Shown here piece by piece: positions 1 to 64,000 of a DNA stretch of 64,000 nt. A program made the translations under genes and the position numbers. Within the stretch, counting starts at the first letter, position 1; each line of letters begins with the position of its first letter. The notes below the pieces were generated by a model. It ran no database searches. It was not told where the DNA came from and saw only the letters and a list, made by a program, of their open reading frames with translations. The stretch is from Snodgrassella alvi (GTDB lineage: Bacteria; Pseudomonadota; Gammaproteobacteria; Burkholderiales; Neisseriaceae): assembly GCF_002777825.1 (NCBI RefSeq), contig NZ_MEIR01000081.1, positions 1 to 64,000 of the forward strand, read 5' to 3'.

Positions 1-16
1 GCCATTTTTTCTGCAT
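1..16 (-). CDS. DUF3304-type lipoprotein, partial (5' end only)
   Basis: The first 16 bases match the start of the two complete lipoprotein genes that follow at an exact 868-bp period. They encode only the first five residues (Met-Gln-Lys-Lys-Trp) of a third copy whose body lies off the left edge. The ribosome-binding region upstream (AAAGGCAG) is also the same as in the other copies. Confidence 0.7.
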
Positions 17-137
17 CTTTTCTGCCTTTCTTATTAGTTTCAAATTTAATAATATTTTCAATGCATTCTATTCTGCTATCTTATTACTACAGTCATCAAT
101 TTACATTGTTATGCGTCAATTTTTAGGGTGTTAATTA

Positions 138-884
138 TTATTTCTGGCTGCTCACTGGCAGCTTACCTTCGGCTTCTAACTGCTTGATATAGCGCGGCAG
201 AATTACCTGCGGAATTGTTTTGCGTTCCGCCTTAATCGCATCCAGCTTCGCCTTGTTTTTACGGTAATCTGCCATCGATTTTATACTCGGGCGCGGCGTG
301 CAGAGTTTCTTACTTTCGGCAAACTGTTTCCAGTACTCGCGCTGGCGTCCTTCCTCTACCGTGCCATAAGTAATAAATATCTGGTTGCATGGCAAAAAAT
401 GCACCGTAATATTATCTACCTTACCAAAATCATCACCCGCCGATGGCGGCGGCGGCAGCGGAATATCGGTAGAATAATATTCATTATAACTATCAATAAT
501 CCGCTTTTCTTTTTGATCTACATTTACGCCCGGTAAATCTAATCCTCTGGCTTGCCAGCCCGGATACGGTAATACTTTCCAGGAAATATGCATAGTCATC
601 CCCGGCGTCCATTTTGCCCGTAACGCGGCTGCACCACAGGTAGAGCCACCACCATAGCTTAATTTACCCACATCATAATCATCTACTCCCGGCGTATTCG
701 GAATACAGCCGCCGCCAATACTGCCGCCACTTATATTTTCATAATTGTATTCATATGCTTCTACCGGCGCGGCATACATGCGGTTTTTACCTGAGGTAAT
801 GCCTACAAAAGGCTCAAAGCGGTTTGCACAGCTTGTAAGCTGCAAAGCCGCCAGCAACGCCAGCCCTAGCCATTTTTTCTGCAT
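138..884 (-). CDS. DUF3304-type lipoprotein, probable type VI immunity protein (copy 2)
   Basis: A 248-residue predicted lipoprotein. The chosen start gives a short signal peptide ending in the lipobox Leu-Thr-Ser-Cys and has an AAAGG ribosome-binding site; a longer in-frame start 45 bases upstream would spoil the signal peptide. The middle carries a Gly-rich stretch, a Cys-Gly pair, the motif KWTPGMTMHISW and later ITVHFLP, the pattern I associate with DUF3304 proteins. Family knowledge: DUF3304 lipoproteins often sit beside Tle1-type (DUF2235) phospholipases and are thought to act as periplasmic immunity proteins. The truncated DUF2235 gene just upstream fits this. It is a tandem duplicate of the next copy and differs from it mainly in the middle third. 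Confidence 0.7.
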   Translation of the reverse strand: MQKKWLGLALLAALQLTSCANRFEPFVGITSGKNRMYAAPVEAYEYNYENISGGSIGGGCIPNTPGVDDYDVGKLSYGGGSTCGAAALRAKWTPGMTMHISWKVLPYPGWQARGLDLPGVNVDQKEKRIIDSYNEYYSTDIPLPPPPSAGDDFGKVDNITVHFLPCNQIFITYGTVEEGRQREYWKQFAESKKLCTPRPSIKSMADYRKNKAKLDAIKAERKTIPQVILPRYIKQLEAEGKLPVSSQK

Positions 885-1005
885 CTTTTCTGCCTTTCTT
901 ATTAGTTTCAAATTTAATAATATTTTCAATGCATTCTATTCTGCTATCTTATTACCATAGTCATCAATTTACATTGTTATGCGTCAATATTTAGAGTGTT
1001 AATTA

Positions 1006-1752
1006 TTATTTCTGGCTGCTCACTGGCAGCTTACCTTCGGCTTCTAACTGCTTGATATAGCGCGGCAGAATTACCTGCGGAATTGTTTTGCGTTCCGCCT
1101 TAATCGCATCCAGCTTCGCCTTGTTTTTACGGTAATCCGCCATCGATTTTATACTCGGGCGCGGCGTGCAGAGTTTCTTACTTTCGGCAAACTGTTTCCA
1201 GTACTCGCGCTGCTGCCCTTCCTCTATCGTGCCATACGTAATAAATATCTGGTTGCATGGCAAAAAATGTACCGTAATATTGGCCACCTTACCAAAATCA
1301 TCACCCGCCGATGGCGGCGGCGGCAGCGGAATATCGGTAGAATAATATTCATTATAACTATCAATAATCCGCTCTTCTTTTTGATCTACATTTACGCCCG
1401 GTAAATCTAATCCTCTGGCTTGCCAGCCCGGATACGGCAATAGCTCCCAGGAAATATGCATAGTCATCCCCGGCGTCCATTTTGCCCGCAATGCGGCCGC
1501 ACCACAGGTATTGCCACCACCATAGCGCATTTTGCCAACCTCATAGTCATCTACTCCCGGCGTACCTGGAATACAGCCGCCGCCGATACTGCCGCCATCC
1601 ATATTTTCATAGTTATATTCAATTGCTTCTACCGGCGCGGCATACATGCGGTTTTTACCTGAGGTAATGCCTACAAAAGGCTCAAAGCGGTTTGCACAGC
1701 TTGTAAGCTGCAAAGCCGCCAGCAGCGCCAGCCCTAGCCATTTTTTCTGCAT
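1006..1752 (-). CDS. DUF3304-type lipoprotein, probable type VI immunity protein (copy 1)
   Basis: The 248-residue tandem paralogue of the gene downstream, with the same signal peptide, lipobox Cys and ribosome-binding site. The two proteins differ at roughly a dozen positions, concentrated between residues 40 and 160 (for example Ile for Tyr, Met-Asp for Ile-Ser, Glu-Leu for Lys-Val), while both ends are essentially identical. This pattern could reflect altered immunity specificity or simple drift after a recent duplication. It is the copy nearest the truncated DUF2235 effector start, in effector-then-immunity order. Function is inferred from family and context only. Confidence 0.7.
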   Translation of the reverse strand: MQKKWLGLALLAALQLTSCANRFEPFVGITSGKNRMYAAPVEAIEYNYENMDGGSIGGGCIPGTPGVDDYEVGKMRYGGGNTCGAAALRAKWTPGMTMHISWELLPYPGWQARGLDLPGVNVDQKEERIIDSYNEYYSTDIPLPPPPSAGDDFGKVANITVHFLPCNQIFITYGTIEEGQQREYWKQFAESKKLCTPRPSIKSMADYRKNKAKLDAIKAERKTIPQVILPRYIKQLEAEGKLPVSSQK

Positions 1753-1913
1753 CTTTTCTGCCTTTCTTATTAGTTTCAAATTTAATAATATTTTCAATGC
1801 ATTCTATTCTGCTATCTTATTACTACAGTCATCAATTTACATTGTTATGCGTCAATTTTTAGAGTGTTAATTATTATTTCTGGCTGCTTAATGGTTAGCG
1901 CTTTATCGGTTGT

Positions 1914-2138
1914 TTAGTGATTATTGGTGCCGTCAAAGAAAAAGCTGATTTTAAGAATTTTCTGGCACGGCTTGGGGGCATTACGTGCCTTATAAAAGCA
2001 GTCGCCACGATTTTTCTGGATTGCCTCAATTGAGGCCGGCAGGCGCCCGCCCGCCTCAGTGGGAAATATTTTCGGCTTATGGGTTACCGGCCATTTGAAT
2101 TCAATACTTTTACCGGGCAATTTTAACCCTTTCATCAT
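1914..2138 (-). pseudogene. Truncated DUF2235 (Tle1-type phospholipase) remnant
   Basis: A 74-residue open frame ending in ISFFFDGTNNH followed at once by a stop. Phe-Phe-Asp-Gly-Thr-Asn-Asn is the hallmark N-terminal block of DUF2235 lipases, the Tle1 type VI secretion effector family, whose catalytic Gly-x-Ser-x-Gly lies further on and is absent here. The frame stops where the lipoprotein tandem repeat begins, so the body of the effector was probably removed by the event that duplicated the immunity genes. It lies upstream of the lipoproteins in the same orientation, as expected for a tle1-tli1 locus. Confidence 0.6.
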
Positions 2139-3124
2139 AATAAAAGATGCTATTAATAGTATTTAGTACACCGGTATTATCAGCTTATTAACACACCCAT
2201 AATTAAATCGCAAAATATCTCTGCTACGTTCAATAGCGCAGCCAGTTTTGACAAGCTGTTTTAGTATGATGAACAACACCGCCAATATTTTACTGCGCGG
2301 CTTTATTGTCTGATTTCCTTGCTATGGGTACGCTTTATATAGTGAACCATGGCTGAAGGTTTTTTTGCCTACGGCTCATACTGCCTGTCAGTCAATTTTT
2401 TCTTATGCTTGCCGGTATGTAAGTAGGCTTTTCAAAATTCATAGAATGAAAGGCTACCAACATGAAAGCAATCCAGTAGCTTGCCCAATGCTGTAAATTT
2501 CCGCATCTATCGCTAATATCCCAATCACAACCAATTGCAAGTAAAGCCAAAAATAAAACAAGTCAATGCTTGGCAGCTAGCAAAGCAATATAACAGCCAA
2601 TATCATCCTTGCGCCCAATAGCAAACCAATGTGGAAGTGCATAATAAACCAGCAATAACATATTGCCGCCGAACTAAGCAGCTACGCCGCCTTACAGCTT
2701 GATCAGGCCAGAGGGCTGGCTATTATTCAAGACAAAAATATAGCCCCACAGAAAAAGCTCAAATGCTCAAATAACATAATCTTAACACCAGTATCGAATA
2801 TTGTGGGAGTACCAGCTACAATATTGATTTTCTTAGCAGCATATCAGGCAAACTCCTGCTTGAATGCCTGCATATCCCCAGCCAAACCTTGCTACTGGAG
2901 AATCAGGACATGCTTCAATTTGTCGGTATACTCAATACACTGCTTGCCAGCCTGAAAACCAGTATTAGAACTATTGAAAGCAGCAGTAAGGTTGTTGTTG
3001 GTTGTTATCGTTAAGATACTTGTAGTTTGAATAAAAATGCCTATTTCTTTTTTAGTTATAGACATCTATTTAAATTAGAATATATACATAATATTACGTT
3101 TTCTTGGAATAATGAGATATTAAA
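2139..3124. other. About 1 kb without an intact gene
   Basis: No convincing complete gene on either strand. The right third holds a stretch that still looks coding on the + strand (listed separately). The remainder carries short broken frames and is probably decayed DNA of the adjacent effector locus. Confidence 0.5.
2676..3014 (+). pseudogene. Unidentified degenerate coding remnant
   Basis: From 2775 to the stop at 3012-3014 one frame is open for 79 codons without an ATG. It reads as a plausible amphipathic protein (Leu-rich, with LLLENQDMLQFVGILNTLL and then SIRTIES). Just upstream another frame has ALQLDQARGLAIIQDKN before a frame change near 2763. I do not recognise the family. The open, protein-like composition in two abutting frames suggests a gene broken by an indel rather than chance. 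Confidence 0.25.
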
Positions 3125-4870
3125 TTATAGGTATATGTCCATATTTAATAATTTTTTAGCCTTTATAAATTCAGATGATTTCAAAATTTTTTCTTCATCT
3201 AGTTCAATTATATTAGCTTTTTCCTTGAAACAATTAATTTCATTACAATCCATTGCACATAAAATAAGTTGAGCTTGGGGTGGAATTGTATTAATAAGAA
3301 AATTTAAAATATTTTTATAATTAAAATTAGCCTGTTCCTGTTGATTTGGTGTATCAATGATAATGGATGCAAAAACTTCATTTTCTGCTTCTTCTATCAA
3401 TTTCAGTACGGCCATATAATATGCGAGTAGTCCTCTAGTACTTTCAGCAGCGCCACCACTTCCATGCAGTTTGTTGTAATCTATAGGGGATTTAATTGGT
3501 TTTAAATTAACTCCTTTTGCATCCAGTTTGTCGATATAATCATTTAAATATTTTAAAAAATTATTATTTATGAAAAGACGTTGCTCTTTTGATAAAAGTT
3601 GTTTTTGTTTTTGGTTTAACCTTTCTATCTCTAATTCATTTTCTTCTGCTAGTAATAAACTATTAGCTCTGGCCTGTTGTACATGCTTTTCAACATTTTT
3701 GACTGTTAACATATCAAAGATGTTAATATCATCTATCCCAATACTTGATTTTTCTAAAACTAAGTCTTTCGAAATGTATTTGTTTCTTATTTGATTAATT
3801 TTGCTTCGAAGTATTGTAATTTTAATATTTTTGTCTGATAAATTTTTATCAATAAGCTCAATTTCTTTTTTTAAGGATTGAACTAATTTAATGGCTTGGT
3901 CTTTGTCTGCAAGAATAGAAGCTCTATAAGGAGAGGAATTATTATGGATTGTCCCGCATAACGGACATAAAAGCTCATCATCATTATGATATTCGATAGA
4001 GAATAAATAATCTTTTTCTAATTCGTCTACTGCTATATTAGCTAACTCTAACTGACTTAACAAATAGGCACGTTTTGTTTTATCTTTAGCTATTATATTA
4101 AATAATTCTTCTTGTTCGGCTTGAAGTTTAGATATATCTTCCGATACTTCTTTTTTTAAAATATCAAATTCTTCATTAGTTAAAGCTATAGTTTTGGAAG
4201 GTGTGGGAAAATATGTATTCACTATTTCAATGGCTGTATCAATTTTTTGTTGAATTTGTATTTGAGCTTTTTTTCCTTTTTTTTCTAGAGCAATTTCTTT
4301 CTGAATTGCAAAGTGTTCTGGCACTAGATATCCAGTGTGATATTGTATAATACTCTTTTGCCACTCTCTATATTGATTTAGGCTAGAAAAACCTATCCAT
4401 GTTTTAGACCAACTAGATTGCTGATCAATGTAAAAAGGTAAATAGTAAAAAGCTGGTGGAGGTGTCTCTAATATAAAGTCGTCTTCACCATTTTTCGTAC
4501 GTTGGGGTAAAAGAGCTCTAAAACCAACAATTTTAGCAAATTCTTCAGCATACTCCCCTGATATTTTTGAATATTTTTTTTGAGAATTATCAGGCCAATA
4601 TATTATTATGGTATTTTTATAACGTTCTATTCTAAAATTATTTTCTCCTATATTAAAATCAACACGGCAATGTACTTCGAGGTTCTTCCATGTTGGATCT
4701 AAATATGGCTCACACCCTAAAGTCCATACTAATAATTTAGCTAAAGTTGATTTACCAAAGCTATTATTCTTTGCTGTTATCAAATTCAGATGAGGATTGA
4801 ACTTGAACAGGTTTCCCAGTTTTTTTGACTTTGATATTACTACAAGTTGTTGGAATACTAAGTTTTTCAT
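3125..4870 (-). CDS. SMC/RecN-like zinc-hook ATPase, LmuB-like defence component
   Basis: A 581-residue ABC/SMC-type ATPase. Residues 33-42 form a Walker A loop (AKNNSFGKST, with Ala in place of the first Gly). Residues 190-440 are rich in Glu, Lys and Leu as in coiled coils and are interrupted by CPLC at 302-305, a zinc-hook motif. A signature-like GSGGAAE occurs at 470-476 and Walker B SIIIDTP at 502-508. It lies 38 bp downstream of the DUF4297 nuclease on the same strand, with AGGA before its ATG. A Cap4-type nuclease followed by a zinc-hook ATPase is the core of Lamassu (LmuA-LmuB) and of the ABC-3C group. Both genes are much more AT-rich than the neighbouring core genes, suggesting transfer. 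No LmuC-like small gene is seen. Confidence 0.65.
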   Translation of the reverse strand: MKNLVFQQLVVISKSKKLGNLFKFNPHLNLITAKNNSFGKSTLAKLLVWTLGCEPYLDPTWKNLEVHCRVDFNIGENNFRIERYKNTIIIYWPDNSQKKYSKISGEYAEEFAKIVGFRALLPQRTKNGEDDFILETPPPAFYYLPFYIDQQSSWSKTWIGFSSLNQYREWQKSIIQYHTGYLVPEHFAIQKEIALEKKGKKAQIQIQQKIDTAIEIVNTYFPTPSKTIALTNEEFDILKKEVSEDISKLQAEQEELFNIIAKDKTKRAYLLSQLELANIAVDELEKDYLFSIEYHNDDELLCPLCGTIHNNSSPYRASILADKDQAIKLVQSLKKEIELIDKNLSDKNIKITILRSKINQIRNKYISKDLVLEKSSIGIDDINIFDMLTVKNVEKHVQQARANSLLLAEENELEIERLNQKQKQLLSKEQRLFINNNFLKYLNDYIDKLDAKGVNLKPIKSPIDYNKLHGSGGAAESTRGLLAYYMAVLKLIEEAENEVFASIIIDTPNQQEQANFNYKNILNFLINTIPPQAQLILCAMDCNEINCFKEKANIIELDEEKILKSSEFIKAKKLLNMDIYL

Positions 4871-4908
4871 ATTGTTTTGTCCTTAGATTTCTTATAAGTA
4901 ATTTGTAA

Positions 4909-6030
4909 TTATCGATTGTAGGTTCTTTTTTCATAGATTTTATTTATCAATTCATAAGTTATCACTGCTAAAAGTTCGGTTCTATCTGTAAAATTATTTT
5001 TAATTGTTTGAGGTAAGTCATTTAATGTAGCTTCTATAAAGTCTTTAAATGAATAATTTTTAAATATTTGAAAATTATTGTCAATTACTTTTATAATCTC
5101 ATTTTTATTATTAACTGTATCAAGCGAACGTCCTATATGTATTGTATTCATATATCTGTCGAAGTCAAATCGGATATTTATTTTCTCTAATCTATTTAAT
5201 CCCAATTCTGGAATTAGCTCATTGAACGTTTGGATGAAACGTTCTTTATTAAAATCAGTATTCACCAAAATAATTTCTTGAACTTGAGAGTAGGTAATTC
5301 CTTGGGTTTTAATCATTTTTTCCCAATTTAAATAGTTATTTTGGTTTGTACCTTTACGATGTAAATCATCTATTATGGCTCTATAAATTGTAAGCGGTGA
5401 ACATTTTGAATTAGGATAAATTTTATCAATAAGATTTATTATTTTTCCTTTGGTTGTATCTTGAAAACTTATAGATGGAAGTTCTGGTATAACAAATCTT
5501 AATGATTGTGGTAATGGATAATCACCTAGCTCTTTATTAATAGCATCTTGAATTTTTTGTAAACAATTTTCATCAATGTCATTGATAGTAATAATATTTA
5601 ATTTATAACTTTTTTTTTCTTTTTTTAGATCTATCTTATATCCACAAGTTAAAACGAGATCCACATTTTTCAATCTTGAAATAAATGGTTTATCTTTTAT
5701 TCCAGAAAGCATTTTTCCCAATAATGAATTAGATTTATTAGAACCTTGTAATTTTACTAATTGTGTAGCTGTACATGGCGAAGAACTAATGCTTTTTACC
5801 TGAGTGAACTCAAATTCGGCATTTGTTATATCCGTTGAAGTAGCGAATAATACATCTTCATGTAACTCCATAAATATTACATAATCTTTGGATACCTCAT
5901 GTGCTTCAAGTATTCTGCATAAAGCCCAATGATACTGATATTCAAATTTTTCGAAAGTCAATGCACCAGCATTTTCGCGTTGTGGGCAAGCAAGAGGATT
6001 ATTTTCTGGTGCAGATTGTGATATATCCAA
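4909..6030 (-). CDS. DUF4297 (Cap4-type) nuclease, LmuA-like defence effector
   Basis: A 373-residue protein whose N-terminus matches DUF4297, a PD-(D/E)xK-type dsDNA endonuclease domain: FEYQYH at 29-34, Glu-x-x-Glu-Asp at 55-59 and Gln-Val-Lys at 77-79, the expected catalytic Lys. The C-terminal 290 residues are unassigned and may hold the sensing or ATPase-docking part. The start is TTG behind a strong GGGAGG site. The next in-frame Met (residue 54) would remove FEYQYH, so TTG is required. It is the first gene of a two-gene operon with the zinc-hook ATPase. Expected role: abortive DNA cleavage on phage or plasmid sensing (family knowledge); not shown here. Confidence 0.65.
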   Translation of the reverse strand: MDISQSAPENNPLACPQRENAGALTFEKFEYQYHWALCRILEAHEVSKDYVIFMELHEDVLFATSTDITNAEFEFTQVKSISSSPCTATQLVKLQGSNKSNSLLGKMLSGIKDKPFISRLKNVDLVLTCGYKIDLKKEKKSYKLNIITINDIDENCLQKIQDAINKELGDYPLPQSLRFVIPELPSISFQDTTKGKIINLIDKIYPNSKCSPLTIYRAIIDDLHRKGTNQNNYLNWEKMIKTQGITYSQVQEIILVNTDFNKERFIQTFNELIPELGLNRLEKINIRFDFDRYMNTIHIGRSLDTVNNKNEIIKVIDNNFQIFKNYSFKDFIEATLNDLPQTIKNNFTDRTELLAVITYELINKIYEKRTYNR

Positions 6031-6113
6031 TATAACCTCCCATATTTAAAATGAAAAATTAGTTAGCTATTTTATTAATATCAGTATATTAGATTAATTG
6101 ATTTATATTAATA

Positions 6114-6156
6114 AACAGTTAAATAAATTTTTATATGTAAAATTTATTTAACTGTT
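6114..6156. repeat. 18-bp-arm perfect inverted repeat
   Basis: Two perfectly complementary 18-base, AT-rich arms (6114-6131 and 6139-6156) enclose a 7-base loop. The structure lies 22 bp beyond the stop of the large oxidoreductase gene and about 85 bp upstream of the nuclease start, both on the - strand. It could end oxidoreductase transcription or mark the edge of the defence island. Confidence 0.6.
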
Positions 6157-6178
6157 ACATGCCACCTTAGTTAGGAAC

Positions 6179-9100
6179 TTACAACAACACTTTTTCAATC
6201 CCCCCATTACTGGCTTTCTGTACAAACTCTTCCTGCCAGTTTTCACCCAGGATATGCTTGGCCATTTCAATCACTACATAATCGGCCTTGGTATTGGTGT
6301 CATCGCTATAGCGGCTGAGTCCTTGCAGGCAGGCGGGGCAGCTGGTGAGGATTTTTACTGGTTCACCCTGCGGCAGTTTGGCTTTGCCTTTTTCGATTTC
6401 TTCCTGTTTACGGAAGCGTACTTGGGTGGCGATATCGGGGCGGTTGACGGCAAACATGCCGGATTCGCCGCAGCAGCGGTCGGACAGGGGGATGTTTTGT
6501 CCCATCAGTTCGTTAACTACTTTGACTGGCTGGGTGGTTTTGATGGGTGTATGGCAAGGGTCGTGATAGAGGTATTGCTGGCCTTGGATGCCGTCCAGTT
6601 TCAGGCCTTTTTCCAGCAGGTATTCGTGAATATCGATGATGCGGCAACCGGGGAAGATTTTGTCAAAGTGATAATCTGCGAGTTGGTCGTAGCAGGTGCC
6701 GCAGCTTACGACTACGGTTTTGATATCCAGATAGTTGAGGGTGTTGGCTACGCGGTGGAAGAGGACGCGGTTGTCCATGGTGATTTGGTCACCTTTGTCT
6801 TTGTTGCCGCCGGCAGTTTGTGGATAGCCGCAGCACAGGTAGCCGGGTGGTAGTACGGTTTGTACGCCAACATGCCACAGCATGGCTTGTGTGGCCAGAC
6901 CAATCTGGCTAAACAGGCGTTCGGAACCGCAGCCGGGGAAGTAGAATACGGCTTCGGCTTCTTCGCTTATCTGTGGATTGCGGATAATGGGTACGGTGGT
7001 GTTGTCTTCGATATTCAACAGTGCACGGGCGGTTTTGATCGGGACGTGGCGCGGTAATGGGCGGTTGATGAAGTGGACAACCTGTTCGCGGATTTCTGGT
7101 TTGCCGGTGGTGGCACGCGGGGCGGTTTTCTGGCGTTTGAGCCAGCCTAGGCTGAAGTGTTTGCCCATTTCATAGCCCCAGTTTTGCAGTCTGAAACCGG
7201 TTTTGATTACGCCCTGACGCAGGGCTTTGATGGTTCTGGGGTCGGTGGCGTTGAGAAAAGCCATGCCCATATATACGGTGGGGTTGAATTTCTTTTTGCC
7301 AGCTTTGCGCAGGTAGTTGCGCATGGCTACGGTTACGTCACCGAAGTCGATTTTTACTGGGCAGGGCTTGATGCAGCGGTGGCATACGGTGCAGTGGTCG
7401 GCCACGCTGTTAAGTTCGTCAAAGTGTTTCAGGGATACGCCGCGGCGGGTCTGTTCTTCGTACAGGAAAGCTTCGGTAAGCAGGCCTACGCCAAGGATTT
7501 TGTTGCGTGGGGAGTAGAGCAGGTTGGCGCGCGGTACGTGGGTGCTGCATACGGGTTTGCATTTGCCGCAGCGCAGGCAGTCTTTGATGGCATGGGCGAT
7601 TTTGCCTAGCTCGGACTGTTCCATAATCAGGGATTCTACGCCCAGCAGCTCGAAAGAAGGGGTGTAGGCTTTGTCGAGGTTGGCGCCGGGCATGAGTTTG
7701 CCGCGGTTGAAATGGCCGTGCGGGTCTACCTGCTGTTTGTAGTCCCAGTAGGGCTGCATTTCAGTTTCTGTTAGGTAGTCGATTTTGGTGATGCCGATAC
7801 CGTGTTCGCCGGAGATAACGCCGTTAAGGCTGCGCGCCAGTGCCATGATGCGGTCTACGGCGTGGTGGGCGGTTTGCAGCATGTCGTAGTCGTCGGAGTT
7901 GACTGGGATGTTGGTGTGGACGTTGCCATCACCGGCATGCATGTGCAGGGCAACGAAAACACGGCCGCGGATGATGTGGCGGTGGATTTGGTCGAGTTTT
8001 TCCAGGATGAGGGTATCGGTTTTGCCGCTGAATATTTCTGCCAGTGGCTGCATGATGTCGCGTTTTACGGATACACGCAGGTGGAAGTCGCGCATGGCGA
8101 TAAAGCAGCTTTGGTCGCCTGCCGGTTCGTTGTCTTCAAGTTTTTGCGGGAACTGTTTGAGGTAGTCGGCCAGCGGGGCATTAAGGTGGCTGAGCAGCCA
8201 TGTCCAGCGGGTTTGGATGCTGGTTACGTGATTTAGTGCATGCTGTTTGCGTGAACCAAGTAATTCGGTGCTGGGCAGGTCGGTATCGAGCTTGTCTACC
8301 GGTAGTTTGGTTTGCAGGTAGTCGATGATGGCGGCACACAAGGCTAGTTTGTTCTGGATGGACAGTTCGATGTTGATGCGTTCGATGCCATCGGAGTAGC
8401 TGCCAAGCTGTTCTAGCGGGATAACGACGTCTTCGTTGATTTTAAAGGCGTTGGTATGGCGGGCAATGGCGGCGGTGCGGGAACGGTCGAGCCAGAAGGT
8501 TTTGCGCGCTTCGGGGGTAACGGCGATAAAGCCTTCGCCACAGCGGGCGTTGGCTAGGCGCACGATATGTGCTGCGGCGGCCTGTACTTCGTTTTCGTCA
8601 TCGGCAACGATGTCGGCAAGTAATACCATTTTCGGGCGGCCTTTGCCAGCAGCTTTGGTGGCATAGCCGACGGCGCGCACGTAACGCCAGTCCAGATGCT
8701 CCAGCCCTGCCAGTTTGACGCTTGGGTGGTTGAGCATGTAGTTACGTACTTCGACGATGGACGGGGTGGCATTGGCTACGGTGCCGAAAAATTCCATACA
8801 TACGGTACGGGTATATTTGGGCATGCGATGCAGTACGAAGGCAGCAGAGGTAATGATGCCGTCAGTACCTTCTTTTTGCACTCCAGGCACGCCGGCAAGA
8901 AATTTGTCAGTAACGTCTTTGCCTAGGCCTACTTTGCGAAACCGCTGACCGGGTACTTCGAGGCGCTCGGTTTTGATAATGGAATAGCCGTCGTCATCTA
9001 GGGTGTGTATGTCGAAGATGGCGGTGGTTTCGTCGTGAATTTTGCCAAAGTTGTGGCGTATACGCTCGATTTTCAGCCATTGTCCCTGTGGGTTGACCAT

Positions 9101-10009
9101 TTTCCACCATGCCAGATTGTCGAGGGTTGTGCCCCATAGTACGGCTTTTTTACCACCGGCGTTCATGGCTACGTTGCCGCCGATACAGCATGCATCGGCG
9201 GAAGTGGGATCGACGGCAAATACCCAGCCGGCGGCGGTAGCTGCTTCTTCTACGCGGCGGGTAACGACGCCGGCACCGCAGGTAATTACGGGGTGCTTGC
9301 CTTCTAGTCCGGGCAGTTGTTGTAAGGCTACTGGGCTGTACTGGTCGAGTTTTTCGGTGTTGATTACGGCACTCATGGCATCCATGGGTATGGCGCCGCC
9401 TGTATAACCGGTGCCACCGCCACGCGGGATGATGGTGAGTTCAAGTTCAATCAGGGCGCGTACCAGTGGGGCAACTTCTTTTTCGTGGTCTGGATTGATA
9501 ACCACAAATGGGTATTCGATACGCCAGTCGGTGGCATCGGTAACATGGGTAACGCGTGCCAGCCCGTCAAACATGATGTTGTCTTTGTGGGTGATTTTGC
9601 GCAGGCGGTTGAATACCTGTTCGCGTTTGTTGCGGGTTTTGCCGAAGCTGCTGTCAAAAGCGTTGATGGCTTCTTCGGTGTTTTCTATCAGCACTGCCAC
9701 TTGCTGGTTGTTGTCGCGCCGTTTTTGGATTTCGTGCAGGCGGTGGCGCATTTCTTTAACCAGTGCCTGCTGGCGGTGCTGGTGTTCGAGCAGGTCATCG
9801 ATGAGGTAAGGATTGCGGATGACTGCCCAGATGTCGCCAAGTATTTCAAACAGCATGCGTGCGGAACGGCCGGTACGTCTGTGTTCACGCAGTTGTTGCA
9901 GTAAATCCCATGCATGGCTGCCGAGTAGGCGGATGACTATTTCCCGATCGGAATAGGAGGTGTAGTTATAGGGGATTTCGCGTATACGCTGATTGGCTTG
10001 TGTGCTCAT
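6179..10009 (-). CDS. FAD-linked oxidase/Fe-S oxidoreductase with N-terminal DUF3683
   Basis: A 1276-residue fusion. The N-terminus is DUF3683-like. A PCMH-type FAD-binding domain follows ([11 protein letters not shown] region and the conserved [10 protein letters not shown]), then the FAD-oxidase C-terminal domain with SGEHGIG. Two ferredoxin-type 4Fe-4S motifs lie near residues 806 and 872 ([22 protein letters not shown]), and a cysteine-rich CCG domain lies near residues 1055-1180 (CCGYPQ, CGTCYDQ, CCGESG). This is GlcD-type dehydrogenase plus GlcF/GlpC-type electron transfer in one chain, so a 2-hydroxyacid dehydrogenase feeding quinones is likely; the substrate is not evident. I placed the start at the MSTQANQR methionine because the conserved region begins there; 43 further codons are open upstream but look non-conserved. 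Confidence 0.85.
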
Positions 10010-10326
10010 TAAACGTGTTCCGTTCCGCTCTGCTGGCGTTAAATTGGTAGGGCTATGAGTGGGGTATTTTAACTGATTAACTTTACTTTTCGCAGTTTTG
10101 TCTTGTGACAATTTAGGTGAAAACGGCAATGGTGGCAATGGAAAAATCTGCTGGTTTGATGGTATTTTGTTTCATGTATATGCAGAAAGCTTAAAATCTA
10201 CTTTGAGTTTTGATAATTGATATTCATGGCCAGCTACGGGAAATTGCATGGTTATCAATTTACCGGATAGTCGTTTTTGAGGCTATTGCGTTTACTTGTA
10301 TTTAAACTGTTTACTTTAATAATTAA

Positions 10327-10355
10327 AAAGCCCTTTAGGTTTACTAAGGGGCTTT
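10327..10355 (-). terminator. Terminator of the lipoprotein operon
   Basis: A 12-bp stem (AAAGCCCTTTAG against CTAAGGGGCTTT, with one wobble pair) and a 5-base loop lie directly after the GNA1162-type gene. Read on the - strand, the stem ends in a run of T. Confidence 0.8.
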
Positions 10356-10359
10356 GGTT

Positions 10360-11058
10360 TTATTTATGGATCTGCACGGGTGTTATGGTGGCTGTAGCTG
10401 GTTTTTGGTAGCTTGGGTGGTGTGGTCCGTAGAGAATACCATTGGTAACACCGGCCGAGAGCAGGTTGGCATTAACGGTTCCGGCCAGATCGAAAGCGCT
10501 ATCTTTTACCTTGTCTTTAATTTGGGTAATAAGTGCTGAAGTAACCGCACCCAGAAAACCTTGTTGCTTGTTGTCACTTGAACTTACGGTGATTCGTTTT
10601 GCTCCAGTCCAGATAACATCGCCAGTTTTGGCATCTATAAGTTTGGCTTTAACACTTACGGTAGTGGTGCTGTTAATTACCTGATATTTGGTACCATAAT
10701 CGTCGATATCCATATACAGAATGGCATCTGGATTATATACCCGACGGATTTTATTTAAATCAACAGCCTGTATTTCTGCTCCTTCATTGAGGCCATTTTC
10801 CTTGAAGGTTTCGTTAACTAGTGCAACTGGAAATACATAGTAACCAGATTCAGCCAGTGGTCTGGTTGATTGTGCCAAAACTGCATTTGGTGCTTTTACT
10901 TCTACTGAAGAGCTGGTTGGCTGTACCACGAGTATGGAGCGGGGATTGCTGCGCTGGAACTTGCTGTAATCGTAAGGCTGTTTAGGACTAGTGGTACTAC
11001 AGGCAGACAGGATGGCGGCAACAGATAAAGGCAGTAATAATTGACGTAATAAGCGCAT
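10360..11058 (-). CDS. GNA1162/DUF799 family lipoprotein
   Basis: A 232-residue lipoprotein with signal peptide and lipobox (Leu-Ser-Ala-Cys). The body matches DUF799/GNA1162 (SILVVQP, the YYVFPVALV block, DAILYMDIDDYG, and a C-terminal beta-rich part with GDVIWTG), a family with a TolB-like periplasmic fold. It is third and last in a conserved csgG-DUF4810-DUF799 operon; only 2 bp separate it from the gene before. A terminator follows. The three lipoproteins are thought to form an outer-membrane-associated complex, but its cargo is not known to me. Confidence 0.85.
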   Translation of the reverse strand: MRLLRQLLLPLSVAAILSACSTTSPKQPYDYSKFQRSNPRSILVVQPTSSSVEVKAPNAVLAQSTRPLAESGYYVFPVALVNETFKENGLNEGAEIQAVDLNKIRRVYNPDAILYMDIDDYGTKYQVINSTTTVSVKAKLIDAKTGDVIWTGAKRITVSSSDNKQQGFLGAVTSALITQIKDKVKDSAFDLAGTVNANLLSAGVTNGILYGPHHPSYQKPATATITPVQIHK

Positions 11059-11060
11059 TA

Positions 11061-11417
11061 TTATTTTTCTCCTACTACGTTTTTGAGTAAGAAATTCATA
11101 TAGGCGGTCGATTCAGGAAACGCCTGTTTTTCCATCTTAAACTGGGTTTTGGCGCCGGCCAGATTACCTACTTTGGCATAGAGCATCCCCAGATGTGCAT
11201 GCGTGCCTGGTGCTGCCTTGGCATAGTTACTCTGTACATCAAGAAAGTATTTTTCCATGTTGGCAATCTGTTCCTGAGGTGTAAGAGCATTATTCAAGGC
11301 TTGATATTGCTGTTTGTTAAAGTCACCCCAGTAGTAAAGTGAGTTGGCCGGCTGATTATTATTTGCACAGGCAGCTAATAACAAGGCAGCTATGGCTGTA
11401 GTCAGGATGTGTTTCAT
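11061..11417 (-). CDS. DUF4810 domain lipoprotein
   Basis: A 118-residue lipoprotein with signal peptide and lipobox (Leu-Ala-Ala-Cys), an YYWGDF motif just after the anchor and a TPR-like helical stretch (HAHLGMLYAKVGNLAGAKTQF). It is the middle gene of the csgG-DUF4810-DUF799 operon, 21 bp after the CsgG-like gene and 2 bp before the GNA1162-like gene, so the three are almost certainly co-translated. The TPR-like part suggests a protein-docking role. Confidence 0.8.
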   Translation of the reverse strand: MKHILTTAIAALLLAACANNNQPANSLYYWGDFNKQQYQALNNALTPQEQIANMEKYFLDVQSNYAKAAPGTHAHLGMLYAKVGNLAGAKTQFKMEKQAFPESTAYMNFLLKNVVGEK

Positions 11418-11438
11418 ATTTGTTGTACCTGATGGATA

Positions 11439-12101
11439 TTAGGGTTGTGGCTTCCATTGACCTTGTTCGATGCCGCGTACCAGATTATTTACAGCTTCTC
11501 GGATAGCCAGATCCAGTACTTTGCCATTGAGGGTAGCGTCGTAGCTTGTATGTCCGCCTGTGCCGAGGATTTCGCGTGAAGATAGTTTGAATTCACCAGC
11601 ACCTTGACTGGAGAAGACAATTTCGGAGGATTGTACGTCAACAATACTAAGGGTAACTTTGGCATAAGCAACCTGTGTTTTACCTTGACCTAGGATGCCA
11701 AATAGTTGCTGGTCACCAATATTTCTGCGACCAAACTCGGTAATGGCACCGGTAACGACGTAGCGTGCGCCCTTTATTTTCTGATTCAGGCCTTTAATAT
11801 TGGCTTCATTTTTGATTTCATCCAGATTACCACGGTCTAATACTGAAAAACGACCGGTTTGCTGCAAATCTGCCATTAGAATGGTTTTGGCCTGGCTGGT
11901 AAGCTGGTTGTTGCTATTACTGAAAATTCCGCCTCCCAGATTACCACGGCTATCAAACTTGCCTACAGCCAACGGTGCTTTTACGCCATTGTAGGCCTGC
12001 TGATAGGTTTCTACTTTGGGAATGTTCAGAACCTGAGAGCTTTCAGTTGCGCATGCAGATAATAGAACTGCACTTAATATGGTTAAGTAAAGTTTTTTCA
12101 T
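11439..12101 (-). CDS. CsgG/HfaB family lipoprotein
   Basis: A 220-residue lipoprotein (lipobox Leu-Ser-Ala-Cys) of the CsgG family: PLAVGKFDSRG, the FSVLDRG block, ARYVVTGAITEFG and a C-terminal NNLVRGIEQGQW. It is shorter than E. coli CsgG (277 residues) and there are no curli genes nearby, so a curli pore role is unlikely. It heads a three-gene lipoprotein operon and is preceded by a good sigma-70 promoter. Confidence 0.85.
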   Translation of the reverse strand: MKKLYLTILSAVLLSACATESSQVLNIPKVETYQQAYNGVKAPLAVGKFDSRGNLGGGIFSNSNNQLTSQAKTILMADLQQTGRFSVLDRGNLDEIKNEANIKGLNQKIKGARYVVTGAITEFGRRNIGDQQLFGILGQGKTQVAYAKVTLSIVDVQSSEIVFSSQGAGEFKLSSREILGTGGHTSYDATLNGKVLDLAIREAVNNLVRGIEQGQWKPQP

Positions 12102-12129
12102 GATTGTTTAAATTAATTATATTGGGTGG

Positions 12130-12158
12130 AGTATATTGAGACTGTTGTTTTATGTCAA
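12130..12158 (-). promoter_or_regulatory. Sigma-70 promoter of the csgG-like operon
   Basis: On the - strand a perfect -35 TTGACA (12158-12153) is followed by a 17-base spacer and the -10 TATACT (12135-12130). This would start transcription some 20 bases before the csgG-like ATG. Confidence 0.75.
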
Positions 12159-12223
12159 AAATATATTAGATAAAAGTGTAAAAATTTTTATCGCGCAGGC
12201 TTTATTCAGAAGGCTGGTAGATA

Positions 12224-12970
12224 TCAGAATTGTTCCTGTGTGCTTAGGTAACGCCATTGACCCGGTGGTAGGGCGCCTAGTTTAATTTTGCCCATACGTA
12301 CTCGTTTCAGGCCGGTAACGCGCAGACCCACTAGTTCACACATGCGCCGGATTTGGCGTTTTTTACCCTGTTTGAGTATAAAGCGCAGTTGATCCTGATT
12401 TTGCCAGCTAACTTTGGCTGGCCGCAGTTTTTCGCCATCTAGACTCAAGCCATGGTTGAGTAATGCCAGGCCATTGTCGCTAAGCTTGCCGCTGACACGT
12501 ACCAGATATTCTTTTTCGATGCCGCTGTTTTCACCGATAAGCTGTTTGGCGATGCGCCCGTCCTGTGTGAGTACGAGTAAACCTACTGAATCTATATCCA
12601 GCCGGCCGGCCGGTGCCAGATGGCGGGTATGGGCTGTCTGAAACTGGATACGGCTTTTGTCTTCCTGCCAGTGATTGGCTTCGGTAATCAGTTCGACGGC
12701 GGCACGGTAGCCTTTTTCTGGCTGCGCGCTGACATAGCCCACCGGTTTGTTTAGCAGGATGGTAACGCGCTCGGCCTGTTGGCGGTGCGCCTGCCGGTCG
12801 AGGTCGATGCGGTCTGAATCGATAACTTTTTGTCCCAGTACTGCGGTAATGCCATTAACTTTTACCCAGCCCTGTTCGATATAACCATCTGCTTCGCGGC
12901 GCGAGCATAGGCCTAGTTGTGCCATGCGCTTGGACAGGCGCTGTGGTTCATTTTGTTCTGATGTTGTCAT
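12224..12970 (-). CDS. RsuA/RluB/E/F-family 23S rRNA pseudouridine synthase
   Basis: A 248-residue protein with an N-terminal S4 RNA-binding domain (residues 11-58, [19 protein letters not shown]) and the RsuA-type catalytic domain. GRLDIDS places the catalytic Asp at residue 125, with NKPVGYV and [11 protein letters not shown] flanking. RluF-like features are present, but I cannot separate RluE from RluF reliably. The start overlaps the stop of the upstream rRNA methyltransferase in an ATGA arrangement, and an AAAGAG site precedes it, so the two rRNA modification enzymes are translationally coupled. Confidence 0.8.
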
Positions 12971-14124
12971 ACTTTGTGCTCTTTCTGTCGATTTGAACCA
13001 GCTACCATGTCCAGCAGGAACAGGCGGCAATCCAGATTACCATTGAAGAGGGGGATTTTGCGTTTGGGTGATAGGCGCATCAGTTTGGGCATATCGCGGT
13101 CGGCACTGAACATGCCAATTAGCCAGCCGGCAAAATACTGTTTCAGCCAGCTACCAAGCTGCGGATATAAGCCGTGCAGTAGCTGGATTTCTGAAAGGCG
13201 TACTCCATAGGGAGGATTGCTTAGCATAATGCCATTGGCACCATTTGGTCGAGTATCTAAGGCATCAGTTACCTGCCATTGAATATGTTGCTCTACTTCG
13301 GCGTAACGGGCGTTGTTTTGTGCCAGTTTGATTAGTTTGCTATCAATATCTGCGCCGAAAATGGGTGCCTGAGGCTGGCTTTTAGCGGCTGAAGCGGTAC
13401 GGCGCTGTTGTTGCCATAAGGCATCATTGTAATTGCATAGGTTTTCAAACCCGAAAGCTCGCTCTAGTCCGGGTGCTGTGTTGGTGGCAATCAGTGCTGC
13501 TTCTATGGCGAGAGTGCCACTACCGCAGAATGGATCCATGAATGGCTGGCTGCCATTATAACCAGCCAGTAATAACAGGCCGGCCGCCAGATTTTCGCGT
13601 AATGGTGCTTCACCGGTATCGCTGCGATAGCCTCGTTTAAATAAGGCTTCGCCACTGCTATCCAGATAGATAGATAGTTCGTTTTTTTCTATGAAGACAT
13701 GAATACGCACATCCGGGCGGAATTTTTCTACGCTGGGGCGGCTGCCGGTTTTGTCGCGAAATACGTCGCAGAGCGCGTCTTTTACTTTTAATGCAGCAAA
13801 ATTCAGGCTGTTGATTTGTGCCTGTTTGCCTTCGATATGAATTTTGAAGTTTTTGTCAACGTTAAACCATTCAGGCCAGTTAATTTTTTTAGCTTGCTGA
13901 TAGATGTCGTTTTCGTTACGAAAATGGCCGGTACTCAGGCGAATAAGTACGCGGCTGGCCACGCGGCTGTACAGATTAATCCGGTAAACGCTGGCTAAAT
14001 CACCATCAACAGCAACGCCACCATCGTGATTGTGAATCTGTTCGCAGCCCAGTGTCACCAGTTCCTGATTTAATATGGCTTCAAGCCCACGCGGACAGCT
14101 TACAAAAAGAGAATATGAATTCAT
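12967..14124 (-). CDS. rlmL: THUMP-domain 23S rRNA N2-methylguanosine methyltransferase (RlmL-like)
   Basis: A 385-residue class I SAM methyltransferase. The N-terminal ferredoxin-like and THUMP region (about residues 1-155) carries CPRGLEAIL. It is followed by the UPF0020 domain with [13 protein letters not shown] (SAM site) and NPPYG near residue 303 (catalytic). E. coli RlmL is a much longer RlmL-RlmK fusion; this is the single-domain RlmL form expected in Neisseriaceae. It would methylate G2445-equivalent of 23S rRNA. Its last codon overlaps the start of the pseudouridine synthase. Confidence 0.85.
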
Positions 14125-14327
14125 GCAATACTTTAATTAAGAAGGAAAGGACATGCTAAACTTGTTTATGCATGTTTGGATAGTATGATTGTAATATTGA
14201 AGGTCGGGTATTGACCATTGTTTGTGTTTTCGGATGCGCAAATTTAGGTGATTTGGTGTGAAGCTGCATTTTTGGGAAAAGCAAATTTTATGTCTGCATG
14301 TTTTGATGAATTATTGAAAGAGATGCT

Positions 14328-14612
14328 ATGTTTATTTTTAAGTTAACTTATCTGCATTCTATAGATGAAGTTGAGAAATATATACCTGCCCATCTGGCTT
14401 ATTTGCAGGAACATTATGATATGGGGCATTTTATTGCTTCAGGCCGGCAAGTTCCGCGTGTCGGCGGGGTGATTCTGTGTCGTGCCAGCAGTAAAGAGGC
14501 TGCTGAAGCTATATTGCAGGAAGACCCGTTTTATATCCATAAGCTTGCTGAATATGAAGTAATTGAGTTTGTACCAAGTAAATATGCGAATGGTTTTGAA
14601 GTATTTATCTGA
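14328..14612 (+). CDS. YciI family protein
   Basis: A 94-residue protein of the YCII fold: HLAYLQEHYDMGHFIASGRQVP, GGVILCRASSKEAAEAILQEDPF. The conserved His and the Asp of the DPF motif, proposed as the family's active-site pair, are both present. The biochemical role of the family is uncertain. It stands alone, with a GAAAGAG site before its ATG. Confidence 0.85.
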   Translation: MFIFKLTYLHSIDEVEKYIPAHLAYLQEHYDMGHFIASGRQVPRVGGVILCRASSKEAAEAILQEDPFYIHKLAEYEVIEFVPSKYANGFEVFI

Positions 14613-15119
14613 TTTTATTGCTAGGTAAACTGATTAGTTTATAGAATCTGGTTTATGCGTTTTAAATCTGCTTCAGTTATTTACTGCCAGCCAGCTATAA
14701 AAGCCGGTTTTAGATACAAAGATCGTTTAATTAGTCGCATCTACTGCTTTGCTGGGCTAGGGTAGTAGCCACGATTAAACGTAATACCGTTTTATTGCTA
14801 TTGGTTGATGAACCTGTACAGTAACTGTATTGCAGTCTGTCAGCTACCTTATTTTGTGGCTGATTTATTTTATTCCAATAGTACACATTTAGTTCGTAGT
14901 CCTCATCTTTTACTTGAAAAGTACAAATAAACAATCATGGCAGATAGGTTATTTTGTGCTTAAAAAAATAGTTGTCCATTTTTCGGTTGTCATTGTTACT
15001 ACTAAATTTTTAATATCCTTTTATGCACTGGATTGCAGAAAACAAATGAATCAGAATAGCCAGATATAAATGGTCTACCAGATTTACCGCGATAATCCGA
15101 AGTAAAGGGAGTATGACCA
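14613..15119. other. 507-bp gap between yciI-like gene and ada
   Basis: It holds only a weak 67-codon open frame on the - strand (listed separately) and AT-rich DNA. An AAGGGAG ribosome-binding site for ada lies at its right end. Confidence 0.5.
14731..14934 (-). CDS. Hypothetical protein, 67 residues
   Basis: A small frame with hydrophilic, tyrosine-rich composition (DEDYELNVYYWNK). It has no domain I recognise and no clear ribosome-binding site. It could be a real small gene or the relic of a longer one, and nothing around it suggests a role. Confidence 0.25.
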   Translation of the reverse strand: MFICTFQVKDEDYELNVYYWNKINQPQNKVADRLQYSYCTGSSTNSNKTVLRLIVATTLAQQSSRCD

Positions 15120-16181
15120 ATGAAGCCGCTTACAGATAGAATCGAAATCCAAAAATACTACCAAGCTTTACTCGCAAAAGATCCAAGCTATGTTGGTATC
15201 TTCTATGTAGGTGTTAAAACTACTTCAATATTTTGTATAGCTACATGCAGAGCGAAAAAGCCAAGATTTGAAAATACGGAATTCTTTCGCACGGTTAAAG
15301 ATGCTCTTGATGCAGGCTACAGACCCTGTAAAATCTGCCGGCCAACAGAGAATGCTAATGAAGCACCCAAACAGGTGATTGATGCTATAAGAATCAGTAC
15401 TGAAAATCCAAAGATAAGAATATCTGATGCGCTGTTAAGAGAGCATCAAATCAGCCCAGAAACTGTTCGCCGTTGGTTTAAAAAAAATTATGGTATTACC
15501 TTTCAGGCTTATCAAAGAATGTACCGGATTAATCAGGCTTATCAGGAGTTGAAAACGGGTAAAAAGATAATGGATACAGCTTTTGACAATGGATATGAAT
15601 CATTAAGTGGCTTTGCTTATACCTACAAAAAGATTGTCAAAAAATCACCTTCCAATTATTCAAATGAGAATCTTATCCTTATCAATCGTTTAACCACGCC
15701 TATTGGCCCTATGTTTATTTGTGCTACTCAACAGGGTATTTGTCTGTTGGAGTTTGTTGACCGACGTATGCTTGAAACGGAGTTCAGGCAGCTACAAAAT
15801 TTACTTAAGGGGACAATTATCTTTGGTGAAAATAATTATATTTTACAGGCCAGACTTGAAATGGATGAATACTTTCGGGGTAAAAGGACAAACTTTACTG
15901 TTCAATTGCATACACCCGGAACGCATTTTCAGCAAGCTGTCTGGGATTGTTTGAGAACAATACCTTATGGCGAACTTTCTACTTACAAGCAACAGGCAGA
16001 AAAGCTAAATAATCCTAAAGCAGTTAGAGCTGTTGCTAGTGCCAACGGTTTTAATCGTGTCGCCATCATTATTCCCTGCCACAGAGTAATCGGCTCTAAT
16101 GGCCAATTAACTGGCTATGGCGGTGGATTGGCGCGCAAACAATGGCTTATTAATCATGAAAAAAATAATCATCAATTATAG
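15120..16181 (+). CDS. ada: Bifunctional DNA methyl-transferase/transcriptional regulator Ada
   Basis: A 353-residue protein, close to E. coli Ada (354). The N-terminal zinc domain has Cys39, Cys43, Cys70 and Cys73, with the methylphosphotriester acceptor in FCIATC. An AraC-type helix-turn-helix follows (residues 85-180), then the O6-alkylguanine transferase domain with acceptor Cys320 in IPCHRV. The ATG at 15120 follows an AAGGGAG site; an ATG eight bases earlier is out of frame and soon stops. It stands as a single gene, so alkylation repair here may be self-regulated. Confidence 0.93.
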   Translation: MKPLTDRIEIQKYYQALLAKDPSYVGIFYVGVKTTSIFCIATCRAKKPRFENTEFFRTVKDALDAGYRPCKICRPTENANEAPKQVIDAIRISTENPKIRISDALLREHQISPETVRRWFKKNYGITFQAYQRMYRINQAYQELKTGKKIMDTAFDNGYESLSGFAYTYKKIVKKSPSNYSNENLILINRLTTPIGPMFICATQQGICLLEFVDRRMLETEFRQLQNLLKGTIIFGENNYILQARLEMDEYFRGKRTNFTVQLHTPGTHFQQAVWDCLRTIPYGELSTYKQQAEKLNNPKAVRAVASANGFNRVAIIIPCHRVIGSNGQLTGYGGGLARKQWLINHEKNNHQL

Positions 16182-16664
16182 ATTTTTGGGTGCAAATGGG
16201 TAGTTTGCTTGGATTTGTCACTGCGTAAATACACAGTTTTGTTTGCCTTTAACCATATTGCGTAATCTTGATTTAACTGAACATGGTTTTAATGGGCTGG
16301 TTTCGGTGGTTAAGCTGAAACAGGGCAAACTTGTGTCCAGTAGGCAATAAAAATTTACCTGCGGTGAAGCCTTAATTTAACTGATTTAGTAATAACCATT
16401 GCTGGTTGGGAATTTTTTTAATGAAATATTCAGCGCAGTATAGCGGTCTTTACTTGTTCCATGATTATTTGTTCTTAAATAATGAAACTGGTAAAGTTAC
16501 TCTGTTTTTTGTCTGTAATTATAATGTGTTTGAAAAGATTTTAGTTTTGGTAATTGTGTTGATTAATTTTAATATTAATTGAACTGGTTATCATGGTTAA
16601 CTATATATTGATATGGTTTTTAACCTAATCCATACATAATTTATTTGTAATAAGGGGGTAATTG
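16182..16664. other. 483-bp gap between ada and the Sel1 gene
   Basis: It contains one short start-less open stretch on the + strand ending at 16350 (RNLDLTEHGFNGLVSVVK), perhaps a relic of a lost gene. The rest is AT-rich and probably holds the Sel1 gene promoter; no convincing -35/-10 pair stood out. Confidence 0.4.
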
Positions 16665-18392
16665 ATGAAAGAAAAGTTAATTCTATTTGTGTTGTCCTTG
16701 TCAAAATATATTCCTTTTTTGCAACTTTCTAATGTAAAACATACCGCAAAACAAAGGATTTCTGAAACCAAGATGAGAGAAGTTTCAAAAGAAAATAATT
16801 TTAATGAATTAGAATATATTGAAATGCAGGCGCAGCAGGGTGATGCAGATTCTCAATTTTACTTGGGTATATTTTATTATGCGGGTGAAGAAGTATCTCA
16901 GGATTGTGAGAAAGCTGCCAGATATTTCAGCATGGCAGCCAGACAGGGAAACGTTAATGCACAATTTGCTCTGGGTGTTATGTATCAAAATGGCGACGGT
17001 GTGCAGCAGGATTATGTTAAGGCTAAAGAATTTTTTATTCAGGCTGCTAAACAGGGTAATGCTTCGGCTCAATGTAGTCTTGGATTGCTGTATAAAAATG
17101 GCAATGGGGTAAAGCGGGATTATTTTGAAGCATTAAAATATTTTCAGCTAGCGGTTGCCCAGAATGAAGCTAAAGCACAATCTTCTTTAGGATTGATGTA
17201 TTACTTGGGCGAAGGTGTAAAACAAGACTACATAAAAGCTTTTAACTATTTTCAGTTGGCAGCTAAGCAGGGTGAAATTACTTCTCAATATATTTTAGGG
17301 ATAATGTACTATCATGGTGAAGGGGTAGAACAAAGTTATGATAAAGCAATGCATTATTATTCCCTTGCTGCTGAACAGGGAAATGCTGATGCACAATATA
17401 AATTAGGACTGATTTACCATAATGGTACAGGCACAGCACAGGATTTTGTTCAGGCATTAAAATATTATCAATTAGCGGCTGATCAGGGGTGTAGTGATGC
17501 TTTAACTAATCTAGGACTTCTGTACAGTGATGGATTAGGAGTAAAGCAGGATTATGAACAGGCTGCAAAATATTTTCATCTTGCTGCTGCACAAGGTAAT
17601 GTAACTGCACAGTTTAATCTTGGAGTATATTATAGATATGGCTATGGTATAAAACAAAATTATAAAAAAGCTCTGAGCTACTATCAGTTGGCGGCCGAAC
17701 AGGGCAATATTATTGCCCAATATAATCTCGGTGTTATTTATGAAAATGGTCAGATTACGCAACAAGATTATGTTGAGGCTGTGAAATATTACCAGCTGGC
17801 AGCTAAACAGGGCTATTCTTATGCTATCTATAATTTAGGACTGATGTTATATAACGGTAAGGGTATTAAACAGGATTATCAAAAAGCGGCCAAATGTTTT
17901 TATCTGGCTGCTAAAGATGGGTTGGCCACTGCACAATATAATCTTGGATTAATGTACTATAAAGGGATAGGGATGAAACAAGATTATGCAAAAGCTGCTG
18001 AGTATTATCAATTAGCTGCTGATCAGGGAGAAGCTGCTGCTCAGGCTAATTTGGGGTATTTGTATGACACTGGGAAAGGTGTAAGACAGGACTATATCAA
18101 GGCACTTGAATATTATCGGCTTGCAGCTGATCATGGAGATAGTTCTGCTCAATGTAATTTAGGTAATATGTATGAAAATGGCAATGGAGTAGTGCAGGAC
18201 TATGCAAAAGCCGTTGAATATTACCAGTTGGCTGCACAGCAGGAAGATGCAAATGCCCAATTTACTTTAGGATTAATCTATCTAAATGGTACCGGTGTAA
18301 AGCCAAATAAGCGTATGGCTATGGAATTGCTTAGAAAAAGCTGTGAAAATGGTAAACAGGAAGCCTGCGAGATATATGGGCAATTAAAATAA
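16665..18392 (+). CDS. Sel1-repeat (TPR-like) protein with 14 repeats
   Basis: A 575-residue protein made almost entirely of 14 consecutive 36-residue Sel1 repeats (pattern A-Q-x-x-L-G-x-x-Y-x-x-G-x-G-V-x-Q-D-Y-x-K-A-x-x-Y-x-x-L-A-A) from about residue 52 to the end. The first 25 residues are hydrophobic (ILFVLSLSKYIPFLQL) and may be an anchor or weak signal. The ATG follows an AAGGGGG site; an overlapping TTG one codon earlier is less likely. Sel1 proteins serve as scaffolds and in host-associated bacteria are often interaction factors. It is alone, with AT-rich flanks. Confidence 0.85.
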   Translation: MKEKLILFVLSLSKYIPFLQLSNVKHTAKQRISETKMREVSKENNFNELEYIEMQAQQGDADSQFYLGIFYYAGEEVSQDCEKAARYFSMAARQGNVNAQFALGVMYQNGDGVQQDYVKAKEFFIQAAKQGNASAQCSLGLLYKNGNGVKRDYFEALKYFQLAVAQNEAKAQSSLGLMYYLGEGVKQDYIKAFNYFQLAAKQGEITSQYILGIMYYHGEGVEQSYDKAMHYYSLAAEQGNADAQYKLGLIYHNGTGTAQDFVQALKYYQLAADQGCSDALTNLGLLYSDGLGVKQDYEQAAKYFHLAAAQGNVTAQFNLGVYYRYGYGIKQNYKKALSYYQLAAEQGNIIAQYNLGVIYENGQITQQDYVEAVKYYQLAAKQGYSYAIYNLGLMLYNGKGIKQDYQKAAKCFYLAAKDGLATAQYNLGLMYYKGIGMKQDYAKAAEYYQLAADQGEAAAQANLGYLYDTGKGVRQDYIKALEYYRLAADHGDSSAQCNLGNMYENGNGVVQDYAKAVEYYQLAAQQEDANAQFTLGLIYLNGTGVKPNKRMAMELLRKSCENGKQEACEIYGQLK

Positions 18393-18412
18393 AAAAATAG
18401 TTTTATTTTTTT
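18386..18412 (+). terminator. Possible terminator after the Sel1 gene
   Basis: AAAATAAAA pairs with TTTTATTTT across a short spacer and is followed by a T-run. The stem is purely A/T and overlaps the stop codon, so it is weak. Confidence 0.35.
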
Positions 18413-18637
18413 ATCAGATATTTGTCTTTATTATATATTATAAGTCACCAGATAAAAACAACGTTGAAATTATCCATAATGAGTATCTGGTGAATCATGA
18501 TTTTTGTATAGATAAAATAAATCTGGTTTTGCAAAATTTGTTGCTTGTTTTATGGCTATTGTCACCAATATTAGCTTTTTATCTGTAACAGTCAGATTTC
18601 TTTGCTAACAATTTGGTTATTTCAAGATTAATCCGTT

Positions 18638-19708
18638 ATGAATGAACAAGCAGCACCAATGCCGGAATTTGCTCTCCGTTTAGTCAAATGGCAGCGGCAG
18701 TATGGCCGGCATGGTTTGCCGTGGCAGACGCGTGAGCCTTATCTGGTATGGCTGTCGGAAATTATGTTGCAGCAAACACAGGTAGCGACTGTGTTGGATT
18801 ATTATCCGCGGTTTGTGGCTGCTTTTCCAAATGTGCAGGCTTTGGCGGCCGCCGATGAAGATGTGGTAATGGGCTTGTGGCAGGGGCTGGGCTATTACAG
18901 CCGTGCGCGGAATCTGCATAAGGCTGCCAGACAGGTGGTAACCGAGTTTGCCGGCCAGTTTCCGCGCAGCCGGATTGAGCTGCAAACTTTATGCGGAGTA
19001 GGGCGCAGTACGGCAGCGGCGATTGCCGCTTTCTGTTTTGATGCTCGTGAAACGATTCTGGATGGCAATGTAAAGCGCGTGTTGTGCCGGCTGCTGGCAC
19101 TGGATGGTGATATTGCCAGCAAGGCGTTTGAAAATACACTCTGGCGCACAGCCGAAGCCTTGTTGCCGCCAGATGCTGCTGATATGCCGGCCTATATTCA
19201 GGGATTAATGGATTTAGGCGCAACGGTATGCAAGCGCAGTAAGCCGGTATGTTCTGCATGTCCTATGAGTGATATTTGCATGGCACGCGCGCAAGACTGT
19301 ATTGCTGAATTACCTCGCAAGAAAACTGCGGTGGCAGTAAGAAATATGTCGCTATACTGGCTGGTATTGTGTAATGGCGATGGGGCTGTGTTTTTACACA
19401 AGCGCCCAGCCAAAGGTATTTGGGGTGGTTTGTGGTGTGTGCCTTGTGTGGACAGTCTGGCTGCTTTGTATGAGTTGGCAGCACAATTTGGTATTGCCGT
19501 TGAAGATTTGAACAAAGACGCTGAAATCAGCCATCGTTTAACCCACCGCCAGTTACTTATTTTGCCTTTCAAGGCACAAGCAGACTGTCAATCTATAAAA
19601 CCTACCGCAATAGCTGGTGAATGGGTGCTGCCAGATAATTTAGCAGCCTATGGTATTCCTAAACCATTACATGAATATTTGAATGCGGTGCAAGACAGTC
19701 TGTTTTAA
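18638..19708 (+). CDS. mutY: A/G-specific adenine DNA glycosylase MutY
   Basis: A 356-residue helix-hairpin-helix glycosylase that removes adenine opposite 8-oxoguanine. It shows catalytic Glu41 (SEIMLQQTQV), the hairpin LCGVGRSTAAAI, catalytic Asp142 in LDGNVKRV, and the 4Fe-4S cysteines 198, 205, 208 and 214. A NUDIX-like C-terminal recognition domain follows, containing KGIWGGLWCVP. It is monocistronic with an unremarkable ribosome-binding region. Confidence 0.93.
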   Translation: MNEQAAPMPEFALRLVKWQRQYGRHGLPWQTREPYLVWLSEIMLQQTQVATVLDYYPRFVAAFPNVQALAAADEDVVMGLWQGLGYYSRARNLHKAARQVVTEFAGQFPRSRIELQTLCGVGRSTAAAIAAFCFDARETILDGNVKRVLCRLLALDGDIASKAFENTLWRTAEALLPPDAADMPAYIQGLMDLGATVCKRSKPVCSACPMSDICMARAQDCIAELPRKKTAVAVRNMSLYWLVLCNGDGAVFLHKRPAKGIWGGLWCVPCVDSLAALYELAAQFGIAVEDLNKDAEISHRLTHRQLLILPFKAQADCQSIKPTAIAGEWVLPDNLAAYGIPKPLHEYLNAVQDSLF

Positions 19709-20025
19709 TCCAATATTATTTTAATTTAATGACATTGTTATTGAGAATGCCTGCTGAGCATGTTTATTTTTAATTTTGGCTGGTTTGTGTGAATAAACGG
19801 CAGTGAGTATTGCTGCTTGTGAATAATATTGTTTTTTACTCTATTTAGAGTAAATTTAATTGACGCTATCGTCTTTGTCACGTATAAACGCTATCTTGCT
19901 GAAATGTTGCTGTCTTTTTGCTATTTTTACGCTATAGAGATGAAGGCAGTAAAATTGTATTTTCAGTATTGGGTGAACTTAATGCGATGCATTAAGTTTC
20001 TGATTATTTAACCGGGAATAAAACA
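19709..20025. other. Gap holding the mgtA promoter and start of its leader
   Basis: No gene is supported. It contains a strong promoter at 19860-19888 and the first part of the roughly 250-base mgtA leader. Confidence 0.5.
19860..19888 (+). promoter_or_regulatory. Strong sigma-70 promoter for mgtA leader
   Basis: TTGACG (19860-19865), a 17-base spacer and TATAAA (19883-19888). Transcription would begin near 19895, giving a 5' leader of about 250 bases before mgtA, similar to the long Mg-sensing leaders of enterobacterial mgtA. Confidence 0.7.
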
Positions 20026-20088
20026 ATGGAAGAAGATTCGAGTCGACCGTTTATTTTATTGATACTACAACTGCAACTAGGCCGTTGA
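20026..20088 (+). CDS. Putative 20-residue mgtA leader peptide (MgtL-like)
   Basis: A short ORF, ATG to TGA, inside the mgtA leader. The peptide begins Met-Glu-Glu-Asp-Ser-Ser-Arg-Pro and ends LQLQLGR. A GGGAA element lies 7 bases before the ATG. Enterobacterial mgtA is controlled by the leader peptide MgtL, whose acidic/proline start (Met-Glu-Pro-Asp-Pro) destabilises translating ribosomes when Mg2+ is low (family knowledge). The acidic start and position here suggest an analogous device, but sequence similarity is limited to that general character, so this is an inference. Confidence 0.4.
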   Translation: MEEDSSRPFILLILQLQLGR

Positions 20089-20111
20089 TGTTTCCGGGTT
20101 AACAGTATCTG

Positions 20112-20135
20112 CCGACCGGGAAATATCATGGTCGG
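20112..20135 (+). promoter_or_regulatory. Hairpin in the mgtA leader near the start codon
   Basis: CCGACC (20112-20117) pairs with GGTCGG (20130-20135), enclosing the GGGAAA element and the upstream ATG at 20128 and ending just before the GAGG site of the ATG at 20149. Pairing could hide or expose the mgtA translation start depending on leader translation. Confidence 0.45.
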
Positions 20136-20148
20136 TGAGGTACTGTTT

Positions 20149-22842
20149 ATGAAAAAATTAAAAAAAACTATTTCTCAACCAGTAGTAATTAAGGCTGTGC
20201 TGGAATCACGCAATAGTCTTGATGGTACACTGTCCAATTTACAGACTAGTCTGAGTGGTCTGACTGAACATGATGTTAAAGAACGGCTGGCCAGTTTTGG
20301 CAGCAATGATGTGGTGCACGATAAAGCACCTTCTGCGTGGCTGCAATTATTGCTGGCGTTTAAAAATCCCTTTATTTTTGTCTTGCTGGCACTGGCCTGC
20401 GTAAGTGTTTTTACCGATTATCTGATTCCTTTGCACAATGGTGAGGAAACCAGTGTGAGTGGAATTGTTATTATTCTGGTAATGGTTCTGCTCAGTGGTT
20501 TACTCAGTTTCTGGCAGGAATATCGTTCTAATAAGGCTGCTCAGGCGCTAAAATCAATGATCAGCACCACTGCTACAGTGTTGCGCCGCAGCCATCATGA
20601 TATCAGTGCCAAACAGCTTGAAGTGCCAATTAAGGAAGTGGTACCGGGCGATATTATTTTACTGTCTGCCGGGGATATGGTTCCGGCCGATGTGCGCCTG
20701 ATTGAATCACGCGATTTGTTTATTAGTCAGGCGGTACTGACTGGTGAATCCATTCCAGTAGAAAAATCAGATACTGTTGATATGAATGGAATTGTTGCTG
20801 CCGAACAGCAGCAGCCGTTATCAGCCAATCCTCTGGATGCAGAAAATATCTGCTTTATGGGTACCAATATTGTAAGCGGTACGGCTAAAGCGGTGGTGGT
20901 GGCTACTGGCAGCGATACTTATTTTGGCTCGCTGGCAAAATCGATTGTGGGTACACGTAGCCAGACTGCTTTTGACCGTGGTGTGAACAGTGTGAGCCAT
21001 CTGCTGATTCGCTTTATGCTGGTGTTGGTGCCGGTGGTGTTGCTAATCAATGGTTTTACTAAGGGTGATTGGGGTGATGCAGCTCTGTTTGCTTTGGCTG
21101 TGGCTGTAGGACTGACACCGGAAATGCTGCCAATGATTGTAAGTGCCAATCTGGCTAAGGGTGCTATGGCAATGGCGCGACGTAAGGTGGTGGTGAAACG
21201 TCTGAGTGCTATCCAGAATTTTGGTTCGATGGATGTGTTGTGTACCGATAAAACTGGTACTTTAACGCAGGATAAAATTATTCTCGAACATTACACTGAT
21301 ATCAATGGCCATAATGATAGCGAAGTTTTGCAGTTGGCATGGTTAAACAGTTCTTACCAGAGCGGTATGAAGAATCTGATGGACAAGGCGATTGTACGCT
21401 TTGCTCAGGAACCGGAAAATAGTGCTGTTATTAATGATGGTGGCTATCGTAAGATAGATGAATTGCCGTTTGATTTTGTCCGCCGGCGTTTATCCGTGGT
21501 GTTGCAGGATGAGGATCAGTGCCATGTGCTGATTTGCAAAGGTGCTGTGGAAGAAATGTTGTCAATTTCCAGCTATGTGTATGAACAGGGGCAATATCTG
21601 CCACTGGATGCTGCACGGCGTGAGCAATTGCTGGCGTTGGCTGAAAGTTATAATAAGGAAGGTTTCCGCGTACTGGCTATTGGTAAAAAGTATATTAGTC
21701 CAAATGCACAAAAATCACAGTATGCGGTGGCTGATGAAACTGAATTAACTTTATTTGGTTTTCTGACTTTTCTTGATCCGCCAAAAGACAGTGCAGCCCA
21801 AGCCATTGCAGCCTTGAGTGAAAATGGTGTGGCAGTGAAGGTGTTGACCGGTGACAATGCTATTGTGACACGCAAAATCTGCCATGAGGTAGGTATTGAA
21901 GCTGGCCAGCCTTTGCTGGGTAATGATATCGAGGGACTGAGTGATGAAACACTGAAGCCTTTGTTGGAGCAACATACTGTTTTTGCTAAGTTAACACCGT
22001 TGCAGAAATCACGCATTATTCGTCTGTTACAGGAGAATGGGCATACTGTTGGTTTTCTGGGTGATGGTATTAATGATGCGCCGGCATTGCGTGATGCTGA
22101 TGTTGGTATCTCTGTGGATACGGCCACTGATATTGCGAAAGAATCTGCCGATATTATTCTGTTGGAAAAAAGCTTGATGGTGCTTGAAGAGGGGGTAATT
22201 AAAGGGCGCGAGACTTTTGGTAATATTATTAAATACCTGAATATGACTGCCAGTTCTAATTTTGGCAATGTATTTTCAGTATTGTTTGCCAGTGCGTTTT
22301 TACCATTTTTGCCTATGTTGGCGATTCAGTTGCTGATCCAGAATCTGCTGTATGATTTTTCCCAGCTATCACTGCCATGGGACAAGATGGATGAGGAGTT
22401 TTTGCGTAAACCACGCAAATGGGATGTTTCCAATATCAGCCGCTTTATGTTGTTTATTGGCCCGATTTCCTCTATCTTTGATATCAGTACCTTTGCGCTG
22501 ATGTGGTTTGTATTTCATGCTAATGCGCCAGAAGTGCAAAATCTGTTTCACTCCGGCTGGTTTGTGGAAGGGTTGCTGTCACAAACATTGGTGGTACATA
22601 TGTTGCGTACGCGCAAAATTCCGTTTGTACAAAGTACAGCAGCTTTGCCGGTATTGTTGATGACTGGGTTAATTATGGCTATCGGAATTTATATTCCGTT
22701 TTCTCCGATTAGCAGTTGGATTGGCTTGACTACGCTACCATGGCAATATTTCCCGTGGTTGGTACTCACTCTGGGCTGTTACTGTGTGGTGACTCAGATA
22801 GTTAAACGCTGGTACATTCGCCGCTTCGGACAATGGTTTTAG
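20149..22842 (+). CDS. mgtA: Magnesium-translocating P-type ATPase MgtA
   Basis: An 897-residue P3-type ATPase importing Mg2+ across the inner membrane. It has an N-terminal cation-ATPase domain, TGES (actuator), catalytic Asp367 in CTDKTGTLT, and the KGAVEEM, LTGDN and GDGINDAPAL motifs. It ends with the MgtA-type C-terminal membrane block (NFGNVFSVLFASAFLPFLPM). The ATG at 20149 has GAGG eight bases upstream; another in-frame ATG at 20128 is possible behind GGGAA. The long leader with a small ORF and hairpin suggests regulation by Mg2+ at elongation level. A strong bidirectional terminator follows. Confidence 0.92.
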   Translation: MKKLKKTISQPVVIKAVLESRNSLDGTLSNLQTSLSGLTEHDVKERLASFGSNDVVHDKAPSAWLQLLLAFKNPFIFVLLALACVSVFTDYLIPLHNGEETSVSGIVIILVMVLLSGLLSFWQEYRSNKAAQALKSMISTTATVLRRSHHDISAKQLEVPIKEVVPGDIILLSAGDMVPADVRLIESRDLFISQAVLTGESIPVEKSDTVDMNGIVAAEQQQPLSANPLDAENICFMGTNIVSGTAKAVVVATGSDTYFGSLAKSIVGTRSQTAFDRGVNSVSHLLIRFMLVLVPVVLLINGFTKGDWGDAALFALAVAVGLTPEMLPMIVSANLAKGAMAMARRKVVVKRLSAIQNFGSMDVLCTDKTGTLTQDKIILEHYTDINGHNDSEVLQLAWLNSSYQSGMKNLMDKAIVRFAQEPENSAVINDGGYRKIDELPFDFVRRRLSVVLQDEDQCHVLICKGAVEEMLSISSYVYEQGQYLPLDAARREQLLALAESYNKEGFRVLAIGKKYISPNAQKSQYAVADETELTLFGFLTFLDPPKDSAAQAIAALSENGVAVKVLTGDNAIVTRKICHEVGIEAGQPLLGNDIEGLSDETLKPLLEQHTVFAKLTPLQKSRIIRLLQENGHTVGFLGDGINDAPALRDADVGISVDTATDIAKESADIILLEKSLMVLEEGVIKGRETFGNIIKYLNMTASSNFGNVFSVLFASAFLPFLPMLAIQLLIQNLLYDFSQLSLPWDKMDEEFLRKPRKWDVSNISRFMLFIGPISSIFDISTFALMWFVFHANAPEVQNLFHSGWFVEGLLSQTLVVHMLRTRKIPFVQSTAALPVLLMTGLIMAIGIYIPFSPISSWIGLTTLPWQYFPWLVLTLGCYCVVTQIVKRWYIRRFGQWF

Positions 22843-22854
22843 GCATTAAATAGT

Positions 22855-22887
22855 AAAAAAGAGCGAGTTGGCTACTCGCTCTTTTTT
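22855..22887. terminator. Bidirectional terminator after mgtA
   Basis: A perfect 8-bp GC-rich stem (GAGCGAGT/ACTCGCTC) with a 5-base loop, flanked by A6 before and T6 after, so it can act on both strands. Confidence 0.9.
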
Positions 22888-23019
22888 GTGGCCATTTATC
22901 AGGGCAAATATGAGGCAGATTGTGATGCGTTTAATTTGGTGATATTCTGCCAATTTGTTTAATATGTACTGATTTTATATATATTTATATTTTTTATCAG
23001 TAAAGCGATAGAGATAAAA

Positions 23020-23271
23020 ATGGCATTTAATGCAACTGAAAAAGCAGCTTTGCTAACGGTAAAAGGGATTGGGGAAAAAGTCATTCTGCGTTTGGAGCAA
23101 ATGGGTATTGATTCATTGGCAAAACTGGCACAGGCAAATCCGCAGGATATCACTGAGCAGGCAGCCAGTTTAGTTGGCAGCAATTGCTGGAAAAATAGCC
23201 CTCAAGCCAAGGCTGCCATCAGTATGGCGGTTGATTTTGCACAAAAATCGGTATTAAAAGCTGATGAATAA
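23020..23271 (+). CDS. Small helix-hairpin-helix protein
   Basis: An 83-residue protein with a helix-hairpin-helix signature (LLTVKGIGEKVILRLEQMGI) followed by SLAKLAQANPQDI, the pattern seen in DUF4332-like and other pathogenicity-locus-type HhH modules that bind DNA non-specifically or mediate protein contacts. It is monocistronic between the mgtA terminator and maeB. The exact function is unknown. Confidence 0.65.
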   Translation: MAFNATEKAALLTVKGIGEKVILRLEQMGIDSLAKLAQANPQDITEQAASLVGSNCWKNSPQAKAAISMAVDFAQKSVLKADE

Positions 23272-23576
23272 ATTAAAATAAATGATTTTGGTTAATTCTG
23301 GCTAATTTGATGGCAAAAACAGGAATATGCAGTTTTAGAATTGCGAAATAATTATCTCTCTGGATGTTGGTGAGCTGGGGTGAGTTATGTATTTACAAGT
23401 AATGGCGATTGATTATACTGATAATAAAGCGGTGCATGATTTTGTTAAATAACGCTATAATGTGAATAACCTTTATCTTGGCCATGTTTAATAAATTGCT
23501 CAGATAAAAATAACTTTTAGCGCGCTCTTTCAAGAACAGCTTATTGGTGTTGAAAAACCTAAGACTGAGAACAGAT
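23272..23576. other. 305-bp gap upstream of maeB
   Basis: No gene is supported. A perfect -10 hexamer TATAAT sits at 23456-23461 but without a good -35, so it may be the maeB promoter dependent on an activator. Confidence 0.35.
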
Positions 23577-25847
23577 ATGGATGAATTAATCAAAGAAGCA
23601 GCATTACATTTTCACGAAGAACCCCGTCCCGGTAAAATACAGATTACGCCAACTAAGCCGCTGGCTACTCAATATGATTTGTCACTGGCTTATTCACCGG
23701 GTGTAGCTGCACCATGTATGGAAATTCACCGTGATCCTCTGAATGCATATAGATACACCGCACGCGGCAATCTGGTTGCTGTTATTTCAAACGGTACGGC
23801 GGTACTGGGGCTGGGCAATATTGGTGCACTGGCCGGTAAGCCGGTAATGGAAGGCAAAGGGGTACTGTTCAAAAAATTTGGCGGTATTGATGTATTCGAT
23901 ATTGAGATTAATGAAACTGATCCAGATAAGTTAGTAGATATTATTGCTTCACTGGAACCGACATTTGGCGGTATTAATCTTGAGGACATTAAAGCACCTG
24001 AATGTTTCTATATTGAGAAAAAGCTGCGCGAGCGCTGCAATATTCCAGTATTCCACGATGACCAACATGGCACGGCAATTATTACAGCCGCCGCAGTTAA
24101 AAATGGTCTTGAAGTGGTTGGTAAAGATATTAGTCAGGTTAAGCTGGTATGTTCTGGCGCAGGTGCAGCGGCTATTGCCTGTCTGGAGCTACTGGTTGCG
24201 CTGGGCATGAAACGTGAAAATATCACTGTGTGCGATTCTAAAGGTGTGATTTATCAGAATCGTGAAGAAAACATGGTGGAATCGAAAAAACTGTTTGCCA
24301 TTGCGGATAATGGTCAGCGTCAGCTTGCTGATGCTGTTCATGGTAAAGATATTTTCCTGGGCTTATCTGGTCCGAATGTATTGAGTGTAGATATGCTCAA
24401 AACCATGGCTAAAGACCCGATTATTCTGGCCATGGCTAATCCGACTCCTGAAATCTGGCCGCCGGAAGCCAAGGCAGCCCGACCAGATGCTGTAATCGGT
24501 ACAGGCCGTTCTGATTTCCCGAATCAGGTAAACAATGTATTGTGCTTCCCATTTATTTTCCGTGGTGCGCTGGATGTAGGTGCAACCACCATTAATGAAC
24601 AGATGAAGCTGGCCTGTGTGCATGCGATTGCAGAACTGGCTAAAGCCGAACTGAGCGATGAAGTATCTGCTGCTTATGGTAATGCCGAGCTGTCTTTTGG
24701 ACGTGAATACCTGATTCCGAAGCCATTTGATCCTCGTCTGATTGCTGTGGTGGCGCCTGCTGTAGCTAAAGCGGCTATGGATTCTGGTGTGGCTACCCGT
24801 CCGATTGACGACATGGATGCTTATGTAGAAAAACTGAGTCAGTTTGTCTATAAATCTAGCCTGTTTATGAAACCGGTTTTTTCTCAGGCTAAGAAAGAGC
24901 TTAAACGTGTGGTGTTATGTGAAGGTGAAGATGAGCGTGTTCTGCATGCTACCCAGCACATTGTTAACCACAAACTGGCTTTCCCGATTCTTATTGGCCG
25001 GCCGGCAGTAATTGAAGCACGTTCAAAAGCTCTGGGTCTGACTATTCAGCCCGGCAAAGATTTTGAAGTGGTTAATAATCAGGATGATCCGCGTTACCGT
25101 GAATACTGGCAGGCTTATTATCAGTTGCGTAAACGCCATGGTGTTACCGAGGAAATGGCACGCCGCCGCATGATTAGCAGCTCTACTTTGATTGGCGCTA
25201 TGATGGTACGCATGGGCAGTGCTGATGCTTTGTTGTGTGGTACAGTAGGCCGTTTCCATGATCATTTCAATGTTCTAGAAGAAGTTATCGGCTACAATAA
25301 TCCTGAGAAGAATGCCTGTGCAATGAATGCATTGATTATGACGTCAGGTAATATGTTCATTGCTGATACTTATGTTAATCCAGAACCTACTGCCGAGCAG
25401 GTTGCTGCCAACACGCTGATGTGTGTTAAGGAAATGAAACGCTTCGGTATTGAACCTAAAGTGGCCTTGCTGTCCAATTCCAACTTTGGCTCACTGAATC
25501 AGCTAAGCAGCAGTAAGATGCAGGAAGCACTGGCTTTGATTAAAGAGGCTGATCCTGAGCTAAATGTTGATGGTGAAATGCAGGGTGATCTGGCTCTGGA
25601 CGAAAAACTGCGTCAGAAACTGATGCCAGATTGCGAGCTCAAGGGTGCAGCTAATCTGTTGGTAATGCCAAATGTTGAGGCTGCCAATATTAGTTACAAT
25701 CTGTTGCGTACTTCATCTAATGGCGTCACTATTGGCCCGATTCTGATGGGTATGAATGAATCTGTACACATTGTTACGCCAATGGCTTCTGTACGCCGTA
25801 TTGTCAATATGGTAGCTTTGGCAGCAGTGGATGCACAGCGTAAATAA
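23577..25847 (+). CDS. maeB: NADP-dependent malic enzyme MaeB
   Basis: A 756-residue (E. coli 759) oxidative decarboxylase turning malate into pyruvate and CO2. It has the malic enzyme N-terminal domain ([12 protein letters not shown]), the metal-binding EDIKAPECF, a Rossmann NADP site ([16 protein letters not shown]), and from about residue 430 a phosphotransacetylase-like C-terminal domain that in E. coli MaeB is regulatory. The start is the ATG behind a GAGAAC element; an in-frame TTG 33 bases upstream is less likely. It ends in a strong terminator. Confidence 0.93.
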
Positions 25848-25872
25848 TCGCTGAATTTGTTGTAAAATCAAG

Positions 25873-25907
25873 CAGGCTGTCTGTATTTTTTCAGACAGCC
25901 TGTTTTT
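25873..25907. terminator. Terminator after maeB carrying a DUS-like inverted pair
   Basis: A perfect 11-bp stem CAGGCTGTCTG/CAGACAGCCTG with a T-rich 8-base loop and a T5 tail. The - strand reads AGGCTGTCTGAA, one base from the Neisseriaceae DNA-uptake dialects AGGCCGTCTGAA and AGGCTGCCTGAA, which are also often paired as terminators. Confidence 0.85.
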
Positions 25908-25929
25908 GTATCAATTAGGGAGATACACT

Positions 25930-26433
25930 ATGGCTAATGTGCCACCCCAGACAGCGCCTAATTATATTACTCCTGCTGGTCATCAGGCTTTGCAGGATGA
26001 ACTATATCATCTGGTTCATAAGGAGCGTCCGGAAATAGTGAATGTAGTGAACTGGGCTGCTGGTAATGGCGACCGCAGTGAAAATGGTGATTATCTGTAT
26101 GGTAAGCGCAGGTTGCGTGAAATCGACCGCCGGATTCGTTTTTTAACCAAACGGTTGGAAGCTGCACAGGTGATTGACCCAGAGACACGCGAAGCCAGTG
26201 ATCAGGTGTTTTTTGGTGCGACAGTAACTATTTTGCGTGGAAACGGACAGGAGCAGATTGTGCGTATTGTGGGTACAGATGAAATTGATACTGCTCGGAA
26301 TAAAATTTCATGGGTTTCACCGTTGGCACGCACTTTGCTGAAAGCATATGAGGGCGATGAAGTACGTTTACATGGTCCTGATGGTGTGGAAAATATTGAA
26401 ATACTGGCAGTAGAGTATGTTTGCATTGATTAA
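25930..26433 (+). CDS. greB: Transcription elongation factor GreB
   Basis: A 167-residue Gre factor that stimulates RNA polymerase cleavage of backtracked transcripts. The N-terminal coiled coil has the acidic tip residues in GNGDRSENGDYLYGKRRLREIDRRI, and the C-terminal FKBP-like domain has the conserved SWVSPLARTLL. GreB rather than GreA is indicated by YGKRRLREID. The start ATG follows AGGGAG; an upstream in-frame TTG lacks a site. Confidence 0.92.
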   Translation: MANVPPQTAPNYITPAGHQALQDELYHLVHKERPEIVNVVNWAAGNGDRSENGDYLYGKRRLREIDRRIRFLTKRLEAAQVIDPETREASDQVFFGATVTILRGNGQEQIVRIVGTDEIDTARNKISWVSPLARTLLKAYEGDEVRLHGPDGVENIEILAVEYVCID

Positions 26434-26652
26434 TCTGCTCTTAATCATGCATAATGTTAAATCTAGTTAGTAATTTTGCTTTTATATAGCATTTATAGTC
26501 TGAGCTATTGCGGTAAAGCGTGTATGTTTTCAGATAATGTTGGTATTAAGCAATGATGGTGTAAGTATTGCAGGGTTTATTATTAATTGTTACCGCAGTA
26601 TGTTCATGCTTGATGATGCTGCCGGATTTTTTTCTTACAACTGCGTTAAAAC

Positions 26653-27564
26653 ATGAATCCAAAACTTGAACCGATTTTCAAACAGCTCAATGCTCTGATT
26701 CTGGGTAAGCAACAATTATTGATACAGATTGTTACCTGTGTACTGGCACGCGGGCATATTTTGCTTGAAGATGTGCCGGGTGTTGGCAAAACTACACTGG
26801 CTCACGCACTGGCTGCCGTATTGGGATTAAATTATCAGCGCGTACAGTTTACTAACGATATGCTGCCTGCTGATTTGCTTGGTGTAAGTGTTTTTCAGCC
26901 GAAAACCAGTGAATTTATTTTTCATCCGGGGCCAGTTTTTAATTCTTTTTTACTTGCAGATGAAATTAATCGTGCTTCGCCCAAGCTGCAATCGGCTTTA
27001 CTGGAAGCGATGGAAGAAGGACAGGTGTCTGTAGATGGTAAAACCTATGCACTGCCAAAGCCATTTCTGGTAGTTGCTACCCAGAATCCAACTGAACAAC
27101 TGGGTACATATCCTTTGCCTGAATCGCAGTTGGATCGCTTTATGATGTGTCTGAGCATTGGCTATCCGGCAGAAAAAGAAGAAAAGCAGCTCTATCTTTC
27201 AGGCGGGCGTCGTCAGTTTGTACCGCGTCTTAAAGCTGTCTGCAATGGGGAAATATTGCAGCAGTGGCAAGCGGAAGTAGCTAAAGTTAATTTATCTGCG
27301 GCAGCGGCAGATTATGTTTACCGTCTGGTAGCGGCTACGCGTACACCAGGTACGTTTGCTATTGGCCTGAGCCCGCGTGCCGGACTGGCTGTCGTACAGG
27401 CAGCCAAAGCTTATGCCTGGGTGCATGGGCGGGCACATGTGGTGCCGGAAGATGTGAAGGCAGTATGGGTAGCAGTGGCTGCGCATCGTCTGCAACCTTT
27501 ACAAAGCCAATCCACAAGCAGTACGCTGCTCACTGGGATGCTGGATTATGTTGCAGTGGTCTGA
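26653..27564 (+). CDS. MoxR-family AAA+ ATPase
   Basis: A 303-residue MoxR ATPase: Walker A DVPGVGKTT (residues 40-48), the substrate loop FTNDMLPADLLGV, Walker B LADEINRASPKLQSALLEAMEE, then QNPTEQLGTYPLPESQLDRF and a C-terminal lid domain. It overlaps the next gene (DUF58) by 17 bp; MoxR-DUF58-transglutaminase is a common operon in which MoxR is a chaperone-like activator of membrane or secreted partners. Confidence 0.9.
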   Translation: MNPKLEPIFKQLNALILGKQQLLIQIVTCVLARGHILLEDVPGVGKTTLAHALAAVLGLNYQRVQFTNDMLPADLLGVSVFQPKTSEFIFHPGPVFNSFLLADEINRASPKLQSALLEAMEEGQVSVDGKTYALPKPFLVVATQNPTEQLGTYPLPESQLDRFMMCLSIGYPAEKEEKQLYLSGGRRQFVPRLKAVCNGEILQQWQAEVAKVNLSAAAADYVYRLVAATRTPGTFAIGLSPRAGLAVVQAAKAYAWVHGRAHVVPEDVKAVWVAVAAHRLQPLQSQSTSSTLLTGMLDYVAVV

Positions 27565-28483
27565 GGTACCGGCACCTACGCTTATTGATGGGCATACTGC
27601 ATTGCGTGCCCGTAATGTACGCATTAATCTGACACGCATGGGCTGGGGATTGGCTATCGCTTGTATTCTATTGTGGATTATGGCGGTTAATTATCAGGTA
27701 AATGTGGCCTATGCACTGGTATTCTGGTTACTGGGCATATTGCTGTTTGGTGCACTTGCTGGTATACGTCAGCTTACTGGGCTGGTACTGACTATTGTGC
27801 CGCAGCAGGAATACTTTGCTGGTAAAGATTGTGTGTTGACTTTACGTGCCTGTGATAGCTGTAAACGCACGCGCTGGTTGTGGCTGCAAACAGCACAGGA
27901 GATAACCGGTACCGCCAGTGACTGGCAGTTATGGACGATTACACCCGAAAATACAGATTTTGTCTGGACATTACCACCACAGCGGCGTGGGATTCTGCCC
28001 ACGCTGATGCTGGCTGGTGCCAGTATGGCTCCGTTTGGGTTGCTGATGATTAAAACACATTGGGAATTTACTGATGAGATTGTGATTTTTCCCGAACCTG
28101 TTGAGCACAATATCCCTACTGCAAGAACCAGTGGCGATGAGCAGAGTACACAAATCAGTTTGAGCGGTCAGGATCCGGCGTATCTGCTGCCACATCAGAA
28201 TACCACTTCACCGCGACAGATTGCATGGAAGCATTATGCCAAAACAGGTGATTTACTGGATAAGTATTTTGAGCAGGGTGGTACGCAGGTACAACCACTG
28301 CTGATTTCCTATCGTGATTATCCGCAAGGTACCAGTCTGGAAAAGATGGCCAGTATGATGTGTTACCGCGTTCTGGCAGCAGATGCCAGTGGGGAAAAGT
28401 ATATACTGGAATTACCGCGGCAGCGCTATGAGGCAGCTACTGCTCAGCGGACACAATGTCTGAATGCTTTGGGTAGATGGTGA
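27548..28483 (+). CDS. DUF58 family membrane protein
   Basis: A 311-residue protein with two adjacent transmembrane helices (about residues 33-75), a beta-rich region, and the DUF58 core (YLLPHQNTTSPRQIAWKHYAKTGDLLDKYFE), here a divergent version of the usual R-x-I-x-W-x-x-x-A-R motif. It starts inside the end of moxR and its stop overlaps the transglutaminase start, so the three are translationally coupled. Its role is presumably a scaffold for the MoxR/transglutaminase system at the inner membrane. Confidence 0.85.
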   Translation: MLQWSEVPAPTLIDGHTALRARNVRINLTRMGWGLAIACILLWIMAVNYQVNVAYALVFWLLGILLFGALAGIRQLTGLVLTIVPQQEYFAGKDCVLTLRACDSCKRTRWLWLQTAQEITGTASDWQLWTITPENTDFVWTLPPQRRGILPTLMLAGASMAPFGLLMIKTHWEFTDEIVIFPEPVEHNIPTARTSGDEQSTQISLSGQDPAYLLPHQNTTSPRQIAWKHYAKTGDLLDKYFEQGGTQVQPLLISYRDYPQGTSLEKMASMMCYRVLAADASGEKYILELPRQRYEAATAQRTQCLNALGRW

Positions 28484-30480
28484 TGTGGCTTGCTGATCCG
28501 ATTTTTTTACGTAAATCTCCTCCGGTACGCACGCAGTTTATTTTATTGCTGATGCTGGCGTGGGTAGCTTTACCTTTATTATTTGATTTGCCACTAAGCG
28601 TTGGCGCCGCATTTGCTGTGCTGTTGATTGTGCGTGTAGCCTTGCTTTTTACCAATGTTAAAAAGCTGCCGCTATGGGTACTAGTGTTATTGCTGGTGGC
28701 TACTGCTGTATGGGTATATTTTCGTATTGGAACAATTATAGGCCGTGATGCCAGTGTTTCGCTGCTGATGCTGATGATTGTGCTTAAGGCTTTTGAAGGT
28801 GAAACTCTGCGTGACTGGCAGATATTGTTACTGGCACAGCTAATCTTAATGGGTGGCGGCCTGCTGTTTAATCAAAGCATGCTGATGGCACCATGGCTGA
28901 TTGTGGCTTTATTCTGCCTGATTTCTTCGCTGGGCTTACTGGCTGGTATTAATCCGGTTGCCGCTATGCGTCAGGGTGCACTGGTTTTAATTCTGTCTTT
29001 TCCACTAGCCGTGATTCTGTTTGTGGTGATGCCGCGCAAGGATGCGCCATTATGGGGCGTGCCGCAGCCACAGCAATCTTCTATAACTGGGTTATCAGAT
29101 ACACTTGATCCTGGCAGTATCAGTAATCTGATTCCGAGTAATGCACTGGCGTTTAATGTTACTTTTGATAACGATGTTATTCCCCGCAATGCCGATCTAT
29201 ATTGGCGCGTGATGGTAATGGGCGATAATCAGGGCGGCCAATGGCATGCTGTGAAAGAGCAGTATACTGATGAAGATACTTTGCAATTGCCTAACAGATC
29301 AATTTTGGCACAGCAGTCTAATAGCAAACTGATAGGCTATCAGCTAATTATTCAGGATGATCATGGTCGTATACCGGCACTGGATCATCCACTGGCAGAC
29401 AGTCAGTCTGATTTAAGCCGGCGGGTGGGAAATGTGGTGCGGGTGAATAAAAGTCGGGAAGGCTTACGCCGGGTGCATTTATATTCTCAGCTGGTACCGT
29501 ATCTGCACCAGCGAATGGATCGGAGTTTGCTGAATTACTATACCCAGTTGCCGGCAGGACTTAATCCTGAAACTCGTCGGCTGGCGCAACAATTGGCTAA
29601 AAAGTCCAACAGCAGTGAGGAATTTATCCGCCATATACTGACCTATTTTCGTAATGGCGGTTTTCAATATACGCTAACACCAAAACGTAGTCATGAATCT
29701 CTGAATAAAACCGACTATTTTTTATTCAGTAGTCAGGAAGGTTTTTGTGAAGATTATGCAGATGCTACTGTATGGCTGGCGCGTGCAGTAGGTGTTCCGG
29801 CACGAATTGTGATTGGCTATCAGGGAGGCGAATACCATCCAGATGATAGGTTCTGGCAGATTCGCAGTAAGGACGCTCATGCCTGGACAGAAATCTGGCT
29901 GGCAGAAAAAGGTAAATGGCAGCGAGTAGACCCAACCAGTGCAGTTTCATCAGTACGGGTGGAAAATGGGGTGGAAAATGCTTTGCCAGCAGAACAGCGA
30001 GCTAGTTTGTTTTCACCTTATCCATTATTACAAAAATATCTGGATAAAGGCCAGTTTTACTGGCAACAATGGGTAGTTAACTATGACTCTGGCCGCCAAA
30101 ATTCGATACTGGACTGGCTTAAGTTAAAAGATATACCCAAGTCAGCATTGTTACTGGTGATTGCGATTGCAATTATAATTACTGCGCTGCCACTGATTAT
30201 CTGGCTGAGTAGACAGAGCAGTGTACAGGCGCAACCATTGACTGATGGTATTAATCTGCTTAAGCAGGCTGTTATAGAAGGGGAGGAAGGGCAGTTATCT
30301 GCTATCGGCCCGCTGGAACTACAGGCTATTCTGGCTGAACATGGTTTACTTAATGATAATTTGGCTGCTTTAATGGCTCAATATATTGATTGGCAGTACG
30401 GAGCTGCCGGTATGCCGGAAAAACGGCAACAGCGTGCATGGTATCGTAAAGTAAAGCAGGCTGTTCGCCGGTTATCGTGA
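28477..30480 (+). CDS. TgpA-like membrane transglutaminase (DUF3488)
   Basis: A 667-residue protein: about six N-terminal transmembrane helices (residues 20-200), a periplasmic transglutaminase-like domain with catalytic Cys424 (GFCEDYA), His468 (KDAHAWTE) and Asp485 (RVDPTSA), and a further helix near residue 560. This matches Pseudomonas TgpA, a periplasmic enzyme of unknown substrate important for growth. It is last of the moxR-DUF58-tgpA operon; the start at 28477 or 28483 overlaps the preceding stop. Confidence 0.88.
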   Translation: MVMWLADPIFLRKSPPVRTQFILLLMLAWVALPLLFDLPLSVGAAFAVLLIVRVALLFTNVKKLPLWVLVLLLVATAVWVYFRIGTIIGRDASVSLLMLMIVLKAFEGETLRDWQILLLAQLILMGGGLLFNQSMLMAPWLIVALFCLISSLGLLAGINPVAAMRQGALVLILSFPLAVILFVVMPRKDAPLWGVPQPQQSSITGLSDTLDPGSISNLIPSNALAFNVTFDNDVIPRNADLYWRVMVMGDNQGGQWHAVKEQYTDEDTLQLPNRSILAQQSNSKLIGYQLIIQDDHGRIPALDHPLADSQSDLSRRVGNVVRVNKSREGLRRVHLYSQLVPYLHQRMDRSLLNYYTQLPAGLNPETRRLAQQLAKKSNSSEEFIRHILTYFRNGGFQYTLTPKRSHESLNKTDYFLFSSQEGFCEDYADATVWLARAVGVPARIVIGYQGGEYHPDDRFWQIRSKDAHAWTEIWLAEKGKWQRVDPTSAVSSVRVENGVENALPAEQRASLFSPYPLLQKYLDKGQFYWQQWVVNYDSGRQNSILDWLKLKDIPKSALLLVIAIAIIITALPLIIWLSRQSSVQAQPLTDGINLLKQAVIEGEEGQLSAIGPLELQAILAEHGLLNDNLAALMAQYIDWQYGAAGMPEKRQQRAWYRKVKQAVRRLS

Positions 30481-30518
30481 TAATTAAAGCTGTATCTATA
30501 TGTTTTTAGATGAATCCT

Positions 30519-30555
30519 GTTTGACAGCTAAGTAGAAGGGTAAATCCTGTCAAAC
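30519..30555. repeat. 9-bp inverted repeat between convergent genes
   Basis: GTTTGACAG (30519-30527) is exactly complementary to CTGTCAAAC (30547-30555), with 19 bases between. It lies between the stops of the transglutaminase gene and the S24-type gene. It has no T-tract, so its role as terminator is unclear. Confidence 0.35.
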
Positions 30556-30632
30556 CTGAAGCATTGGTCAATATTTTGAATATTTGTAATGCATAATATG
30601 CGTACTTGATGCAGCGGTTGATTACAATTTGC

Positions 30633-31511
30633 CTAAAATATTGAGGTAGACCAGAACAAACGGCCAATAACACGAATTGATTCAGGAGTAACTGCCTCTG
30701 TTTCATAAGAATAATTGTAACTATGAATCTTTATACAGGAATCGTCTGTCTTAACTAAAATTCTTATATGTGACCAACCATTATTGTCAATAAACGCATA
30801 AATTTTCCCACTACGAATCTCAGTTTCCGCTGTATCAATCCCTACCAAAGCACCATCTTGTAGTATTGGATCCATACTATCATCAGGAACCCGACAACAA
30901 ATAATGTTATTTGATCGAACGCCTAATTTTTGTAGCTCAGGTAGACTTAAAGGAATAGGTAAAGTTTCAAGGGTATTATTAAAACGCCCTAATCCGGCAG
31001 CCACTTTTACATCACTATGATACGGTACTAGAGCAAAGTTGTTCTTTGGTAAATCTTCTGGCTTATCATCGAATACGGGCTGTACATGAGATGAAGAAAG
31101 TTGCTCAGTACGCGCGTTATTACTTAAAGCATGTTTAGTAGTTGATCCTTTACTACTATATTCGATTGGAGATTCTGCTAAGGTACAGGACTTACTTCGT
31201 CTAGTTTTATCTGTTCTACAAGGTACGGTATCACTAAATTTCTTAACCTGATTTAAGCTTTCACCGGAATTGATATCTAAATACTGCTTAATTTTAGCGT
31301 CAACACCTCGCCTACGGTGATCCCGTGCACATTTAGGACAACCGAATTTGGAGAGCCTTAAATTCCTGAAACCTAAATCTTCTACCAAGCCATGTTTGTA
31401 ACATAATATAGAACAAGGTCTTGATGCTGATTCGAACTTAATCAGTTTATTACGTGGAAATTTTGATTCGTATAAATTCTTAGCCTCTGTAAATGTTACT
31501 TTTGCTGGCAT
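30633..31511 (-). CDS. S24/LexA-like protein with N-terminal treble-clef (DUF723-like) domain
   Basis: A 292-residue unusual fusion. Residues 5-64 show the pattern of DUF723-type zinc modules (FTEAKNLY, Cys37 and HG at 40-41, GCPKC at 57-61), found in homing-endonuclease-linked proteins. Residues 65-165 are low-complexity and Ser/Thr/Lys-rich. Residues 165-290 form a LexA/CI-like S24 domain with PDDSMDP (nucleophile Ser212), DGALVGID and GKIYAF. The general-base Lys expected in the IKRL block seems replaced by Arg250 (HIRIL). There is no helix-turn-helix. A near-perfect AAGGAGGT site precedes the ATG. It may be a regulator with a different DNA-binding head; no phage genes adjoin. Confidence 0.6.
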   Translation of the reverse strand: MPAKVTFTEAKNLYESKFPRNKLIKFESASRPCSILCYKHGLVEDLGFRNLRLSKFGCPKCARDHRRRGVDAKIKQYLDINSGESLNQVKKFSDTVPCRTDKTRRSKSCTLAESPIEYSSKGSTTKHALSNNARTEQLSSSHVQPVFDDKPEDLPKNNFALVPYHSDVKVAAGLGRFNNTLETLPIPLSLPELQKLGVRSNNIICCRVPDDSMDPILQDGALVGIDTAETEIRSGKIYAFIDNNGWSHIRILVKTDDSCIKIHSYNYSYETEAVTPESIRVIGRLFWSTSIF

Positions 31512-32282
31512 TTATATACACCTCCTTTGCAATTTCTTTACTTTAGCTTATTATAAAATTACCTAGATAAAAGGTCAAAAGTTTCAAATGTCTGATTATT
31601 TTCAGACTGACATTGCAGCATCTAAATATAAACATGGTAAAGCGAAAACTACCTAACTATTGATTCTATATCAATGGCTGGGTAGTCTATTACAGTGTTG
31701 AATGATCATATTAATCTTAGAACCAGAAGTTTTCCCGCATTGTCAAAAATGCCTGACTGTTCGAAAATTCTGCTGACAGATAACTTTTATTTATGATGAA
31801 TAAAAGCTAAGAAATAACAATACTTTAAGTTTTTTTGACAGAAAGGGATTAATTAGTGTAAATAATTAACTATATGATTTTAATAATTATTAAATTTAAA
31901 TTGGGTGTTGTTAAAAATGAAGCATTTATTTTTTTATACTTGAGGCTGATTGCCGGCTACTAAGGCAGGTGAATAATTCAGAATGGCTTGAGTATTTTTG
32001 TATCTGAAATTAATCATTTAATGCTGTAATATTTATATGGATACAATAATGTATTCGGAAGATTTTTTTTGTTTTTAAATGATATTGAAAATGACTTTGA
32101 TGCAAATCGCCGCTGGTTTGAAAGTTTCGGTAGTCTTATTTATTTTATAGTACATAATGTTTAATAATGAATGCTATATGTGATTGTTGTTCTAAATAAA
32201 AAATACTTGTCAATTCTTAGGTTGTCGTATTCAATTTATTAATTCTATTATTAATGCCATCAATAACTTCTGAGATTTTATT
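31512..32282. other. 771-bp AT-rich gap
   Basis: No gene is supported on either strand. A candidate promoter on the + strand consists of TTGACA near 31837 and TAAATA after 18 bases, but it lies about 420 bp before the next gene and could start a non-coding transcript. Confidence 0.4.
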
Positions 32283-33053
32283 ATGACATTTAATGAATTA
32301 CATAAAAATTCTTATCCTTTAATACTATGTAATGTTTGGGATGTAAATAGTACGAAGATAGCTGAAAAGCTAGGTTTTCAGGCTATTGGCACTTCCAGTG
32401 CTGCGATTGCTTGTATGCTTGGCTATGAAGATGGAGAAAAGATGCAATTTAAGGAGTTGTGTTATGTTATACAAAGAATTGCCGATAATACATCTTTACC
32501 TCTTTCAGTTGATATGGAGGCAGGGTATAGCAGAATACCAACTGAAATAGTCAATAATATTAAGGAGCTGGCAACATATGGTATTGCAGGAATTAATCTT
32601 GAGGATAGTATTGTGAACGAGGAACGAATACTGGTTGATGGTAAAAGCTTCGCTAATATTATTCATGAGGTTAAAAGCAAACTTAATGAAGCTAATCTAA
32701 ATATTTTTCTTAATATCCGAACTGATACTTATGTATTAAATGTTCCAAATAAGCTGGATGAAACCCAAAAACGCATTGAACTGTATACACAAGCTGGCGC
32801 TGATGGAATTTTTATCCCCTGTTTGTCGCATGAATCAGATATTAAATTTCTTGTAGATAAATCTCGGTTACCTATTAATGTTATGGCTATGCCTGATCTA
32901 CCTAATTTTGAAAAGCTCCAAGAATTGGGTGTTAAAAGGATCAGCATGGGAGATTGTTTATTTTCTAATATGTCTGCCATGCTTAAACATAAACTTGGTA
33001 AGGTTATGGACAATCAATCTTTTAATGATATTTTCAGTGATAGCAAATGCTAA
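32283..33053 (+). CDS. Isocitrate lyase/PEP mutase family protein
   Basis: A 256-residue TIM-barrel enzyme of the ICL/PEPM superfamily: CNVWDVNSTKIAEKLGFQAIGTSS (start of the barrel), LPLSVDMEAGYS (metal-binding Asp and Glu), GINLEDS, FLNIRTD and GADGIFIPCL. The bifunctional members include PEP mutase, oxaloacetate decarboxylase and 2-methylisocitrate lyase. The KKCGH lyase motif is not present, so the substrate is open. It is monocistronic. Confidence 0.85.
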   Translation: MTFNELHKNSYPLILCNVWDVNSTKIAEKLGFQAIGTSSAAIACMLGYEDGEKMQFKELCYVIQRIADNTSLPLSVDMEAGYSRIPTEIVNNIKELATYGIAGINLEDSIVNEERILVDGKSFANIIHEVKSKLNEANLNIFLNIRTDTYVLNVPNKLDETQKRIELYTQAGADGIFIPCLSHESDIKFLVDKSRLPINVMAMPDLPNFEKLQELGVKRISMGDCLFSNMSAMLKHKLGKVMDNQSFNDIFSDSKC

Positions 33054-33246
33054 TTTGAATATGGCTTAATTTGGTATTTAGAATCCCAGTATATCAATGC
33101 CAGCCTATTTGAAATTAATATTCTTTCATTTCTTTATATTGATAAATACCAGTGTAAGCGGCGGCCGAATTAAGTATGTGCGCCAGAGAAGCTGGTATTG
33201 ATATGGGTGTTATGTAGTGACATTTTCAGACTTGCAGCCATAAATA

Positions 33247-33283
33247 AGGCTCACTGCTATGCTTGAATCTGAGCGGTGAGCCT
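33247..33283 (-). terminator. Terminator of poxB
   Basis: A 12-bp stem with one wobble pair (AGGCTCACTGCT against AGCGGTGAGCCT) lies 14 bp beyond the poxB stop, and the - strand after it is T-rich. Confidence 0.7.
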
Positions 33284-33296
33284 GTGTTCAGTAAGT

Positions 33297-35009
33297 TCAG
33301 ATATTATTCTTTATCATGTCGATAACATCTTTGCCTTTGCCCTCAAATATGGCTTTGGAGCTATACCAAACCATGTTTTTCACATTTTCATAGCTGATTG
33401 CTGGTGGCATAATCAGTTCTTTGTCACTGATTACCACATCTAGCAGAGCCGGTCCTTTGTGTGCCAGAAAGGTTTGTACTGCTGCTTCCAGTTCGGAAGA
33501 TTTGCTGACACTCTGGGCACTGAAGCCACAGCCTTCGGCAATGGTTTTAAAATCGCCGTTTTTCAGGTCAACAAATACTTCTACCAGTCCTTCGCCTTTT
33601 TGTTCCTGTTCAACAAAATTAAGGGAACTATTGTTGAAAACAACTATTTTAATCGGCAGATTCTCCTGTTTGGCGGTAAGCAGGTCGCCCATCAGCATGG
33701 CCAAACCGCCATCACCAGATAAAGAAATTACCTGCCGGTGCGGGAAGGCTTTCTGAAATCCATAAGCCTGAGGCATACCATTTGACATGGTGCCATGTTT
33801 AAGACTGGTAAGAAAACGTCGTTTACCATTCATGGTAAGGTAACGTGCACCCCACAACATGGGTGTACCCACGTCAGCGGTAATCAGGGCATCGTCGTCG
33901 GCATGTTTATCTATCAGTTCAATTAGTTGTTGTGGATGAATTGGATGTTTGTCGTCTGGCGTGGCATTGGCTTTATACTTAGTCATGATTTTGGTAAATA
34001 AAGCGGTATGGTGATCCAGAAAACTGCTGTCGTTACGTGGCTGAATTTTAGGTAAAATGGTTTGCAGGGTGGTTTTAACATCGCCCACCAGCCCCAGACT
34101 GATTGGATGACGCAAACCTAATTGGGTAGCCTCGTGGTCAATCTGAATTATATTGGCATTTTCAGGATAGTATTCTGTCCATGCAAAACTGCACCCAAGT
34201 AATAACAGAGTATCGCAGTTTTTGACTGCTTCATAACCGGCTTTAGTACCAAACATGCCGGTCATGCCTATCTGATAGGGATTTTCCCAGGCAATACTGT
34301 CCTTGGCGCGGGATGTGTGTACAACAGGAGCCTTAAGTTTTTCAGCCAAGGCAATTACTTCGTCATGCGCATCTTTACTACCATAACCGGCATAAATGGT
34401 GATTTTATTACCCTGATTGATGGCTTTGACTAGTTCTTCGATTTCATTATCATTCGGGCGGGTAATTGGCTGGGGATGCCAGATTTTTATTGGTTGTTCT
34501 ACTACTTCCATTTTGCTGATGTCGCTGGGCAGGATAACAACGGCTACGCCACGCTTATTAATTGCAGCCTGAGCTGCCTGAGTGAAGATGCGCTGCGCTT
34601 CCTGTGGCTGGTTAACCATCTGACAGAATACGCTGGTGTCCTGATAAACTTTGAGGAAATCTACTTCCTGAGGAAAGCCAGTACCTATTGATGAGGCGGC
34701 CAATTGGCTGGCAATTACAATTACTGGAGCATTGTTGCGATTGGATTCGTACAGCCCGTTAATCAGATGTAGGCTGCCTGGTCCGCACGAACCGGCACAT
34801 GCAGTAAGTTTATTGGTAATCATGGCCTCAGCACCGGCAGCAAATGCAGCAGCTTCTTCATGACGGGTATGCACCCAGTTAATGCTACTCTTTTCGATGG
34901 CTTTGCCAACAAAATTCAGGGTATCACCGATGATGCCATAACAGTTGCTTACTCCTGCTTGTGTCAGTACATCAATCAGCACTTCTGAAACGGTTTTGGT
35001 TTTAGACAT
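33297..35009 (-). CDS. poxB: Pyruvate oxidase/ubiquinone-dependent pyruvate dehydrogenase PoxB
   Basis: A 570-residue thiamine-diphosphate flavoenzyme (E. coli PoxB 572) converting pyruvate to acetate and CO2 with electrons to ubiquinone. It shows the active-site Glu in HTRHEEAAAFAAG, the FAD-binding middle domain, and the ThDP motif GDGGLAMLMGD with NNSS. The C-terminal tail (AIFEGKGKDVIDMIK) is amphipathic, as required for lipid activation. The start has AGAGGAAA upstream. With maeB this gives a malate-to-acetate route. Confidence 0.92.
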   Translation of the reverse strand: MSKTKTVSEVLIDVLTQAGVSNCYGIIGDTLNFVGKAIEKSSINWVHTRHEEAAAFAAGAEAMITNKLTACAGSCGPGSLHLINGLYESNRNNAPVIVIASQLAASSIGTGFPQEVDFLKVYQDTSVFCQMVNQPQEAQRIFTQAAQAAINKRGVAVVILPSDISKMEVVEQPIKIWHPQPITRPNDNEIEELVKAINQGNKITIYAGYGSKDAHDEVIALAEKLKAPVVHTSRAKDSIAWENPYQIGMTGMFGTKAGYEAVKNCDTLLLLGCSFAWTEYYPENANIIQIDHEATQLGLRHPISLGLVGDVKTTLQTILPKIQPRNDSSFLDHHTALFTKIMTKYKANATPDDKHPIHPQQLIELIDKHADDDALITADVGTPMLWGARYLTMNGKRRFLTSLKHGTMSNGMPQAYGFQKAFPHRQVISLSGDGGLAMLMGDLLTAKQENLPIKIVVFNNSSLNFVEQEQKGEGLVEVFVDLKNGDFKTIAEGCGFSAQSVSKSSELEAAVQTFLAHKGPALLDVVISDKELIMPPAISYENVKNMVWYSSKAIFEGKGKDVIDMIKNNI

Positions 35010-35240
35010 AATGTATTTCCTCTAAAATTAATTATTTATTAATGGGAAAATGAATAAACAGTTTACTTTATAATCATTTAGTTATCTTGGGTAATTTTTA
35101 TATAAACAGTAAATTTAAATATTAAGTTAATATTTTATACATATTTAATGTATTGTAGTAGTGTGTAATTCTCAATACCAGAATGAGGGCAATAATCATT
35201 TTGTATCGATATTTCTAATTGAATTTTATGGTTATAGAAA

Positions 35241-35271
35241 ATGGCAGTCGGTACAGTATACTGGCTGCCAT
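35241..35271 (-). terminator. Probable terminator of grxB
   Basis: ATGGCAG and CTGCCAT form a 7-bp stem with partly complementary interior, 18 bp past the grxB stop, followed on the - strand by TTTTC. Confidence 0.55.
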
Positions 35272-35288
35272 TTGCAGATAATGAGACA

Positions 35289-35936
35289 TTAGATGGTACG
35301 GTCATTAAACAAGGGAATTTGGGTAATGCGGCTAATGCTGTTTATGTAGTCGAGTACTGGTGCTGTCCATTCAACACCTTTAACCATAGTCAGATTGCGC
35401 AGTAATGGAAATAATAGGATATCTTCCATACTGAAAGTACCATTAATACCGCGATCACTGAGAATCAGTGGGGAAAGAGCAATCAAATCGGAATTCAGAC
35501 GCTCAATATAGGTTTGGCTGTTAAGCAGATGTTGTTGAAAATCGCCGTAGATAGCTGTTTTTTTGTTAACAAAATAATCTATGGCGCTTTGAGTAGCAAA
35601 TTCAGGCAGATTAATGCTGATGCAACGCGGCAGAGTAAGGAAATTGCGGTAAGTATCTGCAATTTTTATCCAGCCTTCAATTTCGGGGCGGACTGTGCTG
35701 TTTAATAAAGTCCCACCGGCAAGCTGGTCGATGTAGTGCACAATATCCAGACTTTCACCCATGGCGCTGCCATCGTCTTTCACCAGAATTGGTACCATTT
35801 TTTTGCCGATCAGCTTATTGGGGGTGTCTTCATCATCGTTGAGCAGATAAATATTTTCTACCGGTACGATTTTTTTACCGAATATCATCCGCGCACGTAC
35901 ACAGTAGGGGCAATGGTCATAAAGATAAAGTTTCAT
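35289..35936 (-). CDS. grxB: Glutaredoxin 2
   Basis: A 215-residue GST-like glutaredoxin, the same length as E. coli Grx2. The N-terminal thioredoxin fold has the active site Cys9-Pro-Tyr-Cys12, the cis-Pro of KMVPIL and a glutathione-binding GESLDIVHYID. The C-terminal helical domain is of the Grx2 type. The start is the Met of MKLYLYDHCPYC behind AAGGAAA; 22 further open codons upstream are not conserved-looking. Role: GSH-dependent disulfide reduction in the cytoplasm. Confidence 0.93.
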   Translation of the reverse strand: MKLYLYDHCPYCVRARMIFGKKIVPVENIYLLNDDEDTPNKLIGKKMVPILVKDDGSAMGESLDIVHYIDQLAGGTLLNSTVRPEIEGWIKIADTYRNFLTLPRCISINLPEFATQSAIDYFVNKKTAIYGDFQQHLLNSQTYIERLNSDLIALSPLILSDRGINGTFSMEDILLFPLLRNLTMVKGVEWTAPVLDYINSISRITQIPLFNDRTI

Positions 35937-36174
35937 TCTGGTTTCCTTGTTTAGTATATTGTGTGAGTTAAAGGGGTGCTGTTTGCACTGTCTGGAACAC
36001 ATTTATCAGGTATTGATGTTGTAATTAACCTCTTGCTGATGATAAATGTGCAGTAAAATACTTTCTTTACACAATCTTTTTGATTTTAAAAAAATCTGGT
36101 TTTGTGAATTCTTTTTTAATAAGAATTAATTGATATTATACATATATTAATTAATTTTAGTTCACGGTTTTTTC

Positions 36175-37101
36175 ATGAGTTGTGATTCGTTTAATCAAGT
36201 TTTAAATTTTCTTAAAAATTTACAGGCAGGTTTAACTGATGCTCTGGCTCAGGAAGATGGTGCTGTGAGGTTTGTGGCAGATGAATGGTCTGGTGGCCTG
36301 GGTAAGGGATGCAGTATGGTGCTGAAAGATGGTGCTGTGTTTGAGCAGGCTGGCGTAAATTTTTCCCATGTAACGGGTAAAAAAATGCCAGTTTCAGCAA
36401 CGCAGCAACGCCAGCATCTGGCTGGTGCTCCGTATGAAGCCATGGGGGTATCACTGGTGGTACATCCACGTAATCCATATATCCCTACCAGCCATGCCAA
36501 CGTGCGTCTGTTTGTGGCCTATCCTGAACAGGCCAAGCCGGTTTGGTGGTTTGGTGGAGGCTTTGATCTGACGCCATGTTATCCATTTACGGAAGATGTA
36601 GTGCATTGGCATCAGGTGGCGCGTGAAGCGTGTTTGCCATTTGGTGCAATGGTTTATACTGAATTTAAAGAGTGGTGCGACCGTTATTTTTATTTGCCGC
36701 ATCGGCAGGAGCAACGAGGTGTGGGCGGTTTGTTTTTTGATGATTTAAACCGCTGGGATTTTGCACAGTGTTTTGCTTTTGTTCGGGCGGTAAGTGCAGC
36801 TTATTTACAGGCATATCTGCCTATTGTGGCACGACGTAAAAATGTGAGTTATGGAGAGCGGGAGCGACAGTTTCAGTTGTACCGGCGGGGACGCTATATT
36901 GAATTTAATCTGTTGTGTGACCGCGGTACACAGTTTGGTTTGCATGCCGGCGGACGCACTGAGTCGATTCTGATGTCAATGCCGCCTTTAGCCCGCTTTG
37001 AATACCAGTACGAACCAATAGCGGGTTCTGCTGAAGCCCGGTTGGCAGAATATTTGCGTATACACGACTGGCTAGCAGAAGCCGAAACCTGTCCGGTTTA
37101 G
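36175..37101 (+). CDS. hemF: Oxygen-dependent coproporphyrinogen III oxidase
   Basis: A 308-residue HemF that decarboxylates coproporphyrinogen III to protoporphyrinogen IX using O2. It shows the conserved [13 protein letters not shown], the [15 protein letters not shown] block, [18 protein letters not shown] and [12 protein letters not shown]. It points to aerobic or microaerobic life. It converges with the ClC gene, stops 24 bp apart. Confidence 0.95.
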
Positions 37102-37125
37102 GCAGATAGCAAATCCTTTTTTGGT

Positions 37126-38352
37126 TTACTGTTTGTTTAAGAGCTGCTGGCAGGGCAGTGCGGTAAGCAGACACAGGCTCACAGGCATGATAAAGTCTGG
37201 TGTAATATTGGTTATTTCCAGTACAAACAATATGGCAGTGATGGGCATTTTTTGCTGTATGGCCAGAAAAACAGTGGCGCCAGTCACCACTGCGGCAACA
37301 ATGGGCACTGATGGTAGTACGTTGTTCCAGGCTGTGGCTGCCAGTAATGCGATGAGGCCGCCGAGCATCATTGAGGGGGTAATAAATCCACCATAAGCAC
37401 CACCACGGGTTGCCAGCAGCAGTGCCAGCCATTTGCCGATTAGCAGCGCCAGAGCGTAATGCCAGCCAATGCTGGCATTAAATAACAGTTCGTTACCGGC
37501 TTTGCCATTACCCAGTATTTCTGGCAACCACATGGCCATGACACCAATTAATATAAAAGCAGCCATACTGATAAAAATCAGTTTCGGATTACTGCGGGCA
37601 GCTGGTTTACAGTAGGCTAGCTGGCGTTGTAACAACCATGAGCTGGCAACAATTACCGGGCCGAGCAGCAGTGCCCAAATTAACAGTGGGCTGTTCAAAG
37701 TAAAGACTGATAGCTGATAGGCTGGCGTGCTACCCAATCCCATACGGGCGACCCAGGCAGCAGTCGTACAGCAGATTAAAGCAGCGATAACATGATTACG
37801 CTGAAAACTAAATAGTAGTGTTTCCAGTGCAAACATGGCACCAGCCAGTGGTACATCAAAAACCGCGGCCAGACCGGCAGCCGCACTACAGGCCAGCAGA
37901 ATTTTGCGCTCTTCAGTGCTGATAGATAAGTGACGGCTAATATAATCAGCAAGTGCTGAACTGATCTCACGCGGTGCCGTTTCACGTCCGAGGGGGGAAC
38001 CCATACCTACGGTAAGTATCTGGAGCAGGCCATGCATCAAGGTGGTGCTTAATGGTATGGGTGTGCCGCTGTTACCGATTGCCTGTTTGATATCAATCAG
38101 TTTGGAGGCATAACGGTGTAGTAAAAACCAGCCTGTGCCGGCAACCACGCCACAGCTACTCAAAGCCAGTAGTCGATGTGTGGTGCTGGTTTGTTCGACT
38201 ATGTTGCGAAAAGTGATGCCATCAATGCGAGAAATTCCGTAAACTATCTGCTGAATAAGATGCAATAAGCCGATAAGCACCATGCCGGTCACACCAGCAA
38301 TGGCACCACAGAGCAATAATAGGGCTATTAGTTTAGGGCTTAATCTGGCCAT
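37126..38352 (-). CDS. ClC-family chloride channel/antiporter
   Basis: A 408-residue protein with about ten hydrophobic helices. ClC motifs are recognisable: GNSGTP in the GSGIP position, GSPLGRETAPRE in the GREGP position (the gating Glu is present) and GGAYGGFITPSMMLG. No CBS domains, as in ClcB-type bacterial members. It should exchange or conduct chloride across the inner membrane. It converges on hemF and diverges from ybiT. Confidence 0.88.
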   Translation of the reverse strand: MARLSPKLIALLLLCGAIAGVTGMVLIGLLHLIQQIVYGISRIDGITFRNIVEQTSTTHRLLALSSCGVVAGTGWFLLHRYASKLIDIKQAIGNSGTPIPLSTTLMHGLLQILTVGMGSPLGRETAPREISSALADYISRHLSISTEERKILLACSAAAGLAAVFDVPLAGAMFALETLLFSFQRNHVIAALICCTTAAWVARMGLGSTPAYQLSVFTLNSPLLIWALLLGPVIVASSWLLQRQLAYCKPAARSNPKLIFISMAAFILIGVMAMWLPEILGNGKAGNELLFNASIGWHYALALLIGKWLALLLATRGGAYGGFITPSMMLGGLIALLAATAWNNVLPSVPIVAAVVTGATVFLAIQQKMPITAILFVLEITNITPDFIMPVSLCLLTALPCQQLLNKQ

Positions 38353-38498
38353 ATCACTATGAATTTGTAGTAGATAAAAAGTGTTTTTTACATTTTAAAT
38401 GACTATATTGTAAACGTCAGTACAGTGATTGCCGAATTTTGGCATATGCCTGTGCTAAAATTAGACTATTTTGTCAGGATTTTAAAGGAAACATTCCT

Positions 38499-40127
38499 GT
38501 GATCAGTACCAATAATATTACGATGCAGTTTGGCGCTAAGCCATTGTTTGAAAATGTGTCGGTGAAGTTCGGTGGCGGCCATCGTTATGGTTTGATTGGT
38601 GCCAACGGTTCAGGTAAATCAACTTTTATGAAAATTCTGGGTGGCGATCTGGAACCTAGTAGCGGTGAAGTTGCCATCGATCAGGGGCTGCGGCTGGGTA
38701 AGCTGCGCCAGGATCAGTTTGCATATGAAGATATGCGGGTGCTGGACGTGGTGTTGATGGGGCATACGGAAATGTGGGCAGCCATGACAGAGCGTGATGC
38801 CATCTATGCCAATCCAGATGCCACTGAAGATGATTATATGCGCGCGGCTGATCTGGAAGCTAAGTTTGCCGAGTATGACGGTTATACGGCTGAGGCACGC
38901 GCCGCCGAATTGCTTGCCGGTGTGGGTATTGATGAGCATTTACATAATGCTAGCATGAGTGAAGTGGCGCCCGGCTTTAAACTGCGTGTGCTGCTGGCAC
39001 AGGCACTGTTTTCCAAACCGGATGTGCTGTTGCTGGATGAACCTACCAATAATCTGGATATCAATACCATTCGCTGGCTGGAGGGGGTATTGAATAGCTA
39101 TGAATCTACCATGATTATTATTTCACACGACCGCCACTTCCTGAATGAAGTATGCACTTATATGGCGGATGTGGATTATGGCGGCATTACGCTGTATCCG
39201 GGGAATTATGACGATTATATGCTGGCTTCAACTCAGGCACGTGAACGTACTCTGAAAGATAATGCCAAAGCCAAAGAGAAATTGCAGGAGTTACAGGAAT
39301 TTGTGGCACGTTTTTCTGCCAATAAATCCAAGGCACGTCAGGCAACCAGTCGTGCCAAGCTGGCAGACAAAATCAAGGCGGATATGGTAGAAGTGAAGCC
39401 ATCCAGCCGTCAGAGTCCATTTATTCGCTTTAACTTTGATGACAAGAAAAAATTACACCGACAAGCGTTGGAGGTACAAGATTTATCCAAACGTTTTGAC
39501 CGGCAACTGTTTAAAAAGCTGAATCTGATGCTGGATGCTGGTGAGCGACTGGCCATTATCGGCCCGAATGGTGCCGGTAAATCTACACTGCTAAAATTAC
39601 TGGCCGGTGCATACGATGAAGCGTGTAACGAAGGTATCAAGGCAGATACCGGTACAGTTAGATGGGCGGAAAAAGCACAGGTAGGCTATTATCCGCAAGA
39701 CCACGAAAATGATTTTGATGTACCGATGACCTTGACAGAGTGGATGCGCCAGTGGGGTAAAGAGGGCGATGATGAGCAGGTAATTCGCGGTACTTTGGGG
39801 CGTTTGCTTTTTGGCAGCAATGAAGTGGGCAAGCAGGTGCAGGTACTGTCGGGTGGTGAAAAAGGCCGTATGCTGTATGGCAAGCTGATTTTGCAGGAAC
39901 CGAATGTGTTGGTGATGGATGAACCCACTAACCACATGGATATGGAAAGCATTGAAGCGTTAAACATGGCGCTGGAAAAATTCCCGGGTACGTTGGTGTT
40001 TGTATCTCATGATCGCCAGTTTGTTTCCAGTCTGGCTACACAGATTCTTGAGCTGGATGGTGAAGGCGGTTTTGAGTATTATCTGGGTGATTATGAAGGC
40101 TATCTGGCCAAAAAAGGTTTGGTCTGA
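38499..40127 (+). CDS. ybiT: ABC-F family ATPase YbiT
   Basis: A 542-residue soluble twin ABC ATPase acting on ribosomes. First Walker A is GANGSGKST with [11 protein letters not shown]; the second is GPNGAGKST with LSGGEKGRM and MDEPTNHMD. The linker [23 protein letters not shown] is typical of ABC-F, and overall wording matches YbiT rather than EttA. The start is GTG at 38499 behind AAAGGA; the 20 open codons before it are not conserved. A terminator follows. Confidence 0.9.
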
Positions 40128-40138
40128 TTTTGTGCTGA

Positions 40139-40165
40139 CTACCTGTGTTTACAGGTAGTTTTTTT
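40139..40165 (+). terminator. Terminator after ybiT
   Basis: A perfect 8-bp stem CTACCTGT/ACAGGTAG with a 4-base loop and a T7 tail, just past the ybiT stop. Confidence 0.9.
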
Positions 40166-40181
40166 ATATGGGAGAAAGATA

Positions 40182-40727
40182 ATGAATATAGACAGGAATG
40201 ATACGGTGAAACTGGTAGATTGTACGGAAAAAGAACACGCGGCAGCCATTCTGGCGCTTTTTAACGATACTATTGCTGGTTCTACTGCCCTGTATGATTA
40301 TGAACCGCGCTCACTGTCATTCATGGAAGGCTGGTTTGCAGCCAAGCGTGCGCGCAACTGGCCGGTAATTGGTGCAGTGAACGGTCAGGGAGAACTGCTG
40401 GCCTTTGCCTCATGGGGTGCATTCCGGGATTATCCGGCTAATAAATACACTGTAGAACACAGTGTGTATGTACGCAATGACTGCCGGCGGCAGGGGCTGG
40501 CACGCAAGCTGATGCAGGAGCTGATTGCTCGTGCACAAAAGGCAGATATACATGTATTAATGGGCGTAATTGATGCAGCCAATAGTGGCAGCATAGCCCT
40601 GCATGAGCAGCTTGGCTTCAAACATGTGGGTACATTGCCGCAGATTGGTTTCAAGTTTGGTCACTGGCTGGATGCGGCGCTATACCAGCTCATTCTGGAA
40701 ACACCAGCGCAGCCTGTGGATGGCTGA
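40182..40727 (+). CDS. GNAT N-acetyltransferase (PAT/MnaT-like)
   Basis: A 181-residue GNAT protein resembling phosphinothricin/L-amino-acid N-acetyltransferases: FNDTIAGSTALYDYEPRS at the N-terminus, EHSVYVRNDCRRQGLARKLMQEL (acetyl-CoA motif A) and ANSGSIALHEQLGFKHVGTL. It is preceded by GGGAGAAAG. Substrate is probably a small amino acid or its analogue. Confidence 0.85.
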   Translation: MNIDRNDTVKLVDCTEKEHAAAILALFNDTIAGSTALYDYEPRSLSFMEGWFAAKRARNWPVIGAVNGQGELLAFASWGAFRDYPANKYTVEHSVYVRNDCRRQGLARKLMQELIARAQKADIHVLMGVIDAANSGSIALHEQLGFKHVGTLPQIGFKFGHWLDAALYQLILETPAQPVDG

Positions 40728-40745
40728 TAAACACATGATGCTATT

Positions 40746-41132
40746 TCAGGCGATTTTCAGCCACAAGTGTAAGCTCAGTAAACCGAGTATAGTAAGTAGC
40801 AAGGAACCGCCTGTATGCAGCAGCATATGGGCTATGGCAAGAGCATAGCGTTGTGACTGGAGTAATTGCACAGATTCGAGTGAAAAAGTTGAAAAAGTAG
40901 TCAGTCCGCCAAGAAAACCGGTAATCACAAACAAGCGCCATTCGGGTGCAATATTCACAAAGTACATAAACAGGCCGCTGGACAGGCCAATCAGATAGGC
41001 TCCTGTCCAGTTGGCTATTAATGTACCATATGGCAAGCCAGAATAAAGAGGATTCAGGCTGATACTCAGCAGCCAGCGCAAAATGGCACCCAGCGCAGCG
41101 CCGCTGGCAATGGCGAATAAAGATAAATACAT
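40746..41132 (-). CDS. crcB: Fluoride channel CrcB/Fluc
   Basis: A 128-residue protein of four transmembrane helices with the family signatures GTLIANWTGAYLIG (Asn of the pore) and GFLGGLTTFSTFS (sodium site and Phe box). It functions as a dual-topology homodimer exporting fluoride. I found no fluoride riboswitch in its short upstream region. Confidence 0.92.
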   Translation of the reverse strand: MYLSLFAIASGAALGAILRWLLSISLNPLYSGLPYGTLIANWTGAYLIGLSSGLFMYFVNIAPEWRLFVITGFLGGLTTFSTFSLESVQLLQSQRYALAIAHMLLHTGGSLLLTILGLLSLHLWLKIA

Positions 41133-41252
41133 AATGAATCCAGTAAAAATATGGGTATAGGATGATTTATTTTACGCTAAGGCTATATCCTTATTGCCAT
41201 GAGTAACTGAAATGACTACGCTAGGGTTTTAGTCACTGTAAAAAGTATTAAT

Positions 41253-41789
41253 ATGAATTTAACCGAAACTAAAATCACCAGCAAAGAAGTTTATCGTGGT
41301 TCGTTTTTAAATGTTTTAGAAGATACTGTCAGCTTGCCCAATGGAAATCAGGCACAGCGGGTGGTGGTACAGCATCCCGGTGCCGCAGCAGTATTGGCCG
41401 TGACCGCAGAGCAGCAAGTAGTACTGGTAAGACAATGGCGCTATCCAGTGAGAGAGGCCTTACTGGAAATTCCGGCGGGCAAGCTGGATGGCAAAAATGA
41501 AGATCCGGCTGATGCTGCCATGCGGGAGCTGGCGGAAGAGACTCCTTATACCGCAGCAGAGGTTAAACTTATTCATACTTTCTATACTGTGCCCGGTTTC
41601 GGTGATGAAAAAATGTATCTTTATCTGGCGGAAAATGTGCAGCCCAATAGTGCACTGGCCGCAGATGAGGATGAGATTCTTGAACCAGTATTGTTAAGCC
41701 GGGATGAAGTGCGTACGGCATTGGTCAATAACCAGATTCATGACGGTAAAACGCTGATTGCCTTGCAGTACTGGCTATTGTATTGCTAA
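41253..41789 (+). CDS. ADP-ribose pyrophosphatase-type NUDIX hydrolase
   Basis: A 178-residue NudF-like enzyme: VLVRQWRYPVREALLEIPAGKLD, then AAMRELAEET as the catalytic core of the Nudix box. The box has one extra residue between Gly and the first Glu and Pro-Tyr in place of the final Gly, which I regard as lineage variation. It likely hydrolyses ADP-ribose. The gloB gene follows after 17 bp on the same strand. Confidence 0.85.
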   Translation: MNLTETKITSKEVYRGSFLNVLEDTVSLPNGNQAQRVVVQHPGAAAVLAVTAEQQVVLVRQWRYPVREALLEIPAGKLDGKNEDPADAAMRELAEETPYTAAEVKLIHTFYTVPGFGDEKMYLYLAENVQPNSALAADEDEILEPVLLSRDEVRTALVNNQIHDGKTLIALQYWLLYC

Positions 41790-41806
41790 AACAGGAGTAA
41801 GCTGTG

Positions 41807-42565
41807 ATGCATATCGTACCATTACCAGCTCTGTCAGATAATTATATTTGGCTATTGCGACAGAAAAATCAGGCAATAGTGGTAGACCCGGGTGAAGCGG
41901 CCGTGGTGAAGCATTATCTGGCTGCACAGGCGTTAAACCTGAATGCTATCTGGCTTACCCATGCACACCATGACCATACTGGTGGGGTAGCAGCGTTAAA
42001 GCAACACTATCCACAGTGTGAGGTTATCGGTTGGGGTGAGTGGTCTGAGGTGAACAGAGCAGTAAATGAAGGCAGTGAATTTGAAGCTTTTGGACAACGG
42101 GTAGCTGTATGGCATATCCCCGGTCATACTGCTGATCATCTGGCTTATATATTGGCTGATTCTGCTGGTCAGCAGCGGGTATTTTGTGGTGATACCCTGT
42201 TTAGCGCCGGTTGCGGGCGGGTATTTACCGGAACTATGGCACAAATGTTTGCCAGCTTGCAGCGCTTAAACAGCTTGCCACCAGATACCTTATTTTATCC
42301 GGCACATGAATATACGGCAGCTAATTTAAAATTTGCTCAGGCTGTAGAACCGGATAATCCGGCAATCAGGCAGGCATTATTGCAGTCAGTAACATTACCC
42401 ACATTACCGGTCAGTCTGGCGCATGAACGTGATATCAACCCTTTTTTGCGTACCAGCCAGCCACAAGTTATCGCTTCAGTAGTGCAGAAAGGATTGCCTG
42501 AGCAGCAGTCCACTGAGCCACTGGCAGTATTTACTTGTTTGCGGGAATGGAAAAACCGTTTTTGA
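41807..42565 (+). CDS. gloB: Hydroxyacylglutathione hydrolase (glyoxalase II)
   Basis: A 252-residue metallo-beta-lactamase-fold enzyme with THAHHDHTGG (binuclear metal site), IPGHTADHLAY, FCGDTLFSAGCGRVF and the HEYTAANLKFA block of glyoxalase II. It hydrolyses S-D-lactoylglutathione in methylglyoxal detoxification. The ATG is used rather than the GTG one codon earlier, judged by spacing from AGGAG. It probably forms a transcript with the NUDIX gene. Confidence 0.92.
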   Translation: MHIVPLPALSDNYIWLLRQKNQAIVVDPGEAAVVKHYLAAQALNLNAIWLTHAHHDHTGGVAALKQHYPQCEVIGWGEWSEVNRAVNEGSEFEAFGQRVAVWHIPGHTADHLAYILADSAGQQRVFCGDTLFSAGCGRVFTGTMAQMFASLQRLNSLPPDTLFYPAHEYTAANLKFAQAVEPDNPAIRQALLQSVTLPTLPVSLAHERDINPFLRTSQPQVIASVVQKGLPEQQSTEPLAVFTCLREWKNRF

Positions 42566-42710
42566 TTACGGTATAGGTTACAGCATGTTATCATTGAGCC
42601 AGCATAATAATGAAGGAGTATATGAGTTGAAACAGAGCTGAGTGATAACAACTGATGATATCGACCAATAAAAGATTCATGGTGCTTTCAGCCTGTCAAC
42701 CTGTCTGAAT

Positions 42711-44075
42711 ATGAAAACAACTTCGCCATACTGTATGAACTGGACACAATTATTAAGTGTCCAACGTTTTAAACCGGATAATGGCTGTATCGTGCCTACC
42801 GTGACCGCTTCCAGTGAAGAAGGCGCGGAGGCTTTACGTACTGATTTTCACATAGATTATGATCGTGTGGTGTTTTCCAGCGGTTTTCGTCGTCTGGCAC
42901 GTAAAACGCAGGTGCATCCGTTTGCCTTGCATGACCACACGCACAACCGTCTCACTCATAGTGTTGAGGTGGCCAGTGTCGGGCGTAGCTTGGGCAATCG
43001 TGTCGGTGTTATGCTGGCTGCCGGTAATTTCCTACCACCGGGCAGTCATGCTGCCGATATTGGTGCGATAGTACAGGTAGCCTGTCTGGCGCATGATTTT
43101 GGTAATCCGCCGTTTGGACATACCGGTGAAGATGCACTGCGAGAATGGTTTCGTGATCCGCAGCATGCTCATTATTTGCAGGAATTGAGCAATACTGAGC
43201 GCAATGATATTGAAACCTATGAAGGAAATGCACATAGTCTGCGTCTGGTAGCCAGTCTGGAAATGTATCAGAACGCTGGCGGTATGCGTCTCACCGCAGC
43301 AGTTATCGGTGCCCTGCTGAAATATCCTTGGACAAGTTCGGCTGAGCAGGGGCGGTGTAAATTTAATATCTATCAGACAGAATTGCCTTTTATTCGGTGC
43401 GTTGCCCAGCAGCTTGGCCTGCCACTGTCGGGTGAAAATCACTGGGTACGACATCCATTATCGTATTTGATGGAAGCTGCTGATGATATTTGCTACGCTT
43501 TATTGGATCTGGAAGACGCAGTTGAGCTGGGCTTGTTACAAGTTGATGAAGTAGAGCAAATCTTATCCAGACTAACCAATAAAGAATATGAATGGCACTC
43601 TTATGCCAGTCAGGAACGTTGTGCCCGTTTGCGTGGGATTGCCATTGGTCGCGCAGTAGATGATATTGCACATACTTTTATCAAACACCACGGTGATTTA
43701 TTGAATGGCTCATTTCGCGGCAAAGATTTACTTGCACTGGCCAGTCCCGATGTAAATGAAGCGTTGAATGCAGCTAAGGAGCTGGCACGGACGCGCATAT
43801 TTCACCATCAGAGCAAGCTGATTACAGAAATCGCCACTTTTCCCTGTATTGGTTCGATACTGGGTTTGCTGATACCGGCTGTGCATGCCTTTATTAAAAC
43901 CGATAAATTAAGCAAACGGCAGGAGCTAGCCTTGTCATTATTAGAGCATCAGAAGCTAAGCAGAAAAGATAGTTTGTATCTGGCCTATATGAAAGTGCTG
44001 GATTTTGTCGGCGGCATGACGGATAACACCGCAGCAAAACTGGCGCGTGAAGTATCCGGTATTGGTATGTTGTAG
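42711..44075 (+). CDS. dgt: dGTP triphosphohydrolase
   Basis: A 454-residue HD-domain enzyme splitting dGTP to deoxyguanosine and triphosphate. It shows RTDFHIDYDRVVFSSGFRRLARKTQV, RLTHSVEVA (first metal His), CLAHDFGNPPFGHTGEDAL (HD motif) and YLMEAADDICYALLD. Start: the ATG at 42711 or the one at 42735 (MNWTQLL); neither has a good ribosome-binding site, and the conserved region begins at the second. Confidence 0.9.
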   Translation: MKTTSPYCMNWTQLLSVQRFKPDNGCIVPTVTASSEEGAEALRTDFHIDYDRVVFSSGFRRLARKTQVHPFALHDHTHNRLTHSVEVASVGRSLGNRVGVMLAAGNFLPPGSHAADIGAIVQVACLAHDFGNPPFGHTGEDALREWFRDPQHAHYLQELSNTERNDIETYEGNAHSLRLVASLEMYQNAGGMRLTAAVIGALLKYPWTSSAEQGRCKFNIYQTELPFIRCVAQQLGLPLSGENHWVRHPLSYLMEAADDICYALLDLEDAVELGLLQVDEVEQILSRLTNKEYEWHSYASQERCARLRGIAIGRAVDDIAHTFIKHHGDLLNGSFRGKDLLALASPDVNEALNAAKELARTRIFHHQSKLITEIATFPCIGSILGLLIPAVHAFIKTDKLSKRQELALSLLEHQKLSRKDSLYLAYMKVLDFVGGMTDNTAAKLAREVSGIGML

Positions 44076-44156
44076 ATTTTTGCCAGGCTTGTTTATTAAA
44101 TTATATTATAAATCATATTGATATGTATTTATTTTGTTTTTATAGTAGTTTTCTGC

Positions 44157-44185
44157 TTGCCAAATGTCAGATTATTGCGTATTAT
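44157..44185 (+). promoter_or_regulatory. tRNA operon promoter
   Basis: TTGCCA (44157-44162), a 17-base spacer and TATTAT (44180-44185), followed at once by CGCGC. The GC-rich discriminator is typical of stringently controlled stable-RNA promoters. Confidence 0.75.
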
Positions 44186-44231
44186 CGCGCTTCTTGATTT
44201 TCGGTGACTCTTAAACGAGTTCGAAAGCAAT

Positions 44232-44308
44232 GCACCCGTAGCTCAGTTGGATAGAGTATCTGGCTACGAACCAGAGGGTCGGGCGTTCGAATCGCTCCGG
44301 GTGCACCA
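44232..44308 (+). tRNA. tRNA-Arg (anticodon ACG)
   Basis: A 77-base cloverleaf including encoded CCA. The anticodon arm TCTGG-CTACGAA-CCAGA shows ACG, whose A34 is normally edited to inosine to read CGU/CGC/CGA. Acceptor arms GCACCCG/CGGGTGC pair fully and the T-loop is TTCGAAT. Confidence 0.95.
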
Positions 44309-44318
44309 TCAAGACAAC

Positions 44319-44393
44319 GCGCCCATCGTCTAGCGGTTAGGACATCGCCCTTTCACGGCGGTAACCGGGGTTCGATTCCCCGTGGGCGTGCCA
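44319..44393 (+). tRNA. tRNA-Glu (anticodon TTC)
   Basis: A 75-base cloverleaf with encoded CCA, 10 bases after tRNA-Arg. The anticodon arm CGCCC-TTTCACG-GCGGT carries TTC, and the T-arm CGGGG-TTCGATT-CCCCG is perfect. The acceptor stem closes with a G-T wobble at the first pair. Confidence 0.93.
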
Positions 44394-44401
44394 GATTCTG
44401 A

Positions 44402-44432
44402 AAACCTGCTTGATTTTTCCAAGCAGGTTTTT
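44402..44432 (+). terminator. Terminator of the tRNA operon
   Basis: An 11-bp stem (AAACCTGCTTG/CAAGCAGGTTT) with a T-rich loop and T-run lies 8 bases after the tRNA-Glu CCA. Confidence 0.9.
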
Positions 44433-44554
44433 ATTTTGTTTACAATCTGTCGCAGTGATGTATTTATCTGGCGGCTATTTGTTTCAACAACCTTACTTAT
44501 TAGTATGCTAACTGGATAAGTTTGAATTATATAACAGATACAGAGGGAGTCAAC

Positions 44555-46591
44555 TTATACACCCAGATAAGCGGCACGTTGAGACAGCCACCGTTGTAAA
44601 TGCTTATTGACTACTTCTGGTTGCTGGCTAATCAGTATCGGTGCCAGATCACGTGCTTTTTCCAATAATGGTAAATCTTCTTCCAGATTGGCAAAACGCA
44701 GCATGGGCACACCGCTTTGGCGCGCCCCCAGAAATTCTCCCGGGCCACGGATATTTAAATCTTGTCTGGCAATCTCAAAACCATCAGTATTTTCGTAAAT
44801 TACTTTCAGGCGCGCTTTAGCCAAATCGCCCAGCGGCTCACTAAACAGCAATACACAGCGACTGGCTGCTGCTCCACGTCCCACGCGTCCGCGCAGCTGA
44901 TGTAATTGCGCCAGTCCCATACGCTCCGCATGTTCGATAACCATCAGGCTGGCATTGGGCACATCCACCCCTACCTCAATCACGGTAGTTGCTACTAATA
45001 CCTGCGTACTACCTTCGACAAATGCAGCCATCACAGCCGCTTTTTCCGCAGGTTTCAGACGGCCATGTATCAGGCCTATGGTCAGTTCCGGCAAGGCGGC
45101 CTGTAATTGGGCAGCAGTATCCACAGCTGTTTGTAGTTGTAATACTTCTGACTCCTCAATTAATGGGCATACCCAGTATACCTGCCGCCCCTGAGCGCAA
45201 GTATGCTTCACCAGTTTTTCCACGTCATGCCGGCGCGCACTGTTCACCAAACGAGTTACTACCGGCGTGCGTCCGGGCGGCAATTCATCAATCACCGAAA
45301 CATCCAGATCAGCAAAAAAACTCATTGCCAGTGTGCGCGGTATCGGTGTGGCAGACATCATTAACTGATGTACATCATCTCCTTTATTCTTTAAGGCCAG
45401 ACGCTGGGCTACGCCAAAGCGGTGTTGTTCATCAACAATAACCAACCCCAGATTATGAAAGGCCACATCATTCTGAAACAGCGCATGCGTGCCAACGGCC
45501 AGTTGAACCGTACCGTTTGCCAGTTCATTTTTGGCCTCTTCACGGGCTTTTTTGCGCACACTGCCGGAAAGCCAGGCAATCCTGATTCCCAATGGCGCAA
45601 ACCATTGCTGAAATTTCAGGTAATGCTGTTCAGCCAGAATTTCTGTGGGCGCCATTACCGCTACCTGAAAACCTGCTTCCATTGCTGCTGCGGCAGCAAG
45701 TGCACAAACAATGGTTTTGCCACTGCCCACGTCTCCCTGCAATAAACGGTGCATCGGATGACTTTGTGCCAAATCTTTAGTAATTTCAGCAATGGCACGC
45801 TGTTGTGCCGTGGTTAAGGCGAAACCCAGATTAGCCTGTAAAGGTTGGCTGATATGCCCGTCACCACATAAAGCTGTAGCATGACCATTCAAACGTTGCT
45901 GGCGTGCCAGCCGCATTGATAATTGCTGTGCCAGCAATTCATCGAATTTCAGTCGCTGCCATGCGGGTAAAGTGCCATCATGTAAATCTCGCGCCGTGTA
46001 CTCGGGTGGAGGAGAATGCAGAAAAGTCAGACTTTCCAGAAAGGGCGGTAACTGCAATTGTTGTAATAGTTCGGCTGGCAAGGTATCGTCGGCTGGCAGA
46101 TGCTTGAGCGCAGCTTGAATCAGGCGGTGTAAAGTGGGTTGATTCAGTCCATTAACTGTAGGGTAGATTGGTGTCAGACTTTCGGCTAATCCTTTGTCGA
46201 TATCAGTACGAATTTTGGGATGTACCATTTCATCACCAAAAAAACCATGTCTGATTTCACCTAGCGTACGAATCACATTGCCTTCTGCCAGTTGTTTTTG
46301 CTGACTAGGATAAAAATGTAGAAAACGCAGATACAAAACATGGCCGGACACATCTTTGACTTGTACTACTAACTGTTTGCGTGGACGAAATTGTATTTGC
46401 TGATGGATTACCGTTGCTTCAATCTGTACTGGTACACCTGTCTGAGCATCAGCAATTGGTGTGATATGAGTTTCATCCTCATAGCGTAAAGGCAAGTGCA
46501 GAGCTAAATCCCAGATATTACTGATATTGAGCTTGGCCAGTTTGGCAAGAGTGCCTGCACTAACTGGAAAAGGAAAAGCAGTAGTAGACAT
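44555..46591 (-). CDS. recG: ATP-dependent DNA helicase RecG
   Basis: A 678-residue branch-migration helicase that reverses stalled forks. N-terminal wedge domain (LPLRYEDETHI), Walker A GDVGSGKT, DEQHRFG (DExH box), SATPIPRT, then C-terminal motifs QLRGRVGRG and the RecG-specific tail RGPGEFLGARQSG. Either the first Met (seven codons upstream, 46612) or the Met used here could start it; neither shows a clear ribosome-binding site. Convergent with the tRNA operon. Confidence 0.93.
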   Translation of the reverse strand: MSTTAFPFPVSAGTLAKLAKLNISNIWDLALHLPLRYEDETHITPIADAQTGVPVQIEATVIHQQIQFRPRKQLVVQVKDVSGHVLYLRFLHFYPSQQKQLAEGNVIRTLGEIRHGFFGDEMVHPKIRTDIDKGLAESLTPIYPTVNGLNQPTLHRLIQAALKHLPADDTLPAELLQQLQLPPFLESLTFLHSPPPEYTARDLHDGTLPAWQRLKFDELLAQQLSMRLARQQRLNGHATALCGDGHISQPLQANLGFALTTAQQRAIAEITKDLAQSHPMHRLLQGDVGSGKTIVCALAAAAAMEAGFQVAVMAPTEILAEQHYLKFQQWFAPLGIRIAWLSGSVRKKAREEAKNELANGTVQLAVGTHALFQNDVAFHNLGLVIVDEQHRFGVAQRLALKNKGDDVHQLMMSATPIPRTLAMSFFADLDVSVIDELPPGRTPVVTRLVNSARRHDVEKLVKHTCAQGRQVYWVCPLIEESEVLQLQTAVDTAAQLQAALPELTIGLIHGRLKPAEKAAVMAAFVEGSTQVLVATTVIEVGVDVPNASLMVIEHAERMGLAQLHQLRGRVGRGAAASRCVLLFSEPLGDLAKARLKVIYENTDGFEIARQDLNIRGPGEFLGARQSGVPMLRFANLEEDLPLLEKARDLAPILISQQPEVVNKHLQRWLSQRAAYLGV

Positions 46592-46733
46592 GGTGAAACA
46601 GTTAAAAGACATAATGCAATATTGCTACCATAGCATGTTTAATCGCATATCGCTATTCTGGCCGGCTTTACCTCAATTGATGGCGGATAAATGACTGGAG
46701 ATTATTTAACAAGTTTGTTTACCGCAAAAATAA

Positions 46734-46777
46734 ACCCGTTCTGCTAACCGGTAATTTTTTTCCGCAGCAAAACGGGT
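46734..46777 (-). terminator. Terminator of ilvD
   Basis: ACCCGTTCTGC and GCAG...AACGGGT pair around a 19-base loop, with one small bulge, 17 bp beyond the ilvD stop; the - strand continues TTTATTTTTG. Confidence 0.65.
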
Positions 46778-46793
46778 GGCTTTTCAGAAGCAA

Positions 46794-48662
46794 TTAATCC
46801 TGTCGTTCTACTTGTGTTACATCACGTACTGCACCGGTATCTGCGCTGGTAGTCATCGCGGCATAGGCGCGTAAAGCAACGGAAACATGGCGCTGGCGTT
46901 TCACAGGTTTCCATGCACGGGCGCCACGGCTTTCCATTTCTGTACGGCGTTGTTGTAGTTCAGCATCGGATACAGCCAGATGAATCCGGCGTGCAGGAAT
47001 ATCGATTTCAATTATATCTCCTTCATGCACCAGACCAATATTGCCGCCTTCCGCCGCTTCTGGCGAAGCGTGGCCAATCGACAAGCCAGATGTGCCACCG
47101 GAAAAACGGCCATCGGTGAGCAGGGCACAGGCTTTACCTAATCCTTTGGATTTCAGATAGCTGGTTGGATAGAGCATTTCCTGCATGCCGGGGCCGCCTT
47201 TAGGACCTTCATAACGGATAATAACCACATCACCAGCCACAATTTGATTGCCCAGAATGGCTTCAACCGCCTCATCCTGACTTTCAAATACGCGGGCACG
47301 ACCGCTAAATTTAAGAATACTGTCGTCTACACCAGCGGTTTTCACCACACAGCCACGTTCAGCCAGATTGCCAAACAAAACTGCCAGACCGCCATCCTGT
47401 GAGTAGGCGTGTTCTTTATCACGGATACAGCCATTTGCGCGATCCAGATCAAGCGATGGCCACATACAGTTTTGCGAGAAAGCTTCGGTTGAACGTATAC
47501 CACCCGGCGCAGCCTGATAACGTTGTTTTGCCTCTGTATTGGCTGGATTGCTTACGTCCCAGTGTGCAATCGCATCTGCCAGCGTGGGCATGTGGACAGT
47601 ATGCACGCTGGTATCCAGCAGGCCGGCACGATTGAGCTGGGACAGAATGGCCATTACTCCGCCGGCACGATGTACATCTTCCATATGATATTTCTGCGTA
47701 GCTGGTGCAACTTTACACAGACAGGGTACATGTCGGCTTAACTGGTCAATATCGGCCATTTTGAAATTAACCCCAGCTTCGGTCGCAGCGGCAAGCAGGT
47801 GCAATACTGTATTGGTAGAACCGCCCATAGCAATATCCAGGCTCATGGCATTATTGAACGCTGCCTCGGTGGCAATGCTGCGAGGAAGAACACTGCTATC
47901 ATCCTGCTCATAATAGCGTCTGGCTAATTCAACAATACGCCGGCCTGCTTCGAGAAACAGCTCTTTACGTAAAGCATGGGTGGCCAGTAAAGAACCATTA
48001 CCGGGTAAAGATAAGCCCAGTGCTTCAGTCAGACAGTTCATTGAATTGGCAGTAAACATGCCTGAGCAAGAACCGCAGGTAGGGCAGGCGCTGCGTTCTA
48101 CACTGGCTACAGTTTCATCGCTGATGTTATCGTTGCCGGCTTCAATCATGGCATCAATCAAATCCAGCTTGCGTATTTGTTGCTGTCCATTAGTCGTAGC
48201 GATGATTTTGCCGGCTTCCATTGGCCCACCGGATACAAATATGGTTGGAATGTTCAGGCGCATCGACGCCATCAGCATTCCTGGTGTAATTTTGTCACAG
48301 TTGGATATACACACTAGCGCGTCAGCACAGTGGGCATTAACCATATATTCAACACTATCAGCAATCAAATCACGAGAAGGTAGGCTGTACAGCATTCCCT
48401 CATGACCCATAGCAATGCCATCATCTACAGCAATAGTATTAAATTCTTTGGCAATCCCTCCGGAACGCTCAATTTCTTGTGCTACCAACTGACCAATATT
48501 ATGTAAATGCACATGGCCGGGAACAAATTGGGTGAATGAATTGGCAATGGCAATAATAGGTTTGCCAAAATCCTCATCGGCAACACCAGTTGCGCGCCAT
48601 AGTGCACGCGCGCCAGCCATATTGCGCCCGTGTGTAGAAGTTTGTGAACGGTATTGTGGCAT
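46794..48662 (-). CDS. ilvD: Dihydroxy-acid dehydratase
   Basis: A 622-residue Fe-S dehydratase making 2-keto-isovalerate and its isoleucine counterpart for branched-chain amino acids. Cluster cysteines lie in [13 protein letters not shown] and [11 protein letters not shown]; also [12 protein letters not shown] and [14 protein letters not shown] place the start at MPQYRSQTS, 7-8 bases after AAGGG; 18 more open codons upstream are unlikely. Part of this gene is duplicated as a pseudogene 1 kb upstream. Confidence 0.94.
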
Positions 48663-48703
48663 GATCATTCCCTTGTAATGTTTTTTTATCTGTAAATGTA
48701 AAA

Positions 48704-48732
48704 CAACTGTCAGCATGGTACGCAGACAGTTG
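48704..48732. promoter_or_regulatory. 8-bp inverted repeat upstream of ilvD
   Basis: CAACTGTC (48704-48711) and GACAGTTG (48725-48732) are exactly complementary with 13 bases between, about 40 bp before the ilvD start. On the - strand a CTGACA-N17-GATAAA promoter-like pair overlaps one arm, so this could be an operator or a terminator of the RDD gene upstream. Confidence 0.4.
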
Positions 48733-48754
48733 ATATTTGTAAACTCAGAGCTAA

Positions 48755-48800
48755 ACTTTAATTACAATGGTTGTAACCAGATAATTTGCAGTGTACGCCA
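48755..48800 (-). pseudogene. C-terminal relic of an RDD gene
   Basis: On the - strand this stretch reads [11 protein letters not shown] and stop, clearly related to the end of the intact RDD gene (DYLAKTIVIKAKK and stop). The preceding codons are frame-shifted. It lies between ilvD and the intact RDD gene, so it is one unit of a decayed RDD tandem array. Confidence 0.6.
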
Positions 48801-48850
48801 AAATTTATTTTTTTCGAAATAGTATGTGCTAATATGTATTATCTACATGG

Positions 48851-49495
48851 CTATTTTTTAGCTTTTATGACTATTGTCTTGGCTAAATAATCCTGAAGAG
48901 TACGGTAATTAATATTTTTTAGAAAAAGCATAATCAGGCAAAAAATAGCCAGAAGTGGAAAATTAAATAATATATCATCCACTAATCTGGGTAATCTGAA
49001 AGGATTGACAAAGAAAAATAGCAAAATAACAATAATAAATGAAATTATCTTAAAAATAATTTCGCGAAGTAAGACAGTACCAACAAATCCCGGATTTTGA
49101 CCGTAAATACCAATAACTTTAATACCCATGAGGCGTTTACCAATAGATTGCCCTGTGATACTCATCTGTATAGTTTGCCAAAGCGCCAAAATGGCTACTG
49201 GTAAAATAATATATAAAAATATACTTGATAGATCATGTGTTTCTTCAGAAACAAACAGCAATCCTAAAAGAGATGAGACCGGTTCTGTAGACCGATAGTC
49301 AGAAAGAAACCATAACTCAAAAGGTTGCACAATATTTTGTCCTAAGGCCTCAGATTCAAAATCAAATGTTGCGTTATAAATGCGCAGACCTATAAAAATA
49401 ATAGAATAATATATTGCATTATTAATTAAGTAGGCTGCAATTCTCCTCCACGGGGAAGCCAATTCAGCTGCAACTGATCCACGGGATTCAGTCAT
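48851..49495 (-). CDS. RDD family membrane protein
   Basis: A 214-residue protein with the RDD signature at the N-terminus (SPWRRIAAYLINNAIYY, the second Asp replaced by Asn), a middle QSIGKRLMGIKV motif and about four to five hydrophobic helices. RDD proteins are inner-membrane proteins of mostly unknown role; some relate to ion/osmotic stress. It is the only intact member of a cluster that includes three decayed copies around it. Confidence 0.8.
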   Translation of the reverse strand: MTESRGSVAAELASPWRRIAAYLINNAIYYSIIFIGLRIYNATFDFESEALGQNIVQPFELWFLSDYRSTEPVSSLLGLLFVSEETHDLSSIFLYIILPVAILALWQTIQMSITGQSIGKRLMGIKVIGIYGQNPGFVGTVLLREIIFKIISFIIVILLFFFVNPFRLPRLVDDILFNFPLLAIFCLIMLFLKNINYRTLQDYLAKTIVIKAKK

Positions 49496-49665
49496 AAAAC
49501 AACTTGGATTGATTATTGTTTGAGTCTGAATGTTGTTGTGTGTTTACCATCATTGAACCTATCTCAGATTTTGTATATTTTGCTTTTAAGTTAACTGTTA
49601 GTCTGTTACTAAATTCTATAATAAATTAATTTATCGCACTTTCCCAATTCTGCATGGATACTGCC

Positions 49666-50241
49666 CATCTTCCATATGATATTTCTGCGTAGCCGGTGCA
49701 ACTTTACACAGACAGCGTACATGCCGGCTTAACTGGTTAATATCAGCCATTTTGAAATTAACCCAGCTTCAGTAGCTGCGGCGAGCAGGCGCAATACTGT
49801 ATTGGTAGAACCGCCCATAGCAATATCCTGGCTCATGGCATTATTGAACGCTGCCTTGGTGGCAATGCTGCGAGGAAGAACACTGCTATCATCCTGCTCA
49901 TAATAGCGTTTGGTTAATTCAACAATACGCCGGCCTGCTTCGAGAAACAGTTCTTTACGTAATGCATGGGTAGCCATTAAAGAACCATTACCGGGTAAAG
50001 ATAAGCCCAGTGCTTCAGTCAGACAGTTCATTGAATTGGCGGTAAACATGCCTGAGCAAGAACCGCAGGTAGGGCAGGCGCTGCGTTCTACACTGGCTAC
50101 AGTTTCATCGCTGATTTTATCATTACCGGCTTCATTCATCGTATCTATCAAATCCAATTGGCGCCTTTATTGCTAACCATTAGGGTTTGCAAGATTATAA
50201 TCGGCAACTCAAATTGCGCACCATAGTGCACGAGCACCCAT
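49666..50241 (-). pseudogene. Duplicated, internally deleted ilvD fragment
   Basis: Bases 49666-50185 closely match ilvD 47674-48193, with scattered substitutions and a frameshift near 49755. Then 50186-50241 match ilvD near 48561-48619, so about 365 bp is missing between. One 142-codon frame is still open but cannot make the enzyme, as it lacks the N-terminal Fe-S cysteine region and most of the C-terminus. Confidence 0.9.
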
Positions 50242-50280
50242 AGTATACATGTAGTTAATTTTTATAAGCCCAGGGCTAAA

Positions 50281-50750
50281 TTTTAATTACAATGGTTTTA
50301 GCCAGATAGTCTTCTAAAGTGCGCCGATAGGTTGCGGTGCGAAATAACATAAAAAAATAAAGTTATGATATTAGGTTTAACTAATGCAATTACAATATCT
50401 TGATAAAAGATCAGATTTAGCGATAGACCTACTGTGATTAATGCAACAGAAGGGACTATTGTACGGAGTAAAATAGTCCCAATAAAGCCGGGATACTATC
50501 TTCTATCCTGATAACCTTTATTCTTAGCAGTTTTTTTCCAAAGGATTAGCCTTTTGTACTCATCATAAATGCTCTGATCAATAAAATACATTAATAACGG
50601 AACTAAAGTGGCCAGTATTGAATATATTTTTCCGGCTAGGATACTGTGCAATATTTTGGCTAAAAGCCCAAAGAAAAGTATGTCCAGAATCATACCAAGA
50701 TGAAAAATCAGCCCATTAATTAAAACAGCCGCAATACGCATCCGAGGTAA
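50281..50750 (-). pseudogene. Degenerate RDD gene copy
   Basis: Its C-terminal end reads RRTLEDYLAKTIVIKI and stop near 50281-50330, the middle retains recognisable similarity (around 50455-50500, matching the intact gene's LLREIIFK region), and 50496-50741 holds an 81-codon frame beginning MRIAAVLINGLIFHLGM that resembles the intact gene's RRIAAYLINNAIYY. Several frame changes make it non-functional. Confidence 0.7.
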
Positions 50751-51398
50751 GAGGCTAGTTCAACTTCATAATCATTCGCTAAGGTATTAGTGAATGAGGA
50801 TGAAAGAAAATTTGTCTTATGTAGAGGTATTCAAAAGTAAATATAAGATATATAAAGTTATATTATATAAACTTCTTGCAGGGTAAATAATATTTTATTT
50901 TTAATATATCAATTTATAGTTGGATTGACAGGAAATAAACTATTTACTGAACTAGCAGATAGACTATTTGGATAAATAGTAATGCCACTGCAATTATAAA
51001 TTTCTGTTTGATTAGAAAACAACAAAGTAATTATTTAAGCTATAAAATCTTTAGGAAATACTAATTTGCAATTTTATATTTGTATTTAAATTAACTGATT
51101 AATGATGATGTTAAGTGTATTTGTGTCAATGATTGCTTATATCACTATGACTTAATGCCTTTGATTACAATGGTGTTAGCAGGATAGTCTCATCGTTAGG
51201 CTATTTGCCTCTAATCGAATTTAACAGACAACCACTCCTTAATTTTGTTGTTTGAATGTGCGTGGTCATTCCAATTTGGATTAGCTTTATATATTCTTCT
51301 GATTGCTTAGTGCTCTTATTGCTTTTTAAACAGATTTCCGTTGCTCTACTGATGAATTACGTTAGAATCAGCTTATCTGTTTGTAAAGGGGGTGAATC
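50751..51398. other. 648-bp AT-rich gap with RDD relic
   Basis: Apart from the short RDD C-terminal relic near 51163-51205 and a ribosome-binding region (GGGGGTG) just before ubiH, I see no gene here. Confidence 0.5.
51163..51205 (-). pseudogene. Second C-terminal relic of an RDD gene
   Basis: On the - strand it reads DYPANTIVIKGIK, matching DYLAKTIVIKAKK at the end of the intact RDD gene, with no recognisable body upstream. It is the outermost remnant of the array. Confidence 0.55.
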
Positions 51399-52589
51399 AT
51401 GCAGCCATTGTCACATTATCCGTTTATTATTATCGGTGCTGGTCCCGTTGGTATGCTCGCCGCTCTGATGTTACAGCAGCAGGGTAAGCCTGTATTACTG
51501 CTGGAAGCGCGTGCTGCCGACAGCCACTTAACTGACCAGCGCACGCTGGCCTTGTCGTATCACAGTATTCAGGTTTTCCGCCGGGCTGGTGTGGATCTGC
51601 CTGATGAAACCTTTACTTTTATTCAGCAGGTGCATGTATCGCGGCAACAACATTTTGGTCGTGTATTGCTGACAGCGCAGGATATTAATTTGCCGTATCT
51701 TGGTGCCACAATTGATTATGCTCGGCTATTACATGCCTGTGAAAAGGCATTGCAAAAATATCATATCCCTGTGCAATGGCAGACTACTGTAGAACAAGTA
51801 CAAAGTACCGCACATTGGGCTTCAGTACGATGTGTATACCAGCAACAACAGCATATTCTGACGGCGCAATGGCTGATTATGGCCGAGGGCGGTAATCTGG
51901 CGGCCAGCTTGCCGGATATTCGGGTACGCAGCTATGATTACCAACAGCAGGCACTGGTAAATACCCTGAAATTTGAATCTGGTAATCAGGCTGTTGCCTA
52001 TGAACGTTTTACCCGAAATGGCCCTTTCGCATTATTGCCTTATGGTGATGATTTTCGCCTGGTATGGACTTGTACTCCCGAGGAAGCACAACAGCGCCGG
52101 CAGCAGGATGTGCATGTATTTAATCAACAATTACAAGCTGTAATAGGAAGCCGGTTTGGTCAGTTGTGTCAGATGGGTACGCCGGCGACTTTTCCGCTGA
52201 AATTGCGTCAGCTTAATCAGGTGTACAGTCAACGGGTAATCTGTATCGGCAATGCAGCTCAAACCATGCATCCGGTTGCAGCTCAGGGGTTGAATCTAGG
52301 GGTACGCGATGCGGAAACGCTCAGTGAGATATTGGGTAATGCTGGTTCGGCTGAGTTGGATAATACTGCTTTAGCCAGAAAGTATGCGCAGGCACGTGCA
52401 TATGATGCTCATGCAGTTGTCGGTTTTACCCACATTCTGGTACAGCTCTTTGATCATGCCCATAGCGGGCTGAAATATGGGCAAAGTCTGGGTATGGGCA
52501 TCTTGGGCGCAATACCTGCATTAAGACATCAATTTACCAGACGGCTAGTTTTCGGCTTGAACCAGCATTCCAGTTATCTGGTTAAATGA
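51399..52589 (+). CDS. ubiH: 2-octaprenyl-6-methoxyphenol hydroxylase UbiH
   Basis: A 396-residue FAD monooxygenase of ubiquinone biosynthesis. N-terminal dinucleotide fold (IIIGAGPVGMLAALML), the DQRTLALS block typical of UbiH, the second FAD motif GNAAQTMHPVAAQGLNLGVRD (Asn where most have Asp) and a C-terminal helix LGAIPALRHQF. A second, truncated ubi-type hydroxylase follows after 15 bp, presumably in one operon. Confidence 0.9.
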   Translation: MQPLSHYPFIIIGAGPVGMLAALMLQQQGKPVLLLEARAADSHLTDQRTLALSYHSIQVFRRAGVDLPDETFTFIQQVHVSRQQHFGRVLLTAQDINLPYLGATIDYARLLHACEKALQKYHIPVQWQTTVEQVQSTAHWASVRCVYQQQQHILTAQWLIMAEGGNLAASLPDIRVRSYDYQQQALVNTLKFESGNQAVAYERFTRNGPFALLPYGDDFRLVWTCTPEEAQQRRQQDVHVFNQQLQAVIGSRFGQLCQMGTPATFPLKLRQLNQVYSQRVICIGNAAQTMHPVAAQGLNLGVRDAETLSEILGNAGSAELDNTALARKYAQARAYDAHAVVGFTHILVQLFDHAHSGLKYGQSLGMGILGAIPALRHQFTRRLVFGLNQHSSYLVK

Positions 52590-52604
52590 CACTGTTTTAT
52601 CAAT

Positions 52605-53462
52605 ATGGATAGTAATATGGGTAATAAACAGCAGTATGATTTTGATGTCATTATTCTGGGGGGCGGACTAGTTGGCGCCACTCTGGCTCTGGCCTTGCTC
52701 CAGCAGGGCAAAAAAGTGCTGTTGCTGGAAAAAAAGCCGCCCCAAACTAATTTAAGCAGTCTCTCTCATTCTTGGGATGCCCGTATCTATGCTGTTAGTC
52801 CAGCTAACCAGCAGTTTTTAAATAAGTTAGGTGTCTGGCCAGCAGAGCGGGTACAGACAGTAAACCGTATGCAAGTGTATGGTGATAATCATGGACATAT
52901 CAGCTTTGATGCCACCAGTGTGAATGTACCCTGTTTAAATTATATGTTGGAAAACCGTTATCTGCTGGCAAAAATATGGCTGGCACTGGCAGAAAATGGC
53001 GTAACGATAGCAGAAAGTCGGCCACAGTCAGTTAAAACCGATGTCTGGTCAGCACAGATAACACTTGAAAATGGCAAATCTTATCGTAGTCAGTTACTGG
53101 TAGGTGCGGATGGTGCTAATTCATGGCTGCGTGAACAGGTTGGCATCGAAGTGAGCGCATCTCCTTACCGACAGCAGGGGGTAGTGGCTAATTTCAGCAC
53201 GGCAAAGCCACATCATGGTTGTGCCTATCAATGGTTCCGTGGTGGCGATATCCTCGCTTATCTGCCTTTACCACAACAACAGATTTCTATTGTCTGGTCA
53301 ACTGCTGATGCAGAAAAGCTGACTATGCTGGCCGGGGAAGATTTTGCATGGCAGGTTACTCAGGCTGGCCATTACACACTGGGCGAGCTAACGCTGACTA
53401 CACAAGTATTCACATTTGATCTGATAAAACGTCAGAAACAATTTTTATTAATGGTCGCGTAA
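52605..53462 (+). pseudogene. Truncated ubi-type FAD monooxygenase, disrupted by integrative element
   Basis: A 285-residue frame of the UbiH/UbiF/UbiI family (GGGLVGATLALALLQQGKKVLLLE, DARIYAVSPANQQFL, LLVGADGANSWLREQ). Family members are near 390 residues. The frame ends at FDLIKRQKQFLLMVA, just before the conserved GDAAH-xxH-P-xAGQGxN second FAD motif, and element DNA with an integrase begins immediately after. The most likely explanation is integration inside this gene, leaving it broken or with a replaced tail. The missing 3' part should be at the far end of the element. Confidence 0.75.
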
Positions 53463-53502
53463 TATATTATTTCAAATAAATAAACAAATAAGATAAAATA
53501 AG

Positions 53503-53535
53503 CCTATTCCGCAATCTTTAAACCTATTCCGCAAT
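53503..53535. repeat. 13-bp direct repeats at the integrase end
   Basis: CCTATTCCGCAAT occurs at 53503-53515 and 53523-53535 (20-base period), the second inside the last codons of the integrase gene. Such repeats are candidates for integrase arm sites or part of the attachment site. Confidence 0.5.
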
Positions 53536-54585
53536 TTCACCGTTGCTATGCTCAAAAGGCGTTAAGGGACGAGTGCGCCTAATATATACTTTTTTAGTCA
53601 TGCTTACACTGGCGTGACCCATTAATTTACTCGCTTCCTCTTCGCTAGATACAAGCGATTTATCTGTCGCAGATTTAGCGCGTAAATCTCTGAATTGAAT
53701 CTGCGCCAACTCCACGGCATGTTCTGGGTGGTTTTGAATAGCTAAACTGCGGGCAACATCAAAGCGGTACTCTAGGTTGCTTATAGTCATTTTTCTTTTA
53801 CGTTTGTTTAGAAATAAAAAACCGCCATGAGGAGCGCGACGCGTAATAATATTCTGCAATCTGGCTGTAACAACGAATCTAAGGGCGTGACTTGTTTTGT
53901 TTTGCTTGATACTGAGTATGCCTTTTTGGATATGGTCGGTATGAATTTTAACTGTGTCACAAGGACGCTGCCCAAGCATCATCGCTATCTCCATCGCATC
54001 ACGCAAATCTTGGCCACCATATTTATACAGGATGCTATAGATATAATCTTCAACATATACATCCCTTGGCTGTTCTTTATTTCGTTTGATATCTTTTGAT
54101 GGTGATTCTTTTGATGTATACCCCCAATGAGCAGGGCGGCAATATGTCCATACATGGCTAAATAAAGCCATTTCCCTGTTGGCTGAGACTGGTGCATTGT
54201 TACGCCATTTAAAATATTCCCGTATATGGACTGCATCAATATCTTCTAGAAGTACCGGATTGGCACCACCAAAAAACAAATTTAGATTTTTTGCTTGGTA
54301 GTGATTATCTTTCTGTGATTTAGGTGCTTTTTTAGGGACTACTTCCAACATATATCGTTGTAATGCCTGCACAAAAGTGATTTGGTGAGCCTTATCAAGC
54401 TTCTGTAGTGACAACTCCGACCATTTTTGACAGGCTTTCACATAATCATTGCCTAGCGGTATTTCTTTACGCGGTTTGCCACCAGTATCGAAGTAATACC
54501 ATGTCACTATGCCGTTGCGCGTTTTGCGTTTACGTGCACGCATGCCTGTTGGTAGATTTAAATTAACTGTTGCTTTACGACCCAT
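53524..54585 (-). CDS. int: Tyrosine recombinase/phage integrase
   Basis: A 353-residue integrase with an N-terminal arm-binding region, a core-binding SAM-like domain (residues 70-170) and the catalytic domain: Arg207 (GQRPCD), Lys230, Arg302 (FRDLRAKS, with Arg where His is usual), His324 (LMGHAS) and Tyr334 (KKVYIRR). It lies at the edge of the element, next to the interrupted ubi-type gene, in the usual position for site-specific integration. Confidence 0.92.
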   Translation of the reverse strand: MGRKATVNLNLPTGMRARKRKTRNGIVTWYYFDTGGKPRKEIPLGNDYVKACQKWSELSLQKLDKAHQITFVQALQRYMLEVVPKKAPKSQKDNHYQAKNLNLFFGGANPVLLEDIDAVHIREYFKWRNNAPVSANREMALFSHVWTYCRPAHWGYTSKESPSKDIKRNKEQPRDVYVEDYIYSILYKYGGQDLRDAMEIAMMLGQRPCDTVKIHTDHIQKGILSIKQNKTSHALRFVVTARLQNIITRRAPHGGFLFLNKRKRKMTISNLEYRFDVARSLAIQNHPEHAVELAQIQFRDLRAKSATDKSLVSSEEEASKLMGHASVSMTKKVYIRRTRPLTPFEHSNGEIAE

Positions 54586-54604
54586 ATAGCCCCCAATAAT
54601 AAGA

Positions 54605-54859
54605 TTATGCCGAGTTGCTTAGCATAGGTGATTGCCAGCGTGTTTTAACTTGAGTACTGCTTGAATGCTGCTTTTTATTCCCTAATAGGGCTTGGCGCAA
54701 TACTATCGGCTCATTTCTTCCATTTAAACGAAAAGGAATACCCTGTTTTCTTAAATGTTCAACTTGCTTGCTTTTGGCTTTATACCCCGTTAATACGATT
54801 ACCTCTGCTGGTGTCAAAAATTCTGCATAGGGTGATGTTTCAGACATAATCTTGCTCAT
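54605..54859 (-). CDS. DUF4224 domain protein
   Basis: An 84-residue protein of the DUF4224 type (FLTPAEVIVLTGYKAKSKQVEHLRKQGIPFRLNGRNEPIVLR), a winged-helix-like module commonly found just upstream of phage integrases and thought to act like an excisionase. The start may be the second Met (54847). A hairpin with T-tract lies directly upstream. Confidence 0.75.
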   Translation of the reverse strand: MSKIMSETSPYAEFLTPAEVIVLTGYKAKSKQVEHLRKQGIPFRLNGRNEPIVLRQALLGNKKQHSSSTQVKTRWQSPMLSNSA

Positions 54860-54861
54860 AT

Positions 54862-54882
54862 AAAAACCGGCTAATTGCCGGT
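54862..54882 (-). repeat. Start-associated hairpin 1
   Basis: ACCGGC/GCCGGT arms around a 5-base loop followed on the - strand by T5, immediately before the DUF4224 gene. Confidence 0.7.
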
Positions 54883-54908
54883 GTGTGTGTTGTTACGTTT
54901 GCTTAGGG

Positions 54909-55142
54909 TTATTTAGGTTGCGGTGTGTTATGCCAGTCGCAGGATAGGCCTCCGGCGTAACCATCCCTGTAAGTAAGGCAGGTGATTTTGCGTCCATCTC
55001 TTAAAGTTATAGATGTTTCTCCTATATGACGGGCGGCTTCTTTATCAATCTGTTTACGTGTTTCGGCTCTCTCGGCTTCTGTCATTTCACAACCAGCAAT
55101 AAAAAAAGCCGCTGTAGCAGCTATAATCAATTTAGTTTTCAT
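54909..55142 (-). CDS. Small phage lipoprotein
   Basis: A 77-residue predicted lipoprotein: MKTKLIIAATAAFFIAGC signal and lipobox, then a charged helix (EAERAETRKQIDKEAARH) and a small beta-like tail. AGGACAG precedes the chosen start; seven further codons upstream would spoil the signal peptide. No family recognised; exclusion or cell-surface roles are possible for prophage lipoproteins. Confidence 0.6.
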   Translation of the reverse strand: MKTKLIIAATAAFFIAGCEMTEAERAETRKQIDKEAARHIGETSITLRDGRKITCLTYRDGYAGGLSCDWHNTPQPK

Positions 55143-55166
55143 GTTATCTGTCCTGATAATCAAAAT

Positions 55167-55187
55167 AAAAGCCAGCGATTAGCTGGC
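55167..55187 (-). repeat. Start-associated hairpin 2
   Basis: GCCAGC/GCTGGC arms, 5-base loop, T4 on the - strand, upstream of the small lipoprotein gene. Confidence 0.75.
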
Positions 55188-55240
55188 GTTGTCTACTCAT
55201 CCACGGAAATGCACTCATCGAATGCATTTGAATTGATAAG

Positions 55241-55462
55241 TTATCCGTAAATTGTCAACGTTAAAGGGATCCACTCATCATTCTCATAACACGGAATCCA
55301 ATCATCTGCTTGGTAACCTGTAGGGCAAGGGTTTTTTTCATCACAAGAAACAACCGTCCCTTTACGCGCACCAGTAAAAATAACGATAAAACCCTTATGT
55401 TTATTTCTTCGCGCTACGGGATACATATCTTCAGGAAGTAGCGTTTCAGCCTTTGAAATCAT
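55241..55462 (-). CDS. Hypothetical phage protein, 73 residues
   Basis: A small protein (YPVARRNKHKGFIVIFTGARKGTVVSC, then CPTGYQADDWIPCYENDEW). It looks like a compact beta-rich fold; no family recognised. A strong AAAGGAG site precedes the ATG. Confidence 0.6.
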   Translation of the reverse strand: MISKAETLLPEDMYPVARRNKHKGFIVIFTGARKGTVVSCDEKNPCPTGYQADDWIPCYENDEWIPLTLTIYG

Positions 55463-55504
55463 GATTAACTCCTTTCAATTTGAATTGTTTGTAATAGATA
55501 AACT

Positions 55505-55525
55505 AAAGCCCGCTGGTTGGCGGGC
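55505..55525 (-). repeat. Start-associated hairpin 3
   Basis: GCCCGC/GCGGGC arms with a 6-base loop and TTT on the - strand, in the gap before the 73-residue gene. Confidence 0.7.
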
Positions 55526-55537
55526 ATTTGAACTAAA

Positions 55538-55801
55538 TTAATTTTGCGGTATTGATTGTCTTAATTCTTCCAACCTTGCACCGATCCGCGTTTGCTCCTC
55601 CGTGTGTTGCTTAAAAAATTCGAACGCCTGAGGAGGCAGAACTCCACCCACATCTTCTGCCATTTGTGCAGCCAAATCCTCTTGCCCTTGCAGAAACGCT
55701 TCATATTCATCAATCATTTTTAAAGCTGATTTGAACTCCTCATTACTAACAGCTTCTGCAATTAACGATAAGCTTGATTCATCAAAACATTCTAAAAGCA
55801 T
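55538..55801 (-). CDS. Hypothetical helical phage protein, 87 residues
   Basis: An acidic, almost wholly helical protein (SLIAEAVSNEEFKSALKMIDEYEAFL, EEQTRIGARLEELRQS). No family recognised. Its start has GAGAGATGAAAAG upstream. No hairpin of the repeated type lies in the 120-bp gap before it. Confidence 0.55.
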   Translation of the reverse strand: MLLECFDESSLSLIAEAVSNEEFKSALKMIDEYEAFLQGQEDLAAQMAEDVGGVLPPQAFEFFKQHTEEQTRIGARLEELRQSIPQN

Positions 55802-55922
55802 CTTTTCATCTCTCTATCGATTTTTAAACTCGGGCAGGGTAGCAGGTGGTTAGGCATCGACTGCCATCGTGCATATGCCAGAACTGCACTTCCAACAAAC
55901 AACCCAATTCTACTATATATAT

Positions 55923-56489
55923 TCAATTTGCATTGTTATCCTTAACCAGTTTCAATGATTCGGATATGATTTGTGTCTTAGGCTTTTCAGAAAATGCATA
56001 CTCTATCTTTACCCCTATAAAAAATAGGATTAACTTTTCGTATACGCTTAGGTTTCTTGATACTTCTGTATAACCGTTTGCTGGTGTCATCCCTAACATC
56101 TCTAAGGCGGCTAGCCGAGCTGGATAAGCTAAGGCGTCTACTTCCTCGTTATCCTTTTGCTCAAGTTCTAAAAAATTACCCTTAACCACCTCAATATCAT
56201 AATCATCAAAATGCGAATATAGTGCTTCATACTCACGATATAGCGCTTTTGCTGATTGAGATTTGACGCCGGCTTTGATGGTTAATTGAAAAAACACAAC
56301 GATAGTAATTATGAAGCCGGATATTATTGCGCTACACAATCCGGCTACCGTGCAAATAGCCACGAGCATCAAAATAAACGCAGCCAACTTATCTAGTCGA
56401 CCGAAAAACTTATACATAAATTTTTCATACCAAAATGAATAGGCAATCAAAAATTTTAAGTGTTGCGCCGTTTGTTCCTGGTTATCCAT
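55923..56489 (-). CDS. Hypothetical membrane protein with two N-terminal helices
   Basis: A 188-residue protein: an N-terminal amphipathic part, two transmembrane helices (about residues 33-75), then a long charged helical region and a weaker hydrophobic stretch near residue 155. The arrangement is reminiscent of small SLATT-like membrane proteins linked to phage conflict, but I cannot assign it. The chosen start has GGAGG seven to eight bases upstream. Confidence 0.6.
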   Translation of the reverse strand: MDNQEQTAQHLKFLIAYSFWYEKFMYKFFGRLDKLAAFILMLVAICTVAGLCSAIISGFIITIVVFFQLTIKAGVKSQSAKALYREYEALYSHFDDYDIEVVKGNFLELEQKDNEEVDALAYPARLAALEMLGMTPANGYTEVSRNLSVYEKLILFFIGVKIEYAFSEKPKTQIISESLKLVKDNNAN

Positions 56490-56525
56490 GCGTATTACCT
56501 CCATCTGTTATTAAGCTCAAAAACT

Positions 56526-56543
56526 AAAGCCGCACTAGGCGGC
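56526..56543 (-). repeat. Start-associated hairpin 4
   Basis: GCCGC/GCGGC arms around ACTAG, TTT on the - strand, upstream of the two-helix membrane protein gene. Confidence 0.75.
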
Positions 56544-56564
56544 ATTGTTTGTGTTATCTGTCAC

Positions 56565-56581
56565 GACCGCTTACGGCGGTC
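56565..56581. repeat. Extra hairpin near the + strand ORF
   Basis: GACCGC/GCGGTC with a 5-base loop. It lacks a T-tract on either side and lies 35 bp before the + strand mini-gene, where it could be an operator or RNA structure. Confidence 0.45.
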
Positions 56582-56615
56582 AGTCGGCACATACGAAAGT
56601 AAAGGAGGGCTAACT

Positions 56616-56741
56616 ATGTGCTGCGCGCTGTTATTAATCCCGCCACCTGCGCGCTGGGCGGGTCAGAACACACCTACACCAAAAACTGATTACTCCACGC
56701 GTGAGCTGCTTCCCATCCGTCCAATGTTTTTTCTGCGATAA
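56616..56741 (+). CDS. Small + strand ORF, 41 residues
   Basis: The ATG lies 7 bases after AAAGGAGGG, an excellent ribosome-binding site. The peptide (MCCALLLIPPPARWAGQ, then a hydrophilic tail) has no family I recognise. It is the only plausible gene on the + strand in this element, opposite an otherwise unidirectional early region, so it may be a small regulator or host-takeover peptide. Without comparative data it stays tentative. Confidence 0.4.
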   Translation: MCCALLLIPPPARWAGQNTPTPKTDYSTRELLPIRPMFFLR

Positions 56742-56878
56742 CTTTTTTGACAGATTTGCATTTACCCTGATGTATTTTTTTGGATTGTTACTTTTTTCTT
56801 TCTTTAGGATTGTGCGAAAGACAACAACATGAAACCTGCGTTTACAGGCTTGTAAATTACATTATTCATTTGTATACC

Positions 56879-57271
56879 CTAATCTTTCCGGCGCCGAATG
56901 TAATATTTAACCCTCATCGAAGTTGCCAACAGTCTTGCTTCGTTAACCGCTATTAACAACGCCCATCTATTGCTACTTGATGCTATAATTTCCCCACTGG
57001 AAGTTATTCGGGCATAGTTACAATGGGCAGACGCCCAACTCTTTAACTCATCAATTACTTTTTCTGGTATATTCCATCCATTTTGCGACAAGGTCATTGC
57101 GACGTAATTGTCATCCGTTAAATTGAATTCCTCATCATTAACAGTAAGAAAAAGACAAAAGTTTTCACCACCCACAATCTCGTATGGAGAAAAAAGCAGA
57201 ATTCGACCGTCATCGCGGCGTTCAATCTCCCAAGAGTCTTCTTTTAATGTTAATTCTTCATTATTAGTCAT
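56879..57271 (-). CDS. Hypothetical phage protein, paralogue of the next gene
   Basis: A 130-residue protein. An N-terminal part contains DGRILLFSPYEIVGGENFCLFLTVN and FNLTDD, and the C-terminal part ITSSGEIIASSSNRWALLIAVNEARLLATSM. Both blocks are shared with the frame-shifted neighbour upstream, so the two arose by duplication. AGGAGGTG precedes the ATG. Family unknown. Confidence 0.6.
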   Translation of the reverse strand: MTNNEELTLKEDSWEIERRDDGRILLFSPYEIVGGENFCLFLTVNDEEFNLTDDNYVAMTLSQNGWNIPEKVIDELKSWASAHCNYARITSSGEIIASSSNRWALLIAVNEARLLATSMRVKYYIRRRKD

Positions 57272-57282
57272 CTTAACACCTC

Positions 57283-57668
57283 CTAATTAGGGCACCTAAA
57301 TACCATAGCGAGCGCCAACTTTGCTGCGTCCTCAATCGCTTTGTGCAATAGATTTAAATCCCTGTGCTCTGCTATGATTTCGCCGCTGTCTACAACTTGC
57401 GCGTATTTAATGCCGTGCGTATTATTTAATTCCTGTATTAATTCTTCTGTTAGGTCTAATTCTCTATCAGCGACGTACATGGCAGTTCGAGCATCGTCCG
57501 TCAACTTAAAAGATAATTCGTCTCTACTGTGAATATACAAAAAAGCCGTGCCCCATAGCCAAGTTCAAATGGGGCGAGGATTGCCGCATTCTTGTCATTA
57601 AGCTTCAAAACAGCCCAGCTGGGAAGGGTTGATACAGCCTCTGTAAATTTAGTCATATACATATACAT
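57283..57668 (-). pseudogene. Frame-shifted paralogue of the 130-residue protein
   Basis: The 5' part (57668 to about 57540) encodes MTKFTEAVSTLPSWAVLKLN and NAAILAPFELGYGARLF; the 3' part (to 57283) continues one frame back with RDELSFKLTDD and VDSGEIIAEHRDL. The switch falls at a run of six T in CTTTTTTG. Together they align along the whole neighbouring paralogue. One extra T, or -1 slippage on the T-run, would restore one protein of about 128 residues. It is either a real frameshift, a homopolymer sequencing error or programmed slippage. Confidence 0.65.
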
Positions 57669-57680
57669 TTTTATTGCCTC

Positions 57681-57914
57681 TCAATACAAAGCCTCAGCAT
57701 CACCGCGCAAGCGTTCTGCATCACTCATCCGCGTATACGCATCAGCTATCCGTTTAACTTCTAAATCTGCTAATTGCTCTTTTTGTTGCATTTGTTTAGC
57801 GGCGTATTCGCGCTGCATCTGTAGCTGCTCTGTTTCAGTAGGTACAGGTAATATCATCATGGAAGCAGTCATAAAAAAAACTGCAATAAATGCAGTTATC
57901 TGTAGTTTAATCAT
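57681..57914 (-). CDS. Small membrane-anchored coiled-coil protein
   Basis: A 77-residue protein with an N-terminal hydrophobic helix (LQITAFIAVFFMTASMMIL) followed by a Gln/Glu-rich coil (ETEQLQMQREYAAKQMQQKEQ). A single-pass architecture with a periplasmic or cytoplasmic coil, as in small phage Rz-like or exclusion proteins, but not specific enough for a call. The start is the Met before IKLQ. Confidence 0.5.
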   Translation of the reverse strand: MIKLQITAFIAVFFMTASMMILPVPTETEQLQMQREYAAKQMQQKEQLADLEVKRIADAYTRMSDAERLRGDAEALY

Positions 57915-57927
57915 GGTTTCACCAATA

Positions 57928-58224
57928 CTAAATTGCAATCAATTTCACAAATCGGAATAAAGGTTTCCCAGTTTTCTTGCTAATTTTAGGACTTCTTCCA
58001 TTTACAGTAACTTTCTCCGCCTGTGCGATGTATATGCATCTTACGTCATGCGTTTTTTTTGCAAGCTCTATAAACTCATAGCAGCGCTCTAGGCTAGAGT
58101 AATCAGGTGAAATCTGATACGCATTATTATTGGAATAATACCTATCTGATGGGCTGAGCTTGTTGGCAATATCGCCTTTTCTTTGCTCTTCTTTTTTTAT
58201 AGATTTACCAAAAACTGCGTACAT
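57928..58224 (-). CDS. Hypothetical phage protein, 98 residues
   Basis: A basic protein (FGKSIKKEEQRKGDIANKL, then ERCYEFIELAKKTHDVRCIYIAQAEKVTVNG). No family recognised. A strong GGAAGAGGTAG region precedes the start, and the gene ends 13 bp before the next start. Confidence 0.55.
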   Translation of the reverse strand: MYAVFGKSIKKEEQRKGDIANKLSPSDRYYSNNNAYQISPDYSSLERCYEFIELAKKTHDVRCIYIAQAEKVTVNGRSPKISKKTGKPLFRFVKLIAI

Positions 58225-58245
58225 AACTACCTCTTCCTTTCTATT

Positions 58246-58269
58246 AAAAACGCCAGCTAATAGCTGGCG
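58246..58269 (-). repeat. Start-associated hairpin 5
   Basis: CGCCAGC/GCTGGCG arms around TAATA with T5 on the - strand, before the 98-residue gene. Confidence 0.8.
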
Positions 58270-58274
58270 TCTTA

Positions 58275-58712
58275 TTAATAATATGAATCTATATAGTCTG
58301 GATGCAGATGATCATATAAATGTGGTTCCATGTTTATAACTTGAAAATTATTGCATTCTTCAACATTTGTAATTTTAAAATCATAAACATGAGGCCATTG
58401 AGGAACTTCAAATTTACAAAGCGTAATCCCATTTTCTCCATCAAATCGTAATCCAGTCTCATAACATATATCTACAAGTATATGGTCTAAGCTTTTGTCG
58501 TTGATTCTACAAGAAGAAAGTTCATGCGTTATTGATTTTAAAAAAATTTCCAAATAAGTCTCAAAAGGACAATCTCTTTTGTAGTAAAATATAGGACTAT
58601 CTTTTATCACAGCAACAATTTGATCTTTAATTCCCGGATAATCCCAATCAATACCAATCTGAATATAAAAATCATTGCGGTACCATACTGTATATAATTT
58701 TCGTCCTGTCAT
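58275..58712 (-). CDS. Hypothetical phage protein, 145 residues
   Basis: A soluble protein with aromatic N-terminus (LYTVWYRNDFYIQIGIDWDYPG) and a central helical part. No domain recognised. The start follows GGAGCTTGAA and the preceding hairpin, the clearest example of the hairpin-plus-GGAGCT arrangement. Confidence 0.6.
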   Translation of the reverse strand: MTGRKLYTVWYRNDFYIQIGIDWDYPGIKDQIVAVIKDSPIFYYKRDCPFETYLEIFLKSITHELSSCRINDKSLDHILVDICYETGLRFDGENGITLCKFEVPQWPHVYDFKITNVEECNNFQVINMEPHLYDHLHPDYIDSYY

Positions 58713-58725
58713 TTCAAGCTCCATT

Positions 58726-58747
58726 AAAAAGCCAGCTAATAGCTGGC
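58726..58747 (-). repeat. Start-associated hairpin 6
   Basis: GCCAGC/GCTGGC around TAATA and T5 on the - strand, followed by the GGAGCT site of the 145-residue gene. Confidence 0.85.
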
Positions 58748-58750
58748 AAA

Positions 58751-59219
58751 TTAATCTTTTATAAAAGTAAACCAGTGCGTGCCTCCATGTCTTTTAGTCA
58801 CATGGCCAAACAATGGTTTATGCGGTGTGAGGGCTAAAATATCCTTAACCTTGATTTGGGTTTCATTCCATTTAAAGATTAAAGTGCCGTTTGGTTTTAA
58901 AACTCGGAAACATTCAGCAAAACCTTTCCGTAAGTCATCTCGCCAGTCTTGTCCTAGTATTCCATACTTCTTAGCCAGCCACGATTTAGAACCGGCTTTG
59001 TTCAAATGCGGCGGGTCAAAAAACAACAAGATGAAATTCATTATCTTCGAATGGCAAATCAGTAAAATCCAGCAGGATATCTGGTTTAATTTCCAATGCA
59101 CGGCCATCGCATAAAGTAGTAGATTCCTGTCTTTTGTCACCAAATAGACAGCGCTCATCTTGCTTATCAAACCACATCATGCGACTGCCACAGCATGGGT
59201 CTAGTACAGGTGCAGTCAT
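58751..59219 (-). pseudogene. Frame-shifted SAM-dependent DNA methyltransferase-like gene
   Basis: The 5' half (59219 to about 59016) encodes APVLDPCCGSRMMWFDK (SAM-binding) and DILLDFTDLPFEDNEFHLVVF. The 3' half in another frame continues FDPPHLNKAGSKSWLAKKYG, ECFRVLKPNGTLIFKW, HGGTHWFTFIK. The frames part at a run of six T; with five T the join reads LVVFDPPH, a DPP(Y/H) catalytic motif, giving one class I methyltransferase of about 155 residues. It starts behind GGAGCTTTAA. True frameshift or homopolymer error cannot be told apart here. Confidence 0.7.
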
Positions 59220-59233
59220 TTTAAAGCTCCAAT

Positions 59234-59256
59234 AAAAACGCCAGCATTTAGCTGGC
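59234..59256 (-). repeat. Start-associated hairpin 7
   Basis: GCCAGC/GCTGGC around a 5-base loop, then GTTTTT on the - strand and the GGAGCT site of the methyltransferase. Confidence 0.85.
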
Positions 59257-59364
59257 TTCATTTTCTAAATTTGTTAGCTTTTAAACGGGATAGAATAGAC
59301 AAGAATATATAATTACTGTACACTCATTACTGTTTTGTTAGTAAAAATGCAAGTGATTTTTTTC

Positions 59365-59445
59365 TTGACTTTTACAGAAGACAGGTAATAATTCTGTCTA
59401 CCTCGGTACACTCAGTGAAGCCCCAACTTCACTGAGTTTATTTTA
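59365..59445 (+). ncRNA. Possible small + strand transcript with terminator
   Basis: A TTGACT box at 59365-59370 with TAATTC/TAATAA sequences 15-18 bases later is followed by a perfect 10-bp stem CTCAGTGAAG/CTTCACTGAG (59411-59436, 6-base loop) and TTTATTTT. This promoter-plus-terminator layout is antisense-oriented to the surrounding genes and sits in a 203-bp gap. It would make an RNA of roughly 50 bases. Confidence 0.35.
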
Positions 59446-59459
59446 CTTGGCGGGCTTGG

Positions 59460-59714
59460 CTATTTAGGCATAGGGATTTCAGATATTGGGATATAATGGG
59501 TAATCGTAATAGCGGATCTATCCTCCTCACGCTCACCACGATCCCACCACTCCCATTCTGCTCTTTCTAGATAATAATAATCTATATCTAACCTTGTCCA
59601 ATGCTTAGTTCGATATCTGGTGTGCGTGGTGCCTTCGATATAGATAAGGCATAGACAGTCTTTTCTAGGTGGTCCATCTTTTTCAAAACTATACCAATTA
59701 AGAAAATTATCCAT
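59460..59714 (-). CDS. DUF551-like phage protein
   Basis: An 84-residue acidic, Trp/Tyr-rich protein ending THYIPISEIPMP, which resembles the ITHWMPLPEPP terminus typical of DUF551 phage proteins, with an N-terminal KDGPPRKDCLCLIYIEG block in keeping with that family. Function of the family is unknown. AGGAGGTGAA precedes the start; no hairpin here. Confidence 0.55.
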   Translation of the reverse strand: MDNFLNWYSFEKDGPPRKDCLCLIYIEGTTHTRYRTKHWTRLDIDYYYLERAEWEWWDRGEREEDRSAITITHYIPISEIPMPK

Positions 59715-59777
59715 TTCACCTCCTTGTTAAGGGAATGGCAGCTCATTGATATTAATCCAGTGCGTTATGCCAAGCTA

Positions 59778-59966
59778 TCATATAGCACCTAATTTAGTTT
59801 TTAACTCTTCATAAGACTCTTTAAATGTGTGAGCCTCCGCACCAGTACAAACTGAAATAAGCATACGAGCATGTCCATCATCGCTTTCCCATAATAGCTG
59901 TATGCAATCAACATTAATTACAATGCCTGTATCATCTTGCTCTGTTACTTCTATAAATTTACTCAT
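59778..59966 (-). CDS. Hypothetical phage protein, 62 residues
   Basis: A small beta-rich protein (MSKFIEVTEQDDTGIVINVDCIQLLWE, ending SYEELKTKLGAI) resembling short FlbD-like phage proteins with the KFIEVT start. A GGGAGCTTGAA site and a hairpin precede it. Confidence 0.55.
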   Translation of the reverse strand: MSKFIEVTEQDDTGIVINVDCIQLLWESDDGHARMLISVCTGAEAHTFKESYEELKTKLGAI

Positions 59967-59981
59967 TTCAAGCTCCCAAAT

Positions 59982-60007
59982 AAATAGCCAGCAGTCGCTG
60001 GCTATTT
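59982..60007 (-). repeat. Start-associated hairpin 8
   Basis: An 11-bp stem (AAATAGCCAGC/GCTGGCTATTT) with a 4-base loop. It overlaps the stop codon of the upstream gene and precedes the GGGAGCT site of the 62-residue gene. Confidence 0.85.
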
Positions 60008-60449
60008 AACTATTAGTAGGTATCTGCGCTTTTAAATTCTCGCTAAGTCGACCTGTTTTATTAAAACAATCAACATCCGCTTGGGTTAGCTTTATTAATT
60101 TAATTTGATCACCGCAACGCCCGCACTTAGGGCTAACATATTTTTCTGCTAGCGAGTTTAAATATGCTTGGAGTTTCTCTTTTTCTTCAGCGGGGATATC
60201 ACTATATTCCGTAAATTCCCCCCATTCACCGGCAGAGATTTCTTCCGTCATAAGCATATCTGCATCCGATAAAATTTCATCAACCGAAAGGGGGAAAGTT
60301 TTATATGCCCGAATTAACTCACAAACTTCGATAACCACCCCAGCATATAAAGCTTCGCAATTAGTTAAACACTCTTCCAAATCTTCATAACATTTGGTAT
60401 CAGAAAAAGGTTTAATTCTGAAGCACACTTCAATATTTTGATTACTCAT
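60006..60449 (-). CDS. Hypothetical phage protein with possible zinc ribbon, 147 residues
   Basis: A protein with several Cys residues: CYEDLEECLTNCEALY near the N-terminus and KCGRCGD near residue 113. The CxxC pair could bind zinc with a distant partner. No family recognised. The start is MSNQNIEV behind GGAGCTGAAA. Confidence 0.55.
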   Translation of the reverse strand: MSNQNIEVCFRIKPFSDTKCYEDLEECLTNCEALYAGVVIEVCELIRAYKTFPLSVDEILSDADMLMTEEISAGEWGEFTEYSDIPAEEKEKLQAYLNSLAEKYVSPKCGRCGDQIKLIKLTQADVDCFNKTGRLSENLKAQIPTNS

Positions 60450-60466
60450 TTTCAGCTCCAAAAATA

Positions 60467-60487
60467 AAACCAGCTAGGTGCTGGTTT
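60467..60487 (-). repeat. Start-associated hairpin 9
   Basis: AAACCAGC/GCTGGTTT arms around TAGGT, followed on the - strand by ATTTTT and GGAGCT before the 147-residue gene. Confidence 0.85.
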
Positions 60488-60503
60488 ATGTGTTATTGAT
60501 ATT

Positions 60504-60836
60504 TTAATTCTCATCTATAGGTGCATACCGCACTACTGTTACCACTTCTTCTACAGGCTTCACTTCGTAAAACTCAAATACCTCAGTGATTCCCGCTGAG
60601 TGCCAGCGTGAGGCATCTTCTTCATACTCAATACTGAAAAACCTGTCTTGGAGTTTAACTATATCGCAGCACGTAAAGAAGGTGTCGGAAGATTCTATAA
60701 CCTCATGTTCTACACTGAAAGACCGGACTAGTCTAGTGGCTTCAAGGTTAGATATTGTCTCTCCGGTAGCATGCTTGTCTAGTATAAGCTCTACAAATTT
60801 TTCGTCTGAAAATACATCTAAATCTATTTTGTTCAT
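60504..60836 (-). CDS. Hypothetical phage protein, 110 residues
   Basis: An acidic protein (MNKIDLDVFSDEKFVELILD, then ISNLEATRLVRSF and a C-terminal EVFEFYEVKPVEEVVTV). No family recognised. Start placed at the Met before NKIDL, behind GGAGCTGAAAAA. Confidence 0.55.
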   Translation of the reverse strand: MNKIDLDVFSDEKFVELILDKHATGETISNLEATRLVRSFSVEHEVIESSDTFFTCCDIVKLQDRFFSIEYEEDASRWHSAGITEVFEFYEVKPVEEVVTVVRYAPIDEN

Positions 60837-60852
60837 TTTTTTCAGCTCCAAT

Positions 60853-60873
60853 AAAAAGCCGCACTAGGCGGCT
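60853..60873 (-). repeat. Start-associated hairpin 10
   Basis: GCCGC/GCGGC around ACTAG with T5 on the - strand, then the GGAGCT site of the 110-residue gene. Confidence 0.85.
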
Positions 60874-60901
60874 TCACGTTCATATTTCTCACATTTAACA
60901 G

Positions 60902-60934
60902 CTATATACCTGCTCCATAATTGTTATTTAGCAT
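60902..60934 (-). CDS. Possible 10-residue leader peptide
   Basis: ATG to TAG encoding MLNNNYGAGI, with a perfect AGGAGG site five to six bases upstream. It lies about 30 bp before a start-associated hairpin, a position where a translated leader could influence the hairpin. Could be chance. Confidence 0.25.
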   Translation of the reverse strand: MLNNNYGAGI

Positions 60935-60956
60935 TATTGCCTCCTATGGAAAAACA

Positions 60957-61022
60957 TTAATCATTGCCATCCCATCCATCATGATAAATACGTTTCATTT
61001 TCTGCATTTGGGGTAAATTCAT
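60957..61022 (-). CDS. Possible 21-residue peptide coupled to the Gp157 gene
   Basis: Its ATG overlaps the TGA of the Gp157 gene in an ATGA arrangement. The peptide runs MNLPQMQKMKRIYHDGWDGND. Overlap suggests translational coupling, but length is small and no homologue is known to me. Confidence 0.35.
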   Translation of the reverse strand: MNLPQMQKMKRIYHDGWDGND

Positions 61023-61513
61023 TTAATTTTCAAAGTCTCAGTTTGAATTAATTCAACGCCCTGCACATCAATGCCAGATTTAAGTACTTCTTTTAAAGCA
61101 TTTTTATCTACCTCTTTAACCGTCTTTATACGGAAATACTCATCAGGGATAAGACTTTCATCAAAAACTTCAACTTTTGGCGGGTTTTTCCGAAAACTCA
61201 TTGAGAAAGTTCCATCGAAAGAATTAATCCGCTTGATGTCCGAGCGTCTCATTTGAATTTCAATGTATTTTGTTATGTTTTCAATTTTATTATCAAACCA
61301 TTTCAACTTTGCCTGCATATCTTTTATATGGTTGGAGATCATTTCCCTTTGAGATGAAAGATTCAAAACATATCCACCGACATCCAGTGCTTTACTTTGA
61401 AAATCTTCTATAACCATTGCGATGGTATCAGGTGAAATGTCTGCATCATTATCCATTGCATTAAGTAATCTAACAACATCATCCGCACATTGATACAGTT
61501 TAATATTACTCAT
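61019..61513 (-). CDS. Siphovirus Gp157 family protein
   Basis: A 164-residue protein matching Gp157 (resistance/host-factor family named after a Streptococcus phage protein): long helices (SQREMISNHIKDMQAKLKWFDNKIENITKYI), then SFDGTFSMSFRKNPPKVEVFDESLIPDEYF and VDKNALKEVLKSG, the signature end of the family. Usually found with Sak4/SSB genes in phage recombination clusters, as here. Start is MSNIKLYQ behind GGAG. Confidence 0.85.
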   Translation of the reverse strand: MSNIKLYQCADDVVRLLNAMDNDADISPDTIAMVIEDFQSKALDVGGYVLNLSSQREMISNHIKDMQAKLKWFDNKIENITKYIEIQMRRSDIKRINSFDGTFSMSFRKNPPKVEVFDESLIPDEYFRIKTVKEVDKNALKEVLKSGIDVQGVELIQTETLKIK

Positions 61514-61529
61514 AATTATCTCCAAAATA

Positions 61530-61550
61530 AAAAGCCGTACTAGGCGGCTT
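61530..61550 (-). repeat. Start-associated hairpin 11
   Basis: GCCGT/GCGGC (one wobble) around ACTAG with TTT and ATTTT on the - strand, followed by GGAG of the Gp157 gene. Confidence 0.8.
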
Positions 61551-61561
61551 ATAATTAATTA

Positions 61562-62233
61562 TTAAAATGGGATATCGTCTTCAATATCATCAGGAGCGGT
61601 CATAGGTTGCGTGTGCTGCCGTTGTGGCGGTGCTGGCGTAGAGACTGGGGAATTAGGCTTAAATGTACGCTTATCATATAGTGGTTTACTGGCGATGTGA
61701 GCAACCATTTTTTCCAGCATAACTTTCTCTGTTGAGCGATTCAGAATCTCCGAGGCGGTAAACTCTGTTTTTGCTTCAAATGGCGCTAAAATCATGGGCT
61801 TTGGATTATTGTCACCATCCTCCTGCACCATCTGTACTACCAGCCCAATTGGCTTATTCTGTAACGCTGTAAAGCAAGGTTTAATAACATCAACAACCTG
61901 CCCAGTTTCTTTATCATATTGCTTTACCGCACAATTAACAGGCTCGCCCGCACTTTTTTCCCTTAGACAGGCCAAAATCGCATAAACCAAGCTCTGCCCA
62001 CTTTGATTTTTTTCGCCGTTACGATAACTAGTATTGATATAAAAGCGCGCTTTTTGCTTTGAATCAGAGATGAAATTAAAAAATAAACCCTCTGATCTGC
62101 CATTGACTCCGTCTTTAACGTGCCAGATAACGCTTTCAAAATGGCCAATGTATTTCCCGGCTTCATTAATAAATCCACCTAGTGCGTCGGCATCTTTTGC
62201 ATATTGGGCGGTTTGGTTATTAAGTTCAAACAT
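61562..62233 (-). CDS. Phage single-strand DNA-binding-like protein
   Basis: A 223-residue protein with an OB-like N-terminal region (GLFFNFISDSKQKARFYINTSYRNG, SLVYAILACLRE), a Pro/Gln-rich linker and an acidic terminus APDDIEDDIPF resembling the C-terminal tip of SSB proteins that recruits partners. It lies directly between Gp157 and the Sak4-like ATPase, as in phage recombination modules. An 8-base overlap joins it to the ATPase gene. Confidence 0.7.
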   Translation of the reverse strand: MFELNNQTAQYAKDADALGGFINEAGKYIGHFESVIWHVKDGVNGRSEGLFFNFISDSKQKARFYINTSYRNGEKNQSGQSLVYAILACLREKSAGEPVNCAVKQYDKETGQVVDVIKPCFTALQNKPIGLVVQMVQEDGDNNPKPMILAPFEAKTEFTASEILNRSTEKVMLEKMVAHIASKPLYDKRTFKPNSPVSTPAPPQRQHTQPMTAPDDIEDDIPF

Positions 62234-62918
62234 TATTACTTCCTTTCTCTATACCGTAATAATCACAAATAACTGTATCAACTTTATTTAAATCATTTTC
62301 TATCAAATCTTGTTCAAACATATCTATAGGCGTTTTTACCGTGTCATTGCCATTGTTGTGTGTGCTAAATAAATAGTTGCCATTAATTACCTGCGTGCGC
62401 AGAACGATTGTTACCATGCCCTCAAGCACAATTTTTTCATCCAGTAGCTTGCCAATGGTTTTGATGCTGGTTCTGCCCATTTCATCAGTTTGAGTGTGCG
62501 CCATGATGTAAATACGCTTGTCAGTAGGGCAGCTAGTTGCGGCGTCTATAACTTCGTATGCATTCTTTGCCAGACAGTTGTATTTATGAAATACTGCATT
62601 GCCTTGAAGTTCATCCGTTACGCTGCGCATAAATTCATTACTCATCAAATACTGAAAATCATCGATAATGATTGTTTTAACGTGATCAGGCAGCCTGCGT
62701 AAGATGCGTACAATTTTGTCTGAATTGTCGCTAACAAAGATATTACCATCAGTCCATGTATCATCTTCCCGCTTTTCCCTTTGGCACCATTCTTTAGATT
62801 TGAATGGCAACGGCTTTTGCCTGATCTGAATTAAAAATGATGTTTTAGGGTCTAAATTACGCAATGAAGTGGATTTCCCCGTACCACTGTCGCCAAGCAC
62901 AAATGTCGTAATACTCAT
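62226..62918 (-). CDS. Sak4-like RecA-fold ATPase
   Basis: A 230-residue ATPase: Walker A GDSGTGKST (residues 9-17), Walker B TIIIDDFQYLM, and a sensor-like RIYIMAHTQTDEMGRTS. This is the AAA_24/Sak4 type, a phage single-strand annealing ATPase acting with the SSB-like protein. The start MSITTF follows GGAGGTTGAT. Confidence 0.8.
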   Translation of the reverse strand: MSITTFVLGDSGTGKSTSLRNLDPKTSFLIQIRQKPLPFKSKEWCQREKREDDTWTDGNIFVSDNSDKIVRILRRLPDHVKTIIIDDFQYLMSNEFMRSVTDELQGNAVFHKYNCLAKNAYEVIDAATSCPTDKRIYIMAHTQTDEMGRTSIKTIGKLLDEKIVLEGMVTIVLRTQVINGNYLFSTHNNGNDTVKTPIDMFEQDLIENDLNKVDTVICDYYGIEKGSNNV

Positions 62919-62919
62919 A

Positions 62920-63117
62920 TCAACCTCCAAAGTATTTATTTATTTGCACATCTTCATTAGATGAAATAGTTTTCTTTTTTTGAGAATATCCATAATTAAT
63001 AATTGCATTTTCTAAGCGTTTCCCTAACTCAGTTTCCGCAGTGTTTGCTACCAATTTTTTTGCATGAATAGCATTGATGAGATTACTAACATCAGTTACA
63101 AGGTTATGTTCTTCCAT
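62920..63117 (-). CDS. Hypothetical phage protein, 65 residues
   Basis: A short, helical, basic protein (VTDVSNLINAIHAKKLVANTAETELGKRLENAII). It ends one base before the Sak4-like start, so the two are likely co-translated. Start behind GGAGCTTTAA. Confidence 0.55.
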   Translation of the reverse strand: MEEHNLVTDVSNLINAIHAKKLVANTAETELGKRLENAIINYGYSQKKKTISSNEDVQINKYFGG

Positions 63118-63134
63118 TTTTTTAAAGCTCCATT

Positions 63135-63157
63135 AAAATAGCCAGCACTAGGCTGGC
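63135..63157 (-). repeat. Start-associated hairpin 12
   Basis: GCCAGC/GCTGGC around ACTAG with TATTTT on the - strand, then the GGAGCT site of the 65-residue gene. Confidence 0.85.
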
Positions 63158-63177
63158 ATCACTAAATCAAAACCCAA

Positions 63178-63855
63178 TCATTCATCACAGGCATACTGTT
63201 TTAAATCCTCATGCATTTCTACACCCTCGGGTAAATACCATTTTTTTACATCTTTATCCCATCTGGCTCCATGCTGTTTTGCTATCCATCTTTCAGGGTA
63301 GGGGACATTTAAGTATGTTCTAGCTGCCCGCTGGCTCATTATTTTTGCTTTTTTGGCTTCTTCCTTTTTCTTTTCACGTTCCGCAGCTTTAGCATTAACT
63401 TTTGAGTAATCCGGTGGGTCGGCATATAACGCACTGGCCAAAAGCTTGGCCGCTTTAGTGTATTGATAATCCCTATCCCGTCTAGTATTAGCTTCTTTAA
63501 TCAACCCGCCCAAGAGTAGCTGCTCACGTTCGTCCGTTTTAAAATCCCCGTAGTCCAAAAGCGCATCGAAAATCCCAGTATTCGATAATTGCTGCGGGTT
63601 TTTAATATATTTCAACTTGCGTGTTAAAAAATCGGCAAATGTATCCAAGGTTTTAGCGTCTACTGGGTCAAAGCTATAATCTTTATCTATGATGCTCGCA
63701 TCTTGAAATTCTTTAAGAAATTTCCGTAGTTTAAGTCGAGCTTGTTTTTTTGGCGTGTAGTTGCTAAATTCTTCATGCTCAGCCTGCTTTTTAGCTAAGC
63801 TTTCAGCATTGAGCCTAGAAAGGTCAGGCCTGGATTGCTGTATAGCTGTGCTCAT
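63178..63855 (-). CDS. DUF5710-containing phage protein
   Basis: A 225-residue protein. The first 150 residues are helical and charged (KKQARLKLRKFLKEFQD, AKAAEREKKKEEAKKAK). The last 50 (TYLNVPYPERWIAKQHGARWDKDVKKWYLPEG) match DUF5710, a small DNA-processing-associated domain also seen in plasmid primases and antirestriction proteins. Start behind TTGGAG after a hairpin. Confidence 0.7.
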   Translation of the reverse strand: MSTAIQQSRPDLSRLNAESLAKKQAEHEEFSNYTPKKQARLKLRKFLKEFQDASIIDKDYSFDPVDAKTLDTFADFLTRKLKYIKNPQQLSNTGIFDALLDYGDFKTDEREQLLLGGLIKEANTRRDRDYQYTKAAKLLASALYADPPDYSKVNAKAAEREKKKEEAKKAKIMSQRAARTYLNVPYPERWIAKQHGARWDKDVKKWYLPEGVEMHEDLKQYACDE

Positions 63856-63868
63856 TATTCCACTCCAA

Positions 63869-63893
63869 TAAAATAGCCAGCTATTTAGCTGGC
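63869..63893 (-). repeat. Start-associated hairpin 13
   Basis: GCCAGC/GCTGGC around TATTTA with TATTTT on the - strand, then GGAG before the DUF5710 gene. Confidence 0.85.
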
Positions 63894-63921
63894 AGATTAT
63901 GTATAAGAGAATTCTATAGAA

Positions 63922-64000
63922 TCAGCGTCCATATATATCTTTGTTAATACGGTTATCTGGGCAAAATGAATCCTTGCAGTCGTCTATCTTTTTTATTTTA
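63922..64000 (-). CDS. Partial phage gene, 3' end only
   Basis: From the right edge a frame is open for 25 codons to TGA, ending DSFCPDNRINKDIYGR. It is followed after 28 bp by hairpin 13, the same spacing as other gene ends here, so it is probably the end of a gene starting outside the window. Confidence 0.4.
   Translation of the reverse strand, partial: KIKKIDDCKDSFCPDNRINKDIYGR

Follow-up and report, generated by a model that had tools for sequence, protein, structure and literature searches.

Serial terminator-like hairpins before genes of a Snodgrassella alvi prophage, with a candidate antitermination leader after PL

Many genes of a prophage in Snodgrassella alvi contig NZ_MEIR01000081.1 are preceded by a hairpin running into a T-tract. 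Judged from the sequence, these hairpins are mostly weak intrinsic terminators in series, and polymerases starting at PL would be made resistant to them by one of two leader RNAs, A or B; we put the probability of this reading at about two in three. It is built on the positions and enrichment of the hairpins, their conservation with compensated stems, the coupling of hairpin and T-tract, a tendency to lie at borders of gene content, and the conservation and predicted structure of the leader. An earlier sequence-only reading of the first 64,000 nucleotides of the contig (the window) had drawn attention to the hairpins; its observation is confirmed and its interpretation partly supported.

The prophage spans 53.5–93.3 kb of the contig and has 57 gene starts. 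Its early operon has a lambdoid layout, running leftward beside cI to xis/int and including recombination genes, with family matches to a repressor, Sak4-, SSB- and Gam-like proteins, an excisionase and an integrase. The closest match of the Sak4-like gene is in an Eikenella MAG. Hairpins lie along this operon from cI to int and also in the late operon, where the stems are mostly different and five further hairpins stand with a Shine-Dalgarno sequence (SD) and a start. Rfam gave no match at gathering scores in window positions 53000–64000, and the early region matched nothing in phage records. The features are as follows.

53524..54585, minus strand: integrase, forming the distal end of the early leftward operon
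54866..54882, minus strand: hairpin and T-tract upstream of the excisionase-like gene (54605–54847 or –54859)
55171..55187, minus strand: hairpin and T-tract, 28 nt upstream of gene 54909–55142
55508..55525, minus strand: hairpin (GCCCGC arms) and T-tract, 45 nt upstream of gene 55241–55462
56529..56543, minus strand: hairpin and T-tract, 39 nt upstream of gene 55923–56489; a different stem in the G003 and L311 orthologues
58250..58270, minus strand: hairpin and T-tract, 25 nt upstream of gene 57928–58224
58731..58747, minus strand: hairpin, T-tract, GGAGCT and ATG of gene 58275–58712
59240..59256, minus strand: hairpin, T-tract, GGAGCT and ATG of gene 59016–59219
59981..60008, minus strand: hairpin, GGGAGCT and ATG of gene 59778–59966; 12 bp counting the A-T extension
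60467..60487, minus strand: hairpin, T-tract, GGAGCT and ATG of gene 60006–60449
60856..60874, minus strand: hairpin, T-tract, GGAGCT and ATG of gene 60504–60836
61532..61550, minus strand: hairpin, T-tract, GGAG and ATG of the Gam-like gene 61019–61513
61562..62918, minus strand: SSB-like and Sak4-like recombination genes, tightly packed, without hairpins
63141..63157, minus strand: hairpin, T-tract, GGAGCT and ATG of gene 62920–63117
63876..63893, minus strand: hairpin, T-tract, GGAG and ATG of gene 63178–63855

All thirteen hairpins described for 54862–63893 were recovered (54866–63893), every one on the minus strand, which is the coding strand. For the five listed above with wider spans, the hairpins themselves lie at 58252–58268, 59987–60002, 60469–60485, 60858–60872 and 61533–61549. 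Ten end no more than 26 nt from a gene start, while three (55171, 55508 and 56529) stand 28–45 nt away. Among the arms, GCCAGC/GCTGGC occurs exactly in seven and GCCGC/GCGGC in two, one has ACCAGC/GCTGGT, 61533 has AGCCG/CGGCT, and two deviate, 54866 (ACCGGC/GCCGGT) and 55508 (GCCCGC/GCGGGC). The six sites said to run into GGAGCT and ATG all do so, and GGAG variants were found at both 61530 and 63869; GGAG is absent behind the stem of 54866. Each hairpin has the make-up of an intrinsic terminator placed before the next gene, a GC-rich stem-loop followed on the sense strand by at least 6 T in 9 nt (13/13). On the coding strand the 9 nt past the stem contain 6.8 T on average, versus 4.5 on the opposite strand, and the coding strand is higher in all thirteen. 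The stem passes at once into TTT in eight hairpins and into interrupted tails (GTTT, TATT) in five; UUU directly after a terminator stem is called important in a passage of PMC8955417.

The hairpins are strongly enriched in the prophage. They precede 16 of its 57 gene starts versus 2 of 95 starts in presumed host stretches, so the equal host frequency that the sequence-only reading had named as grounds for dismissal was not what we found; among same-strand gaps of at least 25 nt, the figures are 16/32 and 2/48 (again for presumed host stretches). Both strands of 54000–64000 hold 28 terminator-like sites, compared with 7.1 (sd 2.6) in shuffles, and perfect stems with at least 5 GC pairs number 13 in 10.5 kb versus 10 in the remaining 53.5 kb of the window. 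A single scan for hairpin/start sites counted 17 in the element, 10 in lambda, 5 in Aaphi23 and 4 in AP1.

Across IMG/VR loci, the hairpin associates with the T-tract and not with the SD. Among deduplicated loci with GGC, T-tract, GGAG and ATG in order, 61/83 carry a hairpin, versus 19/116 with GGC, GGAG and ATG lacking the T-tract (any GGC, 5802/40475). With GGCTTTTT and no SD, 44/138 have one; a second tail pattern gave 12/38 (any GC, 2587/43115). In the element, G002 and G003 together, hairpins stand at 33/49 starts with a T-rich tract versus 2/116 others. A terminator score exceeded zero at 6/17 sites in the element, 5/12 in G002, 3/13 in G003 and 10/17 in G004, and the best element site reached 34.6 (M13, 25 to 50 by stem definition). 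This score is a poor yardstick here, because by the same procedure a single host gene end out of 41 exceeded zero.

The spacing of the hairpins close to the SD would suit a translational insulator or switch (the switch being among the roles put forward earlier), in which the hairpin frees or blocks the SD. Predicted SD accessibility gives this no support, averaging 0.47 with a hairpin (38 starts) and 0.50 without (111 starts; p=0.38), and it did not fall when hairpin bases were barred from pairing (0.52). Hairpins before SDs are also not enriched where the T-tract is missing, and we rejected this explanation as very improbable on the unchanged accessibility.

Fold and T-tract, rather than letters, appear to be what is kept. 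The hairpin is retained in 63/92 non-query orthologues, with none detected in 29. For gene 63178–63855, all four relatives found (L310–L313) have the orthologous hairpin; that of the Gam-like gene is present with other stems in G004 and the Eikenella MAG, none being detected in G002. Gene 59016–59219 is shorter than its relatives. Both members have a hairpin in 91 orthologue pairs, 34 of which show 1–4 differences in the 3' arm that are compensated in the other arm, as follows from requiring pairing of both members. The stems also covary, the opposite of the lack of covariation in related elements that would have spoken against them: alignment A2 scored 0.150 versus 0.046 in shuffles, its rows having been chosen for having the hairpin. 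As 20 of its 23 rows were chosen for GCCAGC arms, the double changes come from three rows.

The recurrence of GCCAGC/GCTGGC arms across the genus might instead point to palindromic DNA sites for a phage protein, as an operator or in a stoperator-like manner. The arms change from one orthologous start to another and from operon to operon, neither stem length nor loop is constant, and the T-tract prefers one strand. This DNA-operator reading was rejected on the arm changes between orthologues, and we hold it to be highly unlikely. Alternatively, the hairpins may mainly serve RNA stability, protecting the 3' end of the upstream mRNA or bordering processing sites, with termination incidental. Their stems do closely follow short ORFs; they are, at 5–12 bp, short for RNase III, and the strand-specific T-tract touching the stem and its coupling to the hairpin would be left unexplained. 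We consider RNA stability an unlikely explanation, although the accessible part of PMC11696848 indicates that terminators may stabilise upstream mRNA.

Early-operon hairpins tend to be borders of gene-content change, in line with the gene shuffling suggested earlier. In a comparison of 12 left operons, one-flank partners alone were seen for 31 hairpin sites and both-flank partners alone for 4, versus 31 and 26 for starts without a hairpin (the site pairs are not independent). At 60856, G002 and G003 share the hairpin and upstream flank, and the downstream DNA differs. This pattern would also arise if the hairpins were short repeats at which cassettes shuffle by homology, the terminator being carried along. 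Additionally, about 90 nt of context around hairpin 55171 recurs within the element at contig 64351, where a further hairpin copy (64351–64367) lies just beyond the window, and 9 of the genus's 14 genomes contain the arms with GGAG, counted whether or not inside a prophage. DNA homology, however, has no need of compensated stem changes, many stems in late genes and other genera differ, and border behaviour may come from intergenic position. We regard recombination as improbable as the main explanation.

Directly after PL, behind its promoter-like site and just beyond the window, lies leader A, a conserved RNA of ~200 nt with predicted structure. Conservation begins within ~10 bases of one point in 16/18 rows, behind several different upstream sequences, and 19 copies were aligned. 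Leader A folds 1.7 sd better than shuffles, 16/200 of which fold equally well; 98.4% of alignment cells pair versus 97.5% in shuffles, a small excess because most columns are invariant. Seven of 18 leader rows have no terminator-SD site in the next 6 kb at most, five of these having less than 2.2 kb available. In sister phages L311, L313 and L366, the identical place is filled by leader B, which is unrelated to leader A.

Leader A had no match in lambda or in plasmid and phage records, and Rfam around the leader gave three chance-level matches only, far under gathering scores. An R2 search of lambda and HK022 (22–32 kb) found no match, and BLAST of leader A to HK022 22–32 kb, a record in which put is not annotated, gave no alignment below E 0.3. 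A boxA reading of leader B was discarded, TGTTCTTTAAATAA being present in L311 and L313 and absent from L366; in G007, whose genome belongs to the same genus and is a single contig, the boxA-like site ahead of 16S rRNA is CGCTCTTTAACA, only a partial match. The genome of the window has one TGTTCTTTAAANAA site, and Rfam matched nothing in the 3-kb locus that holds it.

We propose that processive antitermination is loaded by both leaders, which would let transcripts from PL alone cross the terminators. In vivo, the serial terminators of the leftward early and late operons would stop or, being leaky, thin unmodified RNA polymerases, and would set exchangeable gene cassettes apart, each U-tract leading straight into the SD of the next gene. 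Polymerases from PL, whose start site we infer, would gain resistance from the structured leader transcribed first (A here, B in the sister phages), which may itself be a cis-acting element for processive antitermination or else the site where such an element lands. The late operon, which also has hairpins, is not explained by the leader. More tentatively, A and B could be two unrelated new families of cis-acting antitermination RNA at PL +1 in one betaproteobacterial genus, combined with a standardised terminator-SD unit before each exchangeable gene that would silence any inserted cassette not transcribed from PL.

The architecture is not restricted to a Neisseriaceae phage: M13, lambda and many IMG/VR contigs have it too. 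The M13 gVIII/gIII terminator separates two genes of very different output, and has the same order of hairpin, T-run, GGAG and ATG within ~20 nt, in a single copy with a longer T-run. Kinship with the start-associated sequences (SAS/ESAS) of cluster K mycobacteriophages is not supported. Both systems place a repeated motif with inverted repeats before some gene starts, but in SAS a sequence of 13 bp over the SD is conserved, whereas the element keeps fold and T-tract. The window has no SAS match within 2 mismatches (0.68 expected), leaving resemblance only, and Pope et al. 2011 found scant evidence that ESAS forms an mRNA hairpin. In conAn and canT of Gram-positive plasmids and ICEs, several intrinsic terminators in a long operon are likewise joined by an antitermination element near its start, said in passages of PMC8955417 and PMC11658703 to limit spurious transcription.

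Features shared with lambdoid operons (lambda N/nut, HK022 put, P22-like phage L) are an early left operon that extends from cI to int and includes recombination genes, hairpins of terminator type ahead of genes, and a conserved element right after PL. The leader agrees with HK022 put, a two-stem RNA of ~70 nt just downstream of PL, in position alone, without a sequence match in HK022 22–32 kb. By one scan, the site density of the element is about twice that of lambda (2.1 per 10 kb), that of G002–G004 (2.6–2.9) only slightly above it; the element differs further in its many near-identical arms in series and U-tracts adjoining the SD. The roles of intra-operon terminators in phage L are called unknown in the part of PMC8022706 consulted. 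Here such terminators are repeated, often near-uniform, countable and tend to lie at gene-exchange borders, with two alternative leaders, so their role is directly testable with few reporters. Should the leaders antiterminate, they would be additional to the put, EAR, conAn and canT RNA elements named in the source passages available. Stop signals of this kind are known from lambda-like phages; here they are unusually regular, and what is newer is the leader.

All 13 small hairpins that the sequence-only reading had reported before gene starts at 54866–63893 were confirmed on the coding (minus) strand. The set is flanked by the integrase gene (53524–54585) and a CI-like repressor gene (contig 65152–65832, just beyond the window), and the surrounding operon, which includes excisionase, Gam-like, SSB-like and Sak4-like genes, is a lambda-type left operon. 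Stem length is 5–12 bp, core hairpin energies range from −5.8 to −11.4 kcal/mol, and T content 3′ of the stem is higher on the coding than on the other strand at 13/13 hairpins. A hairpin-containing 90-nt context is duplicated within the element (window 55171–55250 and contig 64351–64430), as is a paralogous gene start (MTGRKLYTVWYRNDFY; window 58275–58724, contig 63922–64338). The gene downstream of hairpin 59240 (window 58751–59219) appears frameshifted, as its L380 and L316 relatives have a reading frame open for ~155 aa. A tandem terminator-like hairpin pair lies upstream of the late operon (L003:17858–17917, on the element's own contig), and the related genome G003 has both kinds of late-operon tandem hairpin, ~370 nt apart.

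Under one rule (at least four GC pairs, T at 5 or more of 9 positions after the stem, end 4–45 nt before the start) and one home-made gene caller, 16/57 prophage gene starts carried a hairpin versus 2/95 in four stretches taken as host (window 1–53000, L005 from 2 kb, L006 and L027). The equal host frequency that had been named as speaking against a special feature of the element was thus not found. When counting was confined to same-strand gaps measuring 25 nt or more, the values were 16/32 in the prophage versus 2/48 in presumed host DNA (Fisher p ~2e-6). The rule overlooks a few sites, among them 59987, because of its tail T count, and contig 64351, whose start was mis-called. By eye, the prophage seemingly splits a UbiH-like monooxygenase gene (window 52605–53462 on the left, contig 93505–93864 on the right), and an ORF at window 49729–50157 resembles a decayed, incomplete duplicate of ilvD (46794–48716).

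A covariance model, as proposed earlier, was built, here from 23 referenced sites, ten of them from this element, and it matched both the element and relatives; its E-values are rough, the model being short. At E ≤ 0.1 it gave 24 matches in the own genome. Of the 22 matches listed, 14 fell in the element (ten of them rows of the model itself), 7 were on contig C80 and 1 on C60, and window 1–53500 had none. At least one match was present in all 14 genomes of the genus and in 61/83 genomes of the family; outside the genus, 40 of the 47 matching genomes had one to three. In two loci from other genera of the family (L362 and L363), an argF-like gene (by eye) is likewise preceded by a hairpin, a T-tract and an SD, and core genes may therefore also have this arrangement. 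Some relatives' hairpins (L028 2142–2162, L052 11343–11361, L360 near 4918) appear to resemble Neisseriaceae DNA uptake sequences.

The scan of 100 Sak4-bearing loci (L028–L128 minus L082, a locus shorter than 3 kb) gave seven with at least four hairpin starts on one strand; the others had 0–2. These were L028, an Eikenella MAG; L029 and L035, Pasteurellaceae sharing the same five hairpins; and the viral L049–L052, of which L049 encodes a Sak4 identical to that of the element. Across 45 groups of orthologous starts, the hairpin was retained in 63/92 non-query orthologues with varying stem letters. The Gam-like gene has AAGCCG/CGGCTT in the element versus GGCAGCC/GGCTGCC in the related genome G004, and the MLPIEGIP gene, 97% identical over its first 90 residues, has AAGCCAGC/GCTGGCTT versus AACCACTC/GAGTGGTT. 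Contrary to an absence of covariation, one to four compensated stem differences occurred in 34/91 orthologue pairs, and at least one in 16/34 groups (one being an alternative start of another); both members of a pair are paired by construction, so the weight rests on the retention rate. In the alignment of hairpin sites, 99.3% of cells pair, the covariation score is 0.150 versus 0.046 in shuffles, and double changes occur at 3/6 pairs; since rows were picked for having a hairpin, 20/23 of them for GCCAGC arms, these changes stem from three rows.

In IMG/VR, the pattern GGCTTTTTATTGGAG(3–9)ATG was found in at least 120 stretches and a second tail pattern in 46. After deduplication, a hairpin (at least four GC pairs) lay directly upstream in 61/83 among the matches listed for the first, with very diverse stems, and in 12/38 for the second. 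The controls were 5802/40475 before any GGC in the first set and 2587/43115 before any GC in the second. In both sets together, hairpins accompanied 99/232 cases of GGC followed by an SD-start with any spacer, 19/116 of the same arrangement without a T-tract, 44/138 of GGCTTTTT without SD and 212/1330 of any GGCTTT. In the element, G002 and G003, hairpins occurred at 33/49 T-rich starts versus 2/116 other starts. These counts indicate that the hairpin goes with the T-tract, more so where an SD follows. Predicted SD accessibility offers no support for a translational-switch or insulator role, the former among those suggested earlier. Judged from short stems and broken T-tracts, the element sites would mostly be weak terminators. 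A terminator score was above 0 at 6/17 element sites, and at only 1/41 host gene ends by the same procedure, so it carries little information here.

The hairpins tended to coincide with cassette borders, being enriched in pairs of sites with a 100-nt flank in common on just one side. The ratio of one-flank to both-flank pairs in 12 left operons was 57:9 for hairpin sites and 56:35 for starts without a hairpin (counted by site, 31:4 versus 31:26; other gaps of at least 25 nt, 12:17), and a wider set went in the same direction (96:22 versus 245:228); pairs are non-independent, and hairpin-less starts were given a fixed 37-nt upstream offset. Hairpin 60856 is a clear case: hairpin and upstream flank are common to the element, G002 and G003, and downstream DNA differs.

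The gap separating CI from the first left gene contains a promoter-like TTGCAC-17-TAATAT (read by eye), followed by a conserved leader:

Contig 64789–64997 (L003:11790–11998, just right of the window), minus strand: leader A, ~200 nt, after the PL-like promoter.

Leader A is 94–96% identical to its counterparts in G002 and G003 and was matched in 6/83 family genomes, own included, one match spanning 26 nt only; its core has exact matches in 14 viral stretches. A second copy (98%) lies in the own genome at C80:302472–302678. The DNA upstream is of several types, and conservation sets in within ~10 bases of a common point in 16/18 rows. Indels of 1, 2, 4 and 21 nt speak against a protein-coding function. 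RNAalifold predicted 46 pairs, 5 with double changes; in the core, 98.4% of cells pair versus 97.5% in shuffles, the covariation score is 0.059 versus 0.043, and the single-sequence fold is just 1.7 sd better than shuffles. A leader A model scanned over 89 loci, lambda and HK022 22–32 kb included, matched G002 and G003 only. At the same place, sister phages L311 and L313, like genome G007 (L366), carry leader B, which is unrelated and has little besides ACCCATCGAA in common with leader A; comparing L311 with L366 by eye, one stem of leader B changes from GCAGC/GCTGC to GAAGC/GCTTC.

A limited literature search, mostly at title and abstract level, returned no account of these hairpins or leaders; the papers drawn on were PMC3203893, PMC12699233, PMC4611695, PMC8955417, PMC9378689, PMC11658703 and PMC8022706. 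BLAST of both leaders against HK022 22–32 kb gave nothing below E 0.3. A second scan (T at 5 or more of 9, hairpin ending no more than 30 nt ahead of an SD-preceded start; annotated and unannotated ORFs) counted 17 sites in the element, 12 each in G002, G003 and G004, and 2, 0 and 0 in three host stretches, compared with 10 in lambda, 4 in AP1 and 5 in Aaphi23, some of the lambda and AP1 sites preceding ORFs not annotated as genes. The order of hairpin, T-tract, SD and start is the same as before gene III of M13. HK022 put lies directly downstream of PL and causes terminator read-through, according to PMC9378689; on this basis, we propose that the leaders would act as antitermination elements after PL, like HK022 put.
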